NCBI GenBank assembly: GCA_026168455.1
Contig: CM047427.1
Location: forward strand, 40,461,346-40,525,345
DNA length: 64,000 nt
Direction of reading: 5' to 3'
From: Theocolax elegans
Lineage: Eukaryota; Arthropoda; Insecta; Hymenoptera; Cerocephalidae
Below are positions 1-64,000 of the stretch, one piece after another; the first letter of the stretch is position 1; each line of letters opens with the position of its first letter. The notes beneath the pieces are model-generated. The model ran no database searches. It had not been told where the DNA came from and saw only the letters and a list, made by a program, of their open reading frames with translations. The translations under genes were made by a program, and so were the position numbers.

Positions 1-447
1 ATAGATTATAATAAAAATCGCACTATAATAGTTTTTCCTATGTTAATGAATAGTTCGCGACTTCGTCTGTAAAAAGTAAATTTGTAGAAAAATATTATAA
101 GTGAAGTGAATAAATAATTGATTACTCCTTTATGTAGACAATTAAATTCATTCTCCTTTTGTGTGATTTTAATTACCTCCCTTTTGTGACTGTAATTAAA
201 TATATATATTAGAAAGAATTCATTTAGTCCCGCCGTTTTCCCGTCGGCGAGACAAGGATCCACGGCACAGGTAAGAAATTCGTGCACGTGCTGAGCCAGC
301 CATCTTGATAAGACGAAGGACGAAAGTTAATTCCCCCTAATTGTTTAAACAGACATACGTATAGTTATCCAGATTATTATTATTATTATTATTAATTGTT
401 GTACGTAGTGTACGGGATTCCTATTTTATTCATATTTGAAGGAAACG
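1..447. other. Intergenic AT-rich DNA, no gene seen
   Basis: No coding similarity is recognisable on either strand. A minus-strand open frame of about 93 codons (6-287) has low-complexity composition and no family motif, so I treat it as chance. A short (ATT)n run lies near 375-392. The right edge is the broken end of the Penelope-like fragment. Confidence 0.5.
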
Positions 448-1390
448 CTACGTCACATCCTTATAAAGATATTTATTATCATTAAGATTTTTTAACATAG
501 AATGAACTTCTAACTGTAGTTTTCTGAGTGGATTCTTTTTTAAGATTGTATATGTATTAGTATCATTCAGTAAATCATTCATTTTTTGGAAATATTCAGT
601 TTTGTTTAAACATACTGTTACATTACCTTTGTCTGCATTAGTAAAAAATATGTCTGGATTATCCTTTAAGAAAAATTTTGTAGCTTTTAAATTGTCTGTA
701 AATTCACGTTCTTTAACCGATAAATGAGTTTGTTTTTTTGTAACAAATTTAATGCTTTCAACAACAATGTCTCTTATCTCATTTTTTGATTCTGTATTAA
801 TTTCTATTTTATCCAAACTGTGTTCTACATTTTTTATAGTTGAAATAATATCACTATTGGAAAATTGTGATAATGTATTAAATTTTGGACCAAGCGAAAC
901 AATTTTTACTACATTATCTGGAATTTCTGTCGTAGTTAAATTTCTAATCCATTCATGTTTACTGTTATCATATTCCGAAGACTTTTTAATTTTAATTAAT
1001 TTATACAATTTTTTCTTCGGTAAATTGAAAAAAACGGTCTAAAATATTTATGTCTAATTTACTATTATTAATTTTCGTTTTTAGTTTATTGAGATGTTTA
1101 TGTAAATAATTGATGTGAATGTGCGAATCATTAATTTCAAATTTTAATAAACGCTTTTTATGTGAAATTATAAAACGATCGAAAACCGATTTACAAGACT
1201 CACTGTGAAACGAAATGTTTTGTCGGTGTTTAAAGAGGCTGTTGATATGATTTGGAAAAACGTCGTTTCGTCTGCAGTTCAGTAGAAAGATGCGCCTGGA
1301 GTTTTCTTTAGAAAGTTGGTGTCGCCTTGATGTCCATGTTTTTAACAAATTTGAAATTTTGTGTCCATGATTTAATTTTATATCCTTGAA
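448..1390 (-). pseudogene. Penelope-like element, N-terminal part of reverse transcriptase ORF (truncated)
   Basis: Two minus-strand reading frames together encode the region ahead of and entering the RT domain of a Penelope-like element. The second frame (448-1008) contains the typical block NADKGNVTVCLNKTEYFQKM followed by a LLNDTNTY segment, which in this family precedes the RT fingers. The first frame (1001-1348) is the basic N-terminal region. They are separated by a frameshift in an A-run near 1000-1010. The ORF stops near 448-470 before any RT palm motif (no YxDD box), and no GIY-YIG endonuclease is seen, so the catalytic part is missing. In intact elements the protein copies RNA at a nuclear target site. 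The family call rests on remembered motif similarity and is fairly secure; the exact 5' boundary near 1390 is approximate. Confidence 0.7.
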
Positions 1391-1406
1391 AAATGTTGAA
1401 CCTCTC

Positions 1407-2371
1407 CTACGAGGCTGGTCGTTGTTTGATCGAAGACCGAAGTTTAGCGGAGTTCGTATATTTTTTGTTTTTTTTTTTTTTTTTTACTATTTTTTTGGAT
1501 TTCATTATTGTAAGATTATCATTGTTCTCCAAGTTAATAGATGGTAGGGAATCTGTGGAGCTTAATACCGAATGAGTTCTCTTGTTGTCTTTATTTTTCT
1601 GCTTTGTTTGTATGTTCGATATAGATGGCAATTCGTCAGAGAAGTCTGGGTTTGGTTATTGTTTACGCTTTCGGGAGGCATACTTGGATGTATCGTCTCA
1701 CTATTGTTAATTATATTTACGCAATTCCTCGCAATACGGCCTTCTAATTTACAAACGTAACATTTAAGTACATCTGTACTAGCGTAAATGTAATAGTTAA
1801 TTTCTTCGAAGTTGAGTCTAAAAATTTCAGGAATCTTTTCAACATCTTCATTCCTAATATATACTTGTTTTCTCGCACTGATGACATGTTCGTAAACTTC
1901 TTCATGAATGCTGGCTTTTATATTAGTAACTGGAGAGTTTCTTTTTATATCAAGTTGATCGAGAATATTTTCTAGGATAGATTTAGGAACAGTAGCTGGA
2001 GTATTCGAGAAAATTATACGTTTGAATTTACCTATTAAAGGTCTAATGAAAACCTTCTTTTCTTTTATAATCAAAAATTCGTGTTCCTCGGTTATCTTAT
2101 TGACTAGTTCTTTAGAGGATAGGTATATACTTATACGGTTGTTGGCTATTTTGGATGATGCTAAAATGTTTTTTAGTTGTTCTAGATTTCCTACTGCACA
2201 AGTGTAATCGGTTAGTGTCAAGTCGTCAACACACATTAAAATCAAACCTTGGTCTATTTTGGGAATCGGTATATTTTGAGCGATGTTAGCATAGCTAAGA
2301 TTTGTTGGTACCTTAGCTTCAAAGGTCGGAATTTTTTTTTTAGTTAATATATTATTTACTGGAGATGTCAT
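1407..2371 (-). pseudogene. gag-like ORF1 protein of an I/Jockey-type LINE (frameshifted)
   Basis: The main frame begins with an ATG at 2371 and runs to about 1562. A downstream lysine/serine-rich tail continues in another frame (1631-1407), so one frameshift lies near 1600-1631. The N-terminal half resembles the RNA-binding gag-like ORF1 proteins of insect I/Jockey-group retrotransposons, which coat the element RNA. A single zinc knuckle is visible as CYVCKLEGRIARNC; the histidine expected after the glycine is absent, so it is degenerate. The tail contains a run of lysines encoded by an A-rich stretch. No ORF2 follows: at 1407 the sequence abuts the Penelope-like fragment, so the element is 3'-truncated or was interrupted there. 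The segment 2372 to about 2640 is probably its 5' leader. Confidence 0.6.
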
Positions 2372-3114
2372 TTTTTACACAATTTCACTCACTCACTATG
2401 AGAAGTTGATATAGACAATAACTCGTGATTTAGCCCGGCTAAAGAGCCTAAGCTCCGGTAACTTTTCGGTGTTTATTTATAGTATACGGAGCGTTTGTAA
2501 ACATGTGCGATCACTACAAATTCTCAAATAAGACATGTGAATTAATATTATAACTAGCCATATTACCTCCGTCGCTAACGCTCCCTCGGTTGAATCACAT
2601 TTTTGAGGCTAGACGTTGATTATAAAGTGTAGTCTTAAATTTATTATTAGTTTATAACAAATAAATTTTAAACAATTTTGATACAATTATTTTATTTTAT
2701 TTTCAAACCAATTTTTTTCATGTGCTTTAAACTATTAATTAAAAATTGTTGATATATTATTAAAACAAATAAAAATAAATTATAAAATATTTTATTTTAA
2801 AAAATGTATACAATTTATTCCTTTTACTCATCATGATATTTAATTATAACAGTTTATTTTCGAATGTTGGTTTGTATTATAATGAACGTAAATATAATGT
2901 GTATTAAAAGTTTCAAATATTTGATTTTCTAACATATATATATTTCAAAATTATGTATGGTATAATACGTAAATATTTTAAAATTGAAAAAATATACGTT
3001 CCAATATTGCTGCATTAAAAATAAAATAAATAATATAATATGGCATCTCGTATATTCGTATTTATTTTATATATTTTGTAATATTTTGTTTCATTAATAT
3101 CTAAACAAAGTTCT
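2372..3114. other. Non-coding; probable LINE 5' leader then AT-rich DNA
   Basis: The portion 2372-2640 is richer in GC than its right flank and directly precedes the ORF1 start on the minus strand, so it may be the 5' untranslated region of that element. From 2640 to 3114 I see only AT-rich sequence without a motif. Confidence 0.35.
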
Positions 3115-3730
3115 AAAATAATATCACTTTTTGCAGACAATGTATTCTAACAAGTATTATCAAAATATTTTAATTGATATTTAATTAATGCTATATTAGA
3201 CAATTAATTATTTTAAAATTTGTATATTTTATAAATAATTTTGTCAATAAAATGTCGCTTGATGCAGACAATGAATTTTAAATTTGTTTATTTCTTCAGT
3301 ATTTTAGTAAAAAAATGTCGCATGATGCAGACAATGAATTTTAAATTTGTTTATTTCTTCAGTATTTTAGTAAAAAAATGTCGCTTGATGCAGACAATAA
3401 ATTTTTAATTTGTTTATTTCTTCAGTATTTTAGTAAAAAAATGTCGCTTGATGCAGACAATAAATTTTTAATTCGTTTATTTCTTCAGTATTTTAGTAAA
3501 AAAATGTCGTTTGATGCAGACAATGAATTTTAAATTTGTTTATTTCTTCAGTATTTTAGTAAAAAAATGTCGCATAATGCAGACAGTTGATTATTTTAAA
3601 ATTTATATATTTCATAAATAATTTTGCCAATAAAATGTCGCTTAATGCAGACAACTAATATTTTAATATTTGTTTATTTCTTAAGTAATGATATATTGAA
3701 ATGCTGCTTGATGTAAATAATGTATACTTG
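3115..3730. repeat. 63-bp tandem repeat array
   Basis: The phrase ATGTCGCTTGATGCAGACAA recurs at 3252, 3315, 3378, 3441, 3504 and 3567, an exact spacing of 63 bp, and again at 3635 (spacing 68). Between the phrases lies an AT-rich spacer containing TTTCTTCAGTATTTTAGTAA. The five central copies are nearly identical; the outer copies (around 3130 and 3690) are diverged. This pattern suggests local unequal exchange with homogenisation in the middle. Confidence 0.9.
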
Positions 3731-3822
3731 ACAAATATTCTTTATTATACGTAATTTTATCTACAAATTTTGTCTGATGCTTTGTAACAATGAGACTCAT
3801 TTGCTACAAATTAAAAAAAGGA

Positions 3823-3894
3823 ACGGGCGTCGGGTCTTGAACCCGAGCCCCTTCGGATCCGTAGGCGTTCACGCTACCACTGCGCTACGCCCGC
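3823..3894 (-). tRNA. tRNA-like sequence (Arg-like anticodon loop), probable pseudogene or SINE head
   Basis: Read on the minus strand, 72 nt fold as a tRNA with a 7-bp acceptor (GCGGGCG with CGCCCGT, one G-U), a perfect A box (TAGCGCAGTGG), and a perfect 5-bp T arm around TTCAAGA. The anticodon-loop position reads CTACGGA, as in Arg-ACG tRNAs. The anticodon stem, however, is almost unpaired (AACGC against TCCGA), so a working tRNA is unlikely. Three other tRNA-like tracts with A and B boxes lie in the window. A tRNA-derived SINE or a decayed tRNA gene both fit. Confidence 0.5.
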
Positions 3895-4079
3895 AATTGG
3901 TCGTAGCGCTTCTTATCGCTCTTATATGTTACCGAACACGCGCCACCTAGCGTGTCGGTATAGCTGAAATCTATGACAAGTGGATTAAATCCACCTTGTC
4001 ACAGCTTATATCTTATTATTTTATAATTCGTTTGCCTAATAAGTGGACCTTAAATTGATTTTTAAAAATAAAAAAAAAC
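3895..4079. other. Non-coding spacer with a short inverted repeat
   Basis: No gene is visible. The words ATGACAAGTGGATTAAATCC and GGATTTAATCCACTTGT-like sequence near 3973-4000 form a small inverted repeat around TTAAATCCACC. This may be the tail of the tRNA-like element. Confidence 0.3.
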
Positions 4080-4860
4080 TATTAAAGTATCAAACACTTC
4101 AGAAAAAACTATATTCGTTGAAATATTATTACATTATTATTTAAATTACTCTCATTTATATTAAGTATATCTCCTTCTGTATTAGTGAGTATCATTGACG
4201 ATTTCGAAAATTTTATTTTTAGATTTTTTTCATCTGTAACTCTTGACCTTGTGCTTTATTTATGGTCATAGCGAAACTTGGTCTAATATGAAATTGTCGT
4301 CTAACCATATTGAAAGGTATACCATCCTTTGATGGACATAAATCTATTCTTGGAATCATCACAATTTGTCCTGAATTTTTACCTGTTATAATTTCTCCAT
4401 ATATAGTGTACTGTTTTAATTCTGTAATCATGAGCCTGGTACCATTACATAAACCTCCATCTAAATGCAAATTTCTAAGTAACATAACGATCATTCCTTT
4501 TTTTAATACTAATTTATGCGGTGGTAAACCATTTGGTATTAATGAATTTATAAAATCTATTGTTATTGTTTCATCCAACTTATTATTTACATCATTAGTA
4601 ATACTATCAATGCTTAAATATATCTTACCGCCACCTTCAATTCTTTCAATTATTTCGTTATTAATCGCTAAAACATCACTATTTATAGGTGAAAGAATTA
4701 CTTTGTCTTTAAGAGTATGTAAATCATCAATAGTTATTTTATTACCAAAAATATCATCTATCAAATTATTAAATGTAATAAATTCTGAAGGAATTTTTAT
4801 AACGTTATTATCAATTGCAAATTTTGTAATATTTTTATAACAAAAAAAACGATTACTGTC
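4080..4860 (-). pseudogene. Helitron PIF1-type helicase, C-terminal fragment
   Basis: The frame 4764-4219 (with upstream codons to about 4860) encodes the C-terminal helicase block of a Helitron RepHel protein. Visible family signatures are a NDVLAINNEI-like segment, GLPPHKLVLKKGMIVMLLRN, GLCNGTRL, an IPRIDL block and the motif FAMTINKAQGQ. The reading frame then breaks: directly after AQGQ the other frame reads RVTDEKNLKI, the usual region after the ALSR arginine-finger motif, so roughly 40 codons including the ALSR box are deleted and the frame shifts. The protein would unwind DNA during rolling-circle transposition, but this copy is dead. It points opposite to the larger Helitron piece at 7.7-11.3 kb. 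Confidence 0.85.
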
Positions 4861-5101
4861 AAGTGACTATTAATGGGAGAATATTTCCTTGTAGGTCAAT
4901 ATTTACTCCCACTCAAATTATAGACACAATTATGAAATGTATTAAACGTTTCAATTATGTACAAAGTTACTATCTCACTAAATTTGTTTTGCAATCAAGC
5001 CCTTTAAACTAATAGAAATATTTCATTGCTTTGAAAATTTATTATTATGTTCAAACTTTAAATCTATAGTAGAATATTTATATAGTTAGAATATACCCTA
5101 T

Positions 5102-5613
5102 TTTTTTATTTTATAACTATCTAAAGTTGTGAATATGTAATAAAATAATACGCACTAATTGTTGATCAATAACCATTATCAAGAGATATTATATGATTAT
5201 TGGGTTTTTCAGAATTTAAATCAATAATCGTGTTATATAAATATATCCTTGATATCTATATAGAATTCATATATATATTATTTTAATTTAGACGAACGAC
5301 AATCACTTTTATCGAATCAAAATTGAGTTCTTTTTACATGTAAACACAATTTTATTTTTTGTTTAACTATCTAAAGCTGTGAATATGTAATAAAATAATA
5401 CGCGCTAATTGTTGGTCAATAACCATTATCAAGAGATATTATATGAATATTGGGTTTTTCAGAATTTAAATCAATAGTCGTGTTATATAAATATATCCTT
5501 GATATCTATATAGAATTCATATATATATATATATTTTTTAATTTATACGAACGACAATCACTTTTATCGAATCAAAATTGAGTTCTTTTTACATGTAAAC
5601 ACAATTTTATACT
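5102..5613. repeat. Two-copy tandem duplication, 250-bp period
   Basis: The segment beginning at 5115 (AACTATCTAAAG) is repeated starting at 5365, with about 250 bp of closely matching sequence including the phrases TGTGAATATGTAATAAAATA and TTTTATCGAATCAAAATTG. The copies differ by scattered substitutions and by the length of a TA run. No coding capacity is seen in the unit. Confidence 0.85.
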
Positions 5614-6330
5614 CTTTGCAAATAAGAGTTTGCAAGAGTTAAAATAAAATAGATATATAAAAATCCCTTTCAAGCTGTATGGTTATTCTAAAGGATTCTA
5701 GAATTATTAATCTTATTTCCAAAATTCTGTTTGCTTTGCTTGAACAAGTCCTGTAGCTTATTCACTGGGAAATTCCATAAACACAAAAGCTCTTACTAAG
5801 TTGATCAATAAAACATTTTAGCCATGAATACATACAGAAATTACGAAACACGAACTTTGTACGCATATTATTTTTTCTTATAAATAAATAGTTTAATTAA
5901 AATATCATGTTTTTAACTAACTGTGAATTTAAATTTATTCATAAAATACCTATAAATCTGAAGATAAAATAGTTTCCAATCTGCATAATTTATATAAACG
6001 AAATATTTTAAAGTGACAGTGATTTTAAAACCATTATAATAACTGTAATTTAAAGAGAATTTATCTTATTTATTATTTTTGATAAATATACAAGTAAAAA
6101 TGTATTACAATATCGTAGTATTGAAACAGCTTACATATCATAAATTTCATTTATCCTTTATTTGTTGTAAAAATTAAGACTATTATAATAATAGGAAGAA
6201 TAACATTATTCCTTACTAAAAAGCTATTAGAATTTGTGAATGTAAGTTGTAAAATCATATGTACTTACATTATACAAATTGATAAGCACATATAACATTA
6301 AACTTAAAAGATTATTCGCAATATAGATTT
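5614..6330. other. Intergenic AT-rich DNA, nothing recognised
   Basis: No open frame with family signature, no tandem repeat and no clear inverted repeat were found between the 250-bp duplication and the palindromic element at 6331. Confidence 0.45.
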
Positions 6331-7609
6331 AGAATATAGTTTAACGACATATCGGGGATATTCATATTATAAATAATATCATTTATATAATATTATTTGT
6401 ATACATATATGTTATAACATTTACATGATGCTGATGCTGATGATGATTTAATCCCTATTTGAATTGAATTAATCACTACAGCTTGGTCGATTTAATAATT
6501 TAGCTACATAAAATGTAAAATTTATATTAATATTTATACATAATAATAAGTTAAATCACTAAACATTGTTTATATTGATAATAGAATATAATATTTTTTA
6601 TAGGTTGTTCTAACTGAAGGCGTATAGGTGTATGTATATACGCGAACCATCTATATATATATATGTATATAAACACCAGTATCGGTACTTATGGTGACAC
6701 TACGTGTTATCTTGGTGTTTTGAGGTTATAAAGCATATGTAACGACTCAGATATAAGGGGGAGAATATTAATTGATAGAATAATGCATAAAAAACCAATA
6801 ACCCAAATACCTAAATACCCCTCACGGGTAAAAAAGCACACTTTGACCTTATAATATTAATGAAGGATTGAAGTTATAACCTCATTCGAAGTGCCGGAGG
6901 CCTCCGGCACCTCGAAAGACGTTATAACTTCATTCCTTCATTAATATTATAACGTCAAAGCGGGGCTCGCAAAGATAATTTTTCGATTTTTTGTGTGTCG
7001 GCATAAGTACGGATACATGGTTGAATTTTCGGTGGTATTATGCTGACGTCGGCATAATTACCCCAAAGTAAGCACAATTCCCATTTCCCGTAAGAATTTG
7101 TCGGCATAAGTACCGATCGATCAATTTATACATATATGCACCTGGCGAATTTATTTCTCGATCGACTAATACTACACGTACAATTTTATTTGTTATTGGA
7201 AAGAATGTCAATATACGTCAAAACACTATAGTTGCTATTATTATTGATATACCCATTATTATTATTATTCCCATTCTTTCCCTCCTCGCTTTTTTTACAT
7301 ATTAAAGTACATAATTAAAATAAAATTATACATTACAATACAAGAAGTTTAAAATATGTCTGAAATAGTAATAATATTCATGCAATTAGTAACCGAAACG
7401 TTATCGACTAATAATTTAATTATAATATAATTATGTAGCTAAATTATTAAATGGACCAAGCTGTAGTGATTAATTCAATTCAAATAGGGATTAGATCATA
7501 ATCAGCATCAGCATCATGTAAATGTTATAACATATATGTATACAAATAATATTATATAAATGATATTATTTATAATGAATATCCCCGATATGTCGTTAAA
7601 CTATATTCT
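6331..7609. mobile_element. Inverted-repeat element with ~180-bp arms
   Basis: The left arm (6331-6510) and right arm (7432-7609) are near-perfect reverse complements. They share AGAATATAGTTTAACGACAT at the outer ends, a GATGCTGATGCTGATG-type triplet tract in the middle and TTTAGCTACATA at the inner ends. The 0.9-kb core holds no ORF but contains the 120-bp hairpin at 6841 and repeated GTCGGCATAAGTAC words near 6997 and 7100. The copy sits directly before the plus-strand Helitron remnant. It may be a MITE-like DNA element or a duplication-inversion scar. No clear target duplication could be fixed. Confidence 0.6.
6841..6960. repeat. Zero-loop 60+60 bp palindrome (long hairpin)
   Basis: The two 60-bp halves meet exactly between 6900 and 6901 at GCCGGAGG/CCTCCGGC. 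Aligning the left half with the reverse complement of the right shows five mismatches in 60 positions. Such an uninterrupted palindrome can extrude as a cruciform or be transcribed as a hairpin. It lies near the centre of the larger inverted-repeat element. Confidence 0.95.
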
Positions 7610-7714
7610 TTTGCAGTATTAATTTGTAATGGTATTTGTCCTTGTACGGTAATATTTGATGAATAAATGATGAGAAATCATTTAGAATTTATATTTAAAA
7701 ATGAAAAAATTTAA

Positions 7715-8580
7715 ATGTTTCCAATTTTAAAACATGTTATCCATAATAATGAGATTCGCCAAGATATTATTTTAGCTCACAATTTTAAACAAGTTTGTAA
7801 AAATTATAACATGCTGGAGTATTCAGCAAATTATCAAAATACATTGTTAAATACTCCTATGATTATTGATTCAATTGATTTGAGTGAAGATGTTAACCGA
7901 TTCAATAAGAATGTGCCAATGATCATTGATTCAATCGATTTAAAGGAAGATGTTAACCAATTTAAAAAAGTTTTACAAGAAAAATTTACAGTCTATGATA
8001 ATAGAAAAACAGTAGTAAATAAAGAAGAAAAAAAAATCACTTTTGCAAACAAGTTAAAATTACAAATTAAACGTTTAAATATGAAAAAATTGCACGATGA
8101 AGAATTAAATAAAGATAACAAAATTAAAAATATATCATTATCATTATCGAAAGTAAGTTTAACTGAACATATTAAACAGTTAAGTGTAATATAAGAAAAA
8201 ATTTCAGAAGTAAAACATAAAAAAACACATGAATTAGTACGAGAACGAACATTTGGAACCTCTCAATCTAAAGATTGATATAATGAAGTATCAATAATTA
8301 AAGGAAATAAAAGAAAACCAATGACGAAAGAACAAAAACTGATTGAAGCAGAACGGAAACGTAAATACAGAGAATCTCAATCTGAAGATAGAAAGAACGA
8401 AATTGCAATCTTAAAAAGGAAGAAAAGAAAACAAATGAATGAGCAAAAATCATCTGAAGCTGAACGCAAAAGAAATTTTAGAGCATCTCAATCTGTAGAT
8501 ACAAAGAAAGAGATCTCAAGATTAAAGAGCCAAAAAAGAGAACAGATGTCTCAGGAGCAGAAATTAGCTGAAGCATGAAA
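7715..8580 (+). pseudogene. Helitron RepHel N-terminal leader regions (broken)
   Basis: Two open stretches, 7715-8194 and 8321-8578, precede the Rep domain. The first carries a tandem duplication: the phrase PMIIDSIDL followed by EDVN occurs twice about 20 residues apart. The second is a highly basic, glutamine-rich segment with repeated EAERKR and RxSQSxD units, a common type of N-terminal leader in insect Helitrons. Stops separate them, at about 8192, 8276 and 8576. The assignment depends mainly on position directly upstream of the Helitron_like_N homology. Confidence 0.6.
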
Positions 8581-8639
8581 TTGAACACGAAGAATATGAA
8601 CGTTCAATAAGATTAGATCGTCCAAATCAAGAAATTAAA

Positions 8640-9580
8640 ATGTATTTAACTAGAGATAAAGCATTAAAAAACAAATCGCAAATAGCAGTATGTAATGAAG
8701 TTGCTATCGTCTATGTTGGAGAAAATGGAGAACCACCTTCTAACAGAGATATATGTATTTTTCAAAAAGGAAAAAAACCTCAATCAATTGCAATTATAAA
8801 CAAAGACATTGACCCAATGGTGTATCCATTAATATTTCCTTTCGGTGATTCAGGTTGGGAACCATGTATGAAAAGTCTATTAGATGAAAAAAAATATAAT
8901 AATATATCTGCCTTGCAATATTATTCATATAGATTTAGTATTCGAAAAGAATTTAATCCATGTTTAAATCTCAAAAGTTTTTCAAACTAGTTTATCCTAA
9001 ACTCATGGTATAAAGTTGAAAATACTCGTCTGTATTTTATTAGAAAAGATCAGCATAAATTACGAACTGATCGATATAAAGGTTTAATGGATCAACTTAA
9101 CAATAAAAATAATAATAAACATGTTTCTATTGGTAAAATGGTTATACTACCGTCTAGTTATATAGGTAGTCCTAGATCGATGCAACAGAACTTTTTAGAT
9201 GCAACAACCATAATGCAAAATAATGGAAAACCAGACATTTTTCTGACAATGACGTGCAATCCTAAATGGAACGAGATTACAGAAAATTTATTAGAATATG
9301 AAAATACGCTTGACAGACCAGATCTGATAGTGCGTGTATTTGACCTAAAAGTAAAGGTATTAATGGAGGAATTATTGAAACACGAAATTCTTGGTCAAGT
9401 TAATTCTTACATTTATGTTATAGAATTTCAAAAATGAGGACTGCCCCACATTCATATGTGCAGAAATTCCTGATAAAAATAAATTTTCGAGACTATATGA
9501 ATTAGTAAAACAAAATATGATTCATGGTCCTTGTGGAATTCAGAATAAAAATAGTGTATGTATGGATGGAAGTAAAATAT
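8640..9580 (+). pseudogene. Helitron Rep domain: Helitron_like_N and HUH region
   Basis: The frame 8640-8990 matches the Helitron-like N-terminal domain (IDPMVYPLIFPFGDSGWEP and ALQYYSYRFSIR are typical). The frame 9087-9437 continues with VILPSSYIGSPRSMQQNF and PDIFLTMTCNPKW. Immediately downstream, codons read [16 protein letters not shown]. The HUH motif is therefore intact, but a TGA replaces the arginine codon usually found before GLPHxH, consistent with CGA to TGA decay. A frameshift near 9000-9085 also separates the halves. HUH Rep proteins nick and join single-stranded DNA in rolling-circle transposition; this copy cannot make the whole protein. Confidence 0.85.
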
Positions 9581-9581
9581 A

Positions 9582-11289
9582 TTGTACAAAACATTATCCA
9601 AAATGTTTCAGTACAAAAAAACACAAACATCTCCTAATGGTTATCCAATTTATCGTAGACGAAATAACGAAATAAAAATAACATACTCCAACAATAAAAT
9701 CGCGGCTAACAGTTTTGTTGTTCCATATAATCCATATTTACTTCTAAAACTTGAATGTCACATTAACGTAGAAATATGTAATACAATAAAAGCTATAAAA
9801 TATTTATTTAAATATCTTTACAAAGGCCCACATACAGCTTTAATAAAATTCAGTAATACAGAAACAAAAAATGTAGAAATTGAAAATGTGCAGAAAGACA
9901 ATGTTCTAAATTATGACGAAATATCCAAATATATTTCTACAAGGTATGTTTGTCCACCCGAGGCTATGTATCGTAAGAAAGAATATAAATTACATTCGCA
10001 ATCACATGCAATATATAGATTAGCTGTACATCTTGAAGATGAACAATTTATAAATTTTAAAGAAGGATCTGAAGACAAATTAATTAATAAAAATCATCGA
10101 ACAACATTAACAAGTTGGTTTTTACTAAATTCATCTGATGTGAAAGCCAAGAAGTATCTTTATGGTGAAATTCCTCAATATTATGTTTACGACAAGATAA
10201 AAAAAGAATGGAACAAGCGAAAAAAGTTTAATAAACCCATTCTAGTCAGAATGTTTCATGTAAATCCTAAAGATCGAGAACGATTTTTTCTTAGATTATT
10301 ATTACTTCATGTACGTGGAGCCGAATCTTTTGAAGATATACACTCATACGAAGGCGTTGTTTATGATACATTATATGAAGCATGTATAGTTAGAGGTTTA
10401 GTCATTACTGATAATGAATGGGATAAATGTTTAGAAGAAAATTGTAATTTTCAATTTCCACAGGTACTATGTGAACTTTTCGCTTTCATTATATCATTTG
10501 ATCACAATTTTGATGCCTTGAAACTTTATAATAAGTATAAAGAACATTTCTTTGATCCTAAATTACCTGAAATTTTAGGAGAACAAAAGGCTATAAAAAT
10601 TATAGACACCGTTTTATCAAAACATAATTTAACATTGCAACAATTTAATTTACCTAATATTGATAATATTGATAATGAAAATCACAATGATATGTTTTAT
10701 AATGATATTATTGCAAATGAAGATAATGACATAGAAATATTGTTAAAATCTTTAACATTGGAACAAAAAACAATATTTGATACAATAGTAGAAGCAGTTT
10801 ACGATAATAAAAAAGAAAATTTATATTTTATAGATGGTCCTGGTGGTAGTGGCAAAAGTTATTTATTAAATGCTATTATAAAATTTGTGAAATTAAACAA
10901 AATACCAGAGTTAGCAGTTGCTTGGACTGGTATTGCAGCAAATTTATGAATAGGTGGTAAAACTATCCATTCAACATTTAAAATACCATTTAATTTATCC
11001 GAACAATCAACATGTGAACATTTCACCAAATTCACAAATAGGTCAAATTTTAAAAAATATTAAATTAATAATTTGGGATGAAATATCAATGACTTGTAAA
11101 TATGCATTAGAAGCTATAGATATTTTTTTCAGAGATTTATGTCGAAATAATAAACCGTTTGGTGGAAAAATATTAGTAACATCTGGCGATTTTCGACAAA
11201 CACTTCCTATAGTTCGATACGGAAATAGAACTCAAATATTAGAATCATGTGTAAAAAGTAGTTCTTTATGGCAATTATTTCAAAAACTT
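9582..11289 (+). pseudogene. Helitron Rep C-terminal part and PIF1-type helicase (truncated)
   Basis: The long frame 9582-10949 includes the catalytic-tyrosine region (IKYLFKYLYKGPHTAL), the conserved linker (SWFLLNSSD, RMFHVNPKDRERFFLRLLL), and the helicase Walker A motif GPGGSGKS near residue 424. A TGA at about 10947 and a frameshift near 11010-11040 break the frame. The Walker B region (LIIWDEISM) and motif III (SGDFRQTLPIV) follow in 11050-11250. At about 11289 homology stops inside the helicase and the Ty3/gypsy RNase H remnant begins on the other strand. The remaining helicase motifs are not present here; a comparable C-terminal block exists in inverted orientation at 4.1-4.9 kb. Confidence 0.9.
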
Positions 11290-11472
11290 ACGGTAGACTA
11301 TGGGGTGTTCCCCGTCCTCCTGTTCCTGAGTCAGCACCGCTGCCAGTGCATAATTACTTGCATCACACTGCACTTTGAACGGTTTGCTGTAATCAGGGCG
11401 AGCAAGAACGGGTGCAACAGTCAAAGCTCACTTTAGTGTATCGAAAGCTTCCTGCTGCTTCTCCCCCTATAT
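11290..11472 (-). pseudogene. Ty3/gypsy RNase H start (fragment)
   Basis: The minus strand here encodes the tether and first part of the RNase H domain. Typical words are APVLARPDYSKPF and VQCDASNYALAAVL, where the aspartate of CDAS is the first catalytic residue of RNase H. A TAG interrupts the frame just upstream of this block (after FDTLK). The sequence stops after GEHPIVY at the junction with Helitron DNA. Confidence 0.8.
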
Positions 11473-12389
11473 TCATTCTTGTCCCTTACGCAACAACCTT
11501 ACTAATGGTATTTTTAATTCGGCCTCATTCTCAATAAAACGCGAGTACCAGGCGATCGTACCAAAGAATCTTTTTAATTCCTTGATTGTCCTGGGTACTG
11601 GATAATTGACCACTGGAGACACTTTATCTGGATTTGTTCTCAGTCCGTCCCTATCTAAAATATATTCTAAATAAGTCACCCTAGTACAACAAAATTCGCA
11701 TATGTCCCTATTCACCGTTAACCCTGCATCTAATAATTTCCTTAATACCAAATTCAGATATTTCAAGTGCTCCTCAAACGACTCGGTGATGATGATTATA
11801 TCGTCCAGATATCCGAAAATAAAAGGTTCGAATTCCGGACCGAATATCGCATCGATCAACCGCTGGAAGGTCATGGGCGCATTCGTCAACCCGAATGGTA
11901 TCCTTTTAAATTGCCATAGACCCGATCCTAGCACCGCAAAAGCCGTATATTTTCGACTAGCAGGCGGTATCGTCACCTGAAAGTACGCCTGCTTCAAGTC
12001 GATTTTGCTAATATACCTGGCCTTACGAATTTTATCCAGAATCGAATCCATTTGTGGCAAAGGATAGGCATCCCGTTTTGTGACCGAGTTCAAGTCCCTA
12101 TAGTCCACGCAGAGTCTAATTGATTTGTCAGACTTCCGCACTAAATCTGGTGCACTACTCCAGTCACTTACCGATCTTTCAATAACTCCCAACTGTAACA
12201 TCTTCCTAACCTCCTCATGCGCTGCCTCCAACATCTTGGGCGAGATGCGCCGTGTCCGATGTTTGAATGGAGGAGCTCCCTGAACATCAATTTAATGTTC
12301 AGTAAGGTCTATCATTCCTAACTGATCAGCATTTATGAAGCAAATTGTGCACCAATTTTTTAACTTTATCCCTTTCCTCATCCTGTAAT
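11473..12389 (-). pseudogene. Ty3/gypsy reverse transcriptase
   Basis: A 253-residue open frame (12234-11473) contains the whole RT core: LCVDYRDLN with its catalytic aspartate, ISKIDLKQAYFQV, FKRIPFGLTNAP, and the catalytic box FGYLDDI. It ends with the thumb segment RTIKELKRFFG, close in length to typical Ty3/gypsy RT. Upstream codons to about 12389 (EERDKVKKLV, GAPPFKHRTRRIS) match the usual spacer but contain stops. In an intact element RT copies the genomic RNA from the tRNA primer inside virus-like particles. Catalytic residues look intact although the surrounding polyprotein is broken. Confidence 0.9.
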
Positions 12390-12750
12390 TCAGATATACG
12401 ACCTCCAAGGACCTTTCCTAACACGCCACTGATCCTGTCCTAACCTATCATCAAAATTAAAAAGTTTGCCGAAATACATGCTTAAGATCATATCCGATTC
12501 CAAGTCTTTCAAGGCCCTCCAATTAATTTTTTCTGTATGTCCGTCAATCTCTAAATTAATTTCCAACGTCCCTAATGCCCTCACTAATCCACCATTAACA
12601 TTTTTAATAACCACATCAGATGACTTTAATCTATCCTTAAACTGTTCAGCTATCCTTGACCCTACTAAAGACAAGGTGGAACCAGAATCAATTAACGCCC
12701 TATATTCCTGTCCTCCTAAAACAACTTTTAAATAATGCCTATTTTCTACG
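12390..12750 (-). pseudogene. Ty3/gypsy aspartic protease
   Basis: Codons ahead of the first ATG read VLGGQEYRALIDSGSTLSLV, with the single-chain aspartic protease active site in its DSG form. The flap and second hydrophobic block (ALKDLESDMILSM) follow, and the frame stops at 12390 before the RT spacer. The enzyme would cut the Gag-Pol polyprotein as a dimer. Homology clearly begins upstream of the ATG at 12674, so that ATG is not a real start. Confidence 0.8.
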
Positions 12751-12846
12751 TTGGATACTGATACACCTTGTTTCGTTTCAGTTAATCGATCTGGTGTCTC
12801 CTTGTTGCCAAGGAAGGTCTTTGGACTCTTTTCTTTTTCTTTTTCC

Positions 12847-13203
12847 TTATAATCCCCTAAAAAACAACTCTACACCCTTGTTAATCAAATTTAATCTATC
12901 ATACCCCCTAATCTCTTGATTATCCTGTGACCTTCCTTCGCTAACTTGAGTCCCGCCAGGATCAACTTTCCCCTTTTTAGCTAACAATTCAATATCTATC
13001 CTCTCCGATCCCTTTAGTAACCTATCTTCAATTATTCTAACTCCTGAATCATTTTCTGAATCGTCCCTTCTAAACGACGGTAAATTACCCTTAGACCTTT
13101 CTACTATCTTTCTAGGAATCGCACCCTTAGACCTATCTACCTTTCCTACATTTACTTTGGGAGACACACCCTCTATATTGATCTTATCAATATTCTCCCC
13201 CAC
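12847..13203 (-). pseudogene. Gag-Pol linker region between nucleocapsid and protease
   Basis: A 118-residue minus-strand frame rich in charged residues lies between the zinc knuckles and the protease. No domain is recognisable. Position and orientation make it part of the same polyprotein, now cut by stops on both sides. Confidence 0.45.
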
Positions 13204-13259
13204 CCTTACATCTAAATTTATCTCTGGAAAACAATAACTTGGTAACGCCCTATCGGTCC

Positions 13260-13690
13260 CTACTGCCGTGATTCGAGAGTCAAGGGACCTTTCTGAACTC
13301 CCGACTTGCCGTTTCCCAACATCGCCCTAAACTGTGTGCAATTCAGACAATCGTCGAAAGTCGTCCCAACTGTTTTACAAACCTGACATGCTAACCCCTC
13401 TGTTTTCCGAAGGGAGCAATTTAGTATGTTATGACCCTGTTTTTTACAAAAATAGCACCTCCTATTGGGACGCTCGGAACTCCTATGCCCTACCTTCTGA
13501 CACGCGAATCTCCGACCGTGAAAAACTCTATTCTCGTCCCTAGTTCCATTATTAACAAATCTATTCGACTCCCTAAAATCCCTACTATCGGGTCGATTCT
13601 GCCACATATTCGACGGAAATTCCCTACTATTAAAATTCCGATCGTTATAATTCACACGTTGGCCAGCAGCTGGTGGTCTTGACCAACCAG
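13260..13690 (-). pseudogene. Gag nucleocapsid with zinc knuckles
   Basis: The frame 13655-13260 is rich in Asn, Arg and Ser and holds a CCHC zinc knuckle CYFCKKQGHNILNC, plus a variant CQVCKTVGTTFDDC that lacks the histidine and a degenerate first copy around CQKVGH. Nucleocapsid domains bind and package the element RNA. Codons upstream of the ATG up to about 13690 continue the low-complexity region. Confidence 0.8.
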
Positions 13691-13703
13691 ACTGTTGCTG
13701 TAC

Positions 13704-14445
13704 CTATGGTCTCGCATTTTGTGGTGGTGCCTGCTTGGCCACAACCATTGCAGCTGTGATTGGCTGCTCCTGCGAATCCACCTGCACTTTAGCCTTAACC
13801 GCGCTTTTACTCGACTCTTTGTCTACCTTCGCCAGCTTCAGCTTGTCTTTCGACCCTACTACACCCTGTTCGTTTTCTTCCACCTTAGCTACTTTACCTT
13901 TTACTCTGGGCCCTTCGTATGCGGCTTCTGGAATCCAAGTTTTTTCTTTGGGTGGCGGAGAAACGTAACGGTTGTCTAATTCCTCCTTCCGTTCGTGTTT
14001 TCTCCCCCACTTCTCAATATCGTCCAAACTATCGATATATTCGTTTTCCATTGCCTTACGATACTCCGGCAACAGATTACGAAATATCAATTGGACAAGC
14101 TGACATTCCGATGGCGGTTTCTTAAAATGCCCTACTATCAATCTAATATTCGATAAATAACTAGCTATATCTTCTCTCTTTGCTTGAGTTCTTCATGAAT
14201 CTATGCCTGAATGCGCGTTGGAACTCTTCAAGCGTCTTAAACTTTTCCTTTACTGATCGAAACCACCTAACCGCGGTCTTCGATAGCGTACAAGGAATCG
14301 CACTTAGGAACTCGGTATCAGAATACGCTGTTCCTTCATAGCAATCTTGGAGTTGAGCCAAGTACTCCTCCGGACCTTCCTTACCTTCGCCAGAAAAGTG
14401 GATTTTCCAGTTTTGCAGCATCTTTACACACCGCATACTCCGCAA
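13704..14445 (-). pseudogene. Gag capsid region
   Basis: Two frames (14445-14161 and 14141-13704) give a retrotransposon-gag capsid-like sequence. WKIHFSGEGKEGPEEYLAQL, FLSAIPCTLSKTAVRWFR and FQRAFRHRF are typical of the N-terminal capsid fold, and LVQLIFRNLLPEYRKAM of its C-terminal part. A stop or shift near 14141-14161 separates them. The downstream lysine/proline-rich linker leads into the nucleocapsid. Confidence 0.75.
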
Positions 14446-14579
14446 CTGATTTACTCCTCTCTGACGTTGGCTGGTCCTATTAGACCTCGGAGTTTCCCAG
14501 CCTCCCTCATTATTACTATTTCCGCTAATATCTGTCCCAACTAACTCCCTATCCTGATTCTCATCTATCTGTCTACGAA

Positions 14580-15550
14580 TTAGCTTTTTCTCCTTATAAC
14601 TCTCCTACTTTTACATATTTCCTCTTCTGAACTACTACCTGTATCGGTTTCCTCAACATAATAAATTCTTTTCCCCTTATTATATAAAAACTCGCCCTTT
14701 GAGAAACCTAGCTTTTTTAGCCCTAAGTTATTACTTCGTTTGGGAGTAGATTCTCTTTTTCTCGACCCTAATTCGTCCGCACTACCATTTGTCACTTTAC
14801 GCTTTGATTCTTCTACCAATGAATTTTATAACTCACTATATTCAGCTAAATCCCTACTACTATTATTATCTCCCTCTGTTTCAACCCTTTCTGGTTGACC
14901 TAACTCTTCTACCTGTTTGCTAGCTTGCAAGTTTTGCAACCTTGCATCTACTATTTTTATCAACGTGCTCTCTAATTGATTACCCATAATCTCCTTAATA
15001 ATGTCGGTTACTAATTTTTTCAAACTCCCTACATGTATATTACTCCCTACTACTTCGCCTCTTTTCGAAGTTACCGTTTCTTTTGGTTTCCCGTTCGATT
15101 CTTTTCGCGCACCCGTTTTCTCCTGATTATTTTCGCCAATCTCAGTTTCTTTCCCTACTTCCACTACTTCTTGTCTAACACTTTCCATTATTTTCTCTCA
15201 CTCTCCTTTATTTGTTTCCCTTTAATATTACATTCCCCTTTGTCGTTACTTTCCTTACTATTCTCATTAATGGGTTGTTCTACTTCTGTTTCCCCTGCAT
15301 TTGCCGGTATTTCCCCCTCCCCTTCGTCATCCGTATACCACAATACGTCTAAGCTAACATCTATTTTCCTATAGTCCGCCCTTAATAATCTATCTTTCAA
15401 TGTCCCAAATGACCCTACTGTACTTAACCCTTGCTTTTCCAATAACTCTTCTATAAATTTCGGGTCTATTTTTGATATCTTCCTAGATAACTCCCTTGCT
15501 CCTGTGGACTGTTTAAGGATATTTTCCATCCGTTCCTTGTGACTACCCAT
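14580..15550 (-). pseudogene. Gag N-terminal extension with SAP-like segment
   Basis: Three consecutive minus-strand frames (15550-15188, 15188-14826, 14819-14580) form an acidic, glutamate- and lysine-rich extension ahead of the capsid. Near the start, residues about 20-55 (IDPKFIEELLEKQGLSTVG, then LKDRLLRADY) resemble a SAP-type helix-extended-helix motif, seen in gag proteins of some insect gypsy elements. A coiled-coil-like stretch follows. The ATG at 15550 is the most upstream start that keeps the SAP-like block. Confidence 0.55.
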
Positions 15551-15551
15551 T

Positions 15552-16056
15552 TTAATAAACTAGGATACCACATAAGCAATAAAAAAAAATAACTACAAAC
15601 AACCGAGAGAATAACTTAAAAACACAAACAAAAAAATAAGAAATGACTTTAATATTAAGCTTTCCCTTAATCAAATTCAGCGATATTAATTTCCCCGTAA
15701 ACTGAATTAAATGGGAACACTTCGGTGCACGGGTCCGATTCGACCAGGTAAAGCCTCGCGCCAAATAAATAAATTTTCCTTAGACCCCACTGTAAATTAC
15801 GATCAAAGAGAAACAAAATAAAAATGCACATTCGCTATATAGATACAAATAAATATTGACAAATAAAAATAAATATCAAAATATAAAAATAAATATAAAT
15901 TATAATTATTATACTCTGGAGATTACCTTTATACATATTTTCCTGAAAAAAGAAAAAAAGACAATAAATAAATAAATAAATCTTATTTAAAATGGCTGGT
16001 ACAAAAAAAAATATCTCCTTCTGATGTCCTCACGTCCAACTCCTGATTGCTTTTAC
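15552..16056 (-). other. Retrotransposon leader region with a second PBS-like word
   Basis: This non-coding stretch lies between the gag start and the inserted foldback element. At about 15754-15770 the minus strand reads TTTGGCGCGAGGC, similar to the primer-binding-site word at 17604. It could be a decayed second leader or chance. No LTR-like CA end precedes it clearly. Confidence 0.35.
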
Positions 16057-16060
16057 AAAT

Positions 16061-17017
16061 CGATGGCTCCTAATCATATAATGCGATTTCAAAAAACGAT
16101 TTCATACAATGCTAATTCAAAAGAATGTTTCATATCATTCTATTTCAGAAAGTTCTTTCATAGAAGGCTACTTCAAAAAGTTCTTTCATATAATGCTATT
16201 TCAAAAAACTGTTTCATATAATTCCATTTCAAAATAAATTTCATATAATGCTATTTGAAAAATACTTTCATAAGATTCTATTTCAGAATGTGATTTCATA
16301 TAATTCTATTTGAAAATACAATTTCATATAATGCTATTTAAAACGTAATTTTATAGAATGATGTTTTAAAAAGTGTCAAAATCATTCTATCGAACCCGGG
16401 ACTTTATTCAGTAAGACTAAAATCCACAGAACGCATTTAGAAAAGTTATTTAATATCAAAGTTTATAAAGAAAATGAATTGTCATAATTACTGGCTAAAC
16501 ATGCGATGAATTAAATTTTTTTAAAAAATTGATGTAAAAATATTTTATTTAAATAGATACAAAAATTGTTTATTTAAGTACACTATAATATCAATGATGA
16601 AATGAAAAGTTTTATTAATAAGTAATAAATATTGCATTCATTTAAAATAATTTAATTATATCGTATTATTAACATTAAAAATTAAGTAATTTCTTTTATT
16701 TACCTTTTAGGGATTTCAGTCTTACTGAATAAAGTCCCGGGTTCGATAGAATTATTTTGACACTTTTTAAAACATCATTCTATAAAATTACGTTTTAAAT
16801 AGCATCATATAAAATTGTATTTTCAAATAGAATTATATGTAATCACATTCTGAAATAGAATCTTATGAAAGTATTTTTCAAATAGCATTATATGAAAGAA
16901 CTTTTTGAAATAGCCTTCTATGAAAGAACTTGAAATAGAATGATATGAAACATTCTTTTGAATTAGCATTGTATGAAATCGTTTTTTGAAATAGCATTAT
17001 ATGATTAGGAGCCATCG
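16061..17017. mobile_element. Foldback-type DNA element with ~370/310-bp terminal inverted repeats
   Basis: Both ends carry CGATGGCTCCTAATCATATA in inverted orientation. The flanks show a 4-bp duplication AAAT (16057-16060 and 17018-17021). The arms are made of short irregular repeats of the type ATAATGCTATTTCAAAA about 27-32 bp apart, ending at GGTTCGATAGAAT- and CCCGGGACTTTATTCAGTAAG-type sequence near 16400 and 16720. The 300-bp core is AT-rich and non-coding. It interrupts the Ty3/gypsy leader, so it is younger than that element. Confidence 0.85.
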
Positions 17018-17021
17018 AAAT

Positions 17022-17607
17022 GATCAATTCCAATCCATTTATTCCAAATTACCATAAATAATACATATACGTCCCAAATATTAAAAGAACACAATAAATA
17101 AAATAAATTATTATCTCCCAACTATTTCTTATTTGGCACGAGGCGATGTTACTGTCTATTATAAAAATGCTGAACTGTCGAATAAAAGTTGTATCCACTT
17201 TGATTCAACAATCAACCAATCACCTATAAAATAGCAGCAGCCCACAAAAAGCGCTTGCAAAACAGGTGATAGCAACAGACAGCAACACTTATAATTATTA
17301 CAATAATAATAAAAAATAAAATAATACAACAGTTTATCTCCCACTAGAAACGGTATTTATTAAATTTCAACGCGGCCAGTTAATCGTTAAAATGGAAGTA
17401 ATCGATTTTACAATTTTCCAAAATGGCGTAACCGACGCCAAAAATTTCTCTCTCTCGACACCACTGAGAAATTTTTAAAACACTTCCTAAAATATTCGTT
17501 ATTAATCAACTTCCGCCGATGTACAAAAAGAACCGTTAAATTTGTTAACAAAAACGAAAACAATTTATTCACTAAATATGCAATAAAAAACACACGTTGG
17601 GCGCCAA
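17022..17607 (-). other. Ty3/gypsy leader and primer-binding site
   Basis: On the minus strand 17604-17591 reads TGGCGCCCAACGTG, a classic LTR-element primer-binding-site word beginning TGGCGCC. It follows directly after the proposed LTR end (GCATCACA then TT). The remainder to 17022 is non-coding leader; short open frames here show no homology. Confidence 0.65.
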
Positions 17608-18094
17608 ATGTGATGCTAGTTTATAATTCTATATAAAAAAATTATTTAAATAAAATTATTTCCGGACCTAGATATCATCGAAAAAAATAATATTAATTTA
17701 TTCGTCCTTATAAGCCGGTGAACTCACCCAGAGGAAGTCCCGTTAAATAAAATAAATACCTCCGGATATTTATTAAACCGCGATAACGAATATTAATATT
17801 CCTGAAGAAAATGTCGATCTATAATATTTTATTACGGGATCTACTCTTAAATCCCGTGGCACCACTAACCACGAGCGAGAGCACGTGATTTTTAAATTAA
17901 TTAAATAAAAAAATTAATTTATTAATAAAACGTACACTGAATTACTCCCGATCGTCCCCACTAATAATATTATCATTTATTATATCAATAATAAAAATAA
18001 CTTACCAAGAATTCCGTAAAATAAAAACAATAAAATAATAAATAATATTCAATATTGTTTTCTCCCTATTGGAAATTAATTTTATCGGAATCGC
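17608..18094 (-). repeat. Probable 5' LTR of the Ty3/gypsy element
   Basis: The minus-strand segment begins TGCGATTCCG and ends ACTAGCATCACA, two bases before the primer-binding site, giving TG...CA ends and 487 bp. It is AT-rich with several AATAAA-like words. Because no 3' LTR is present in the window, the outer boundary is a guess. Confidence 0.5.
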
Positions 18095-18177
18095 ACTGTA
18101 ACGGGCCTATTTTTATCCTTTACATAAAAATACATTTATTCTTAGCAGGACCGTAATAAGTGTATAAAGTGAATACG

Positions 18178-18534
18178 TCTGGGGTAGATTAGAAACAAAT
18201 ACAGTGTCTCTTCTCATCCCAGAACGATTTCTGGATATTTTAATGGAATAAGAGGTTGGGTAGAGGTTCGAACGAATCCAGCGTTCGGCCTCGCCCAGTA
18301 AACTCTTCGGTGAATGTATATTAGAAAAAATCAGGTAGATGTTAGAATAAATCTAGTATTCCACATCATCTGAGTATTTTTCTATGGAAACAGGAAAGTT
18401 TTAATGGTTCGGGTAGAAGACAAAGCGAATCTAGCGCTCCTTTTCGTCCGAATGTATTCCAAGGAATTGGCTTTAAATGATAAAAGGACTTGGGTAAAAA
18501 TTGGAATGATTCCAGCATTCCATCTTATCCAAGT
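18178..18534. ncRNA. Five tandem ~77-nt structured hairpin repeats with covariation
   Basis: Hairpin units begin at 18178, 18256, 18331, 18408 and 18488. Each has an outer stem followed by a GGGTAGA-like strand, a middle stem, then an inner stem capped by a conserved 7-nt loop: AATACAG, AATCCAG, AATCTAG, AATCTAG and ATTCCAG. The stems change sequence but keep pairing. Inner stems are ACA/TGT, CGAACG/CGTTCG, GAATA/TATTC, AGCG/CGCT and GGAATG/CATTCC. Outer stems are TCTGGG/CCCAGA, TGGG/CCCA, TCAG/CTGA, TTCGG/CCGAA and ACTTGG/CCAAGT. Compensatory change with a constant loop is what selection on RNA structure produces. I know no family that matches. Strand is undecided: a G-U pair in unit 4 favours plus, an A-C mismatch in unit 1 favours minus. 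The array lies just outside the proposed LTR. Confidence 0.6.
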
Positions 18535-18610
18535 ACCTTCAAATGAACATTACACCTCTAGCTGTTCAATCAAACTCACAAAATTTAAATAGCAATATTC
18601 ATTTATTTCT

Positions 18611-18770
18611 AGAAGTGGCGAGGAGGGTGCTTCCTTCCTCGCCTTACAGCTCCAGGCGAATGCTGATTTTGACAGCGAGACGGCCGGTTTTGTACATTTG
18701 GTTAGAGGTGGGGACTGCTCTCCCACTTTCTTCGCGCCTACAGCTGGAGTTTTCGGCTTCCCTCTCCTCT
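18611..18770. other. GC-rich segment with strong secondary structure
   Basis: In otherwise AT-rich DNA this stretch holds an 11-bp hairpin (GGCGAGGAGGG with CCTTCCTCGCC, 18617-18643, pentaloop TGCTT). It also holds a longer-range stem (CTCCAG at 18650-18655 with CTGGAG at 18744-18749) enclosing a GTGGGGA/TCTCCCAC hairpin. No ORF with homology is present. It may be part of the same transcript as the hairpin array. Confidence 0.4.
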
Positions 18771-19193
18771 TATCATCCTCTTTGTTGTTTCGTATGATTT
18801 TGGCGCAGGGTATACCTTTCTGTATTTATATTAATTTTCGTTAGTTTTCAAAATCTAACTTTTATGTTAATATAATAATTGACAAACATAAAAAACAATC
18901 TTAATTTTAATTTTAATTGATAAAATTCATTTTATTTTAATTTATTGTTCAAATACTTATTTATTTTTTATTACTTTTCTTACATATATTTTTTATATAA
19001 ATATAATGTATAATTTGAAGAAATTTTCAAATTTTATTAATATTAACTATTAACAATATAAATTTGCAACTTAGTCCATTTTAGTCGTAACTAAATTTTG
19101 CAAAATAAAAAAATTTTTAAATAAAATTATAAATTTTATTGATTTTGATTTATTAATTGTTTAAATAAATTAATTTAAACAATTAAAAAATCT
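18771..19193. other. AT-rich intergenic DNA, nothing recognised
   Basis: No gene, tandem repeat or convincing inverted repeat was seen here. The composition is strongly AT-biased. Confidence 0.45.
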
Positions 19194-19266
19194 GCCAAGA
19201 GTCGGGCTTGAACTCGACCTCTTGCGTGGCGCGCTTACACTCTACCGCTTAAGCTATTACGCTATG
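19194..19266 (-). tRNA. tRNA-like sequence with A and B boxes, degenerate
   Basis: The minus strand contains TAGCTTAAGCGGTAGAGTG (A-box/D-arm-like) and GAGTTCAAGCCCGAC (B-box/T-arm-like) about 35 nt apart, followed by CTCTTGGCAGA. The acceptor 5' half does not pair, so it is not a functional tRNA. It looks like a tRNA-derived SINE head or pseudogene. Confidence 0.4.
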
Positions 19267-19761
19267 TGACTGGAGCCTAACCATACGTCTATATATATGG
19301 TTATGCCCGTCACAGCACTTTAATCCTCAGTAAATCCTCCTCAATAAAAGCAGAAGAAAATGCCAAATTCTTTTATTGCGTGAATATCACTCAAAATCTC
19401 CGAAATTGGTAGAAGCAGAAAAGAACAATACTATATTCTAGGATCGATGAAATCAGAAAAACAATACACTGTACTTGATCGATAGAATCAGAATGGCGAG
19501 GATGTGCGCGATCCCCACCGTCGGGAATAGTACCCGGGTACTACCGCGGAGTGGTGCGCGAACGTGCACGCACCAGCAACGACTTTCCAAGCGACGCCCA
19601 GTGATGTTGCTACATCACAGTTTAAAAAGTTAAAGAAATTGAAGATGTGTATAAATGTGCTGCTGTTTGTAAAGTACATGTAAGAATCTACATTATATTA
19701 AAGTTATCTTTTTGAGCGATTTTGTAAAAACTTCCCAATGCATGCGAAAAATACTTAAAAC
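19267..19761. other. Non-coding spacer between tRNA-like sequence and foldback element
   Basis: Contains a short inverted repeat (TAACCATACGTCTATATATATGGTTA near 19279) and direct repeats of GATCGAT(G/A)GAATCAGAA near 19442 and 19478. No gene was recognised. Confidence 0.35.
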
Positions 19762-19765
19762 ATAT

Positions 19766-21616
19766 CGACGCCTCTTATCTATAAAATTCTAACTCCAGCG
19801 TCAATGCAAGATGAATCTACCTCAAAATATCGTGCAATATAATTCCATCTCGCATTATCGAGTAATATAATTCTAATTCAAAAATTTGCGCAATACAATG
19901 CCAACTGAGAAACGCTGGAAATATAATTCTAATTCGAAAATTTGTGCAATAAAATGCCTACTCGGATACGCGGGGATTATAATGCCAATTCGGATGTGCA
20001 TTTTATATAATTCTAGACCAATTTGAAAATAACGCAATGCCAATTAATTTTTAGAGTAATGCACTTCCAAATTAGCTATTACTTTAATTAATGAAATTGT
20101 GTTTAGTAAGAAGCTATATTTAAAATATTTAACAAAGGGGACGGTAGCAGCTTAATTGTCTGCTAGGTGCATTGAGCCACAGATTATACTCAGTTCTCAG
20201 TGTCTATATTATGTACTTCGCAAATCGTAATGTTTTTTAAAATGTTTGGAATCAATTTTTTTTAAACATGATGCGAAGGTAGTAAAAAGAAGCTTTAAAA
20301 TATAATATTTTATTTTTATATCCTAATTTATTGTTTGCCTATAGAATTGCAAAAACAATCTTGATAGCATTATTACTAGTGCGTATGACGTATTGATTTA
20401 GTTAACATTTTATTTGCTTATTATGCCAGTATTATACTTATTTCAAAATAAATTTAATTATCAAAATAAATGTTGACTGAAAAATTATGTAACAATATGT
20501 ATTATCCAGTCAAGTAGATTTTATAAATTTTATATTTTTATTCAAGGTATGTAAGTTGAGATACAATTAGTACTTTACTATTAAACCACGGATTTTATCG
20601 GTCTTTATATCGCTCAATCAGTCGATATCGTAAATATAGTTAGTGTGTAGAATAACGAATATTTCTTGAGCCTTTGAGAAATTAAGAGGGACTGTGACCG
20701 CAGTGATTTTAGGGCTAACAACCGAAAAAATTGATTTTTAGGTAAACCGAGGTTTCTATACTGACCAAATATGCAAAGTAATGGATTTTATTATAGCATT
20801 AGAAATGTACCCACTCAGTCTGGAGATTGCATGAGCTATATTTTAAACAATCGTTATCAACAACGAACCGAAACTACTACTTTTGCTATTTCGACCTCGT
20901 TGTCTTTATTAGCTTAAATAAACGTAACTTGGGACATAACATACTGTTACATAATTTTTCAGTCAACATTTATTTTGATAATTAAATTTATTTTGAAATA
21001 AGTATAATACTGGCATAATAAGCAAATAAAATGTTAACTAAATCAATACGTCATACGCACTAGTAATAATGCTATCAAGATTGTTTTTGCAATTCTATAG
21101 GCAAACAATAAATTAGGATATAAAAATAAAATATTATATTTTAAAGCTTCTTTTTACTACCTTCGCATCATGTTTAAAAAAAATTGATTCCAAACATTTT
21201 AAAAAACATTACGATTTGCGAAGTACATAATATAGACACTGAGAACTGAGTATAATCTGTGGCTCAATGCACCTAGCTGACAATTAAGCTGCTACCGTCC
21301 CCTTTGTTAAATATTTTAAATATAGCTTCTTACTAAACACAATTTCATTAATTAAAGTAATAGCTAATTTGGAAGTGCATTACTCTAAAAATTAATTGGC
21401 ATTGCGTTATTTTCAAATTGGTCTAGAATTATATAAAATGCACATCCGAATTGGCATTATAATCCCCGCGTATCCGAGTAGGCATTTTATTGCACAAATT
21501 TTCGAATTAGAATTATTTACTCGATAATGCGAGATGGAATTATATTGCACGATATTTTGAGGTAGATTCATCTTGCATTGACGCTGGAGTTAGAATTTTA
21601 TAGATAGGAGGCGTCG
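19766..21616. mobile_element. Long foldback-type DNA element (1,851 bp, arms ~700 bp)
   Basis: The ends CGACGCCTC(T/C)TATCTATAAA are inverted at 19766 and 21616, flanked by a 4-bp duplication ATAT (19762-19765 and 21617-21620). The left arm runs to about 20499 and the right arm from about 20937. Subterminal parts of the arms are irregular repeats such as TATAATTCTAATTCGAAAAT and AATGCCAA(C)T. The right arm lacks one or two of these units present on the left. The core (20500-20936) has no ORF with homology. End sequence (CGA...), 4-bp AT-rich duplication and short-repeat arms match the element at 16061-17017, so both probably belong to one superfamily. Confidence 0.9.
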
Positions 21617-22190
21617 ATATCTATCTCATGATAAATATGTGTTACATAAGTTAATGCTTCATATTACTGACAAAAAATTATTATAATAATTATTATTAAG
21701 TGATATTAAAAAAAACGATAGATCATAATGTCCGTCCGTCCGTCCGTCCGACAACATCATCTTGGTGTGAGAGAGAATGAGACAGACTGAAAGAGACATA
21801 AGAGGGAGAGATAGAGAGACAGATAGGCAGATAGTGAAAATGAGAGTTAGAGAGATAGATAGATAGATATATATTTATTTGTAAATTACAAAATATTAAA
21901 ATACACTGTTTATATGTATAAAATACAGGCTATTGCACATATGATATCACAGTCTAAAGTATAAATATCATATATTCAGTCAAATACATAAAACTATAAT
22001 AATCGTAATATCACAGTTCATAAGGAAGATACAGCGAGTATCACAGTAAGTCAATAAAAATATAATACAAATAAAGTTCAGTCAATACATCAGTCAAGAA
22101 TTATAAAAGTTTTTAATAAATTCGATACAAACAAAAATAATGCAGTAAAATAATAAATTAAATAAATTAACATGAATTCTGACGCACAAA

Positions 22191-24987
22191 CTAATCTAGT
22201 GCCAGGAGGTGCCGCCGCACAGAAAGCTTAAAGCCTCTAAGAGACGATAAGTTTCTGATTTCTGCCGGCAATGAGTTCCATAAATGCGCCCCTTGAACCT
22301 GGAAAGAGCGCCTTCCAGTTTCAGTGCGCTTCAAAGGAGGCGCCAGCTCCCTTGGTGAGCCCCTCACAGAGCCTCACAGAAGAGACTCTCCAGGTATCGT
22401 GATATCTGCATTCGCACAATCTTATACAGTAACACCGCCATAAAATATTGTCTCCTCGAGTCCGTACGGAGCCAACCCAAAGAGACCCTGTGAGGAGTCA
22501 CATGATCATCCCCCCTAACACCGCACACATAGCGCACAAAGGAATTTTGCAGTATCTATATCCTGTTTCGTAATTCCTGCGAGGCGTCCAGCATAACCAT
22601 TGAACAATAATCGAGGTGCGGGAACAGCAAAGCCTCGGCAAGTCGCTTACGAAGGGTTTCGTTCGTGTACTTACGAAAGAAACGCAAACTATACAGAACC
22701 CTATTTACTTTCTTTGTAACACCATCCAAATGAAGTCTCCACGTTAGTTGAGAGTCTAGGATGACTCCAAGACTCAAAACGTTACCAACAAAAAGAATGC
22801 GAACGCCATCACCAAGCTCAACGCAGGGCCTAACATCCTTATGAAATTCGGCACAATATTTACGGCATCCAAATAAAATCGCCTGTTTTTGGAGCTATTG
22901 AGCTTGAGAGAGGCATCCGCAGCCCAGGCAGACAATCTCTCAGCGACTCCCCGAAGCCTCGCTATTCCCCCATCAAGATCATTAAAGGGAGTCTGAGTGT
23001 AAACCTGCAAATCATCAGCATACAAAATATACTCAACGCCTGCAGTAGCAAGTATGTCACGTAAGTCATTTATGTACAAACAGAATAGAAAGGGTCCCAG
23101 GACTGACCCCTGTGGAACTCCTAAGTTAGTTGCAATCCAAGGTGAGATGTTGTCAGAAAATAATACCGCTTGTTGACGGTTTGAAAAATATGAGTTTATC
23201 CACATGAGGGCAGACCTGGAGAAACCCATACGTTTTAGTCTGTCAAGTAAACGAGTGGGAGAGATCGTGTCGAAAGCTTTACTAAAGTCAAATAATAAAA
23301 GTAATGTCACTAATTTCTTGTCAATCCCAGCTCTGATGTCCTCAGTCAACCTCAGTAATGCTGTCTCCGGAGAGCTATAAGGTCTGAAACCAGTCTGTAG
23401 TGGGTCCGCAAGAGAGTGCCTGTCTACGTGCTTACGTAACTGTTCCAGTATGATTTTCTCTAATACCTTCGACAGGAAACTCAAAAGTGCAATGGGACGA
23501 AAATCGGAAGGGGAGGATGGTGATTTGCATTTCTTGAGTGGCAAAACGTGAGCTTTCTGCCACAGCACAGGAAAAACCCCATTAGCAATTGAGGAATTGA
23601 ATAGCCTTACCAGAGGGTTGCCTATAACTGGCAGAGCTTTTACTATTACACTCTGCGGGATACCATCTGCCCCCCTAGCTTGCGAGGAAAAGTGAGAGAT
23701 CGCCAGAATGACATCATTAATATTAATTTCATAAAAACAAAAACCATATTCATTAGCACTCTGGATGATAGACTGACGACCCTCAAGGTCCTCATCAGAA
23801 GAGACAGATACACCCGCAAAGTGTTCATTCAGATCCTCCAATGCAAAACCATTCAACTCCGATTGCTGACCCGGGAGGAGCCCCAAACTACGTAATTCTT
23901 TCCAAACATTATTATTTGTAAGGGCGTCAAGAATCCTGTTATGGTAGTATTCTGTCTTTTTCATCTCAGTCAATGTATCCGTAGCTTGTCTTAGGGCAGT
24001 AAATTCGTCTCTCAATGTAAGGTCTCCCGTGCGGGTAAAACGTCTGTACAATGCCTTACACCTGCGCTGCAGCTGAGACAACTCAGTATCCATGTAAGCC
24101 GGCTTTGCTTTAGAGATTTTTAAAATTTTCATTAGAGCAAGTTGCTCTATAGCCATTGTGACATTATTGCAAAAACACTCCAGCGCAGGCTCAACATCAA
24201 GGTCAGGAACGTCAAACGGCGACCAATCACAATGGCCCAAGAATTCAATGAGATGTTCTGATGAGATGTTCTTAAAATCACGATATGCAAGGTTCTTAGG
24301 GTCTACCTTCGAGGCTCTATTATAAAGAATACTAGCAGTAAAAATATTGTGACCATTGTGAAACGTCGCCGGTATGTTGTCACTGGCAACAATGATGTCA
24401 TTAACGTCCACCAATATAACATCTAGCCATGTGCACGATGTCGACGTAAAGTGCGTGGGCCCATGCTGGACTAATTGCAACGAAAGTTCGGCTGCAAGAT
24501 TGCGAATAAACCTCGCATCATCACCATCTTTTAAAATATCAGCATTAAGATCGCCCAAAATAAATTTATGGCTATAATCTAGACAAAACTTTCTAAGATC
24601 ATCCAAGAAGTTATTGTCTTTAACAAAAGCAACTTTAGGTGGCCTATATATAACTGCTACAAGTACAGGTGGGGCTCCACGATCCTGGATTTTACAAAAT
24701 AAGTATTCAGGAATGCCCGGTTTGCCGAATTGCTCCGTATTAGAAGTCGATAAAATTTTACATTTTAATGAGGATCTGACGTAAAGTGCAATCCCACCAC
24801 CTTGAGCATTTCTATCCTGTTTGATAATTAAATATCCTTTTATTTGGATAATATGATCCATCACTTTAGAGTCCAGCTTGGACTCCGCAACACCAAAGAG
24901 ATCGTAGGAGGAACCATCGCAAAGGAGCCCACCGATCTGGTCAATGTGTGCTCTAAGAGAGTTCACATTGAGAAAACCGGCTCGCAA
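22191..24987 (-). pseudogene. LINE copy A ORF2: endonuclease and reverse transcriptase
   Basis: The frame from 24987 to 22774 gives 737 residues. An APE-type endonuclease is at the N-terminus (start MRAGFLNVNSLRAH, then GDLNADIL and later HNGHNI). The RT domain has LLLLFDFSKAFDTISP, NLGVPQGSVLGP and the catalytic YADDLQV. A frameshift near 22875 (against copy B) moves the C-terminal region into another frame (22777-22556). A TAG at 22556-22558 replaces a glutamine codon, after which homology continues to the LLALD end at 22191. The protein would nick target DNA and prime cDNA synthesis from it. RT and EN signatures are intact; the C-terminal part is broken. Confidence 0.9.
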
Positions 24988-25035
24988 CCTCCCTCCGGAT
25001 CCTCGGTTAGGCTCACCAGTGATATCCTTCCTTAG

Positions 25036-26733
25036 TCAATTGTCTTCACCGATTTTGTCCTTACCTTGATTAATGCTAATATTATTATTATTAATAGTCT
25101 GTGTATCAATGCTTTTATTATTTTGAATATTTTGAATATTTACAGTAGGGCCTACTTTGTACTGCACAGCTAATCTTTCAAGTTCTGACAGAGAGTTGAA
25201 CTTCTCCGTAACACCCCCCTCTTTTGCCTTTACAAAGAAATCACCTCGTCGATGCCAAACAAACCTAAAACCTAATTTTTTGGCACTTATTTTTAATTTT
25301 TTAAACGCTACATATTTGTCTTTATCCAAATATTCATTAATAAATATAGAAGCCCGCGGTAATTCAGAAACCCACTCAAAACGTGATTTGTCAAGATCAG
25401 ACGTATTAAACGCTGTTTGCTTGCTTTTATTATACAGAACCTTACGATAGAGATCATCACTCGAGAGCCGTACCAACAGAGCGGAGACACCCTCCGGACC
25501 GTCTCTGATCTCTCTACGTGACAGTGCAGTGGAAGATACAATATTTTCTTGCGATAAAGAAGGCAAAACAGTACCGAGAACTGCTAAGGTGTATTGCTCG
25601 TTTGAAATATTAACTAATAAATTATTGATATTACTGGAAATCACCAAACCCGCAGTTCTTGACATAATCTTTACATCCCTAATATTAATCTCACTTTTAT
25701 TCACATTTTTGTTATCGATTCTAGGATTATTAGTGTTGTCAGGTTTGTTTTTGCTTCCACTGTTGCTACTATTATTATTAATATTATTACTATTATTATT
25801 ACTATTATTATTATTGAAATTACTAACTTTACCTTTATTTTTATTTTTATTTTTATTTTTATTCTTAATCGATTGATTATGTACGATGACTGAAGCAAAG
25901 ATTCAACCATCGTAAGATCAGAGACGGTATTCGCCACCGTGGCATCACCCGAGTTAAGGTCATCTATATTAGAGTTAATAACCTCTAGATTGTCATCCAT
26001 TCTATTAAAAAGAAGCGAGTGCTTATGATTTATTTCCGTTAAGACGGTATTTTCAAAAACTTTTTGATCTCTTTTAATATCTTTTTCAAAATTTTCAATT
26101 TGCTGTTTTAAAAGTTTGTTCTCAGCCACCAGACCTGACTGCACCTCTTTAAACTCCAATAACAAGGAGTTCTGAGCGGTTACTCTCTCCGCCATATCAC
26201 GCAACGCGCCCGACACACCCAAGAAGTCACTCTGTAACGATGGTAAAATTTTGAGTGACTCCAAAATTACATCTAACCTCCCCGACATGGCGGAGAGAAC
26301 ATCCAGTCTGTCCGCTGAAAACATTGCTAAGTTGCTATGCAACCACGTCTGCTTCAAGTAAAGGCGCCTGATGCTCAGCAACCCCGTTATCTGTCGTCTT
26401 GCTTCTTGTTTCGCCCTTTAGCCCAGGCGTAAAGCTGTGTAAGGGCGAGCCAGGATACAATGAACCTGGTTTCCCTCCTCCGCCAGAATTTCTTTTACAT
26501 TTCGGGCATATTTTACATGATTTCGCTCCTATATTTCTTGCCACACTGATGTTGATGCCACTTTTTACTATCTTATCCGTTATTTTTGTTAATTCAGCCT
26601 TTGGAAACTTGTTGTGGAAGAATTTATTGCATACCGAGCATTGAGGCAACGATGCTCTGGTACGCGATAATTCATTACAGATATGGCAAACTTGAGAGGC
26701 GTCTTTCGCCAAAAAAGTACATGGCGGCTCCAT
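25036..26733 (-). pseudogene. LINE copy A ORF1 protein (PHD-like zinc finger, coiled coil)
   Basis: Three frames make up ORF1. 26733-26335 begins MEPPC and has a PHD-like cysteine pattern (CHICNELSRTR, CSVCNKFFH, then CKICPKCK). 26381-25701 contains the predicted coiled coil (SLLLEFKEVQSGLVAENKLL...) and ends in an artefactual hydrophobic run from a microsatellite-derived A-rich tract. 25704-25036 restores the C-terminal RNA-binding-like block (VISSNINNLL, YLDKDKYVAFKKLKISAKKL, FVWHRRGDFFVKAK). Frameshifts are near 26370 and 25900. ORF1 proteins of this type bind element RNA. Copy C encodes the same layout without breaks. Confidence 0.8.
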
Positions 26734-27029
26734 CTAGCGGCAAAACTAGGAACTTTCCACCGAGACGGCGTACCACGCATTCGTCCCGCCACGAAGTAGA
26801 GAGAGATGGAGAATCAAGTAGACTAACTTCAAAGCCGATGTCCAACGCCAAATTTAGCATGAAAAAGAACGAACAAGCCTCACGAATGTACACCAATTAT
26901 GTCGTCGTGAAGCTTGCATTAAGGCGCTTGTAAGTGTCTGTAAGAAAAACGGCCCGAGGGCCAAAAAGCGGCAGTACAAAGTCGGCAAGCAAGATCCTCT
27001 AAGTATGCGTATTCAATACTTACATGGTG

Positions 27030-27206
27030 GAGAGGGAGAGAGAGAGAATAAGAGTTAGAGAGAGAGAGAGAGAATGAGAGAGAGAGAAAGAGAGAGAAAG
27101 AGAAAGAGAGAGAAAGAGAGAGAAAGAGAAAGAGAGAGAGAGAGAGAGAGACAGAAATAGAGAGAGAAAGAGAAAGAGAGAGAGATAGATAGATAGATAG
27201 ATAGAT
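27030..27206. repeat. (GA)n/(GATA)n microsatellite between LINE copies A and B
   Basis: A GA-rich tract with interspersed GAAA and GACAGAAATA units joins the 5' end of copy A to the (GATA)n tail of copy B. Equivalent tracts separate all LINE copies in this cluster. Confidence 0.95.
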
Positions 27207-27717
27207 ATATATTTATTTGTACATTACAAAAATAGTTTTAGTAATACATTTTACATTATATGTATACATAAATAAAATCATGTCATTGCACCTATGATAT
27301 CACAGTCAAAAACGCTTATAATTATAGTAATATCACAGTCTATTATAAATAAATACAGTGGGTATCACAGTAAGTCGATATAATATATATATACATAATA
27401 CAAATAAATCATCGGTCAATACATCTATCAGTCAGCGGTTTAAAATTTCATATACACGCAAATAACATGTAGAACCGGACGATACAATTTTCAATTATAC
27501 TTGCATCACACATTCGCTTACCAATCATCCCAAATAAATACATTCATACTCAAAAACGATGTAAAAGGGACAGAACAAGCGAAGGCTTACAATAAGTATA
27601 TGAACAATACAACAAAAATAGACTAAAATTTAATTAATAAAATGAATATAATAAAATAACGCAGGTAAAATGAAATAAATAAATAAATAAATAAATTAAT
27701 AAATTAAGACGCACAAA

Positions 27718-30528
27718 CTAATCAAGTGCCAGGAGATGTGTCCGCATAGAAGTCTTAAAGCCCTGAAGGGACGATAAGCCTCTAATTTCTGCCGGCAGTG
27801 AGTTCCATAGATGCGTACCCTGAACCTGGAAGGAACGTCTTCCAGTTTCTGTACGCATCAAAGGAGGCGACAATTCCTTTGGTGAACCCCTCTCAGTACC
27901 TCTAGGAACATGTCTGGAGAAGAGACCCTCCAGATATTGTGGAACCCGCATGCGTATCAGTTTATACAGTAAAACAGCCATAAAATAATTTCTTCTAGAA
28001 TCTGTACGCAGCCAGCCCAGGGAAACCCTGTGAGGGGTCACATGATCATCCTTCCTAACACCACACACGTAGCGCACAAAGGAGTTTTGCAGCACCTGTA
28101 GTCTGTTGCGTAGCTCTTGCGACGCATCCAGCACAACAATTGAACAGTAATCCAGATGCGGGAAAAGCAAAGCCTCAGCAAGTCGCTTACGAAGGGTTTC
28201 ATTCGTATATTTACTAAAGAAGCATAGACTGTACAAAACTCTATTTACTTTCTTTGAGACATTGTCCAAATGATGTCTCCACGTCAGTTGTGAATCAAGA
28301 GTAACTCCGAGACTCAGAACATTGTCTACAAAGGGAATACGGGTGTCACTCCCAAACTCAACACAGTGCGTGCCATTTTTATAAAACTCCGAAGAGTATT
28401 TTCGGCATCCAAATAAAATTGCCTGGGTTTTAGAATTGTTGAGTCTGAGCGAGGCCCCCGCAGCCCATGCAGACAAGCTCTCCGCAACATTCTGAAGCTT
28501 CACCACTCCCGCACCCAGATCATCCTAGGGAGTCTGTACGTAGACCTGTAAATCATCGGCATAGAGAATATACTGGACTCCCGCAGAAGCAAGCAAGTCG
28601 CGTAAGTCACTAATGTAAAGACAGAAAAGGAAGGGTCCCAGGACTGACCCCTGTGGTACTCCTAAATTGGTTGCAATCCAAGGAGAGATTTTGTCAGAGG
28701 AAATAACCGCTTGTTGGCGGTTTGAAAAGTATGAATTAATCCACATAAGGGCAGACCTGGAAAACCCCATAGATTTCAGTCGATCAAGCAAACGAGTGGA
28801 TGAAATCGTGTCGAAAGCCTTGCTAAAGTCAAATAATAAAAGTAAGGTGACCAATTTTTTGTCAATTCCTGCTCTAATATCTTCAGTCAGTTTTAGTAAT
28901 GCTGTTTCCGTCGAGCTGTAGGGTCTGAAACCGGTCTGTAACGGATCCGTAAGAGCATATTTGTCAGCATGTTCTCGTAGTTGTTCCAGGGCAATCTTTT
29001 CCAGTACCTTTGACAGAAAGCTTAGAAGAGCAATAGGCCTAAAGTCCGTTGGAGCCGAGGGGGTTTTACACTTTTTCAGTGGTAGAACATGAGCTTTCTG
29101 CCACAGTACCGGAAAGACCCCACTGGCAAGTGAAGAATTAAATAGCCTGACAAGAAAGTCCCCTATACCTGGTAGAGCTTTAACTATGACGCTCTGCGGG
29201 ATGCCATCCGCCCCCCTGGCTTGAGAGGAAAAATGAGAAATCGCCAGAATTACATCATTTAAGTTTATTTCATGAAACCCAAATCCGCTATCACACGCAC
29301 TGTGGATAACAGACTGTCGACTCTCATAATCCTCGCCAGAGGAGACTGATACGCCCGCAAAGTGTTCGTTTAAATCGGCAAGTGAGAAACCACACAACTC
29401 AGAATTGTGACTCGGAAGAAGTCCCAAATTTCTCAATTCTTTCCAAGCATCATTATTAGCTAGGGCTTCAAAAATCCTATTTTGATAGTAGTCAGTCTTT
29501 TTCGTCTCTGTCAATTTGTCCGCGGCCTGTCTTAAAGCTGTGAATTCAACCCGCACCGCAAAATCACCCGTGCGTGCAAAACGTCTATACAGCGCTTCAC
29601 ATCTGCGCCGGAGCTGCATAAGTTCGGAGTCCATATAAACCGGTCTGGACTTAGATGATTTAAGTGTTTTTAAAGGAGCAAGCCTATCTATGGCCATAGT
29701 AAAATTTTTACAGAAACAATCCAGCGCAGATTCGACGCAAAGCACTGGTACATTAAACGGCGACCAATCACAATGGCTAAGAAACTCAACAAGAAGTTCC
29801 GAGGAAATATGTTTGAAATCTCGATAAGTTATGTTTTTATGAACCTCATTCAATGGACTATTGTAAATAATAGAGACAGTAACAATGTTGTGGCCATTGT
29901 GAAATGTCGCCGGTAAATTATCATAGTTAAGAATAGTGTCATTGTCATCCACTAAAATAATGTCCAGCCACGTGCGTGATGTTGACGTAAAGTGTGTGGG
30001 TCCATGCTGGACCAATTGCAGAGAGAGCTCGGCTGCAAGATTATGCAAAAATTTAGCATCATCACCATCCCTCAAGATATCAGCATTCAGATCACCCATT
30101 ATAAATTTATTACTATAATCAAGGCACAATCTTTTGAGGTTATCCAGAAAATCATTATTTTTAGTAAAAGCAACCTTTGGTGGTCTGTATATAACGGCTA
30201 CAAGAACCGGTGGGTCCTCTCCATCCTGAACTTCACAAAATAAATACTCTGGCACTCCGGGTTTACCAGCTTGTTCCGTATTGGAGGAACACAAAACTTT
30301 ACACTTCAAGGAAGATCTAACATAAAGTGCTACCCCACCACCTTGTGCATTCCTATCCTGCCTGATTATCGTGTACCCCCGAATGTGGATGATGTGATCC
30401 GCAACTTTAGAGTCCAGCTTGGACTCAGCAACACCAAAGAGGTCATAGGAAGGTCCATCGCAAAGAAACTGGCCGATCTGCTCAACGTGTGCTCTAAGAG
30501 AGTTCACATTGAGAAAACCGGCCCGCAA
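27718..30528 (-). pseudogene. LINE copy B ORF2: endonuclease-RT, one nonsense codon
   Basis: Starts MRAGFLNVNSLRAH at 30528 and ends LLALD at 27718, 937 codons. It is open throughout except for a single TAG at 28525-28527, just after the catalytic YADDLQV box; copy C has tyrosine or serine codons in this stretch. Endonuclease (GDLNADIL, HNGHNI), RT (LLLLFDFSKAFDTIS, GVPQGSVLGP, YADD) and the C-terminal conserved block (HLWNSLPAEIRGL) are all visible. It is the least damaged ORF2 in the window. Confidence 0.93.
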
Positions 30529-30576
30529 CCTCCCCCGGAAACCACATTGTGGCTCTCCAGCAATGTCCCCTCTCAG

Positions 30577-31669
30577 TCAATTATCTCTCCTACTACTGCC
30601 TTTGCCTTGAATGATGCTATTATTTGCAGTGTCTTCAATCTCAATCATATTTGAAGTGCCGACATCACCTAACATACTAACTGCATTTAAATTAACAATT
30701 GTATGAACATCATTCAACTTCTCTTTTTGGCTATTTGTTGAGGACCCTATTTCATATTGCACGGCAAGCTTTTTAAGATCCGACAATGTGTTAAATTTTT
30801 CAGAGACACCCCCATCTTTTGCTTTCACTAAAAAGTAGCCTCTTCTGTGCCAAACATATTTAAAGCCTAATTTCTTAGCACTTACTTTTAAGGTTTTAAA
30901 AGCTGTATATTTACTCTTATCCAAATATTCGTTTATAAAAATTGAAGCACGCGGCAAAATTGAAACCCATTCAAAGCGCGATTTGTCAAGATCCGTAGTA
31001 TTAAAGGCAGTCAACTTACTTTTACTACTTAAGATTTTATGGTAGAGATCACTGCTGGAGAGCCGAACCCGCAGAGCGGAGACACCCCCCGGACCGTCTC
31101 TGACCTTCTTATGTGTAAGCAACGCAGTCGATACAATATTTTCCCTCGAGAGGGTGGGCAAGACTGTGCCGAGAACCGATAATGCGTATCGCTCATTAGA
31201 AATATCCAACGATAAATTGTCTACATTACTTGAAATTACCAACCCATCAGTTCCCGGCACTCTCTCTTGAGTCTGCACATCTGGAGTGTGCGAGAGGGGT
31301 TGTACTACAGTTTTTGGTGTAACAGTATCTTTTCTATTTTTATTCTTATTCTTATTTTTATTTTTATTTTTGTTTTCATTTTCATTATTATTTTTATTAA
31401 TATTTTCTAAATTATTACTTTCACTAATCTTTTTTATCTTCCGAGTATCTGGAGCGCTCCCCAGTGTTTCAGTATTATTATGCACGATAACAGATGTAGA
31501 AGGATCAACCATCGTTAGGTCAGAGACGGTATTCGCCACCGTGGCGACCCCCGAGTTTAGCATGTCTATATTAGTATTGATAACCTCGAGGTTATCATCC
31601 AATCTATTATAAAGAACCGTCTGCTTATAATTTAATTCCGTTAAAACATTATTTTCAAACATTATTTTC

Positions 31670-31671
<2 letters not shown>
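30577..31671 (-). pseudogene. LINE copy B ORF1 protein, N-terminally truncated
   Basis: The frame lacks the zinc-finger region and opens within the coiled coil (NNVLTELNYKQT). A lysine-asparagine alternating tract follows, encoded by repeated AAAAATA-type DNA, and then the C-terminal block (LVISSNVDNLSLDIS, YLDKSKYTAFKTLKVSAKKL, YVWHRRGYFLVKAK). The apparent ATG at the truncation point is internal and not the native start. Confidence 0.8.
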
Positions 31672-31672
<1 letters not shown>

Positions 31673-31706
<34 letters not shown>

Positions 31707-31815
31707 AATAGAGAGAGAAAGAGAAAGAGAAAGAGAGAGAGTGAGAGACAGAAATAGAGAGAGAAAGAGAGAGAGAGAGAGAGTGAGAGACAGAAATAGA
31801 GATAGATAGATAGAT
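31673..31815. repeat. (GA)n/(GATA)n microsatellite between LINE copies B and C
   Basis: An almost pure (GA)n tract with GACAGAAATA interruptions ends in (GATA)n. It marks the target or tail junction between two minus-strand LINEs. Confidence 0.95.
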
Positions 31816-32223
31816 AGATATAAGTTTATTTGTACATTACAAAAAATAATAATTACAATGTAATTAAATATAAATAAAATCTGAATAAAATATAAGTCAT
31901 CAGGCGCAAGTGATATCACAGTCAAATATATAACATTAAGGTAACAATATCACAGCCAACTAATAATACGTATACGGTGAATATCACAGTAAGTCAGAAG
32001 TATAAAATAAATACAAATAAAACAACGGTCGGTTACATCTATCAGTCCTAATTATAAAATTACATAAATAAAGAAGGACTGTACAAAATCAATCATACAA
32101 ATATCATTGATTCATCACCAGTCATACCATAATAAATACATTCTCGCACATTAAGTTGTATATGGGACAATACATACAATGATTCTACACATAATATAAT
32201 AAATAAATAAATAAATATGTAAA

Positions 32224-35038
32224 CTAATCAAGTGCCAAGAGGTGTCTCCGCGTCGCGGCCTTGAAACCTTTTAGCGATGGTAGACCACGAATTTCCGTCG
32301 GTAGGGAGTTCCACAGATGCGCACCTTGAACCTGGAGAGAGCGTTTACCAGTCTCCGTGCGCATCATGGGAGGCGCGAGTTCCCTTGTGACCCCCCTTCC
32401 AGAATTCCTGGGACCACACCTAGAAAAGAGACTTTCCAGGTACGCCGGAACACGCATACGCACAATTTTGTACATAAGTACCGCCATAAAATATTGTCTC
32501 CTTGAATCTGTGCGCAGCCATCCCAAAGAATATCTGTGGGGCGTCACGTGATCATCCCTCCTAACACCACAAACGTAACGCACAAATGTATTTTGTAAGA
32601 TCTTGTAGGCGGTCACGGGTCTCCTGCGAAGCATCCAGCATAACTACTGAACAATAGTCTGTATGGGGAAACAACAGCGCCTCAGCAAGCCGCTTTCTGA
32701 GAACCTGAGTAGTGTATCTGCTGAAAAATCGCAGACTATAGAGGACTCTATTTACTTTTTTTGTGATGTTATCCACGTGCAGCTTCCAAGACAGCTGCGA
32801 GTCCAGAACCACACCAAGACTCAGGACCCTCTGTACAAACGGGATGTACATACCATGATCATCATTATAAAAGTCAGAGCAGAATTTTCGACATCCAAAT
32901 AAAATAGCTTGGGTCTTTGAGGCATTGAGCTTCAGTGAGGCGTGCACAGCCCAATCTTGCACTGCTATGGCGGCTCTCCGAAGCCTCGCCATTCCCCCAC
33001 CCAGATCAGAGTATGGAACTTGCAAGTAAATCTGCAGATCATCTGCATACGAAACATGCTGGACGCCTGCTGGAATAAGTACGTCTCGTAAGTCGTTAAT
33101 GTATGGGCAGAAGAGTAGGGGTCCCAGGACTGACCCCTGTGGCACTCCAAGGTTTGTTGCTATCCAAGAGGAGGTACTGCCCGATAAAACAACAGCCTGC
33201 CTACGAGACGAAAAATAAGAATTTAGCCACAATAAGGTTGACCTAGAGAACCCCATTTGTCTTAAACGGTCAAGTAAGCGGGTAGGAGATATTGTGTCAA
33301 ACGCCTTGCTAAAGTCGAACAGCAAGAGCATTGTTACAAGTTTTTTATCTATGCCTGCACGAATGTCCTCCGTCAACTTAAGCAATGCAGTTTCCGTCGA
33401 GTGGTATTGTCTGAAACCCGTTTGCATTGGGTCCATAAGCGTGCGTGACTGTAGGAACTCCTGTAACTGATTCAAGGCAATCTTCTTCAGAACCTTAGAT
33501 AAGAAAGATAATAGTGCAATTGGTCTGAAATCAGAAGGCGATGATGGTATTTTGCACTTTTTCAAGGGGATAATATGAGCCTTCTGCCATAGGTCTGGGA
33601 AAATGCCTGTCGAAAAAGAGGAGTTAAATATTGTGACCAGAAAATTACCAATAACAGGTAAGGACCTGACTATAACACTCTGCGGTATGCCATCTGCTCC
33701 ACAAGCTTGAGAGGAGAAATGCGAAATTGCCAAAATAACATCACTTATGTTGATTGCTTTAAAAGAAAACCCTTCATCAGTAGCCTGATGAATAATAACA
33801 TGGCGGCTCGCATCATCCTCCAGAGGGGAGACCGACACACCAGCAAACTGCCCATTCAAGTCCTCAAGTGCAAAACCATTTAAGTCAACCACCTGCTTAG
33901 GAAGGAAACCCAAATTTCGCAACTCTTTCCAAACATTGTCTTTGTCTTTGTCTAGAGCCTGAGATATACGATTTTGAAAATACTCCGTTTTAATAGTCTC
34001 AGTTCTTTCGTCTGTGAGTCTCCTAATATGAAAAAACTCGTCAAGTATTTTTGGGTCCCGTGTACGTGTGTAACGTCTGTATAGTGCGTTACGCTTGCGT
34101 TGCAACTGAGATAGCTCCGCGTCTACATAAGGCGGCCTGGACTTTTTTGGTATGATGGTTTTGAGAGGAGCAACTAAATCCATGACCGCTGATATATTAT
34201 CGCAGAGGCATCCCAGTGCACGCTCAATGTCAATCTCGGCTACATGAAATGGTGACCAATCACACTGGGACAGTAAGTTTTGGAGATCATTGCTAGAAAT
34301 ATTTTTAAAATCACGGAAAGTAAAAGCATCCATATTGTTGTGAATTTGTGAAAAATTTGTATAACGTATCGTGGCATGAATAATGTTATGACCATTGTGA
34401 AAGGGCGCAGGGATGTTACCAAGATCAACAATTGAGTCATTATCATCAACAAAAATGACATCCAGCCATGTGCTCGAGGTGGTGGTGAAATGCGTTGGTC
34501 CATGTTGGACAAGTTGCAAGGAAAGTTCGGCGGATAAATTACGAACAAACTTAGCATCATCACACTCTTTAAGAATGTCGGCATTCAGATCACCCATGAC
34601 AAATTTCTGGCTATAATCTAGACTAAACTTACGAAGATTATCTAAAAAGTCCGACTCGCCTATAAAAGCGATTTTTGGCGGCCGATAAATAACGGCAACA
34701 AACACAGGAGGCGAGTCTGGTCCCTGAATACTGCAAAAAATGTATTCAGGTATACCTGGTTTAATAGGAAGCTCAGTCTTAGATGTGGACAAAATTTGAC
34801 ATTTAAAGTCAGATTTTACGTATAAAGCTACTCCACCGCCGATGGAGTTGCGATCTTGTCTAATTACCATGTAGTTCTTAATCCGAATGACGGCATCCTC
34901 AATCCTCGAGTCCAGTCTGGACTCCGCCACACCAAATAGGTCATAGGAGGGATGATCAAAAAGAAATTGACGAACCTCATCAACATGTGCCTTGAGACCC
35001 ATCAGTAGCACGCCCTGACCCCCCGATGGCACTCCCAT
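32224..35038 (-). pseudogene. LINE copy C ORF2: endonuclease-RT, one frameshift
   Basis: The open frame runs from 35233 to 32561 but homology to copies A and B starts only near 35000, so the codons that overlap ORF1 are probably not translated. An ATG at 35038 sits just after the ORF1 stop. Endonuclease (GDLNADIL, HNGHNI), RT (LLLLFDFSKAFDTISP, GVPQGSVLGPLLF, SYADDLQIY) and the C-terminal block are present. One extra nucleotide near 32595 shifts the frame; the last 136 codons (32634-32224, AHLWNSLPTEIRGL) are in the new frame. Confidence 0.9.
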
Positions 35039-35042
35039 GAAG

Positions 35043-37037
35043 TCAATTTTCTTTAATTTGTTCGTTGCAGTTACTATTTCTATTTCTATTTTTACCGACC
35101 TTATTTTCACTATTTTCACTATTGTACTCGTTTGTCTTAGTTTCATTTTTATTTTTATTTTTATTTTTATTTTTATTTCCTTGTAAGCAATCAGCGAGGA
35201 CGGTGTCAGGCTTATCTGTGGTAGAACATTCATTCTTACTTTTAGGTTTTACTTTACTTTTGTTATTATGTTTAGTTTTATTTTTATTTTTATTTATGGT
35301 TTTAATAATTTTGTTAGTATCTCCTTCTTTATCCTTATCCTTATTCTCACTGTCTAGAATAACAGCCGAGTCACCGTCCTTACTAGACATTGCACAATTC
35401 AGATACTGCTCATTACTTTCCAAATTTTTAATGTTTCTAATATTAGTTTCAGCTAGATTTTCCAGCTCTGTCAGATTAGTGAAAATAAGGGCAGCTGCTC
35501 CATCACGTGCCTTAACATAAAAATTGCCAAATTTATGCCAAACATATTTAAAACCTAGTTTCTTAGCCGAAAGTTTTAGTTCTTTAAACCTATTATACTT
35601 GTTCTTATCCAAATATTCATTAATATAGATAGAGGAACGGGGCAGATCAATTACCCACGGAAACAGTGAGCTGTCAAGATCAGAGGTGCAAAATGCTGTA
35701 CGCCTACTTTTCGCTCTGAAAATTTCTCCATAGAAGTTGCCATCGGAAAGCTCCACCGACATAGCAGAAACACCCCTCGGACCGTCTCCGACTTGACCAC
35801 GTGAAAGTGTACAAATAGATACAATATTTTCAGATTGCATGGAGGGTACAAGCGTGCCCAGAACTGCATTAACAAAATTTTCAGAAGTTATTGGGGGAGA
35901 AAATTTTCCAGTGCAGCCCGAAATTACTAACTTCTTTGTTCTAGGCACTCCAGCACGCCTCTCACAAGTAAAATTACACAGAGTCGTAGAACATAATTCT
36001 TTGCGTGGTTCAATAAATTGCGAATTAAATTGAGCATGTGGTTGTGTTTGTGTTTCAAGTATAGTAAGGTCGGAGACGGTATTCGCCACCGTAGCAACTC
36101 CAGTATTCAATGTTTCAATATTATTATTAATTACTTCGAGATCATCATCCAGTCTATTAAAAAGAATTGAGCATTTACTGCTAATTTCAGTCAAAACATT
36201 GTCTTGAAATATTTTTTGTGAATCTAATAGTTGTTTTTGAAATTGAGAGAAAGATACTTTAATTTGTCTGTTTTCTGCTAATAAGTCAGATAACGCAGAG
36301 CGATATTCAGCCAGAAGTAAATCCTGACAATGAATTTTTTCCATGACTTCATTCACGGTCTTTGTTAAATTTTTTAAATTATTATCAAAGCCTGGTAAAA
36401 CTTTTAAGGCATCGATTACTGAGTCAAGTTCAGATGAGCTCGAAGTGTCAGTCTGTGTTGCGACGGCAGCGCCACCTTTAATCATAAAAGAATTACCTAT
36501 AGGATCGTCAAGATTTAAGTTTTTTATGGTTTCTACCGCAGCCGATGTACTGGGCACCTGCGGCGCTGCAACCGTATCATACACGAAGTCCCCCGCCTGT
36601 ACCTCCGCAACCGGTAATACTCTTTCTACATTATTCGAATTTGCACGATTTCCCGGCGTAGAAGATAGTAGTGGCGAGGGTGGGGAGTTGACGCACAGAG
36701 ACGCATCCCGGTTTCTTCTGTCCTTGCAGAAGTGGCACGTTTGCAAATTTTTTAAATTTGAATTTTTATTTCTAGTTTTGCTTTCAATATTATTACTACT
36801 AACTTTTTCGTTTAAATTTAAACTTAAAGTAGGTTTAAGTTTTTTCCCACAGTTTAATATCTTATTTTCACAAATTAAGTGAAAAAATCGGTTGCAGTCT
36901 GCGCAAGAAAGCAGCCCTGTCCTAGTGCGCGAGACTTCCTTACAAATAAAACAAGTAGGATTCGTTATGCTAGAATTTAAATTTGAATTTGCCGCCAACA
37001 AGCTGGCATTATGAATTTTTGAAGCTTTAGGAGCCAT
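35043..37037 (-). CDS. LINE copy C ORF1 protein (intact, PHD-like finger + coiled coil)
   Basis: The frame is open for 730 codons from 37235. The first 66 codons lie in sequence homologous to the leader of copy A, so I take MAPKASK at 37037 as the start, giving 664 residues. A PHD-like cysteine/histidine pattern (CFICKEVSRTR, CADCNRFFHLIC, then CHFC) occupies roughly residues 25-105. A coiled coil is near 230-320, and the C-terminal RNA-binding-like block (LVISG, YLDKNKYNRFKELKLSAKKL, YVWHKFGNFYVKARDG) is at about 390-530. The last 100 residues are Lys/Asn-rich and encoded by A-rich microsatellite-like DNA. In copies A and B that Lys/Asn tract lies between coiled coil and C-terminal block instead. 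It presumably binds LINE RNA. Confidence 0.85.
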   Translation of the reverse strand: MAPKASKIHNASLLAANSNLNSSITNPTCFICKEVSRTRTGLLSCADCNRFFHLICENKILNCGKKLKPTLSLNLNEKVSSNNIESKTRNKNSNLKNLQTCHFCKDRRNRDASLCVNSPPSPLLSSTPGNRANSNNVERVLPVAEVQAGDFVYDTVAAPQVPSTSAAVETIKNLNLDDPIGNSFMIKGGAAVATQTDTSSSSELDSVIDALKVLPGFDNNLKNLTKTVNEVMEKIHCQDLLLAEYRSALSDLLAENRQIKVSFSQFQKQLLDSQKIFQDNVLTEISSKCSILFNRLDDDLEVINNNIETLNTGVATVANTVSDLTILETQTQPHAQFNSQFIEPRKELCSTTLCNFTCERRAGVPRTKKLVISGCTGKFSPPITSENFVNAVLGTLVPSMQSENIVSICTLSRGQVGDGPRGVSAMSVELSDGNFYGEIFRAKSRRTAFCTSDLDSSLFPWVIDLPRSSIYINEYLDKNKYNRFKELKLSAKKLGFKYVWHKFGNFYVKARDGAAALIFTNLTELENLAETNIRNIKNLESNEQYLNCAMSSKDGDSAVILDSENKDKDKEGDTNKIIKTINKNKNKTKHNNKSKVKPKSKNECSTTDKPDTVLADCLQGNKNKNKNKNKNETKTNEYNSENSENKVGKNRNRNSNCNEQIKEN

Positions 37038-37332
37038 CTGGCGGCCTCTTGCAAAAATTTCTGCGCGGACACGGTTTGCGCAGAGCGCTCGAAAGCAAGA
37101 AATTGAGAAATGGAAAATAGCGAGACTAACCTCAAATTTCTTGGAACTGCAGCAAATGAAGAAAATATTACCGCAAGCATCACGAGAAGCAAAGATTTTC
37201 TGCCCACCGCGAAGCTTGCAAAGAGGCGCATGCAAGGGCCTGTAACAAAAACGCCCGAAGGCAGAAAGGCAGCAGTATCAAGCATGTAAATGCGGAGTCT
37301 TCCAAAAGTGTATGAAGGCTACTTACTGCGCA

Positions 37333-37417
37333 AGAGAGAGAGAGAGAAAGAGAGAGACAGAAATAGAGAGAGAGAGAGAGTGAGAGAAAGAATGAGAGGT
37401 AGAGAGAGAGAGAGAGA
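37333..37417. repeat. (GA)n microsatellite between LINE copies C and D
   Basis: GA-rich tract with GACAGAAATA and GAATGAGAGGTA interruptions. It separates the leader of copy C from the (GATT)n tail of a different LINE family. Confidence 0.95.
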
Positions 37418-38137
37418 TTGATTGATTGATAACTAAGATTTATTTTGCCCAATTCAAACGTTCGAAGGGCACTAAGCAAATTGTTAAGACTATTAACATA
37501 CATCATATAAAAACAAACGTAGAAATTAAACGCTACTATAAATAATACGCATATAAACATTTTCATCTCTTAACGCTAGTACTACAATAATTAAAAGCTG
37601 AACTCAAGTTCACAATAATATTAATCCATATAGTATTAATCCATCCAGTCTTTATGCATCCATCAGTAGCTATTGGCAATAATAGAGTAAGGTGATCAGT
37701 TCGATATTATCATATATGTAATTACCAAATATTTACAAATCAATATAGTACAATAAATAGATCAAATCAGGAATAAAAGGTCAATCATGCCACGATGCGA
37801 TGCTCATAAAATACATAAAAAAGTATAAAAAATAAAAAATATATAATAAAGGAGGACTATCATTGCACATTTGCTTCCTCAATTAAGCACTTAAACCAAT
37901 CTTTCTTAAAAATAGCCAAACTATTACTATCCCTAACTGAGGCAGGCATTTTCTCCCATAATATCATACTCTGAATAGAAAAGGACATTCTATATGATTT
38001 TCTCGTAGCAACAGGGATGTTGAATATAGAAGCTGTGCGTTTAGACCTACGGTGCTCGTCAGTATTAAACTTAAGTAAGTCAAATAAATATTGTGGCTGT
38101 TGCAAAGTAATAAGTTTATAAACGGATATTCCCAAAA
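37418..38137 (-). mobile_element. 3' end of a second LINE family (copy D) in the same (GA)n tract
   Basis: The minus strand encodes the C-terminal tail of an RT protein (about 38120-37860): YLFDLLKFNTDEHRRSKR, then MILWEKMPASVRDSNSLAIF, the usual LW-x-xLP-x-x-R-x-x-x-S-x-x-x-F pattern of LINE C-termini. A 3' UTR and a (TCAA)n tail follow (plus strand GATTGATTGATTGAT at 37417-37431). The 5' end is cut off at about 38137 directly against (GA)n. UTR and tail differ from copies A-C, so this is another family that nevertheless sits in the same microsatellite and orientation. Confidence 0.75.
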
Positions 38138-38138
38138 A

Positions 38139-38169
<31 letters not shown>

Positions 38170-38328
38170 TAGAGAGAGAGAGAAAGAGAGAGACATAAAT
38201 AGAGAGAGAGAGAAAGAGAGAGACATAAATAGAGAGAGAGAGAAAGAGAGAGAGAGTGAAAGAAAGAATCAGAGGTAGAGAGAGAGAGAGAGAGAAAGAG
38301 ATAGAGAGAATGAGAGGTAGAGATATAT
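38138..38328. repeat. (GA)n microsatellite with 32-bp higher-order repeat
   Basis: The word AGAGACATAAATAGAGAGAG recurs about every 32 bp three times within (GA)n sequence, showing secondary amplification. Long Ser/Leu-repeat open frames on the minus strand are artefacts of this tract. Confidence 0.95.
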
Positions 38329-38690
38329 TTTTTTTCATTTTCATTATTTCTTTCGCTCAATATTAATAATGTAACGGTGAACGGACCGCGATAAACAAAA
38401 AAAATACCGATCTAGCAAATATACTACAAAAGACATATAACGCGCAGGCGCGAGCGAGCTGGAGGACGAGTGAGTAGGACTCACTAGTATCGTTTCATCC
38501 ACAATGCTAAGCGGATAGATAATACCGACGCGACAATACCGTCAGCCGAGGAAAACGAAGGGAAAATCCAAGCGATATATATATATATATATATAAACCT
38601 CATAAAATCACTAATTTTCATGTACTTTAGGGCATAACTTACACCAGCGGTCTTGGACAATAATCTAACCACCGCCATTCGAAAGCTCTC
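38329..38690. other. Non-coding, nothing recognised
   Basis: Contains a (TA)n run at about 38575-38595. No gene or element boundary was found. Confidence 0.4.
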
Positions 38691-39095
38691 AAAAAATGTG
38701 ATCTTTTGAGCGGTGTTAGATCAAAATCGATCGTGGCGTGGTCGCCTTTTTTTGCTATTCAATATTTACGGTCGGTCTCTTCGAGATTTTAAAATTAAGA
38801 ATTGTAACCCAGGTAGATAAGTTCTAAAGATTATTTTGAACAAAAAAAGTTGTTTGTAATGTTATTTCAAAAAAATTAATAGATTTTGACATAAATGGCT
38901 TTGAAAATAGAAATTTTTCTAAAAAATTGAAAAATTTCCATTTTTCATGGTGGAATAACTCTTAAGCAAATTATTTTTAACACCTAAAATTTTTTTTCTA
39001 TCTTCTTGAAGATATTTCCAGCCTGTTCTCAATTTTTGGAGCGATTTAAAATTTTCATCGTACCACTTCACGTGAAATAGCCCATATATTAAAAT
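38690..39095 (-). repeat. MITE-like repeat, family GGCTATTTCACGT, copy 1
   Basis: Read on the minus strand from 39095, the sequence begins TATGGGCTATTTCACGTGAA and continues with words shared with the copy at 55889-56174: GAACAGGCTGGA, TATCTTC, AGAAAAAAATTTTAGGT, CCAT(G/A)AAAAATGGAAATTTT, and later GGCGACCAC. No matching second end is seen on the left, so it is truncated there and the left limit is approximate. Confidence 0.7.
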
Positions 39096-39590
39096 TTGTA
39101 TAATAAGTATTGTAGAAATATTTTATATACGCGTATACGTTCATTTCTTTTTCAGTATTCAATTGTTTTGAGACGACTTTTTAATTTAAGGCTATTCTAA
39201 TTACTCCATTCGTCCAATAGGTGGCGTGTATAAAATTTTCTATTTTTTCAGTTCTTCTCGCAAATGCTGAAAAATGTGTCAATTATATATAAGAAACAAC
39301 AAGATATTTAGTTATTATGCGAAAATATATCTTCCGTTCAGCGTATTGCAATGATAGCGGTTGAAATAATATTTAAGTTTGTGACTAATAAGTGTAATGA
39401 ATAAATATATACGAGTGAATAAAAATTGCGATCAACTGCGTAAGAATAGTATATCAAAAGGCGCGATAGCGCCTGACGCAAGTATAGCGCGAGAGCCATT
39501 ATAGACAGCTAATTTAACCCCTCAGATTTTTGATGTCTTTTTTTTTACTATTACATTATATTCAATATGTAATAAATCAAACCTCGTATT
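39096..39590. other. Intergenic AT-rich DNA, nothing recognised
   Basis: No gene, repeat family or structural motif could be supported. Confidence 0.4.
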
Positions 39591-39835
39591 CTCTATTTAT
39601 TTATCTTCATTTTACATCCAATTCTATGTAAATTCATTGACGGATATTGAAGAAAAATCATGACAAAGAAATTGCTTGTTGATTTCCTTTACGAAATTTT
39701 TTCCTCTTCCCTTTTTTTCGTCTCCCTCATATATATATGTCTATTTGCTTTCCAGCCCATGAGAGAGTGCGGACAGAGGTAAAAACCGTCAGTCAGACTC
39801 TGAAAAATTCCTTGAGAGGGAGCTGCTGCTACTCT
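39591..39835. repeat. Dispersed repeat, copy 1 (partner at 57731-58005)
   Basis: Shares a series of words in the same order with 57731-58005: CTATTTATTTATCTTC, ATCCAATT, AATTCATT, AAAGAAATTG, GTTGATTTCC, TTTCCAG, ATGAGAGA or GTGAGAGA, GCGGACAGA, GTAAAAAC and GAGAGGGAGCT. The element type is unknown and no coding region is seen. Confidence 0.7.
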
Positions 39836-39867
39836 TTTTCAATACTGTTGTCACGTATATATATGGG

Positions 39868-40335
39868 GTATTCCACGTGAAGTGGTCCGATCAAAATTTT
39901 AAAATGCACCAAATTTTGGGTACACTTTGCAAATGTTTTTCAGAATACAGAAAAAAATTTTTAGGTACTGGAATCTATTTGCTCAAAAGTTATTCTAACC
40001 TCAAAAAGTGAATTTTTCCATATTTTTTTCAACACCAGCTGGGTTTACCGCTATATAACTCAAAATCTATCAACTTTTACTATAGAACATTATATGTAAC
40101 ATTCGTTGCTAATTATATCTAGAATTTATTCTTCTGGGTTAGAATTTCTAATCTCAAGGTCAATGTTACATAAACTACATGTCAATATTCAACTTGAAAA
40201 AAGTGCAAGTGCGCCACCTTTGATTTTTTCATCCAAAAGTCTGAAAGAAAGCTTGGAGCAATACCTTTCAAATGGTCTGTAGCATTTTTATGGTCTCCAA
40301 TTCTGTAAAAAGTTATGACAATTTAAAGAAATTTA
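39868..40335 (+). repeat. MITE-like repeat, related family (copy 2)
   Basis: Starts GGGGTATTCCACGTGAAGTG and is closely similar to the element at 63906-64000 (GTGGTCCGAT, AAAATTTTAAAATGCACCAA, GGGTACAC, TGCAAATGTTTTTCAGAATA). Its first 150 bp also follow the layout of the GGCTATTTCACGT family (AGAAAAAAATTTTTAGGTA, AGTTATT). The right boundary is uncertain. Confidence 0.65.
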
Positions 40336-40377
40336 AAGAAACATGGTAATTCCCATTTAAATTTTTTTAAATATTTC

Positions 40378-40880
40378 GTGTTTCTCGTGAAGCAGCATTT
40401 AGAATCTTTTTTCGAATGTTTTAAAACTTTAACACTAAAAGAAGCATTTATTCAAATAATTGAACAAGATAATGCACCTATGGAATGGAAGTTGGAAAAA
40501 TATGATACAATATTAAATTTAAGTGTAAGTATTTTTAAACTAAAGACTTTAAAACTGAAAAAAAATTATTCATTTACTTCTCTTTTAGGATTTATCAGAT
40601 TTTGAAAGCTCAGATGATGATATTAGCCAGATGAGCACTCCGAAAAAGAAACAAACAAAACAAGCGGTGATGAAGAAACCTTCATATACTAAAATTAAAA
40701 AAGCAACTGTTAATAAATTACAAACTAACAAAAAGTCACAAGGTAAAAATGATGGCTCTACTGAACAGTATAGTCAAGGAAATTCTCAAACAAATATGAA
40801 TGTTAAAAAAACACAGAAAACTAACAAGAAAAAGAAAAAAAAACTTCAAGATACAATGAGACAAACAAAACTAAACTTTA
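40378..40880 (+). pseudogene. Lysine-rich host-type gene, 5' part with one intron, interrupted
   Basis: An exon ending at about 40523 joins in phase through a GT-AG intron (GTAAGT at 40524, TTTTAG ending at about 40591) to a second exon. The joined peptide reads ...DTILNLS-DLSDFESSDDDISQM..., then becomes strongly basic (PKKKQTKQAVMKKP, KTNKKKKKK). The frame runs up to RQTKLNF at 40880, where an insertion begins; after the insertion the same frame resumes (LNFTLEKNAN at 41792). An acidic patch followed by Lys-rich sequence suggests a nuclear protein. I do not recognise the family. The upstream exon limit is not clear. Confidence 0.55.
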
Positions 40881-41784
40881 TAAATTAATATTGAATTTTG
40901 TCGGTCTTGCTGAGCTAACGTCTAACGACTCTAAGAACTCCAAGTTGCTCGCTCGAAAAAGCACGACAATTCGCCGCGTATCAATCCCGAGGACAACATT
41001 ATGAAGGCCACAAGCCGCCAGACATAAACCAAAAGAAGCAAATAAAATACTAAGTAATAAAATTGGTTTCGTCTTGGGACCGTCTGCCAGAACTCATCAG
41101 TGGGGCGCAGACGGTCCCTGCCCCAGACACACAAGACAATATTATTGAATCAAAATAATGATAAACTTAAAATTTTGGTATCGTAAGAACGATTGAACAA
41201 TAGCTCAGCAAGACCGACAAAATTCAATATTAATTTAAAAACTTTTGCCTGGGCGAGAAAAATTATATTTTTAATAATAACAGGACTTTGGTTTAAAATT
41301 ATGTCCATAGTACATACTCTGATGTTAGGGGGCACTTTTCCATCCACAATCAGATTTTCCACCTTATGTGTACTTATATAGGCTCCGTTCAATCGTTCTT
41401 ACGATACCAAAATTTTAAGTTTATCATTATTTTGATTCAATAATATTGTCTTGTGTGTCTGGGGCAGGGACCGTCTGCGCCCCACTGATGAGTTCTGGCA
41501 GACGGTCCCAAGACGAAACACATAGACTTAAAATTTTTTTCTTTCTTATTAAAATATTTTCAATTTTATTACTTAGTATTTTATTTGCTTCTTCTTTTGG
41601 TTTATGTCTGGCGGCTTGTGGCCTTCATAATGTTGTCCTCGGGATTGATACGCGGCGAATTGTCGTGCTTTTTCGAGCGAGTAACTTGGAGTTCTTAGAG
41701 TCGTTAGACGTTAGCTCAGCAAGACCGACAAAATTCAATATTAATTTAAAAACTTTTGCCTGGGCGAGAAAAATTATATTTTTA
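40881..41784. mobile_element. 904-bp palindromic insertion with 14-bp target duplication
   Basis: The word AAAACTAAACTTTA occurs at 40867-40880 and again at 41785-41798, bracketing the insertion exactly. Inside, the left part (40884 to about 41195) and right part (about 41385-41745) are inverted copies, with words such as GACCGTCTGC...GCAGACGGTC and GTCGGTCTTGCTGAGCTA. A third copy of the terminal segment CTCAGCAAGACCGACAAAAT lies internally at 41202. A 14-bp duplication is typical of LINE-mediated retroposition rather than of DNA transposons. No RT or transposase is encoded. Confidence 0.8.
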
Positions 41785-42270
41785 AAAACTAAACTTTACA
41801 TTAGAGAAGAATGCAAATGAAAAAAATGTTACTGGTGATAATAGTGCAATAAGCGCTGCTATTCATGTGAATAAAAAAAGGGCAGAACAATTAAAGCAAG
41901 TCAACACATCCAAAGGAGAATCAAATAGTAAAATGGATAAAACAGATGAAATTAATAAAGTTAATTCAAAAGGTAAACCGCAAAAACAGCAATTAAGCTA
42001 ATTAATTTAAATAAGACTATTGACATGAAAAGGAAATCAATAACAAAAATAAATACCATTAAAAGACCACATAGTATAATTAACAAAAGAATCAAGCAAC
42101 CTATCACAACAAGTACACCACTTCATGTGCAAACTAATAAATTATTTCAACCAACTACAAATGATAATTTGGACATCAGTGAAATAAGTAGAAGAGAATC
42201 TGTAAATACCAATAATCATAATAGCAGTAGTAGTAGTAGTACCAGAAACCTAAGACATTCTCGTAATTAA
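41785..42270 (+). pseudogene. Lysine-rich host-type gene, 3' part after the insertion
   Basis: Continues the frame of the 40592-40880 exon (LNFTLEKNANEKNVTGDN..., VNKKRAEQLKQVN) to a stop at about 42001. A second frame overlaps (TAIKLINLNKTID, then MKRKSITKIN from 42025) and runs to a natural end at 42270 with a serine run and RNLRHSRN. A single-base shift near 41985 would link the two, so the gene appears broken twice. Composition is Lys, Asn and Ser-rich without a known domain. Confidence 0.5.
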
Positions 42271-42989
42271 AAAAATTGTAAAAATTTAAAATTGTTAATA
42301 TTATTTAATTATGGTTGCAAAACACCAATATATTAAGTATATGATGGAATGTGCATCCAATAATTAAACACATTATTTTTGTACAATATACAAAAATATT
42401 ATAATCAATAATTAAAATATATTTAGACATTATTGTTGCACAGTGCACAAAAATAATGTGTTTAATTGATCAATAATGATCAATAATTTATACATTTTTA
42501 TAATTATCAAGTATATATTTTTATACGATTGATTTTTGATATTTACAATTAAAATTTCTATATCCAATTAATTTAAATTAATTTTTATTTCATTCAGGAC
42601 AATTACGACTTAATAGGAATTTTATTAATAATTCATTTCGTTTGACCATGTAACTGTTGTATATAATAAAATAATAAAAAATTTTTTTTCAAAATGTTAA
42701 AATTATATTCTACCTTCATTGATGTTATGTTTTTATTTACATTTTTTTTATAATTTTATTCATAATAACATTGTAATATTTTTCATCCAAAATCATCCAA
42801 AATAATTGAATAAACAATTATTTATTAACTTCTAAGAAAGGAAATAAGGATATTTATTTACAAAATGTTTCTTATTAGAAATAATAAATTATATTTTTTA
42901 ATGTCTTTACACTTTCTTAACAAATATATTATACTAAAATTGTTCATCAACATTCTTCAATGAACTAATAATGCACAGTCTTTTGTTTT
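42271..42989. other. AT-rich non-coding DNA
   Basis: May include the 3' flank of the Lys-rich gene. Inverted short words (ACACATTATTTTTGT and ACAAAAATAATGTGT near 42369 and 42447) form a stem of about 15 bp. No gene recognised. Confidence 0.4.
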
Positions 42990-43440
42990 TAACTTGTTGG
43001 AAGCATTTCATCTCTGAAGGCAAGAGCAGAAACTACTTTTTGGTGTCCTTGATATTCTCTCTTCACAGTTCCTGTTGCTATATTCCATAATCTTGCAACA
43101 CCATCCAACGAAGCAGTAAAAATGTATTGCGAATCAGCACTGAAAGCTACATCCCAAACCCATCATTTAGCTTCGTGCTGTAGAACTTGTACCTTGGAAA
43201 AGTCTGTTGTTTTCCAAACTTTGGCAGTCTTATCTGCTGAAGTAGTAACAATAAGTGTACTATCAGGACTAAACTTACATCTAAGTGCATATATGCTCTA
43301 TGTGCATTTAACTTATGCCTAGGATTTAATTTTGTAGGTTCTTCACCGATACCACCGGTAAGTGTCCATATAAAACAATTACCTCTGTTGTTAACAGCAG
43401 CCATACAAGTCCCATCTGCATCAACTGCTATGTCTTGTTC
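42990..43440 (-). pseudogene. mlst8: mLST8 (TOR complex subunit LST8) C-terminal half, pseudogene
   Basis: The minus strand encodes the last WD40 repeats of LST8, a beta-propeller subunit of TORC1 and TORC2. Visible blocks, in order, are [96 protein letters not shown] and [10 protein letters not shown] with a natural stop at 42990. A 2-nt insertion near 43290 shifts the frame and a TGA (about 43165) replaces the arginine codon expected before WVWD, so it cannot be translated through. About 145 codons of roughly 320 are present, with no intron. At 43440 the sequence changes directly into gamma-tubulin complex homology on the same strand. Confidence 0.9.
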
Positions 43441-43823
43441 TTAATTACTTGAGATTGTTCATCAACAAGTGTTCCTCTTTTAACAGATTGTCAGAAAGTT
43501 AGTGTGTGAAGTTATAATGTCGTCGAGTGACAATGCTTGTCTCAGCTGCTTAGCAAAAATACATCCCAGGAACATTCAGTCACCTGTAAATAAAAATTAT
43601 TGTAGTTACAAATAACTGTTTCTTTTTTTTTTACATTAAATTATTTACCTACCTCGAATAAAAAGTGATACTGCATTTGATGTACTAAATGTACCATACT
43701 ACTAGTAATTAAATGAATGTGTTTCTGTATTGGTAAAATTTCAGGCATTTTCCTAAACATTTTTGCGGAAGTGATTTGTTGTTTCAATATTGCTTGATAC
43801 GTTTGATGACTAGGCTCCAGAAT
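43441..43823 (-). pseudogene. Gamma-tubulin complex component 3-like exons (fragment)
   Basis: Exon one (43823-43653) is open: ILEPSHQTYQAILKQ..., KMFRKMPEILPIQKHIH, SSMVHLVHQMQYHFLFE. It is bounded by AG at 43825-43824 and the donor GTAGGT at 43652. Exon two begins at 43583 after a CAG acceptor: VTECSWDVF, KQLRQALSLDDIITSHTNFL, KRGTLVDEQSQVI. The blocks HQMQYHFLFE-VTECSWDVF and SLDDIITSHTNFL are characteristic of GCP2/GCP3 proteins that form the microtubule-nucleating ring. Two frameshifts in exon two (after WDVF and after HTNFL) show decay. Homology ends at about 43441 and mLST8 homology begins. Choice of GCP3 over GCP2 is a judgement from EVxECSW wording. Confidence 0.75.
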
Positions 43824-43826
43824 CTA

Positions 43827-44367
43827 AATTGTTAAATAAATAATTTTATTAACAAATAAGTATATTATTTTTAACTTCTCTAAAATTTAATTTATTCAAA
43901 TAATTAATAAACATTTCCTAAATTATTTTTACTATTTTTATTCAAATCTTGATACTTACAAATGTAGTAAAAATAAAAAATTTAAATAATTATTATACTG
44001 TACCTGTGAAAACTGTAGTCCAAAACCAAGAATTTGACAAACTTTTAAATTATCAACATTAAACATAACCAATAATTGTCACTGACAGGTTCTGCTACGC
44101 GCACGATTCTCGGCAAATTAGATGATTGACGACCGTGTAAGATAAAAGATGACCGTTTAAGATAAAATAATGAAAAAATAACTAGATCACGCGTGTCTCC
44201 ACTCACTCGTTCGTTTTCCCCTATAGCTCTGTCTCAACTTTTTCGAGTAGACATATATATACTTATAGGAGACGAAAAGGATATCGAAAAATACATAGCC
44301 CAGTAAAAGAATTTGACATCTCAGATATTTACATGAAATTTTATTTATTTAAAGAGTATTACTAAGG
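43827..44367. other. Non-coding flank of the chimeric pseudogene
   Basis: A possible further minus-strand exon near 44060-43999 ends at a GTACAG donor, but its translation is not convincingly homologous to anything. The rest is AT-rich. Confidence 0.35.
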
Positions 44368-46374
44368 TTTCCAATCACTCTTTCAAAAACTATGTCTAAT
44401 AAAAAATTATTAATTTTTACTCCCATCTTTTTTCTACTTATTTTTCTTTTTTATAATTAGACATTTTATATATTTTGCTTAAACTTCATAAGTAGTTTCT
44501 ATTGAAAGTACTGAAATCAAAGCGGAATAATCGACAAGTATTTTTTACCATACCATAAATTTGTGTTTTTGTTAAACACATCTTTTTTCTACTTATTTTT
44601 GTTTTTATAATTAGACATTTTATATATTTTGCTTAGCAAATAAGTAGTTTCTGCTACTGAAAGTACTGAAATCAAAGCGGAATAATCGACAAGTATTTTT
44701 TACCATACCATAAATTGTATTTTAATTAAACATTTATATATTGTTTCTTAAACTCCATAAAAAGTTTCTGCAATAGAAAGTACTGAAATCAAAGTACAAT
44801 CAACAAGTATTTATTTTTAAAAATACAAATATCTTTTAAATTGATAACAAACATTTTTTCAAAAAAGTATCTTACAAGTTTACATTTCAATACTAGTTCT
44901 GTCATGTCCTACAAGCAATAGATAAATAATTTTTTAATAATTTTATTAATTTCTGCAAAACTGATAAAAAATAAATTTCTCACTTTTTTATTCTCTTTAA
45001 ATACACAATGTATATCCTTCCCGTGTCTTGCAGCAATAGATGAACAATTTTATATAATAATAATAATATTCATTTGTGCAAAATTAATTTCTGCAAAACT
45101 AATAAAAAAGTAAGTTCTCTCTTTTTTATTCTCTTTAAATAAAATAATACCTGCACCACCGTTGGTTAAGTGTTTCAGAAGTTTTTTATGATTTATACTA
45201 ATATCCTCTTGTATACTTTCTTCGCCAAGAAATCGTATGACTTTCGTCGCTGATTAGCACCGAATCGGGAGCACAAAAAGAACAACGTTAAAATATAAAA
45301 AAAAATTCTCTTGTATACTGAAAATAGTTTAAAAAAAGTTGAAATAAAGCACTCTAATGTTTAAAACGTAATATTTCTAATTCGGAATTGAACGTATCTA
45401 TTCTTTTTCTAATCATAAATAGTTGTCAAGTGCTGGTATTTTGTTTAACTGCAGAAGTCAAATAAAAATTATTCGCTGTTACGATATATACAGGTCTCAT
45501 GAGTTAACATTAAGTCTTATACTTAATCTTACCTTAAAATATTTATAAGCCCTTGATCTAAACATGCATAAGCAGTGTGTTATGCAGTTCGAATTAGATT
45601 TACTGTACAATAGTAAGATGGCAATTCAACGAGTGGTGCAAGTATTATTTTATTTAAAGAGAATAAAAAAGAGAGAAATTACTTTTTTATTAGTTTTGCA
45701 GAAATTAATTTTGCACAAATGAATATTATTATTATTATATAAAATTGTTTATCTGTTGCTACAAGACACGGGAAGGATATAATTAATAAAATTATTAAAA
45801 AATTATTTATCTATTGCTTGTAGGACATGACAGAACTAGTATTGAAATGTAAACTTGTAAGATACTTTTTTGAAAAAATGTTTGTTATCAATTTAAAAGA
45901 TATTTATATTTTTAAAAATAAATTCTTGTGGATTGTACTTTGATTTCAGTACTTTCTATTGCAGAAACTTTTTATGGAGTTTAAGAAACAATATATAAAT
46001 GTTTAATTAAAATACAATTTATGGTATGGTAAAAAATACTTGTCGATTATTCCGCTTTGATTTCAGTACTTTCGATAGCAGAAACTACTTATTTGCTAAG
46101 CAAAATATATAAAATGTCTAATTATAAAAACAAAAAAAAGTAGAAAAAAGATGTGTTTAACAAAAACACAAATTTATGGTATGGTAAAAAATACTTGTCG
46201 ATTATTCCGCTTTGATTTCAGTACTTTCAATAGCAGAAACTACTTATGAAGTTTAAGCAAAATATATAAAATGTCTAATTATAAAAAAGAAAAATAAGTA
46301 GAAAAAAGATGGGAGTAAAAATTAATAATTTTTTATCAGACATCGTTTTTGAAAGTGTGATTGGAAACCATACT
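44368..46374. mobile_element. Long inverted-repeat element, third foldback family (arms ~750 bp)
   Basis: The left arm (44368-45163) and right arm (45628-46374) are reverse complements. They share GGTTTCCAATCAC at the outer ends, repeated blocks ATAATCGACAAGTATTTTTT and TGAAATCAAAGCGGAATAAT, and TACTTGCACCAC-like sequence at the inner ends. The right arm continues outward with a small hairpin ACACCTTCGTCGAAGGTGT (about 46388-46407) that also ends the solo copy at 59.5 kb but is missing on the left, so the left end is damaged or replaced. The 460-bp core has no recognised coding region. Confidence 0.8.
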
Positions 46375-46420
46375 TGCGAAGTTTGACACCTTCGTCGAAG
46401 GTGTTTTATAAAGTACTTTC

Positions 46421-47594
46421 TACAGACATAAATAACGAATAAACGAGTTATTTAAAGTGAATACCTAAAATAATAATAAATAATTTAAAAGTTTGTGTTG
46501 ATATGGTACACAATACTTGTCGATTCCATTTTGATTTCAGTTCTTTCAATTGCAGAAATTTGTAAGAAATTTTAAGCAACAATGTATAAGTGTTTAAGTA
46601 ATACACAAATTTATGGCATGGTAAAAAATACTTGTCGATAATTCCGCTTTGATAATTAAATCTCCAAATATTAAATGTTTCTGTAGTACTTAATTGACAT
46701 AAGGAATTCCCCCAATATATACATTCTATTTCGAATTAATTAAAAACAAAATATAATTCATTGTTACTTCCTTAAATTCGCATTTAAAAAATACCAGATT
46801 GAATAATAAAATTTGCTGACCTATATAATAAAAATTACTATATTGAATATCAAAAATTACGATATTGGATATTAAAAGATATTATATCTAAATTTTACTA
46901 TATAAAAGGTCTACTTTAAGAAAAATAACATAATTTTTCACACTGGTGCTACTTTTAAGTACAGTATTGTTACATTTGTAGCATTCGAATGTTTACTTTA
47001 AAAAAGAAATGAATTGTTACTGTTTATAAAAGTTTTAAATTATAATATAGTTACTTGAGTACCATTAAAAAAACTATCTAAAAGAAAGACGAGTTTGTAA
47101 TTAAACTATTCATGAAAATGAAATTATAACTAAAATTGTTATTATTATTTGCGACATTAAAAAGTGTACTTATAAAGTAATAAAGTTTGAAATTGAATTT
47201 AAAACAATTAAACATATTCGGCTTTTCAAATTTTGCTATGAATATGTCTGATAATTGACTGAATGTGGAATCAAACTGGTTTTTTAATTGAGAAAAATTA
47301 ATTTGCAATGCTAATGATGTTTTCTTTAGAAAGTATTATTTTATAAAACGTAGATTTCTGTAGAAAGAAAAATATTTTACAGAAAATATTTTATGACATG
47401 AAATGCACACTTTATCTGTTTATAAGTATCTTAATTATATAATTTTTTCCAATATTATTTTCAAAGTCATATTTTTTGTGGTTTACTTATTACATTATTT
47501 GCTGAGGTACCGCCATCTAAATAAAATTACCCTCTTATTACCATACATCAATTGTATAATTTTCTACATTATCGGTAATTTATTTATTTCTCGC
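46421..47594. other. AT-rich DNA with diverged repeat units of the foldback arm
   Basis: Two more decayed copies of the ACTTGTCGAT...GATTTCAGT unit lie at 46515-46560 and 46620-46665. Beyond that no gene is supported; short open frames (for example 47078-47308, minus) have no homology. Confidence 0.45.
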
Positions 47595-47680
47595 GTTTCC
47601 CTAGCAACGTCTGTGATTGGTGGGCCATGATACATCATAGTAAGCGCTCATTGGTGGGCCTACTGTCGTTTGGGCTTTTT
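47595..47680. promoter_or_regulatory. X-box (RFX site) with two CCAAT boxes: promoter-like cluster
   Basis: GTTTCCCTAGCAAC at 47595-47608 matches the RFX-factor X-box consensus (GTNNCC, two-base spacer, RGNAAC). Two inverted CCAAT boxes follow (TGATTGGTGGG at about 47613 and TCATTGGTGGG at about 47648). Such clusters mark promoters of ciliary genes in animals. No adjacent coding exon could be tied to it, so the function is inferred from motif grammar alone. Confidence 0.45.
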
Positions 47681-48619
47681 GTCGTGGACTTTGAAAATCC
47701 TGCTTAAGCTATTAAAATAGAACTCACAAATCATAAGATTTATGTAGTCAAAATAAAAATAAAATTACATTCAGCTTATAAAATCACAAATTTGTTTTGA
47801 CGATGTTTAAATTTATTGTTTTTGACTTAACACAAGTCGAATAAATGTTATTAAAGTAAATGCAGTGTGTGAACGAATAATATTGAACAAAATATAATTT
47901 TTCATTTAAATAACTAAAATATGAATTTTGTTACCATTAGTACTGCATGAGGAGGAGTTATGTAAATGTTCGAAAATATTTATCCAACGTTGTTATTTTA
48001 GTCTTTCTTTCATTTTTTTATTAAAAGTTTCATACGATCTACATAACTATTCTCCCAATATTTTAATGTCTTTGTAATCTTATTTTTTCGTGGATCAAAT
48101 TATGTCAAACAATCAAGATCATTATTGGTATCTAAAAATTAAGTACCATTTAATAAAACAAATTTTAAAAGTACATACCCAATTGTTGATCAATTACGGT
48201 AAATCTGTACGTTCATAGAATAATTTTATGTTAAAAAAGCTAATAATTGTATATATTTAGACGGATACAGAAAGTATGAGTATTAAACTTCCTTTTAGCC
48301 ATCTCAGAAAAATAAAATAGGTGCTATTTTTAAAGTAAGCAACAATCTAAGAAAAAAAAGCGGGAAGTACCAATTTCTGATCAGTAAATTTTCGGTACAT
48401 ATACCACTTTCTATTTAAGTCTATTAAACAATTATTGATTGTTTAACCTTCAAATTGTGCGTAGCAACGTTTAGATTTATGTAAATCTTATTATTTTATT
48501 GAAATGATACACTGATCAGAAATTGGTTCATGATCAACAATTGGGTATGTGACGGTACATATAAATATAATTATTTTTTACCTTCATTGCATTTATCGCT
48601 TACGCCAAAATCATTTTTC
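47681..48619. other. Non-coding, nothing recognised
   Basis: AT-rich sequence with no supported gene. The words TACCCAATTGTTGATCA (48176) and TGATCAACAATTGGGTA (48531) form an inverted pair about 340 bp apart, and CCAATTTCTGATCAGTA / ACTGATCAGAAATTGGT nests inside it. A small inverted-repeat element is therefore possible here. Confidence 0.4.
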
Positions 48620-49131
48620 TTATCTTTTTTTTTTATTTAATAATTCAGCTTTACGAAGATATCCTCTTGCTTCTTTGTAATAATTGTACAAGCATCTTCT
48701 AGCACCAACACTTTGTTTATCGCCATCGACATAAGCTTCCACGTAATAAAAATCTGGATCTTTGGAAGGAAACAATTCTATCACTTCGCCTCTTAAATTT
48801 TTGAAAACTTCTGTTTTTATTCTGCAGAAAATAATTGCAAAATATTTCAAAAATTTAAGAAAAATATATTGTGTGATATACTTAACAATTATTATAAAGA
48901 ATTAAATTGTATTATTTAAACATTTTTTTTAATTTATTCAGAAAATATAAAGTAGGAACTTGAATTTGACACTTTGGAAAAGGATTACGGAAACGGAGAA
49001 TCCCAGTTATACTCACTTGTAAGATATTTCATTTTCGTTCAATTCGTTATAAATAATTTTATGTTTTAGTAAAGCTCGATCGATTTCTTTATGAATTTGA
49101 TAGATTCTTAGCAATGCTTTACCATCTAAAT
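48620..49131 (-). CDS. Two 3'-terminal exons of an unrecognised host gene
   Basis: Exon one (49131-49017, 115 nt) starts after a TTAATACAG acceptor and ends at a GTGAGT donor. Exon two (48821-48620) starts after TTTTCTGCAG and ends with a TAA at 48620-48622. Joining them gives an uninterrupted frame: LDGKALLRIYQIHKEID..., NENEISY-K-IKTEVFKNLRG..., FPSKDPDFYYVEAYVDGD, CLYNYYKEARGYLRKAELL and a final KKKR. About 104 residues, probably alpha-helical at both ends with a central strand-like part. Good splice signals and an open frame across the junction suggest a real gene. I do not recognise the protein. Upstream exons are not seen; a MITE begins 110 bp away at 49244. Confidence 0.6.
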
Positions 49132-49243
49132 CTGTATTAAGTAAATGAAATAAATTATTTTCTTTAAAACAAATATCTACAAATTATAAACAAGCAATTA
49201 TTATTATTAAAATCAATTTGAAGTTAACAAATTTTGTTCTTTA

Positions 49244-49864
49244 CTAACAAGGGGAGTACATGACCTCCGGGAAACGGATCTCATCCTAACTTTGGTATGT
49301 CTTTTATAATATAAAAATATGAAGAAAGTTAAGTTATCTCTTGCCAATGGCCACTTTTACGGAAGTTATTCGACATCCAATAATAATAGCAGTAAAAAGT
49401 ACTTCTAATTCGGTCGCTTATAACTCAGAAACAAATAATGATAAACAATCGAACCAAAAACCAGAAAAAAGTTGAGTTCAAGTAGATGTGGTTTGAAAAA
49501 AAAGAAGCTCAAATTGTTTAATTTGAAGCAAAGTTATGAAGAAAATAAGAAATTGAAGATTATTAAGCCAAAATTTAATATGAAAAATTTATTGTTTCTT
49601 TTGGCCTAATAGTCTTCAATTTCTTATTTTCTTCATAACTTTGCTTCAAATTAAACAATTTGAGCTTCTTTTTTTTCAAACCACATCTACTTGAACTCAA
49701 CTTTAGTACTTTTTACTGCTATTATTATTGGATGTCGAATAACTTCCGTAAAAGTGGCCATTGGCAAGAGATAACTTGGCTTTCTTCATATTTTTATATT
49801 ATAAAAGACATACCAAAGTTAGGATGAGATCCGTTTCCCGGAGGTCATGTACTTCCCTTGTAAG
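49244..49864. mobile_element. 621-bp near-perfect palindromic MITE with TA target duplication
   Basis: Ends CTAACAAGGGGAGTACATGA and its inverted counterpart (CTTACAAGGGAAGTACATGA) are flanked by TA on both sides (49242-49243, 49865-49866). The arms pair almost over the whole length to a centre near 49585. A stretch of about 60 nt is present only in the left arm (about 49408-49470). TA duplication suggests a Tc1/mariner-type mobiliser. Non-coding. Confidence 0.88.
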
Positions 49865-50471
49865 TATAATTTTTGTGGCATAAGCTACCAATTTTGTAGT
49901 CTTACTCCATTAATTTTGTATATAAGTTTAATTGTAGTAGCTTTTAATAGATAATATACAAAAATACGTATTTACTTTATACACAAAATTATTATGTTAT
50001 GTGAAATAACTGTGAAATAAAATAAAACATTAAATTATTGTATTATTACAGTTTAACATTCATGAATAAATATAAGCAGTAAGTTTTGAATAAAACAAAA
50101 TAAACCTGTTGATGATGGCTTTGGAGTTATGGTTATGGTTTTGCGGATCACTTATTGTTGAGAGGTCAATCATGTTATTCATTTTATTTTCTGTCACAAT
50201 GTTTAAATTGTACGTTTTTATATGTTTATGATCGTTATGAACTTTATCCAAAACGAAATCACTATTACTACTATTCAACAAAAGCCCCTTTCCAAATTAT
50301 ATTTATTTATAAAATCAATTAGATCTACTTCATAGTTTTTTTATGTACGTGCACATTTCATTATTACTAAGTGCATAAAATTCATCGTCGCTTACACCAG
50401 CTTCTAAGAATAAAAATTTATAAAATCCGTGAGGTTAGGGATTTAACCTTGTTTATCCCTAGTAAAAATTA
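49865..50471. other. AT-rich spacer, nothing recognised
   Basis: A short minus-strand open frame (50281-50060) is Asn-rich and without homology. No repeat boundary was found. Confidence 0.4.
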
Positions 50472-50690
50472 TCATATGGAAACCATATGGCTTTCACATG
50501 AAATCGATGTGGTTGCCATGTAGGAATCGTGTGATTCCCAATGGTATTCTCGTGGATCCCAACGGGAATCATACATGGATACCATGTAGGATTTCGCGAT
50601 GGTTCCCACGTAGAAATTATATAATTCCCATGTTATTTCTATGTGATTTTCATGTATTTTCCACGTGGTTTCCATATAGTAACTTGGTTA
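50472..50690. repeat. Array of ~20-bp imperfect palindromic words (CATGTGG/GGAATC type)
   Basis: The tract is built from variants of ATGGAAACCATATGG, CCATGTAGGAATC, GGGAATCATACATGG and CCACGTGGTTTCC. Each word is close to its own reverse complement, so the array reads similarly on both strands. The period is near 20-22 bp. It is bounded by AT-rich DNA on both sides. Confidence 0.75.
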
Positions 50691-50779
50691 GTCTGCATTT
50701 TGTCATTTAAACAAGTAACTAATAAATAAATAAATATTTTGTATAAAAAACGTATATAATAAAATAAAATAAAAAAAAA

Positions 50780-50858
50780 CCGACAACTCCGGAAACCGAA
50801 CCCGCGAACTTACGAACCGGAGGATTACACCTTACCACCGAGCCTTTTCACTGTTGGG
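50780..50858 (-). tRNA. tRNA-like sequence, degenerate, arm of a palindrome
   Basis: The minus strand has an A-box-like GGCTCGGTGGTAAGG and a B-box-like GGGTTCGGTTTCC spaced as in tRNAs, with CCTCCGGTTCGTAAG at the anticodon region. No good acceptor stem forms. The first half is repeated in inverted orientation at 51081-51122. Confidence 0.4.
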
Positions 50859-51122
50859 TTTATGAGAGTTAGTTTCGGGCTATAATAAGAATTTTGTTAT
50901 TAGATGATAGAAAAATTTTTTTAATTCCAAATTGAATTTACATTGAAAATTGATCAATATTTTAAAAATTTTCATTACAAACTTTAATTTCAAATTTACA
51001 TTAAAAAATCAACTTAAATCTGAAAAATTTTTCTATCATACAATGCAAGCGTTCTTTATAGTTCGAAATTAACTCTAATAAACCCAACAGTGAAATGGCT
51101 CAGTGGTAAGGTGTAATCCTCC
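50819..51122. mobile_element. Small palindromic element with tRNA-like half-sequences in both arms
   Basis: The left arm (50819-50890) and right arm (51053-51122) are inverted copies sharing GGATTACACCTTACCAC, CACTGTTGGGTTTAT and AGAGTTA. Inner sequence also pairs partly (GATAGAAAAATTTTT with GAAAAATTTTTCTATC). Each arm contains a tRNA D-arm-like region. After the shared CCTCC the right copy diverges, whereas the left continues into the T-arm-like half. Confidence 0.65.
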
Positions 51123-51638
51123 TAAAAACTGTTCATCCTAATAAGTTTATTTTACATGAAAAAGATTGTTAAATTATTATTTTCTGTTTTAGGACGTATC
51201 GACTGTGATTATTATTATGACGGGCCTGTTGCGTCACATAACGAAAAGTAACTTTGAATCCTTTTATTTGTGATTCAATGTTATTCTTAATTCACCGACA
51301 GTTATGGGTAGAGAATTTCTTTACATTAACAATCTGGTGAATGAACATATCTTGATGCTCTATATATGATCAATATTAAACTTCAAAAATAACAATACCT
51401 GTCCTTAAACAATAATTTCTTTAACTCGATGGTGAAGATCGTGAAGGGACTTAGATATTCCATCTGATACCAACTTATGAGAAAAAGAAATGTTTGGGTA
51501 TAAACAATGCAACGATCGTCACTCAGAGTTTAGTGAGGATGTTCAAGAAGGGACTTAGACTTTCTCTTTTATCCGGTCGACTACGCGGTTCCGGTCGGGC
51601 ACCAATTTCTCGTCTATTTGTGCGAGTGCTTTGTGTGT
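51123..51638. other. Left flank of the hAT insertion; LTR-like GC-richer sequence
   Basis: No gene is recognised. From about 51545 the GC content rises (CTTTTATCCGGTCGACTACG), and this sequence continues after the hAT element at 55142. The transposon therefore split a pre-existing sequence that may be part of an LTR. Confidence 0.35.
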
Positions 51639-51660
51639 GTTGTAAATAGGGTTGCAAATA

Positions 51661-52205
51661 ATTAATTACTTTTCTAATTCAATACCTACATTAATTAGTA
51701 ATTACTTTTGTACTGAGTAATTAAACTTTTTTTTAATTTTTAATTACTTTTAAACTGAGTAATTAAACTTTTTTTTAATTAATAATTACTTTTGGACTGA
51801 GTAATTAAACTTCATATTAATTCGAAATTACTTTTCGACTGGGTATTGAAACTTCATTTAATTCCGATTTCGGTGTCAAATGAGTAATTAAACTTTATTT
51901 TAATTCTTAATTACTTTTTTACTGAGTGATTAAAATTTTTATTAAATTATTAATAACTTTTGGACTGAGTAATGAAGCTTTTTTTAATTCTTAATTACTT
52001 TTGTACTGAGTAATTTAACTTTTTTTAAATTTTTAATTACGTTTTTACTGAGTAATTTAACTTTTTTTAAATTTTTAATTACGTTTTTACTGAGTAATTT
52101 AACTTTTTTAAAATTTTTAATTACGTTTTTACTGAATAATTTAACTTTTTTTAAATTTTTAATTACGTTTTTACTGAGTAATTAAACTTTATTTTTATTA
52201 TTAAT
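51661..52205. repeat. Left subterminal repeat array of the hAT element
   Basis: Ten or more units of about 45-60 bp built on TTACTTTT(G/T)ACTGAGTAATTAAACTTTTTTTTAATT. The last four units are the most uniform. The right end contains the same unit inverted. Subterminal repeats of this kind usually bind the transposase. Confidence 0.9.
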
Positions 52206-54323
52206 TACCCTGAGTACGATGAACTTATGAGATACTTCGATTCAGAGGAAGAAGAATTAATAATTCTTAAGGATTACCCATCAGTTTTATAGTTATTCTG
52301 CGACGCTACTTTTCGTCGGCAGGAAATCTAATTGAATTAAACTATAAGCCGACGGAGGTTCCGTCGTAGCGACGTTAAAAATGGTTATGATATCGCCGAT
52401 TTGTATTTAATTGGGCGCCTGGCGCTATTTAAAATAACAAGATAATCACTTAACCAAACTACTTGGCAACCCGGCAAATCTTTACCTCGACTCCACGTCA
52501 CAGAGGGAATCTCGACGGCTGACCACCTCGGAACCGGCGGCTTTTAGAGTAAAGGATATAATCGAATAACACTCACGAATTCAATCTTATAATCACAACT
52601 CAATTTATTTAAAATTTAAATAAAAATATTGTAAGTTCCGGCACCGAGACAATATTAACGCGATCCGCGACCGACTCTCACACGTGCACATACTCTCTCA
52701 CACTCCGTCCGTCCGGTGTAAATAAATATATAATATTAATAATTATAATTCGGCCGCCCGTCGGGCTAACCGTAACTTTACTCGCCTAATAAATCTTCTC
52801 ACAGCTCCAACCAACTCTGCTCAATCCTACTTCTCGACTACAACTCTACTCTACTCTACTCTACTCAGAAAATGGCTACTCTGCCTCAAAATACTACTCT
52901 ACAAAACACGACTATCTTGTCGGACGATCAGGTAGCGAATCCTCGAGTCCGGCTTCTTCATCCGGCTTGCGGCCTGGCATGATCCTCCCAAATTAAGGAT
53001 TTTCCTCCCCACTCTATCACTCTATCCTATTCTACTCCTTATCTACCGGCGTTGATTAGGGTGGTTGATTGCGTGATCGATACGCGTAGTCAGCCTTGAT
53101 CTTATTTCTGTCAAGGCCGATTATCCAATAATAGTGGTTTAGGTCACCACCAACCTGTTAATTATTGGGTCGATCACGCAACCAATCATCCCCGACACTC
53201 GGAAAGCGCGCATTACAAATAAATCATTACCATATCGGTAACCCAGTCGGTGCTGCCGCCCCGTGCCTTCCGGCTATATAATTAATACTATCTATCCCGA
53301 CACACTTACACAATAATTAAAATTTATTTTCAACCACTATTTACAGTTATATACAATTTACAACTATTAAAAATCGCCCCAAACTCTACCGACGGATTTA
53401 CATATTTTTATTTAATTAATTAACTACGCTATCTAGCTAAAATAATCGATCTACTATTATATACGTGCGCACGCTATATACAATAGTATATACCAATACA
53501 TAGGTGTGCGCGCACCGTATATATCTATATATGTATATTCTATTGTGCCGCGGTATACCTTCGCACGCATAAATTAGGTATACCGCGACTTCTACTCTAC
53601 TCGCGCGCTCCCCTCGCTCCGTGCGCTCCCACCCATACTCCCACTACGGTCGCTCACTCGAGATCTTCGGGCGCGCAACACTCTCGCTGCTCGAGTGATT
53701 CCCCCCTTCCCGCGCACCTCGCCTAGAGCCGCACGATCGTCGCCGTCGGTGCCGCGTTCCCCGGTATACGGGTGTAAGGTGGGGGAGCACCCTGGCTCTC
53801 CCGACTAGTCGTACGGAGTTCGGGCGTGCGCGCACCCATGCGCCATCTCAGCCGTCGTCGTCTGCTGAGCACCTGTGACGGTTGAGGTTAGGACGTCGCC
53901 TAATCTCCCGTCCTGTTGACATCAACAGTTATTGGTACCAGGGTTACCATTTAGGGTTTTTTTGTCCTTTATTGTCTAATGTAAATGAAGTCATACTATG
54001 TGAGTGCAACAAAGAAAAAATACCTCTATCTGGCAACACTGATTGGTACGTCAGGTATCGTGAGACGACCTGGGCTCGGTCCTTGGCTCACGATACCTCT
54101 CGGCCGTGGTCTGGGTCGTGATCCGCGTACTACCGTCGGGTATCGGTCGCGTCGTTCGTCGGCTCCGTCACTAAAACATACCCATACCGTGGGTATCAAT
54201 ATTCTCTTATTTAAAGTGCATCGGTGCACTTCGGTCCGCCAGCGAGGGATTCGCTACCTGCGACGCGATCGCGATCTAACATAAAGCAAAATTATGCATG
54301 TACATGACTTGTAAATACAAGCC
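52206..54323. other. GC-rich interior of the hAT element, no gene recognised
   Basis: The composition changes sharply to GC-rich between about 52300 and 54290. It holds a potential three-way-junction structure (53069-53181), (CTACT)n-like sequence near 52845-52865, long CpG-rich stretches (53590-53870), and an 11-bp hairpin GGTATCGTGAG/CTCACGATACC (about 54055-54102). Open frames in this region are CpG-rich chance frames without homology. It could be captured host DNA or a nested retrotransposon LTR. Confidence 0.4.
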
Positions 54324-54524
54324 ATGTGCATGTACTTGTGCGTTGTACATTTTACAACGTCACAATTCTTAAAATTTAATACTGCTTTACCATCATCCGC
54401 TCCAGTAGAGAGGCTTTTTTCGATTGCCACGCTTCTGGACAGTGCAATTAATAATAGATTAAAATATGACATTTTTGAAAAACGCGTCTTGTACAGAGCT
54501 AATTCAAAAAAACATTATAAATAA
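54324..54524 (+). pseudogene. hAT transposase C-terminal dimerisation (hATC) remnant
   Basis: The short frame contains FLKFNTALPSSAPVERLFSI followed by NNRLKYDIFEKRVLYRAN. These are the conserved hATC words (LP-x-SSA-x-x-ERLFS and NRL-x-x-x-x-FE). This domain mediates dimerisation and contributes to the hAT fold. The DDE catalytic parts upstream are not present in recognisable form, so the element is non-autonomous. Confidence 0.88.
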
Positions 54525-54719
54525 ATTGCTATTTTTCACAGTACACGAAAATGTAAATATTTTAATTGAACAGTAAAAAAAATTGTATATCTTATAAATA
54601 AATATGTAATAATAAATCACAGTTTTGTGACTACTTACATTATGACCAAAACCGACGCACTTATTATAAGTATAATGTAAGAACCCTGTTAGTAACTAAA
54701 GTCGTTTATAATAATTAAA

Positions 54720-55110
54720 AATTACATGGAGTTTAATTCCCAATTAAAAAAATATTTAGTAATTATCACGAAGTTTATTTATTTATTTCAAATGTAATTA
54801 TTAATTAAAAAAAAAGTTTAATTACTCAGTACAAAAGTAATTAACGATTAAAATAAAGATGAATTACTCAGTCCCAAAGTAATTATTAATTTAAAAAAAG
54901 TTGAATTACTCAGTTCAAAAGTAATTAATAATTAAAAAAAAATTAATCACTCAGTCCCTAAGTAATTAAGAATTAAAATAAAGTTTAATTACTCATTTAA
55001 CAAGTAATTTGTAATTAAATGATGTTTCAATACCCAGTCGAAAAGTAATTTCGAATTAATATTGAGTTTAATTATTAAGCCTAAAAGTCATTACTAATTA
55101 AATTTTCTCG
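54720..55110. repeat. Right subterminal repeat array of the hAT element (inverted)
   Basis: Units of the type AAAAGTTTAATTACTCAGT followed by (C/A)AAAAGTAATTAATAATT are the reverse complement of the left array. They are more diverged and fewer than on the left. Confidence 0.9.
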
Positions 55111-55141
55111 TAATTACAATTTTTGCAAACCTGGTTGTAAA

Positions 55142-55720
55142 CGAGGGCAAGGTCATGCGGGAGTGTAGGTGGGGATCGCGGGAATGCTCGCTGCGGGATT
55201 GGGCTGCCTTACAACAGCTGACGTCCAACCTCCGTTGCCCAAAAGGTCATCGAAAGTCAAAGGTTCGGCTGTGCCATCCACGGGGCATTTGCCCGTATAA
55301 GTAGTATATAGTACTATCGTGACTCCCCCCCTCCGAGTGTATATGCATGTGAGACCTCGGGAATGTGTCCGGGTAAGCCAGTGCCCGAACAGCGGAGCCC
55401 GGGAATTATAGTCTGTCGCAGGCGAGTATCTCGATTCGGTAGACTTCTCCGGACTTCCGCCCGTGTGAATAGAAAATTTTCCTGGCCTGGATGTATTTGC
55501 AGATTGTTATAATTTAAATAAATGTTTATATTTTTATTTTAATTACTCTCGTGTGGTTATTGCGTTCTCCCTGCTCCCGCTGACATTCTAGTTATTTAAT
55601 TTAAATTGCGTCGAGGGAAAGAGGATTGCCCGAATCCTCCGTACTATGCGTCTCGGCAAACTTATTCCTAGTAACAACTTACCGGTATCTTCGAGAAAAA
55701 TTAATAAATTGTATATGCGG
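55142..55720. other. LTR-like or GC-rich flank right of hAT
   Basis: GC-rich sequence with CCCGGGAATTATAGTCTGTC, an AATAAA at about 55520 and an AT-rich tract, an arrangement typical of an LTR R-U5 region. It is the continuation of the sequence interrupted at 51646. No second LTR or internal coding region is seen, so a solo LTR is only a suggestion. Confidence 0.3.
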
Positions 55721-55888
55721 TATAGAGCAACGTAGCCCAGCGGTTATTAATAATATTCGTTACATATTAAATTAATCCGGGTTTGCAAATACAAACTCCG
55801 TCCCGTAGCGTATCAATCAGATACTCTCCGACTTGAGCTATTATACTCTCGTATGTGAGTAGATTTAATATGTATATATTGGATACAA

Positions 55889-56174
55889 GTATATAGGCTA
55901 TTTCACGTCAAATGGTATGATGAAATTTTTGAGAACAGGCTGGATATATCTTCCAAAAAATAGAAAAAAATTTTTAGGTATTAAAAATAATTTAACTAAA
56001 AGTTATTACACCATAAAAAATGGAAATTTTTCAATTATTAAAAAAATTGCTATTTTCACAGACATTTATTTCAAAATCTATTGATTTGAAATATAAGAAA
56101 AAATTTATTAAAAAAATAGGCGACCACAATTTAAAATTTTCATCTAATCACTTAACGTGAAATAGCCCATATAT
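55889..56174. mobile_element. MITE, family GGCTATTTCACGT, complete copy
   Basis: Both ends carry GGCTATTTCACGT(C/T)AA in inverted orientation followed by ATGATGAAA-like and AAAATTTT words. The length is about 286 bp and the flanks are ATAT-rich on both sides. The interior matches the copy ending at 39095. Non-coding. Confidence 0.8.
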
Positions 56175-56566
56175 ATATGTGATAGTAATGTCCATTGACT
56201 CTGCAACTTATAAAATAATATTTTGTATCCTTCTAACGTTATCTGACAAATTTATATTGTTATCTAACTCTTACGTCAAGGACGTGCTGGTAAGGTATAT
56301 TTTGAAGAGTCATATATTTTGCAAATAACATTTAATGTTTTACTGTTGTAATTAAATGTCGCAGCGGGTTGTTAATTTAATATAATTTCTTTTTATTTAT
56401 GAAAGTGTTATCTTAATTTTTCTTTCAGATATCTGTTTTAAATTCTATTAAAATTTATTGTTTTAATGAATATAATTTATGAAAAAAACTTACTTCAAAT
56501 TTATAAATGAATATTTTATAACAAGTATATCGAACCATTAAAAAAAACTAGACATTTTTCTTTCCT

Positions 56567-56840
56567 CGTCCACTATGGTTGCTGGAATTTTCCGGAAAGC
56601 AGCCTTTCGAAAATTTGGAAATTAAAAATTTAAAAAAAATTAGACGTTTCGATCACAGCTCTCCAGTATTGGTCATCCTCAATGAGGTATTGGAGACCTT
56701 CCTCAAACGCCTTGTCGCAAGATGCGATACCAGCTAGATGTATCTGCTATTCTAACTACTAAATACAATTTAATTTTTGTTTTGCTTTGAAGTCTTAAAT
56801 TTGATATTTTTTTTTTTTTGTTATTTAACGTCGCTCTATT
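56567..56840 (-). repeat. Retroelement-like 3' remnant with GATCGAAACGTC motif
   Basis: The minus strand shows CCTCATTGAGGATGACCAAT, then CTGGAGAGCTGTGATCGAAAC. A hairpin next to a TCGAAACGT word is common in termini of Penelope-like and related insect elements. No coding region remains. The element class is a weak inference. Confidence 0.3.
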
Positions 56841-56984
56841 TATGCTGCCAGGGCTAATCAGCGACGGAGGTGAACGGTGTGTCTGTAAACAAAGCACATG
56901 TAGTTGAAACAGAGGTGCTTGTGTCCATCGGAAGGTATCATCGGTCACTGTAATTGGTCTAATAATTACAGTTTCCTGTCCTCC

Positions 56985-57247
56985 CGATGGAACCACCGCG
57001 ATCCTCTTTACATCTTCGCGTCCCTAACGTTCCCTATAATTCAGATGCCCGTGCCTCTCGTGCACTGACAAGTGCACGAAACGCACGCGCATCTGAACTG
57101 GCGTCACATTATAGTGACACGCCGAGCCACTGAGTCGCGGTGTTCGACAAATGCACATGAAAAAATTTTCAGAGGTACACGTCTGGGATCGAACCTACGA
57201 CCCTCGGTGTGAGAGTCAGGAGCTCTACCCATGAGCCACCGCGGCTC
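56985..57247 (-). mobile_element. tRNA-headed SINE candidate
   Basis: On the minus strand the unit starts GAGCCGCGGTGGCTCATGGG (A-box TGGCTCATGGG) and has a perfect B box GGTTCGATCCC about 35 nt on. A body containing a GTGCACTTGTCAGTGCAC hairpin and a TCAGATGCGCGTGCG...CACGGGCATCTGA stem follows. The tRNA-like fold is poor outside the boxes. The head-plus-unrelated-body layout fits a SINE transcribed by RNA polymerase III. The end near 56985 is approximate. Confidence 0.5.
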
Positions 57248-57730
57248 TAAAATTTGATATTAACTTATTCTCTCTTGTTTTGTCATTAGCTTCTTTGATT
57301 ATACATATGTTAGATATATTATTAGGTATACCGTTATATTTAGTTTTTAATTTTTTAATACTTACACTTGATTTATCAACTATCGACGCAATTTTATTAT
57401 ATTTTATTTTGAATATTTTATTTATATAGTGTATTTTCGTTTGAATGATATTTGCTGGAAATCGTTATTATGGAAGCGTTATTATTACTAATATTGTTTT
57501 CTCGGTATAGTTTTTTGTCACATACTTTTCCTCTGTGTGTGTTTTTGTCAAGTCTTCACTATTTATTTTATTTTTTTATTTTTATACAATTTATTATTTT
57601 GGTTTTTCATATAAATCAAAGGGCGCGTAAGCCATATATACAGCTAACTCAGTCCTCATATTTTTCATTTCATAACCGTTTATATTATAGACTATTTATT
57701 TTCATGAAATCTATGAAACATTACTTTGTC
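57248..57730. other. AT-rich DNA, no supported gene
   Basis: A plus-strand open frame 57452-57751 encodes a phenylalanine/leucine-rich peptide, as expected from T-rich DNA. No start context, homology or codon pattern supports it. Confidence 0.4.
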
Positions 57731-58010
57731 TATTTATTTATCTTCTGTTAATATCCAATTTTGTCCGAATTCATTCACGCATAATTAAGAAAGTCGCGAT
57801 AAAGAAATTGGATGTTGATTTCCGTTATTCGATTTTTGTCTTCTCCGTTTTTATATATATAGTCTACTCGAATCAAAAAGAGATAGCAATAGTATGTAAA
57901 ATCCATAAGATAGAAAGAGATACAATGCTTTCCAGTCCGTGAGAGAACGCGGACAGAAGTAAAAACATATAGAAGTAGTTGACACGTGGCCGTGAGAGGG
58001 AGCTAGTTTT
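57731..58010. repeat. Dispersed repeat, copy 2 (partner at 39591-39835)
   Basis: Same ordered words as at 39591-39835, with an extra segment of about 60 bp (around 57860-57930, near AGTCTACTCGAATCAAAAAG). Element type unknown. Confidence 0.7.
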
Positions 58011-58196
58011 TTATTTTGTGTGAAAAGTTATGAATTGCAATTATTTATTTACGTAATTATTTCCAACACCTCACATTATTCCGTTTCAGTATTTTTTATT
58101 GTACTGCAATCGCAGATACTATTGCAAGATAAGGACTTCATAGTCGCTCTTAACGTATACCAGCATGTCAACCTTTGACTTCTCGACGAAAGAAAG

Positions 58197-58198
58197 AG

Positions 58199-58244
<46 letters not shown>
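58197..58244. repeat. (GT)n-(GA)n microsatellite
   Basis: A short GTGTGTGTGAG run passes into a pure (GA)n tract. No LINE copy adjoins this tract, in contrast to the (GA)n blocks at 27-38 kb. Confidence 0.95.
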
Positions 58245-58245
<1 letters not shown>

Positions 58246-58795
58246 AACATTGATAAAATTCTTACCATGAAAACAATGTTTTCATTTTCATGCAAGTGAT
58301 GGTATAACTTTTTTTTAATTTTAAAGTATAATGTTATAAAAATTGTACAAAAAATAAATGTATATTATTACATTATTTTAATTATATTTATTATATTATG
58401 ATTTCATTTTATTTACATAATTTTATGTGTTTGCTTTAAGTTTTATATTATTTAAAGGGACTTATGCTTGTGTTTTTATAATGAATACCTCATCATATCT
58501 CAATGTTTTCCACATTGACCAAAATAATTTAAAAAACAATATATTATAATTAAGTGGATGCTTTATCGTTCTTTATCCTAATTAAAATTACTAAATAATA
58601 ATTTTATCTTCTATATAAAGCCAATATATGTGTTCAATACTTTGCCAAGTACATAATATTTAATAATTATATGGACTATAACACATATAGAATGATATTC
58701 TTTCCAACGTTAAGTGAAATGATTGCTTAATAGTTATATATACTGACTTAAATAATTTAAAAGAATGTTGATAAGTTGTTGTTCTCTTTACTTAT
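58245..58795. other. AT-rich DNA, nothing recognised
   Basis: No coding, tandem or inverted-repeat signal could be supported. Confidence 0.4.
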
Positions 58796-59500
58796 ATATT
58801 TATTGAATCTCTTTTTTATTTTATTTAAAGAGCATAAAAAAGAGAATAATTACTTTTTTATTAGTTAATTATGCAGAAATTAATTTTGCACAAATGAATT
58901 ATTATTATTCTATAGAATTTTTTATCTACTGATGTAAAGCACGGGAAGGATAGACATTGTTTATTTAAAAAGAAAAAAAAGAAGTTTCCTTTTTATCAGT
59001 TTTATGGAAATTAATAAAAACTTTTAGTGGAGTTTAAGCAAAATATATAAAAGTTTAATTAAAAAAAATACAATGTATTACATGGTAAAAAATACTTGTC
59101 GATTATTCCGCTTTGATTTCAGTACTTTCTATTGCAGAAACTTTTTATGGAGTTTAAGCAAAATATATAAATTTTAATTAAAATGCAATGTATGGTATCG
59201 TAAAAAATACTTGTCGATTATTCCGCTTCGATTTCAGTACTTTCTATTGCAGAAACTTTTAATGGAGTTTGAACAAAAAAAATATATAAATATTTAATTA
59301 AAGATACTTGTTGCTTATGTCGATTTGATTTCAGTATTTTCTATTGCAGAAACTCTATGAAGTTTAAGCAAAATATAAGTAGAAATAGGATGGGAGTAAG
59401 AAATAAAGATGTTTTTATCAGATAACACTTATAAAAGTGTTATTGGAAACCATACTTGCGAATGTTGACACCTTCGTGGAAGGTGTTTTATATAAAGTAC
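58796..59500. repeat. Solo arm of the third foldback family
   Basis: Matches the right arm of 44368-46374 in the same orientation: TTATTTAAAGAGCATAAAAA, TTAATTTTGCACAAATGAA, and then three or four tandem units of about 115 bp around ATACTTGTCGATTATTCCGC and GATTTCAGTACTTTCTATTG. It ends ATTGGAAACCATACTTGCGA followed by the hairpin ACACCTTCGTGGAAGGTGT. No inverted partner lies nearby. Confidence 0.8.
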
Positions 59501-59619
59501 TGTCTAAAGGCACAAATTTTATGTGGAATATTTAATAATGAATAATAAAATTACTGAAAGTGAAACTCTAATAAATATATAAATTGTAAATACATTTAAT
59601 ATTAAACTATAATAGTGTT

Positions 59620-60425
59620 TAAATCAATTTTGTGGTATTTACAATATTTTTCATTTTTTCAACATTTTTACCAACTGTTTTGGAATAAAAGCAATCAAAA
59701 AATTTTAATTAAGTTTTTTTCTTACTTATTTTATACATTTAAAGTTGTGTACAAATGTATACAAGAAATTGAAAATTCACCGACACTTGTAAAATCGTCA
59801 GATTCAATTTTGACCTTATACTTATTCTAATTGTTTTAATGTTAATTTAATTACATTAAACAATTAAGTTTAACGTAATATACATTATAAACACTTAACA
59901 ATAAGTATTTGAATTTTGTTTGTTTTTGCAAGGTTTTACATTTTTCAACAACTTTTACCAACAGTTTTTGAAAAATAAGCATTCAATAATTTTTATTTAA
60001 TTTTTTTCTTACTTATTTTTCACATTGTAAGTTGTGTGCAAAATTTTAGACCTCTATGTGCACCAGAAGTTGAACAATTATGACCCACCCAAAAAAACAC
60101 CGATCATGGAAAACTCGACAGAATCAATTTTTGACATTATACTTATTCTAATTGTTTTAATGTTAATAGTGTAATATACATTATAAACACTTAACAATAA
60201 GTATTTAATTGAATTTTATGTGTTTTTGCAAGGTTTTACATTTTTCAACAACTTTTACCAACAGATTTTGAAAATAAGCAATCAATAATTTTTATTTAAT
60301 TTCTTTATTCTTACTTATTTTTCACATTATAAGTTGTGTGCATAATTTTAGACCTCTATGTGCACTAGAAGTTGAAAAATTATGACACACCCAAAAAAAC
60401 ACCGATCATGGAAAACTCGACATTA
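59620..60425. repeat. Tandem repeat, ~300-bp period, about 2.7 copies
   Basis: The phrase TTTTTGCAAGGTTTTACATT recurs at about 59922 and 60222 (period 300), and a diverged earlier copy begins near 59630. Other shared words are CTTATTCTAATTGTTTTAAT, AGACCTCTATGTGCAC and ACACCGATCATGGAAAACTC. The last two copies are the most alike. Confidence 0.85.
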
Positions 60426-60683
60426 TTACTATTTCTTACATATGCTAAGTGAAATAGCAGTTATACCTGCATGTCACTTAATGTGCGTACTTTGTTTATT
60501 TTATGCTGAACATTCCACGGCCCCGTGGTTTACAAGAATTATCTAATAACTCACTCGGAATCCAGCTAGCCCAGACCGTGAGAGAGGAGTACGAACTCCT
60601 ATGATAGACACGCACACGCACAAAATAACTGTCCCTGTAGCAGTCTTCCGCACAATAATTTATCCATTCCTTGATCTGAATTC

Positions 60684-61110
60684 TTGTATATTCTATGGAG
60701 GTCCTATGTTGCATCCTTCCCAGTATGTCCTGGAGAAGCTAATCATATATTTTATAAGTGTAGTATAGTCCAGGCAGCATACGACAGGTGCGTAGAAAGG
60801 AGTCAAGTCGTATCCAGCCTTGTTGAAAGAAGTGATGGTCCTCCACTGTTGCAGAACCTCCTTCGAATACCTGCAAGAATACTAATAAGTAATAGTGCAT
60901 ACATATCAGAGATGAGGAAACCAGTAAGTTGTTCAAACTTAGTTGCAGGTATGGAGAAGGAAATGTAAAGTGAGGTTAGGATGGAACTTCTACAACATAA
61001 AAAAATCAAAGAAGGAAGCCTTATTATTAGTTCTATTACCTGTTCTATTTAAGCTCGACTACAAAGTTAAGAGGAAGAAATTGGCTCAGGAACCTAGTGA
61101 GAAGAAATGA
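60684..61110 (+). pseudogene. Possible LINE C-terminal remnant (CCHC-like, very degenerate)
   Basis: A plus-strand frame reads FPVCPGEANHIFYKCS, resembling the C-terminal Cys/His motif (C...GE..HIF..C) after the RT domain in I/R1-type LINEs. Downstream frames are full of stops. No RT motif is seen nearby, so this is weak. Confidence 0.3.
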
Positions 61111-61905
61111 ACTGTGCGAAGATCTGGTGCAGTGTTAATATCGTCGTCCTGCATACCGCACCTGAAACACAAGAACTCGGGCGATCTCGATCGATTTAAA
61201 CTAAATAGTAATATGTCGGCGGGAGCGGGCAGAACACAATATTTTAATAATCAACAAAGATAGCCATCCTGGCCTTGTACCGCGACAATAACTTTCGATC
61301 GCGCGGTTGGAAATCCCGGGAAGTCTGCTGGATCGAGATCCTCGCCTGCGACATACTATATTTCCCAAAACTTGCTATCCGGATACCGGCGTACCCGAAC
61401 ACACTCCCGAGTAACTTACTCATACTCTCGAGAGGGGGGGGGGGGAGAGTCACGGTAATATGAAGGGAACTTACCGGTCGACGCCCCGAAGATGGCCTAG
61501 ACGATCTCGGTCCCGGTGGTCTCCTGGGCAGTCCGCGTCCACTCTCGAGCAGGACCCCATGCTTAAACTTCAAACACTTAGTCACTCGTGGATAAACTCT
61601 CACACATGTAACCACGAGGATGTTCCCGGGTGCCGTCGGTCTACACGCTTTACGCGTCTTGAAATGAAATAAACAAGTGTGCTCAATTGGCCTTGACATA
61701 CCAAAGGCTCCGATGGCTTACAATTTTCGAGAATTTAAATATTCTATTCGTCGAGAATCGATTGTATGACGATTTCCGTCACAAACGAGTGTACTAAAAC
61801 ACCTAATATCTTACATCCCACCTCAAGAGAATCATACATACCCTCTTTACAACACCGGCTAATTAATATTTTCTTTCTTCTCTTTTTGTTATTTCACTTT
61901 TCTTT
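61111..61905. other. GC-rich non-coding region with a poly-G run
   Basis: Contains about 15 consecutive G near 61434-61448 and CpG-rich sequence (61270-61640). Open frames of 60-150 codons on both strands show no homology and coincide with the CpG-rich part. It may be a decayed LTR; nothing firm can be said. Confidence 0.35.
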
Positions 61906-62339
61906 TAACCTTTAGACCGCCGGGATTTTGAAAAAACGAAAATTCAATTTTCTTATAGAAAAGTGTTCTGAGGCCTAATAGGTAGAACCTTTTTGAGGGT
62001 GGATGTTTGCGAGTCAGGTGTGCGCGCCATATGGCGCACCCCGGCGGCCTATAGTATGACACAATGTTAAAATTTTCAAAAGTTCAGAATTTCACCAATA
62101 AACCGTGAAATTCAGTGAAAACTTGAGGCCAGGGGTTTCTGAGGCCGCTGATCACGAATATGAGGTCAAATTTTGAAAATTCACCCCTCTCCAGGGGCGA
62201 CTATTCCCCCCACAATCACCGCAATTTTTTTGAAATTAAACAATACATCGAAATTCAGTGAAAACTTGATGCAGAGGGCTTATATATGTTTAGACCTTCT
62301 CTTGGTATAACCCAGGACTAATAACGTGGACATGGAAGG

Positions 62340-62490
62340 TTGGCTGATCCCTTGTGTGTGTGTGGGTGATGGTGCGTGTATAGGTGGATGTGTGTGCGTT
62401 TACAAGTAGATGTGCACGTGTGTGTGTGAGTACGTGGGTATGAATGTATATGTGAGTGAATATGTGGGTGTACGTGTGTAGGTATGCATG
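62340..62490. repeat. (GT)n-rich microsatellite region
   Basis: Interrupted GTGTGTGTG runs mixed with TATGTGGGTGTACGTG words, located in the 3' flank of the piggyBac-like transposase remnant. An antisense His/Thr-rich open frame here is an artefact of the repeat. Confidence 0.85.
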
Positions 62491-62539
62491 AATGACCATA
62501 TATATATTATGGGCAACTTGTACCTCTCCTTTATTGAGG

Positions 62540-63483
62540 CGCATATCTAATTTTGGTAATCCCTTCCTATTTTTTTGCGGTACCGCATAGACCTGTATCT
62601 TTTTCGTGTAGGAATTCTGTCAAAAAGGGAGAATTATACCAATTGTCTGTATAAACAATGTGACCTATGTGAAAATATGGCTTTAGAAAATGAGCCAGAA
62701 TATCACCATAAGTACCTAGGTCAAAACGTTCATATTCAGTATTTTTACCTGTATAGATAATAAAATCTAAAATATATCCAGTTTCACACTCAACAATTTC
62801 AAATATTTTTATACCAAATTGATGTCGTTTTAGGGGTAAATATTGTTTAAAAGATAGCCGCCCTTTGCATAGTCAAGACTTTCATGGATGCATAAATTTT
62901 GTCCTAGATCTACATCACTTGAAAACTTCGTTTTCAAATAATCTATAACAGTCTTCTATTTCCGCAGCGGGTGTGTGCTTGAATTGTTTTGGTCTTCACA
63001 ATGTGCGAAACGGAGTATTTGGTGATTACAAGTCATCGTTTGATGAAATATTGGTGTAGCTAATATTGGGTTAGTGCTCCAATAATCTTTAAGACAGCCT
63101 TTCCGAATGTGACTCATAAGAATAGTCAAAGCAAAAAATTTTGGAAGCTCATCTGGTGTAACATCTGATCATTTTACCATTTTAACCCGAATCGTTTCTG
63201 TGCATATCAATGTAAGAAGGTAATCATCAAAAAAATACTTGAAATAATGAACAGGGTCATTTCCATGAAGTTGTATACCCTCCCGAATACCAGTTCTAGA
63301 AGTAAACAGTTTGATTGAAGGAACAAAATAATTGTCGTAGTCACCTTGTCCAGGGATGTATTCTGAATCACCATTATCAAAGTCAGAAATTTGGACGTCA
63401 GTATCAGAGTTCGCCTCACTTGATTCAGACTCTCCACTACTATACATATCATATTCATTATTGACATTTGCCATTTTTGAACA
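62540..63483 (-). pseudogene. piggyBac-type (DDE_Tnp_1_7) transposase, stops and frameshifts
   Basis: The N-terminal frame starts MANVNNEYDMYSSGESESS at 63483, an acidic Ser-rich leader usual in these proteins. It continues with DPVHYFKYFFDDYLLTLICT, then after a stop TPDELPKFFALTILM, KDYWSTNPI, FHQTM and ILRFAHCED. Later blocks read DLGQNLCIHESL, RHQFGIK, CETGYILDF, YTDNWYNSPFL and HEKDTGLCGT. In active piggyBac proteins the LCIDES-type block supplies a catalytic aspartate; here it reads IHES, so that residue is changed. At least four stops or shifts are present. Confidence 0.8.
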
Positions 63484-63551
63484 AATTCTTTTGTCGAGAT
63501 AAAAATGCAAGTAAAACGGAGGAAAATGTCTTCTATACAGTTTCTCAACAT

Positions 63552-63905
63552 ATCAAGTCAGAAACAAGTCAGAAACCTCGAAAAATTAGTTCAGCAAACA
63601 CATCAAAGCCGCTGTTTTGCTAAAAATATATTATGATTGTTGAACCAAATATTTTCCCTCACAGATGCACGCGACTTTATTGCTTTCTCTATTCTATTAT
63701 ATATAATACGTTTATTGTTATTTTTCTGTGTCAGTCATTACATACACATGCATATATATCGCTGTGTACCCGTATTTTTTATAAATAAAATATTTTGCAG
63801 TACAGTAGATATTATATATAATATCTTAGCACATACGTACACACAAAATATATACATATTTATATGTATATAATATATAAATATAAATGTATATATATAT
63901 ATATA
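63552..63905. other. AT-rich DNA, nothing recognised
   Basis: Ends in a (TA)n-rich run (63860-63905) directly before a MITE end. A short T-rich open frame (63637-63873) has no support. Confidence 0.4.
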
Positions 63906-64000
63906 CATGGGTTACTCCACGTCAAGTGGTCCGATTAAAATTTTAAAATGCACCAACTTTGGGTACACATTGCAAATGTTTTTCAGAATACAGAAAAAAA
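63906..64000 (+). repeat. MITE-like repeat, second copy of the 39868 family, cut by the window edge
   Basis: Begins GGGTTACTCCACGTCAAGTG and matches 39874-39960 almost base for base (GTGGTCCGAT, AAAATTTTAAAATGCACCAA, GCAAATGTTTTTCAGAATAC). It continues beyond the window. Confidence 0.8.

Follow-up and report, generated by a model that had tools for sequence, protein, structure and literature searches.

The window (i.e., the whole 64,000-nucleotide stretch of the Theocolax elegans genome analysed here) contains, at positions 18178-18534, an array of five hairpins of 46-47 nt each that share one common geometry. This array is part of the solo long terminal repeat (LTR) of a multicopy Ty3/Gypsy retrotransposon: The LTR is 1218 bp long, lies on the minus strand (18097..19314), reads TGTGACGGGC...GCCCGTTACA on that strand, has ends common to the copies in the genome, and is flanked by the target-site duplication GCAC (left copy 18093..18096, right copy 19315..19318). 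The initial annotation had proposed a candidate new structured RNA, to be given up if the array proved to be a known repeat with incidental structure. The structure is real and the sequence is a repeat, but the array belongs to a multicopy LTR and is not a stand-alone structured RNA or free-standing RNA gene; its structure does not look incidental.

The array has at least 40 matches in its own genome, the window included, at 93-100% identity (40 scored of 195 candidates). With a longer query, 38 of the 40 matches listed start only at 18074-18099, the remaining two being the window itself and a near-identical contig, and in 20 copies taken with their flanks the shared stretch begins at 18095-18097 (at 18074 in one copy) and, where complete, ends at about 19314 in window numbering. 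The LTR ends in these copies are TGTAACGGGC and GCCCGTCACA. The LTRs are direct, begin with TG and end with CA on the sense strand (TGTGACGGGC...GTTACA), and are bounded by short target duplications, which are 4 bp long in all five other solo copies with both ends visible (ATGC, GCCT, AACT, ATAG and GCCT). Five copies have one shared interior sequence to the right of the LTR end, and six have another to the left. The purine tract AAAGGGGGGTGA precedes the LTR in four of five copies and differs by one base in the fifth (on the minus strand, the tract before the LTR start is AAATTTAAAGGGGGGTGA, with L138 one base off), and a stretch resembling a primer-binding site (PBS), TTGGCGATCC, follows the LTR in five of six copies, the sixth having TCGGCGATCC (on the minus strand, the PBS-like stretch after the LTR end is TAAAAATTGGCGATCC, exact in four of six copies, with one extra A in L131 and one base changed in L133). 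The family has, in other words, a PBS after its 5' LTR and a polypurine tract before its 3' LTR. In one copy, L143, LTR pieces flank an interior of about 5.9 kb, in which Pfam recognizes RVP, RVT_1, RNase H, H2C2 and rve; the coding strand is opposite to the array's plus strand, and the domain order (protease - RT - RNase H - integrase) is that of Ty3/Gypsy elements. The LTR in the window is a relic, and copies with a coding interior occur elsewhere in the same genome: The window copy consists of the solo LTR only, and the Gypsy genes at 11473-15559 are part of a different element beside it.

This neighbouring Gypsy element (11473-15559, minus strand) has RT, protease-like and gag-like frames with frame breaks; its protease is just below the Pfam cut-off and its gag-like frames are without a Pfam match. 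The element appears to occupy 11473-18096 (minus strand), next to or around the solo LTR, with a PBS-like TGGCGCCCAACG near 17598-17611, a 3' part cut off at a Helitron-like stretch near 11440, and a large imperfect inverted repeat of 28-nt tandem units (16060-17018) between its PBS and gag-like frames. That the array sits in the LTR of this minus-strand Gypsy (11473-17611) was considered and rejected, copies elsewhere beginning at about 18097. The window also contains inverted repeats of 99% identity at 19762-21620, whose arms measure 585 and 104 nt and which may represent a foldback DNA transposon; a row of three diverged copies of non-LTR retrotransposons at 22104-35248 (minus strand; 68-77% alike); and a tRNA gene or tRNA-like copy at 3822-3894 (minus strand; Rfam 38.5 bits). 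An 11-kb contig (G000:C213) has stretches 99-100% identical to window positions 17560-18830, and is either a recent duplication or an assembly double.

Hairpin geometry and variation among copies

In a register of 47 columns on the plus strand, each unit is built of an 8-bp outer stem, a bulged A and a 5-bp middle stem, followed by a 1-nt bulge (missing from unit 1), a 6-bp inner stem and a 7-nt loop. The units lie at 18178-18223, 18254-18300, 18329-18375, 18407-18453 and 18488-18534, with starts spaced by 76, 75, 78 and 81 nt (~77 nt). All five hairpins described in the initial annotation are present at 18178..18534; its starts for units 1 and 5 (18178 and 18488) are right, and the other three are corrected from 18256, 18331 and 18408 to 18254, 18329 and 18407. 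The loop of unit 1 is AATACAG in the window, as in 2 of 48 sequences (AATCCAG in 40 of 48); that of unit 2 is AATCCAG; that of unit 3 is AATCTAG, again a form of 2 of 48 sequences (AATCCAG in 45 of 48); that of unit 4 is AATCTAG (43 of 48); and that of unit 5 is ATTCCAG (45 of 48). The bulged A is kept in 45-48 of the 48 sequences in each unit. Units are 54-66% identical to one another over all columns, and 47-63% in the stems alone, and all fit one register, which bears out the earlier description of low identity combined with the same hairpin. The internal strand given there as GGGTAGA-type is exact in three of five units, the other two being without the exact word, and TTTTAATGG, in the linkers said there to share words, occurs exactly twice near the array (18238 and 18399) and not in every linker.

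Across the five units, 13 of 19 pairs have changes on both sides, compared with a shuffle mean of 5.7 (reached in none of 500 shuffles), and standard pairs make up 90.5% of the 95 pair cells on the plus strand (shuffle mean 73.8%, the observed value never being reached in 500); when stem partners are slid, pairing falls to 38-43%. A covariance model (R1), of the kind first suggested with the annotation, was built from units 2-5 with unit 1 left out. It recovers unit 1 independently at E 5.6e-5 in a search of the whole window, where its other matches are unit 5 read backwards (E 0.024) and a remainder at E 0.3 or worse. A descriptor scan requiring at least 15 of 19 pairs and at least 6 of 7 loop positions finds, on both strands of the window, these five units and nothing else; the same descriptor gives two matches in total in 12 order-1 Markov sequences (64 kb, one strand each). 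On either strand, none of 100 dinucleotide shuffles matches the fold of 18160-18560 (plus strand z -5.3, minus strand z -4.1). Folded singly with their flanks, units 1, 2, 3 and 5 reach z -2.0 to -3.5, and unit 4 is not beyond shuffles (z -0.04 on the plus strand, -0.5 on the minus strand). If the extended outer stems are counted, the predicted fold has 21 pairs in unit 2 and 24 in unit 3.

A coding repeat on the plus strand was tried as an explanation and rejected: The 72-aa frame at 18374-18592 has no Pfam match at E <= 1, and stops, as judged by eye, end units 2 and 3 in the shared frame. The 91-aa frame at 18550-18825 (minus strand) has no Pfam match and no relative at E <= 0.01 (one candidate scored). 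In the copy L140 (~5490-5848), a 273-aa open frame runs across units 4 and 5 on the array strand, probably incidentally.

Because the 47 copies of a first set (48 sequences with the window) had been found by similarity to queries that contain the array, we took a second set of 20 further copies, found with 18611-18830 alone, 13 of which span 329 or more of the 357 array columns. A variant found in at least two copies is likely, in most cases, to have arisen in the mobile lineage. Per column, such shared variants number 0.094 in the units, 0.163 in the linkers, and 0.173 and 0.289 in the flanks of the first set, and 0.073, 0.122, and 0.136 and 0.224, respectively, in the second, i.e., they are about 40% sparser in hairpins than in linkers in both. 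The permutation P for units versus linkers and flanks is 0.002 in the first set and 0.006 in the second; for units versus linkers alone, the values (0.056 and 0.11) are only suggestive. Private variants, confined to a single copy, show no deficit in units relative to linkers. In the 48 sequences, the commonest state of the 95 unit pairs on the plus strand is Watson-Crick in 79, G-U in 9, A-C in 3 and other in 4. Single changes from Watson-Crick pairs lead to G-U 47 times, to A-C 41 times and to other mismatches 27 times, and the near-equality of G-U and A-C is the balance expected of neutral decay after insertion. The R1 model gives 258 matches in the first set, which correspond to five units per sequence (47 copies and the window), with the rest in six interior stretches. 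In the second set it finds five units in 10 of 20 copies and 0-4 in the other 10 (several copies are incomplete, with stretches cut), and no copy has more than five.

Related families and their hairpins

A segment of pol used as a query retrieved families at 100 down to 62% identity (79 matches, 77 of 12833 candidates scored), and six upstream regions of these relatives were examined. Two of the six represent a single sister family; they are 82 and 81% identical to the query in the pol segment and 98% to each other. In this family R1 finds four hairpins in the same orientation, at E 2e-7, 7e-4, 1.5e-3 and 7e-3 (11.4 kb searched); when the whole window is included in the search, the values are 1.2e-6, 0.004, 0.009 and 0.042, and the backward reading of unit 5 (E 0.025) scores between the two weakest sister hairpins. 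The first sister hairpin lies 83 nt from the LTR edge, as against 81 nt in the window family. A plain alignment of the two arrays is barely above shuffled sequence (0.78 vs. 0.72-0.74), and stem identity between the two families (56%) is much the same as that among the units of the first family (54%). The nine units together have 32 both-side cells, compared with about 10.6 after shuffling (reached in 0 of 2000 shuffles), and the sister set alone, whose hairpins were chosen by R1 itself, has 7 compared with 3.1 (reached in 17 of 2000). By eye, the internal loop GGAUGA/UCUWCCC (sense strand, with variants) is common to both families, and the apical loop is partly so, with AATC in two of four sister loops.

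Because the stems change on both sides, shared variants are fewer in the hairpins, and the hairpins recur in a sister family, the structure of the array looks selected. The original argument for selection on structure, as opposed to simple repetition, is thereby supported by covariation, by variants among copies and by the sister family alike. The sense-strand core of the loops, CURG, is self-complementary in 55 of 61, 59 of 61, 63 of 64, 57 of 62 and 61 of 65 sequences for the five units, and kissing loops formed through it are possible in this family. They were considered and rejected: The sister loops are without the core, and chance alone often produces such a 4-mer.

In the other four regions, which are 63-66% identical in pol, R1 finds nothing at E <= 2. 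A fold of two of the loci, followed by a motif search, revealed hairpins upstream of the PBS with the constant loop GCADKGCGCG and differing stems: four in L196, three in L199 (the same family as L196 by stems and PBS) and two in L197. At L198, two hairpins with the related loop GCC(C)AATGYGYG lie upstream of the PBS. Arms pair with their own partners at 6.9 of 8 positions on average, compared with 2.8 when partners are exchanged (9 hairpins, not all independent, and 64 exchanges); 8 of the 64 exchanges reach at least 7, and two of the nine hairpins reach only 4. In L196 and L197, the fold of the leader nearest the PBS is little beyond shuffles (z -1.2 and -1.8), and a longer L196 stretch (z -4.6) and L198 (z -3.6) fold better than shuffles. 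More distant families have another tandem hairpin class at the place that corresponds to the array. It was noticed after the fact and in few loci, and we regard it as a strong lead. The region upstream in L196 also has a tRNA match in Rfam at 24.4 bits, below the cut-off of 29.

Position in the element RNA and possible functions

On the sense strand, the array comprises nt 781-1137 of the 1218-nt LTR and stops 81 nt short of its edge. A TATA box-like TATAAA (18825..18830, minus strand) is present in at least 41 of 45 sequences read, and an AATAAA polyadenylation-like signal (18602..18607, minus strand) in at least 40 of 48. If these have the roles that their sequences suggest, R would extend from about 18800 to 18585, beginning some 25-30 nt downstream of TATAAA. 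Because the array is downstream of AATAAA, and given the positions of TATA, AATAAA, PBS and polypurine tract, it probably belongs to U5, which would place it in the 5' leader of the full-length element RNA, between R and the PBS. A tRNA-like stretch (19198..19265, minus strand), in which a box A-like TAGCTTAAGCGG and a box B-like GAGTTCAAGCC can be seen by eye, lies close to the LTR's 5' end; the stretch has few shared variants among copies, and is called neither by ARAGORN (window and 26 copies) nor by Rfam (window).

We propose, with about an even chance of being right, that the array is a cis-acting U5 element that acts as a multivalent Gag-binding or packaging signal in the 5' leader. Within the leader RNA, the array would follow R and adjoin the PBS; selection on the mobile lineage would keep the fold and the asymmetric internal loop while the stem sequences drift, and would likewise keep the apical loop within a family. 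Repeated hairpins could form a multivalent protein-binding site, for which the first candidate is the element's own Gag, and Gag binding might then mark the full-length RNA for packaging. Several features together suggest such a multivalent site with a fast-changing partner: proximity to the PBS, repetition of the unit, apical and internal loops that stay constant, stems that are free to vary, and a loop class that differs between families. The folded molecule is presumably RNA rather than DNA. Packaging, taken alone, is the most likely function, though it falls well short of an even chance. A broader version, by which a Ty3/Gypsy lineage has a standing U5 tandem hairpin array as its packaging signal and exchanges the loop class along with its Gag (AATCYAG vs. 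GCADKGCGCG), strikes us as speculative and unlikely; if true, one genome holds several mutually distinct packaging codes.

The leader hairpins may instead act in translation, in the nuclear export of unspliced RNA or in the control of polyadenylation, by binding a host protein and not Gag. This is possible though doubtful. In its favour, the array follows AATAAA directly and precedes the PBS, and multivalent hairpins are characteristic of platforms for host proteins (e.g., the iron-responsive elements of the transferrin receptor). Against it, loop class differs between related families, a better fit to a co-evolving element protein. The folded molecule might also be DNA, either a cruciform of the LTR or the minus-strand strong-stop cDNA (the antisense R-U5 copy primed at the PBS), and might pause reverse transcription or aid strand transfer. 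In a comparison of the window and 11 copies picked from the 47, the antisense strand has the better fold in all 12 sequences of the window family (mean z -5.4 vs. -3.5), whose antisense lean is also visible in the 9 G-U vs. 3 A-C commonest states on that strand, and reverse transcription would reach the array soon after leaving the PBS. The better antisense fold would fit an antisense RNA as well as strong-stop DNA. However, the sister family leans the opposite way, with the better z on the sense strand (z -3.5 and -5.0), such that the strand bias is not common to both families, and conserved bulges and internal loops are more usual for protein-RNA recognition; we judge a DNA structure quite unlikely.

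If palindromes were kept by mutation, with template switching correcting imperfect ones, no function would be needed, and compensatory changes can arise in this way in DNA palindromes. But such correction would erase the bulges and the internal loop (the bulged A is present in 45-48 of 48 sequences of every unit) and would not spare the 7-nt loop, and it predicts neither fewer shared variants in the units nor recurrence in the sister family, all of which render it very unlikely. It is more improbable still that the array is a source of small RNAs, i.e., an hpRNA-type endo-siRNA or miRNA cluster, perhaps from antisense transcripts. Tandem hairpin RNAs are known in Drosophila (hp-CG4068), and the 21 and 24 pairs predicted for the extended units 2 and 3 would suit such a source; what is conserved between units, however, is the loop and the bulges and not a 21-23 nt arm, and the stems are 47-63% identical, with regular bulges.

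To our knowledge, little is known about how insect Ty3/Gypsy elements mark their own RNA. A repeated, covarying hairpin beside the PBS, accompanied in the same genome by a sister version and, in related families, by a second class of loop, offers a concrete candidate for such marking. Screens for structured RNAs in eukaryotic genomes will meet LTR leader elements that resemble new ncRNA families.

Comparison with known systems

In agreement with the remark in the initial annotation that no known RNA family has such a loop, no Rfam model matches the array: The single match at E <= 5 over 17600-19320 is weak and outside the array, the single match at E <= 0.5 in 20 copies is outside the LTR, and the two matches at E <= 1 in five related loci are below cut-offs and outside the hairpins. 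An iron-responsive element is defined by a CAGUGN loop with a bulged C 5 bp below, and the commonest loops in the 48 sequences are not CAGUGN. The tandem iron-responsive elements of the transferrin receptor resemble the array in having five hairpins whose loop and bulge are constant and whose stems vary, but they occur in a cellular mRNA with CAGUGN, whereas the array occurs in a retrotransposon LTR with AATCYAG or its complement. The hr repeats of baculoviruses are also tandem units, of ~70 bp, around an imperfect palindrome; they conserve the sequence of their arms, whereas the arms of the array covary.

Searches of other collections returned little that resembles the array. A pattern matched 107 stretches in viral_contigs, and R1, applied to 80 of these, gave one partial match at E 3; in prokaryote genomes there were three pattern matches and one lone weak fold (19.4 bits, E 0.0027), which we take as chance. 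The RT proteins of the neighbouring Gypsy element and of its closest match have no relative in viral_contigs, and the phage collection contains nothing similar to 17600-18900. Within the same genome, two patterns, excluding the family's own units, gave one match (not a hairpin, by eye) and none.

Helenus/TRIMp3 elements, which have tRNA-like LTRs and are found in chalcid wasps among others, share with the window family a tRNA-like LTR stretch, 4-bp target duplications and a link to Gypsy (PMC10886601), and a coding Gypsy family with a tRNA-like LTR recalls these wasp TRIMs. Helenus elements are short and non-coding (PMC10886601), whereas the window family has a 1218-bp LTR and a coding interior; in the text on Helenus, 'hairpin' is absent and 'stem-loop' occurs once (PMC10886601).

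The literature covered, which is partial, yielded no description of a tandem hairpin array in an LTR retrotransposon. The packaging and dimerization hairpins of retroviral and retrotransposon leaders, among them the Ty1 TIPIRT domain (PMC5454406), are, like the array, structured and near the PBS. Unlike these known leader hairpins, the array consists of five versions of a single hairpin, whose loop stays constant while the stems have drifted to ~54% identity. LTR elements with structured leaders are known, and, as far as our searches reach, a five-fold covarying array in a probable U5, with a change of loop class between families, is new.
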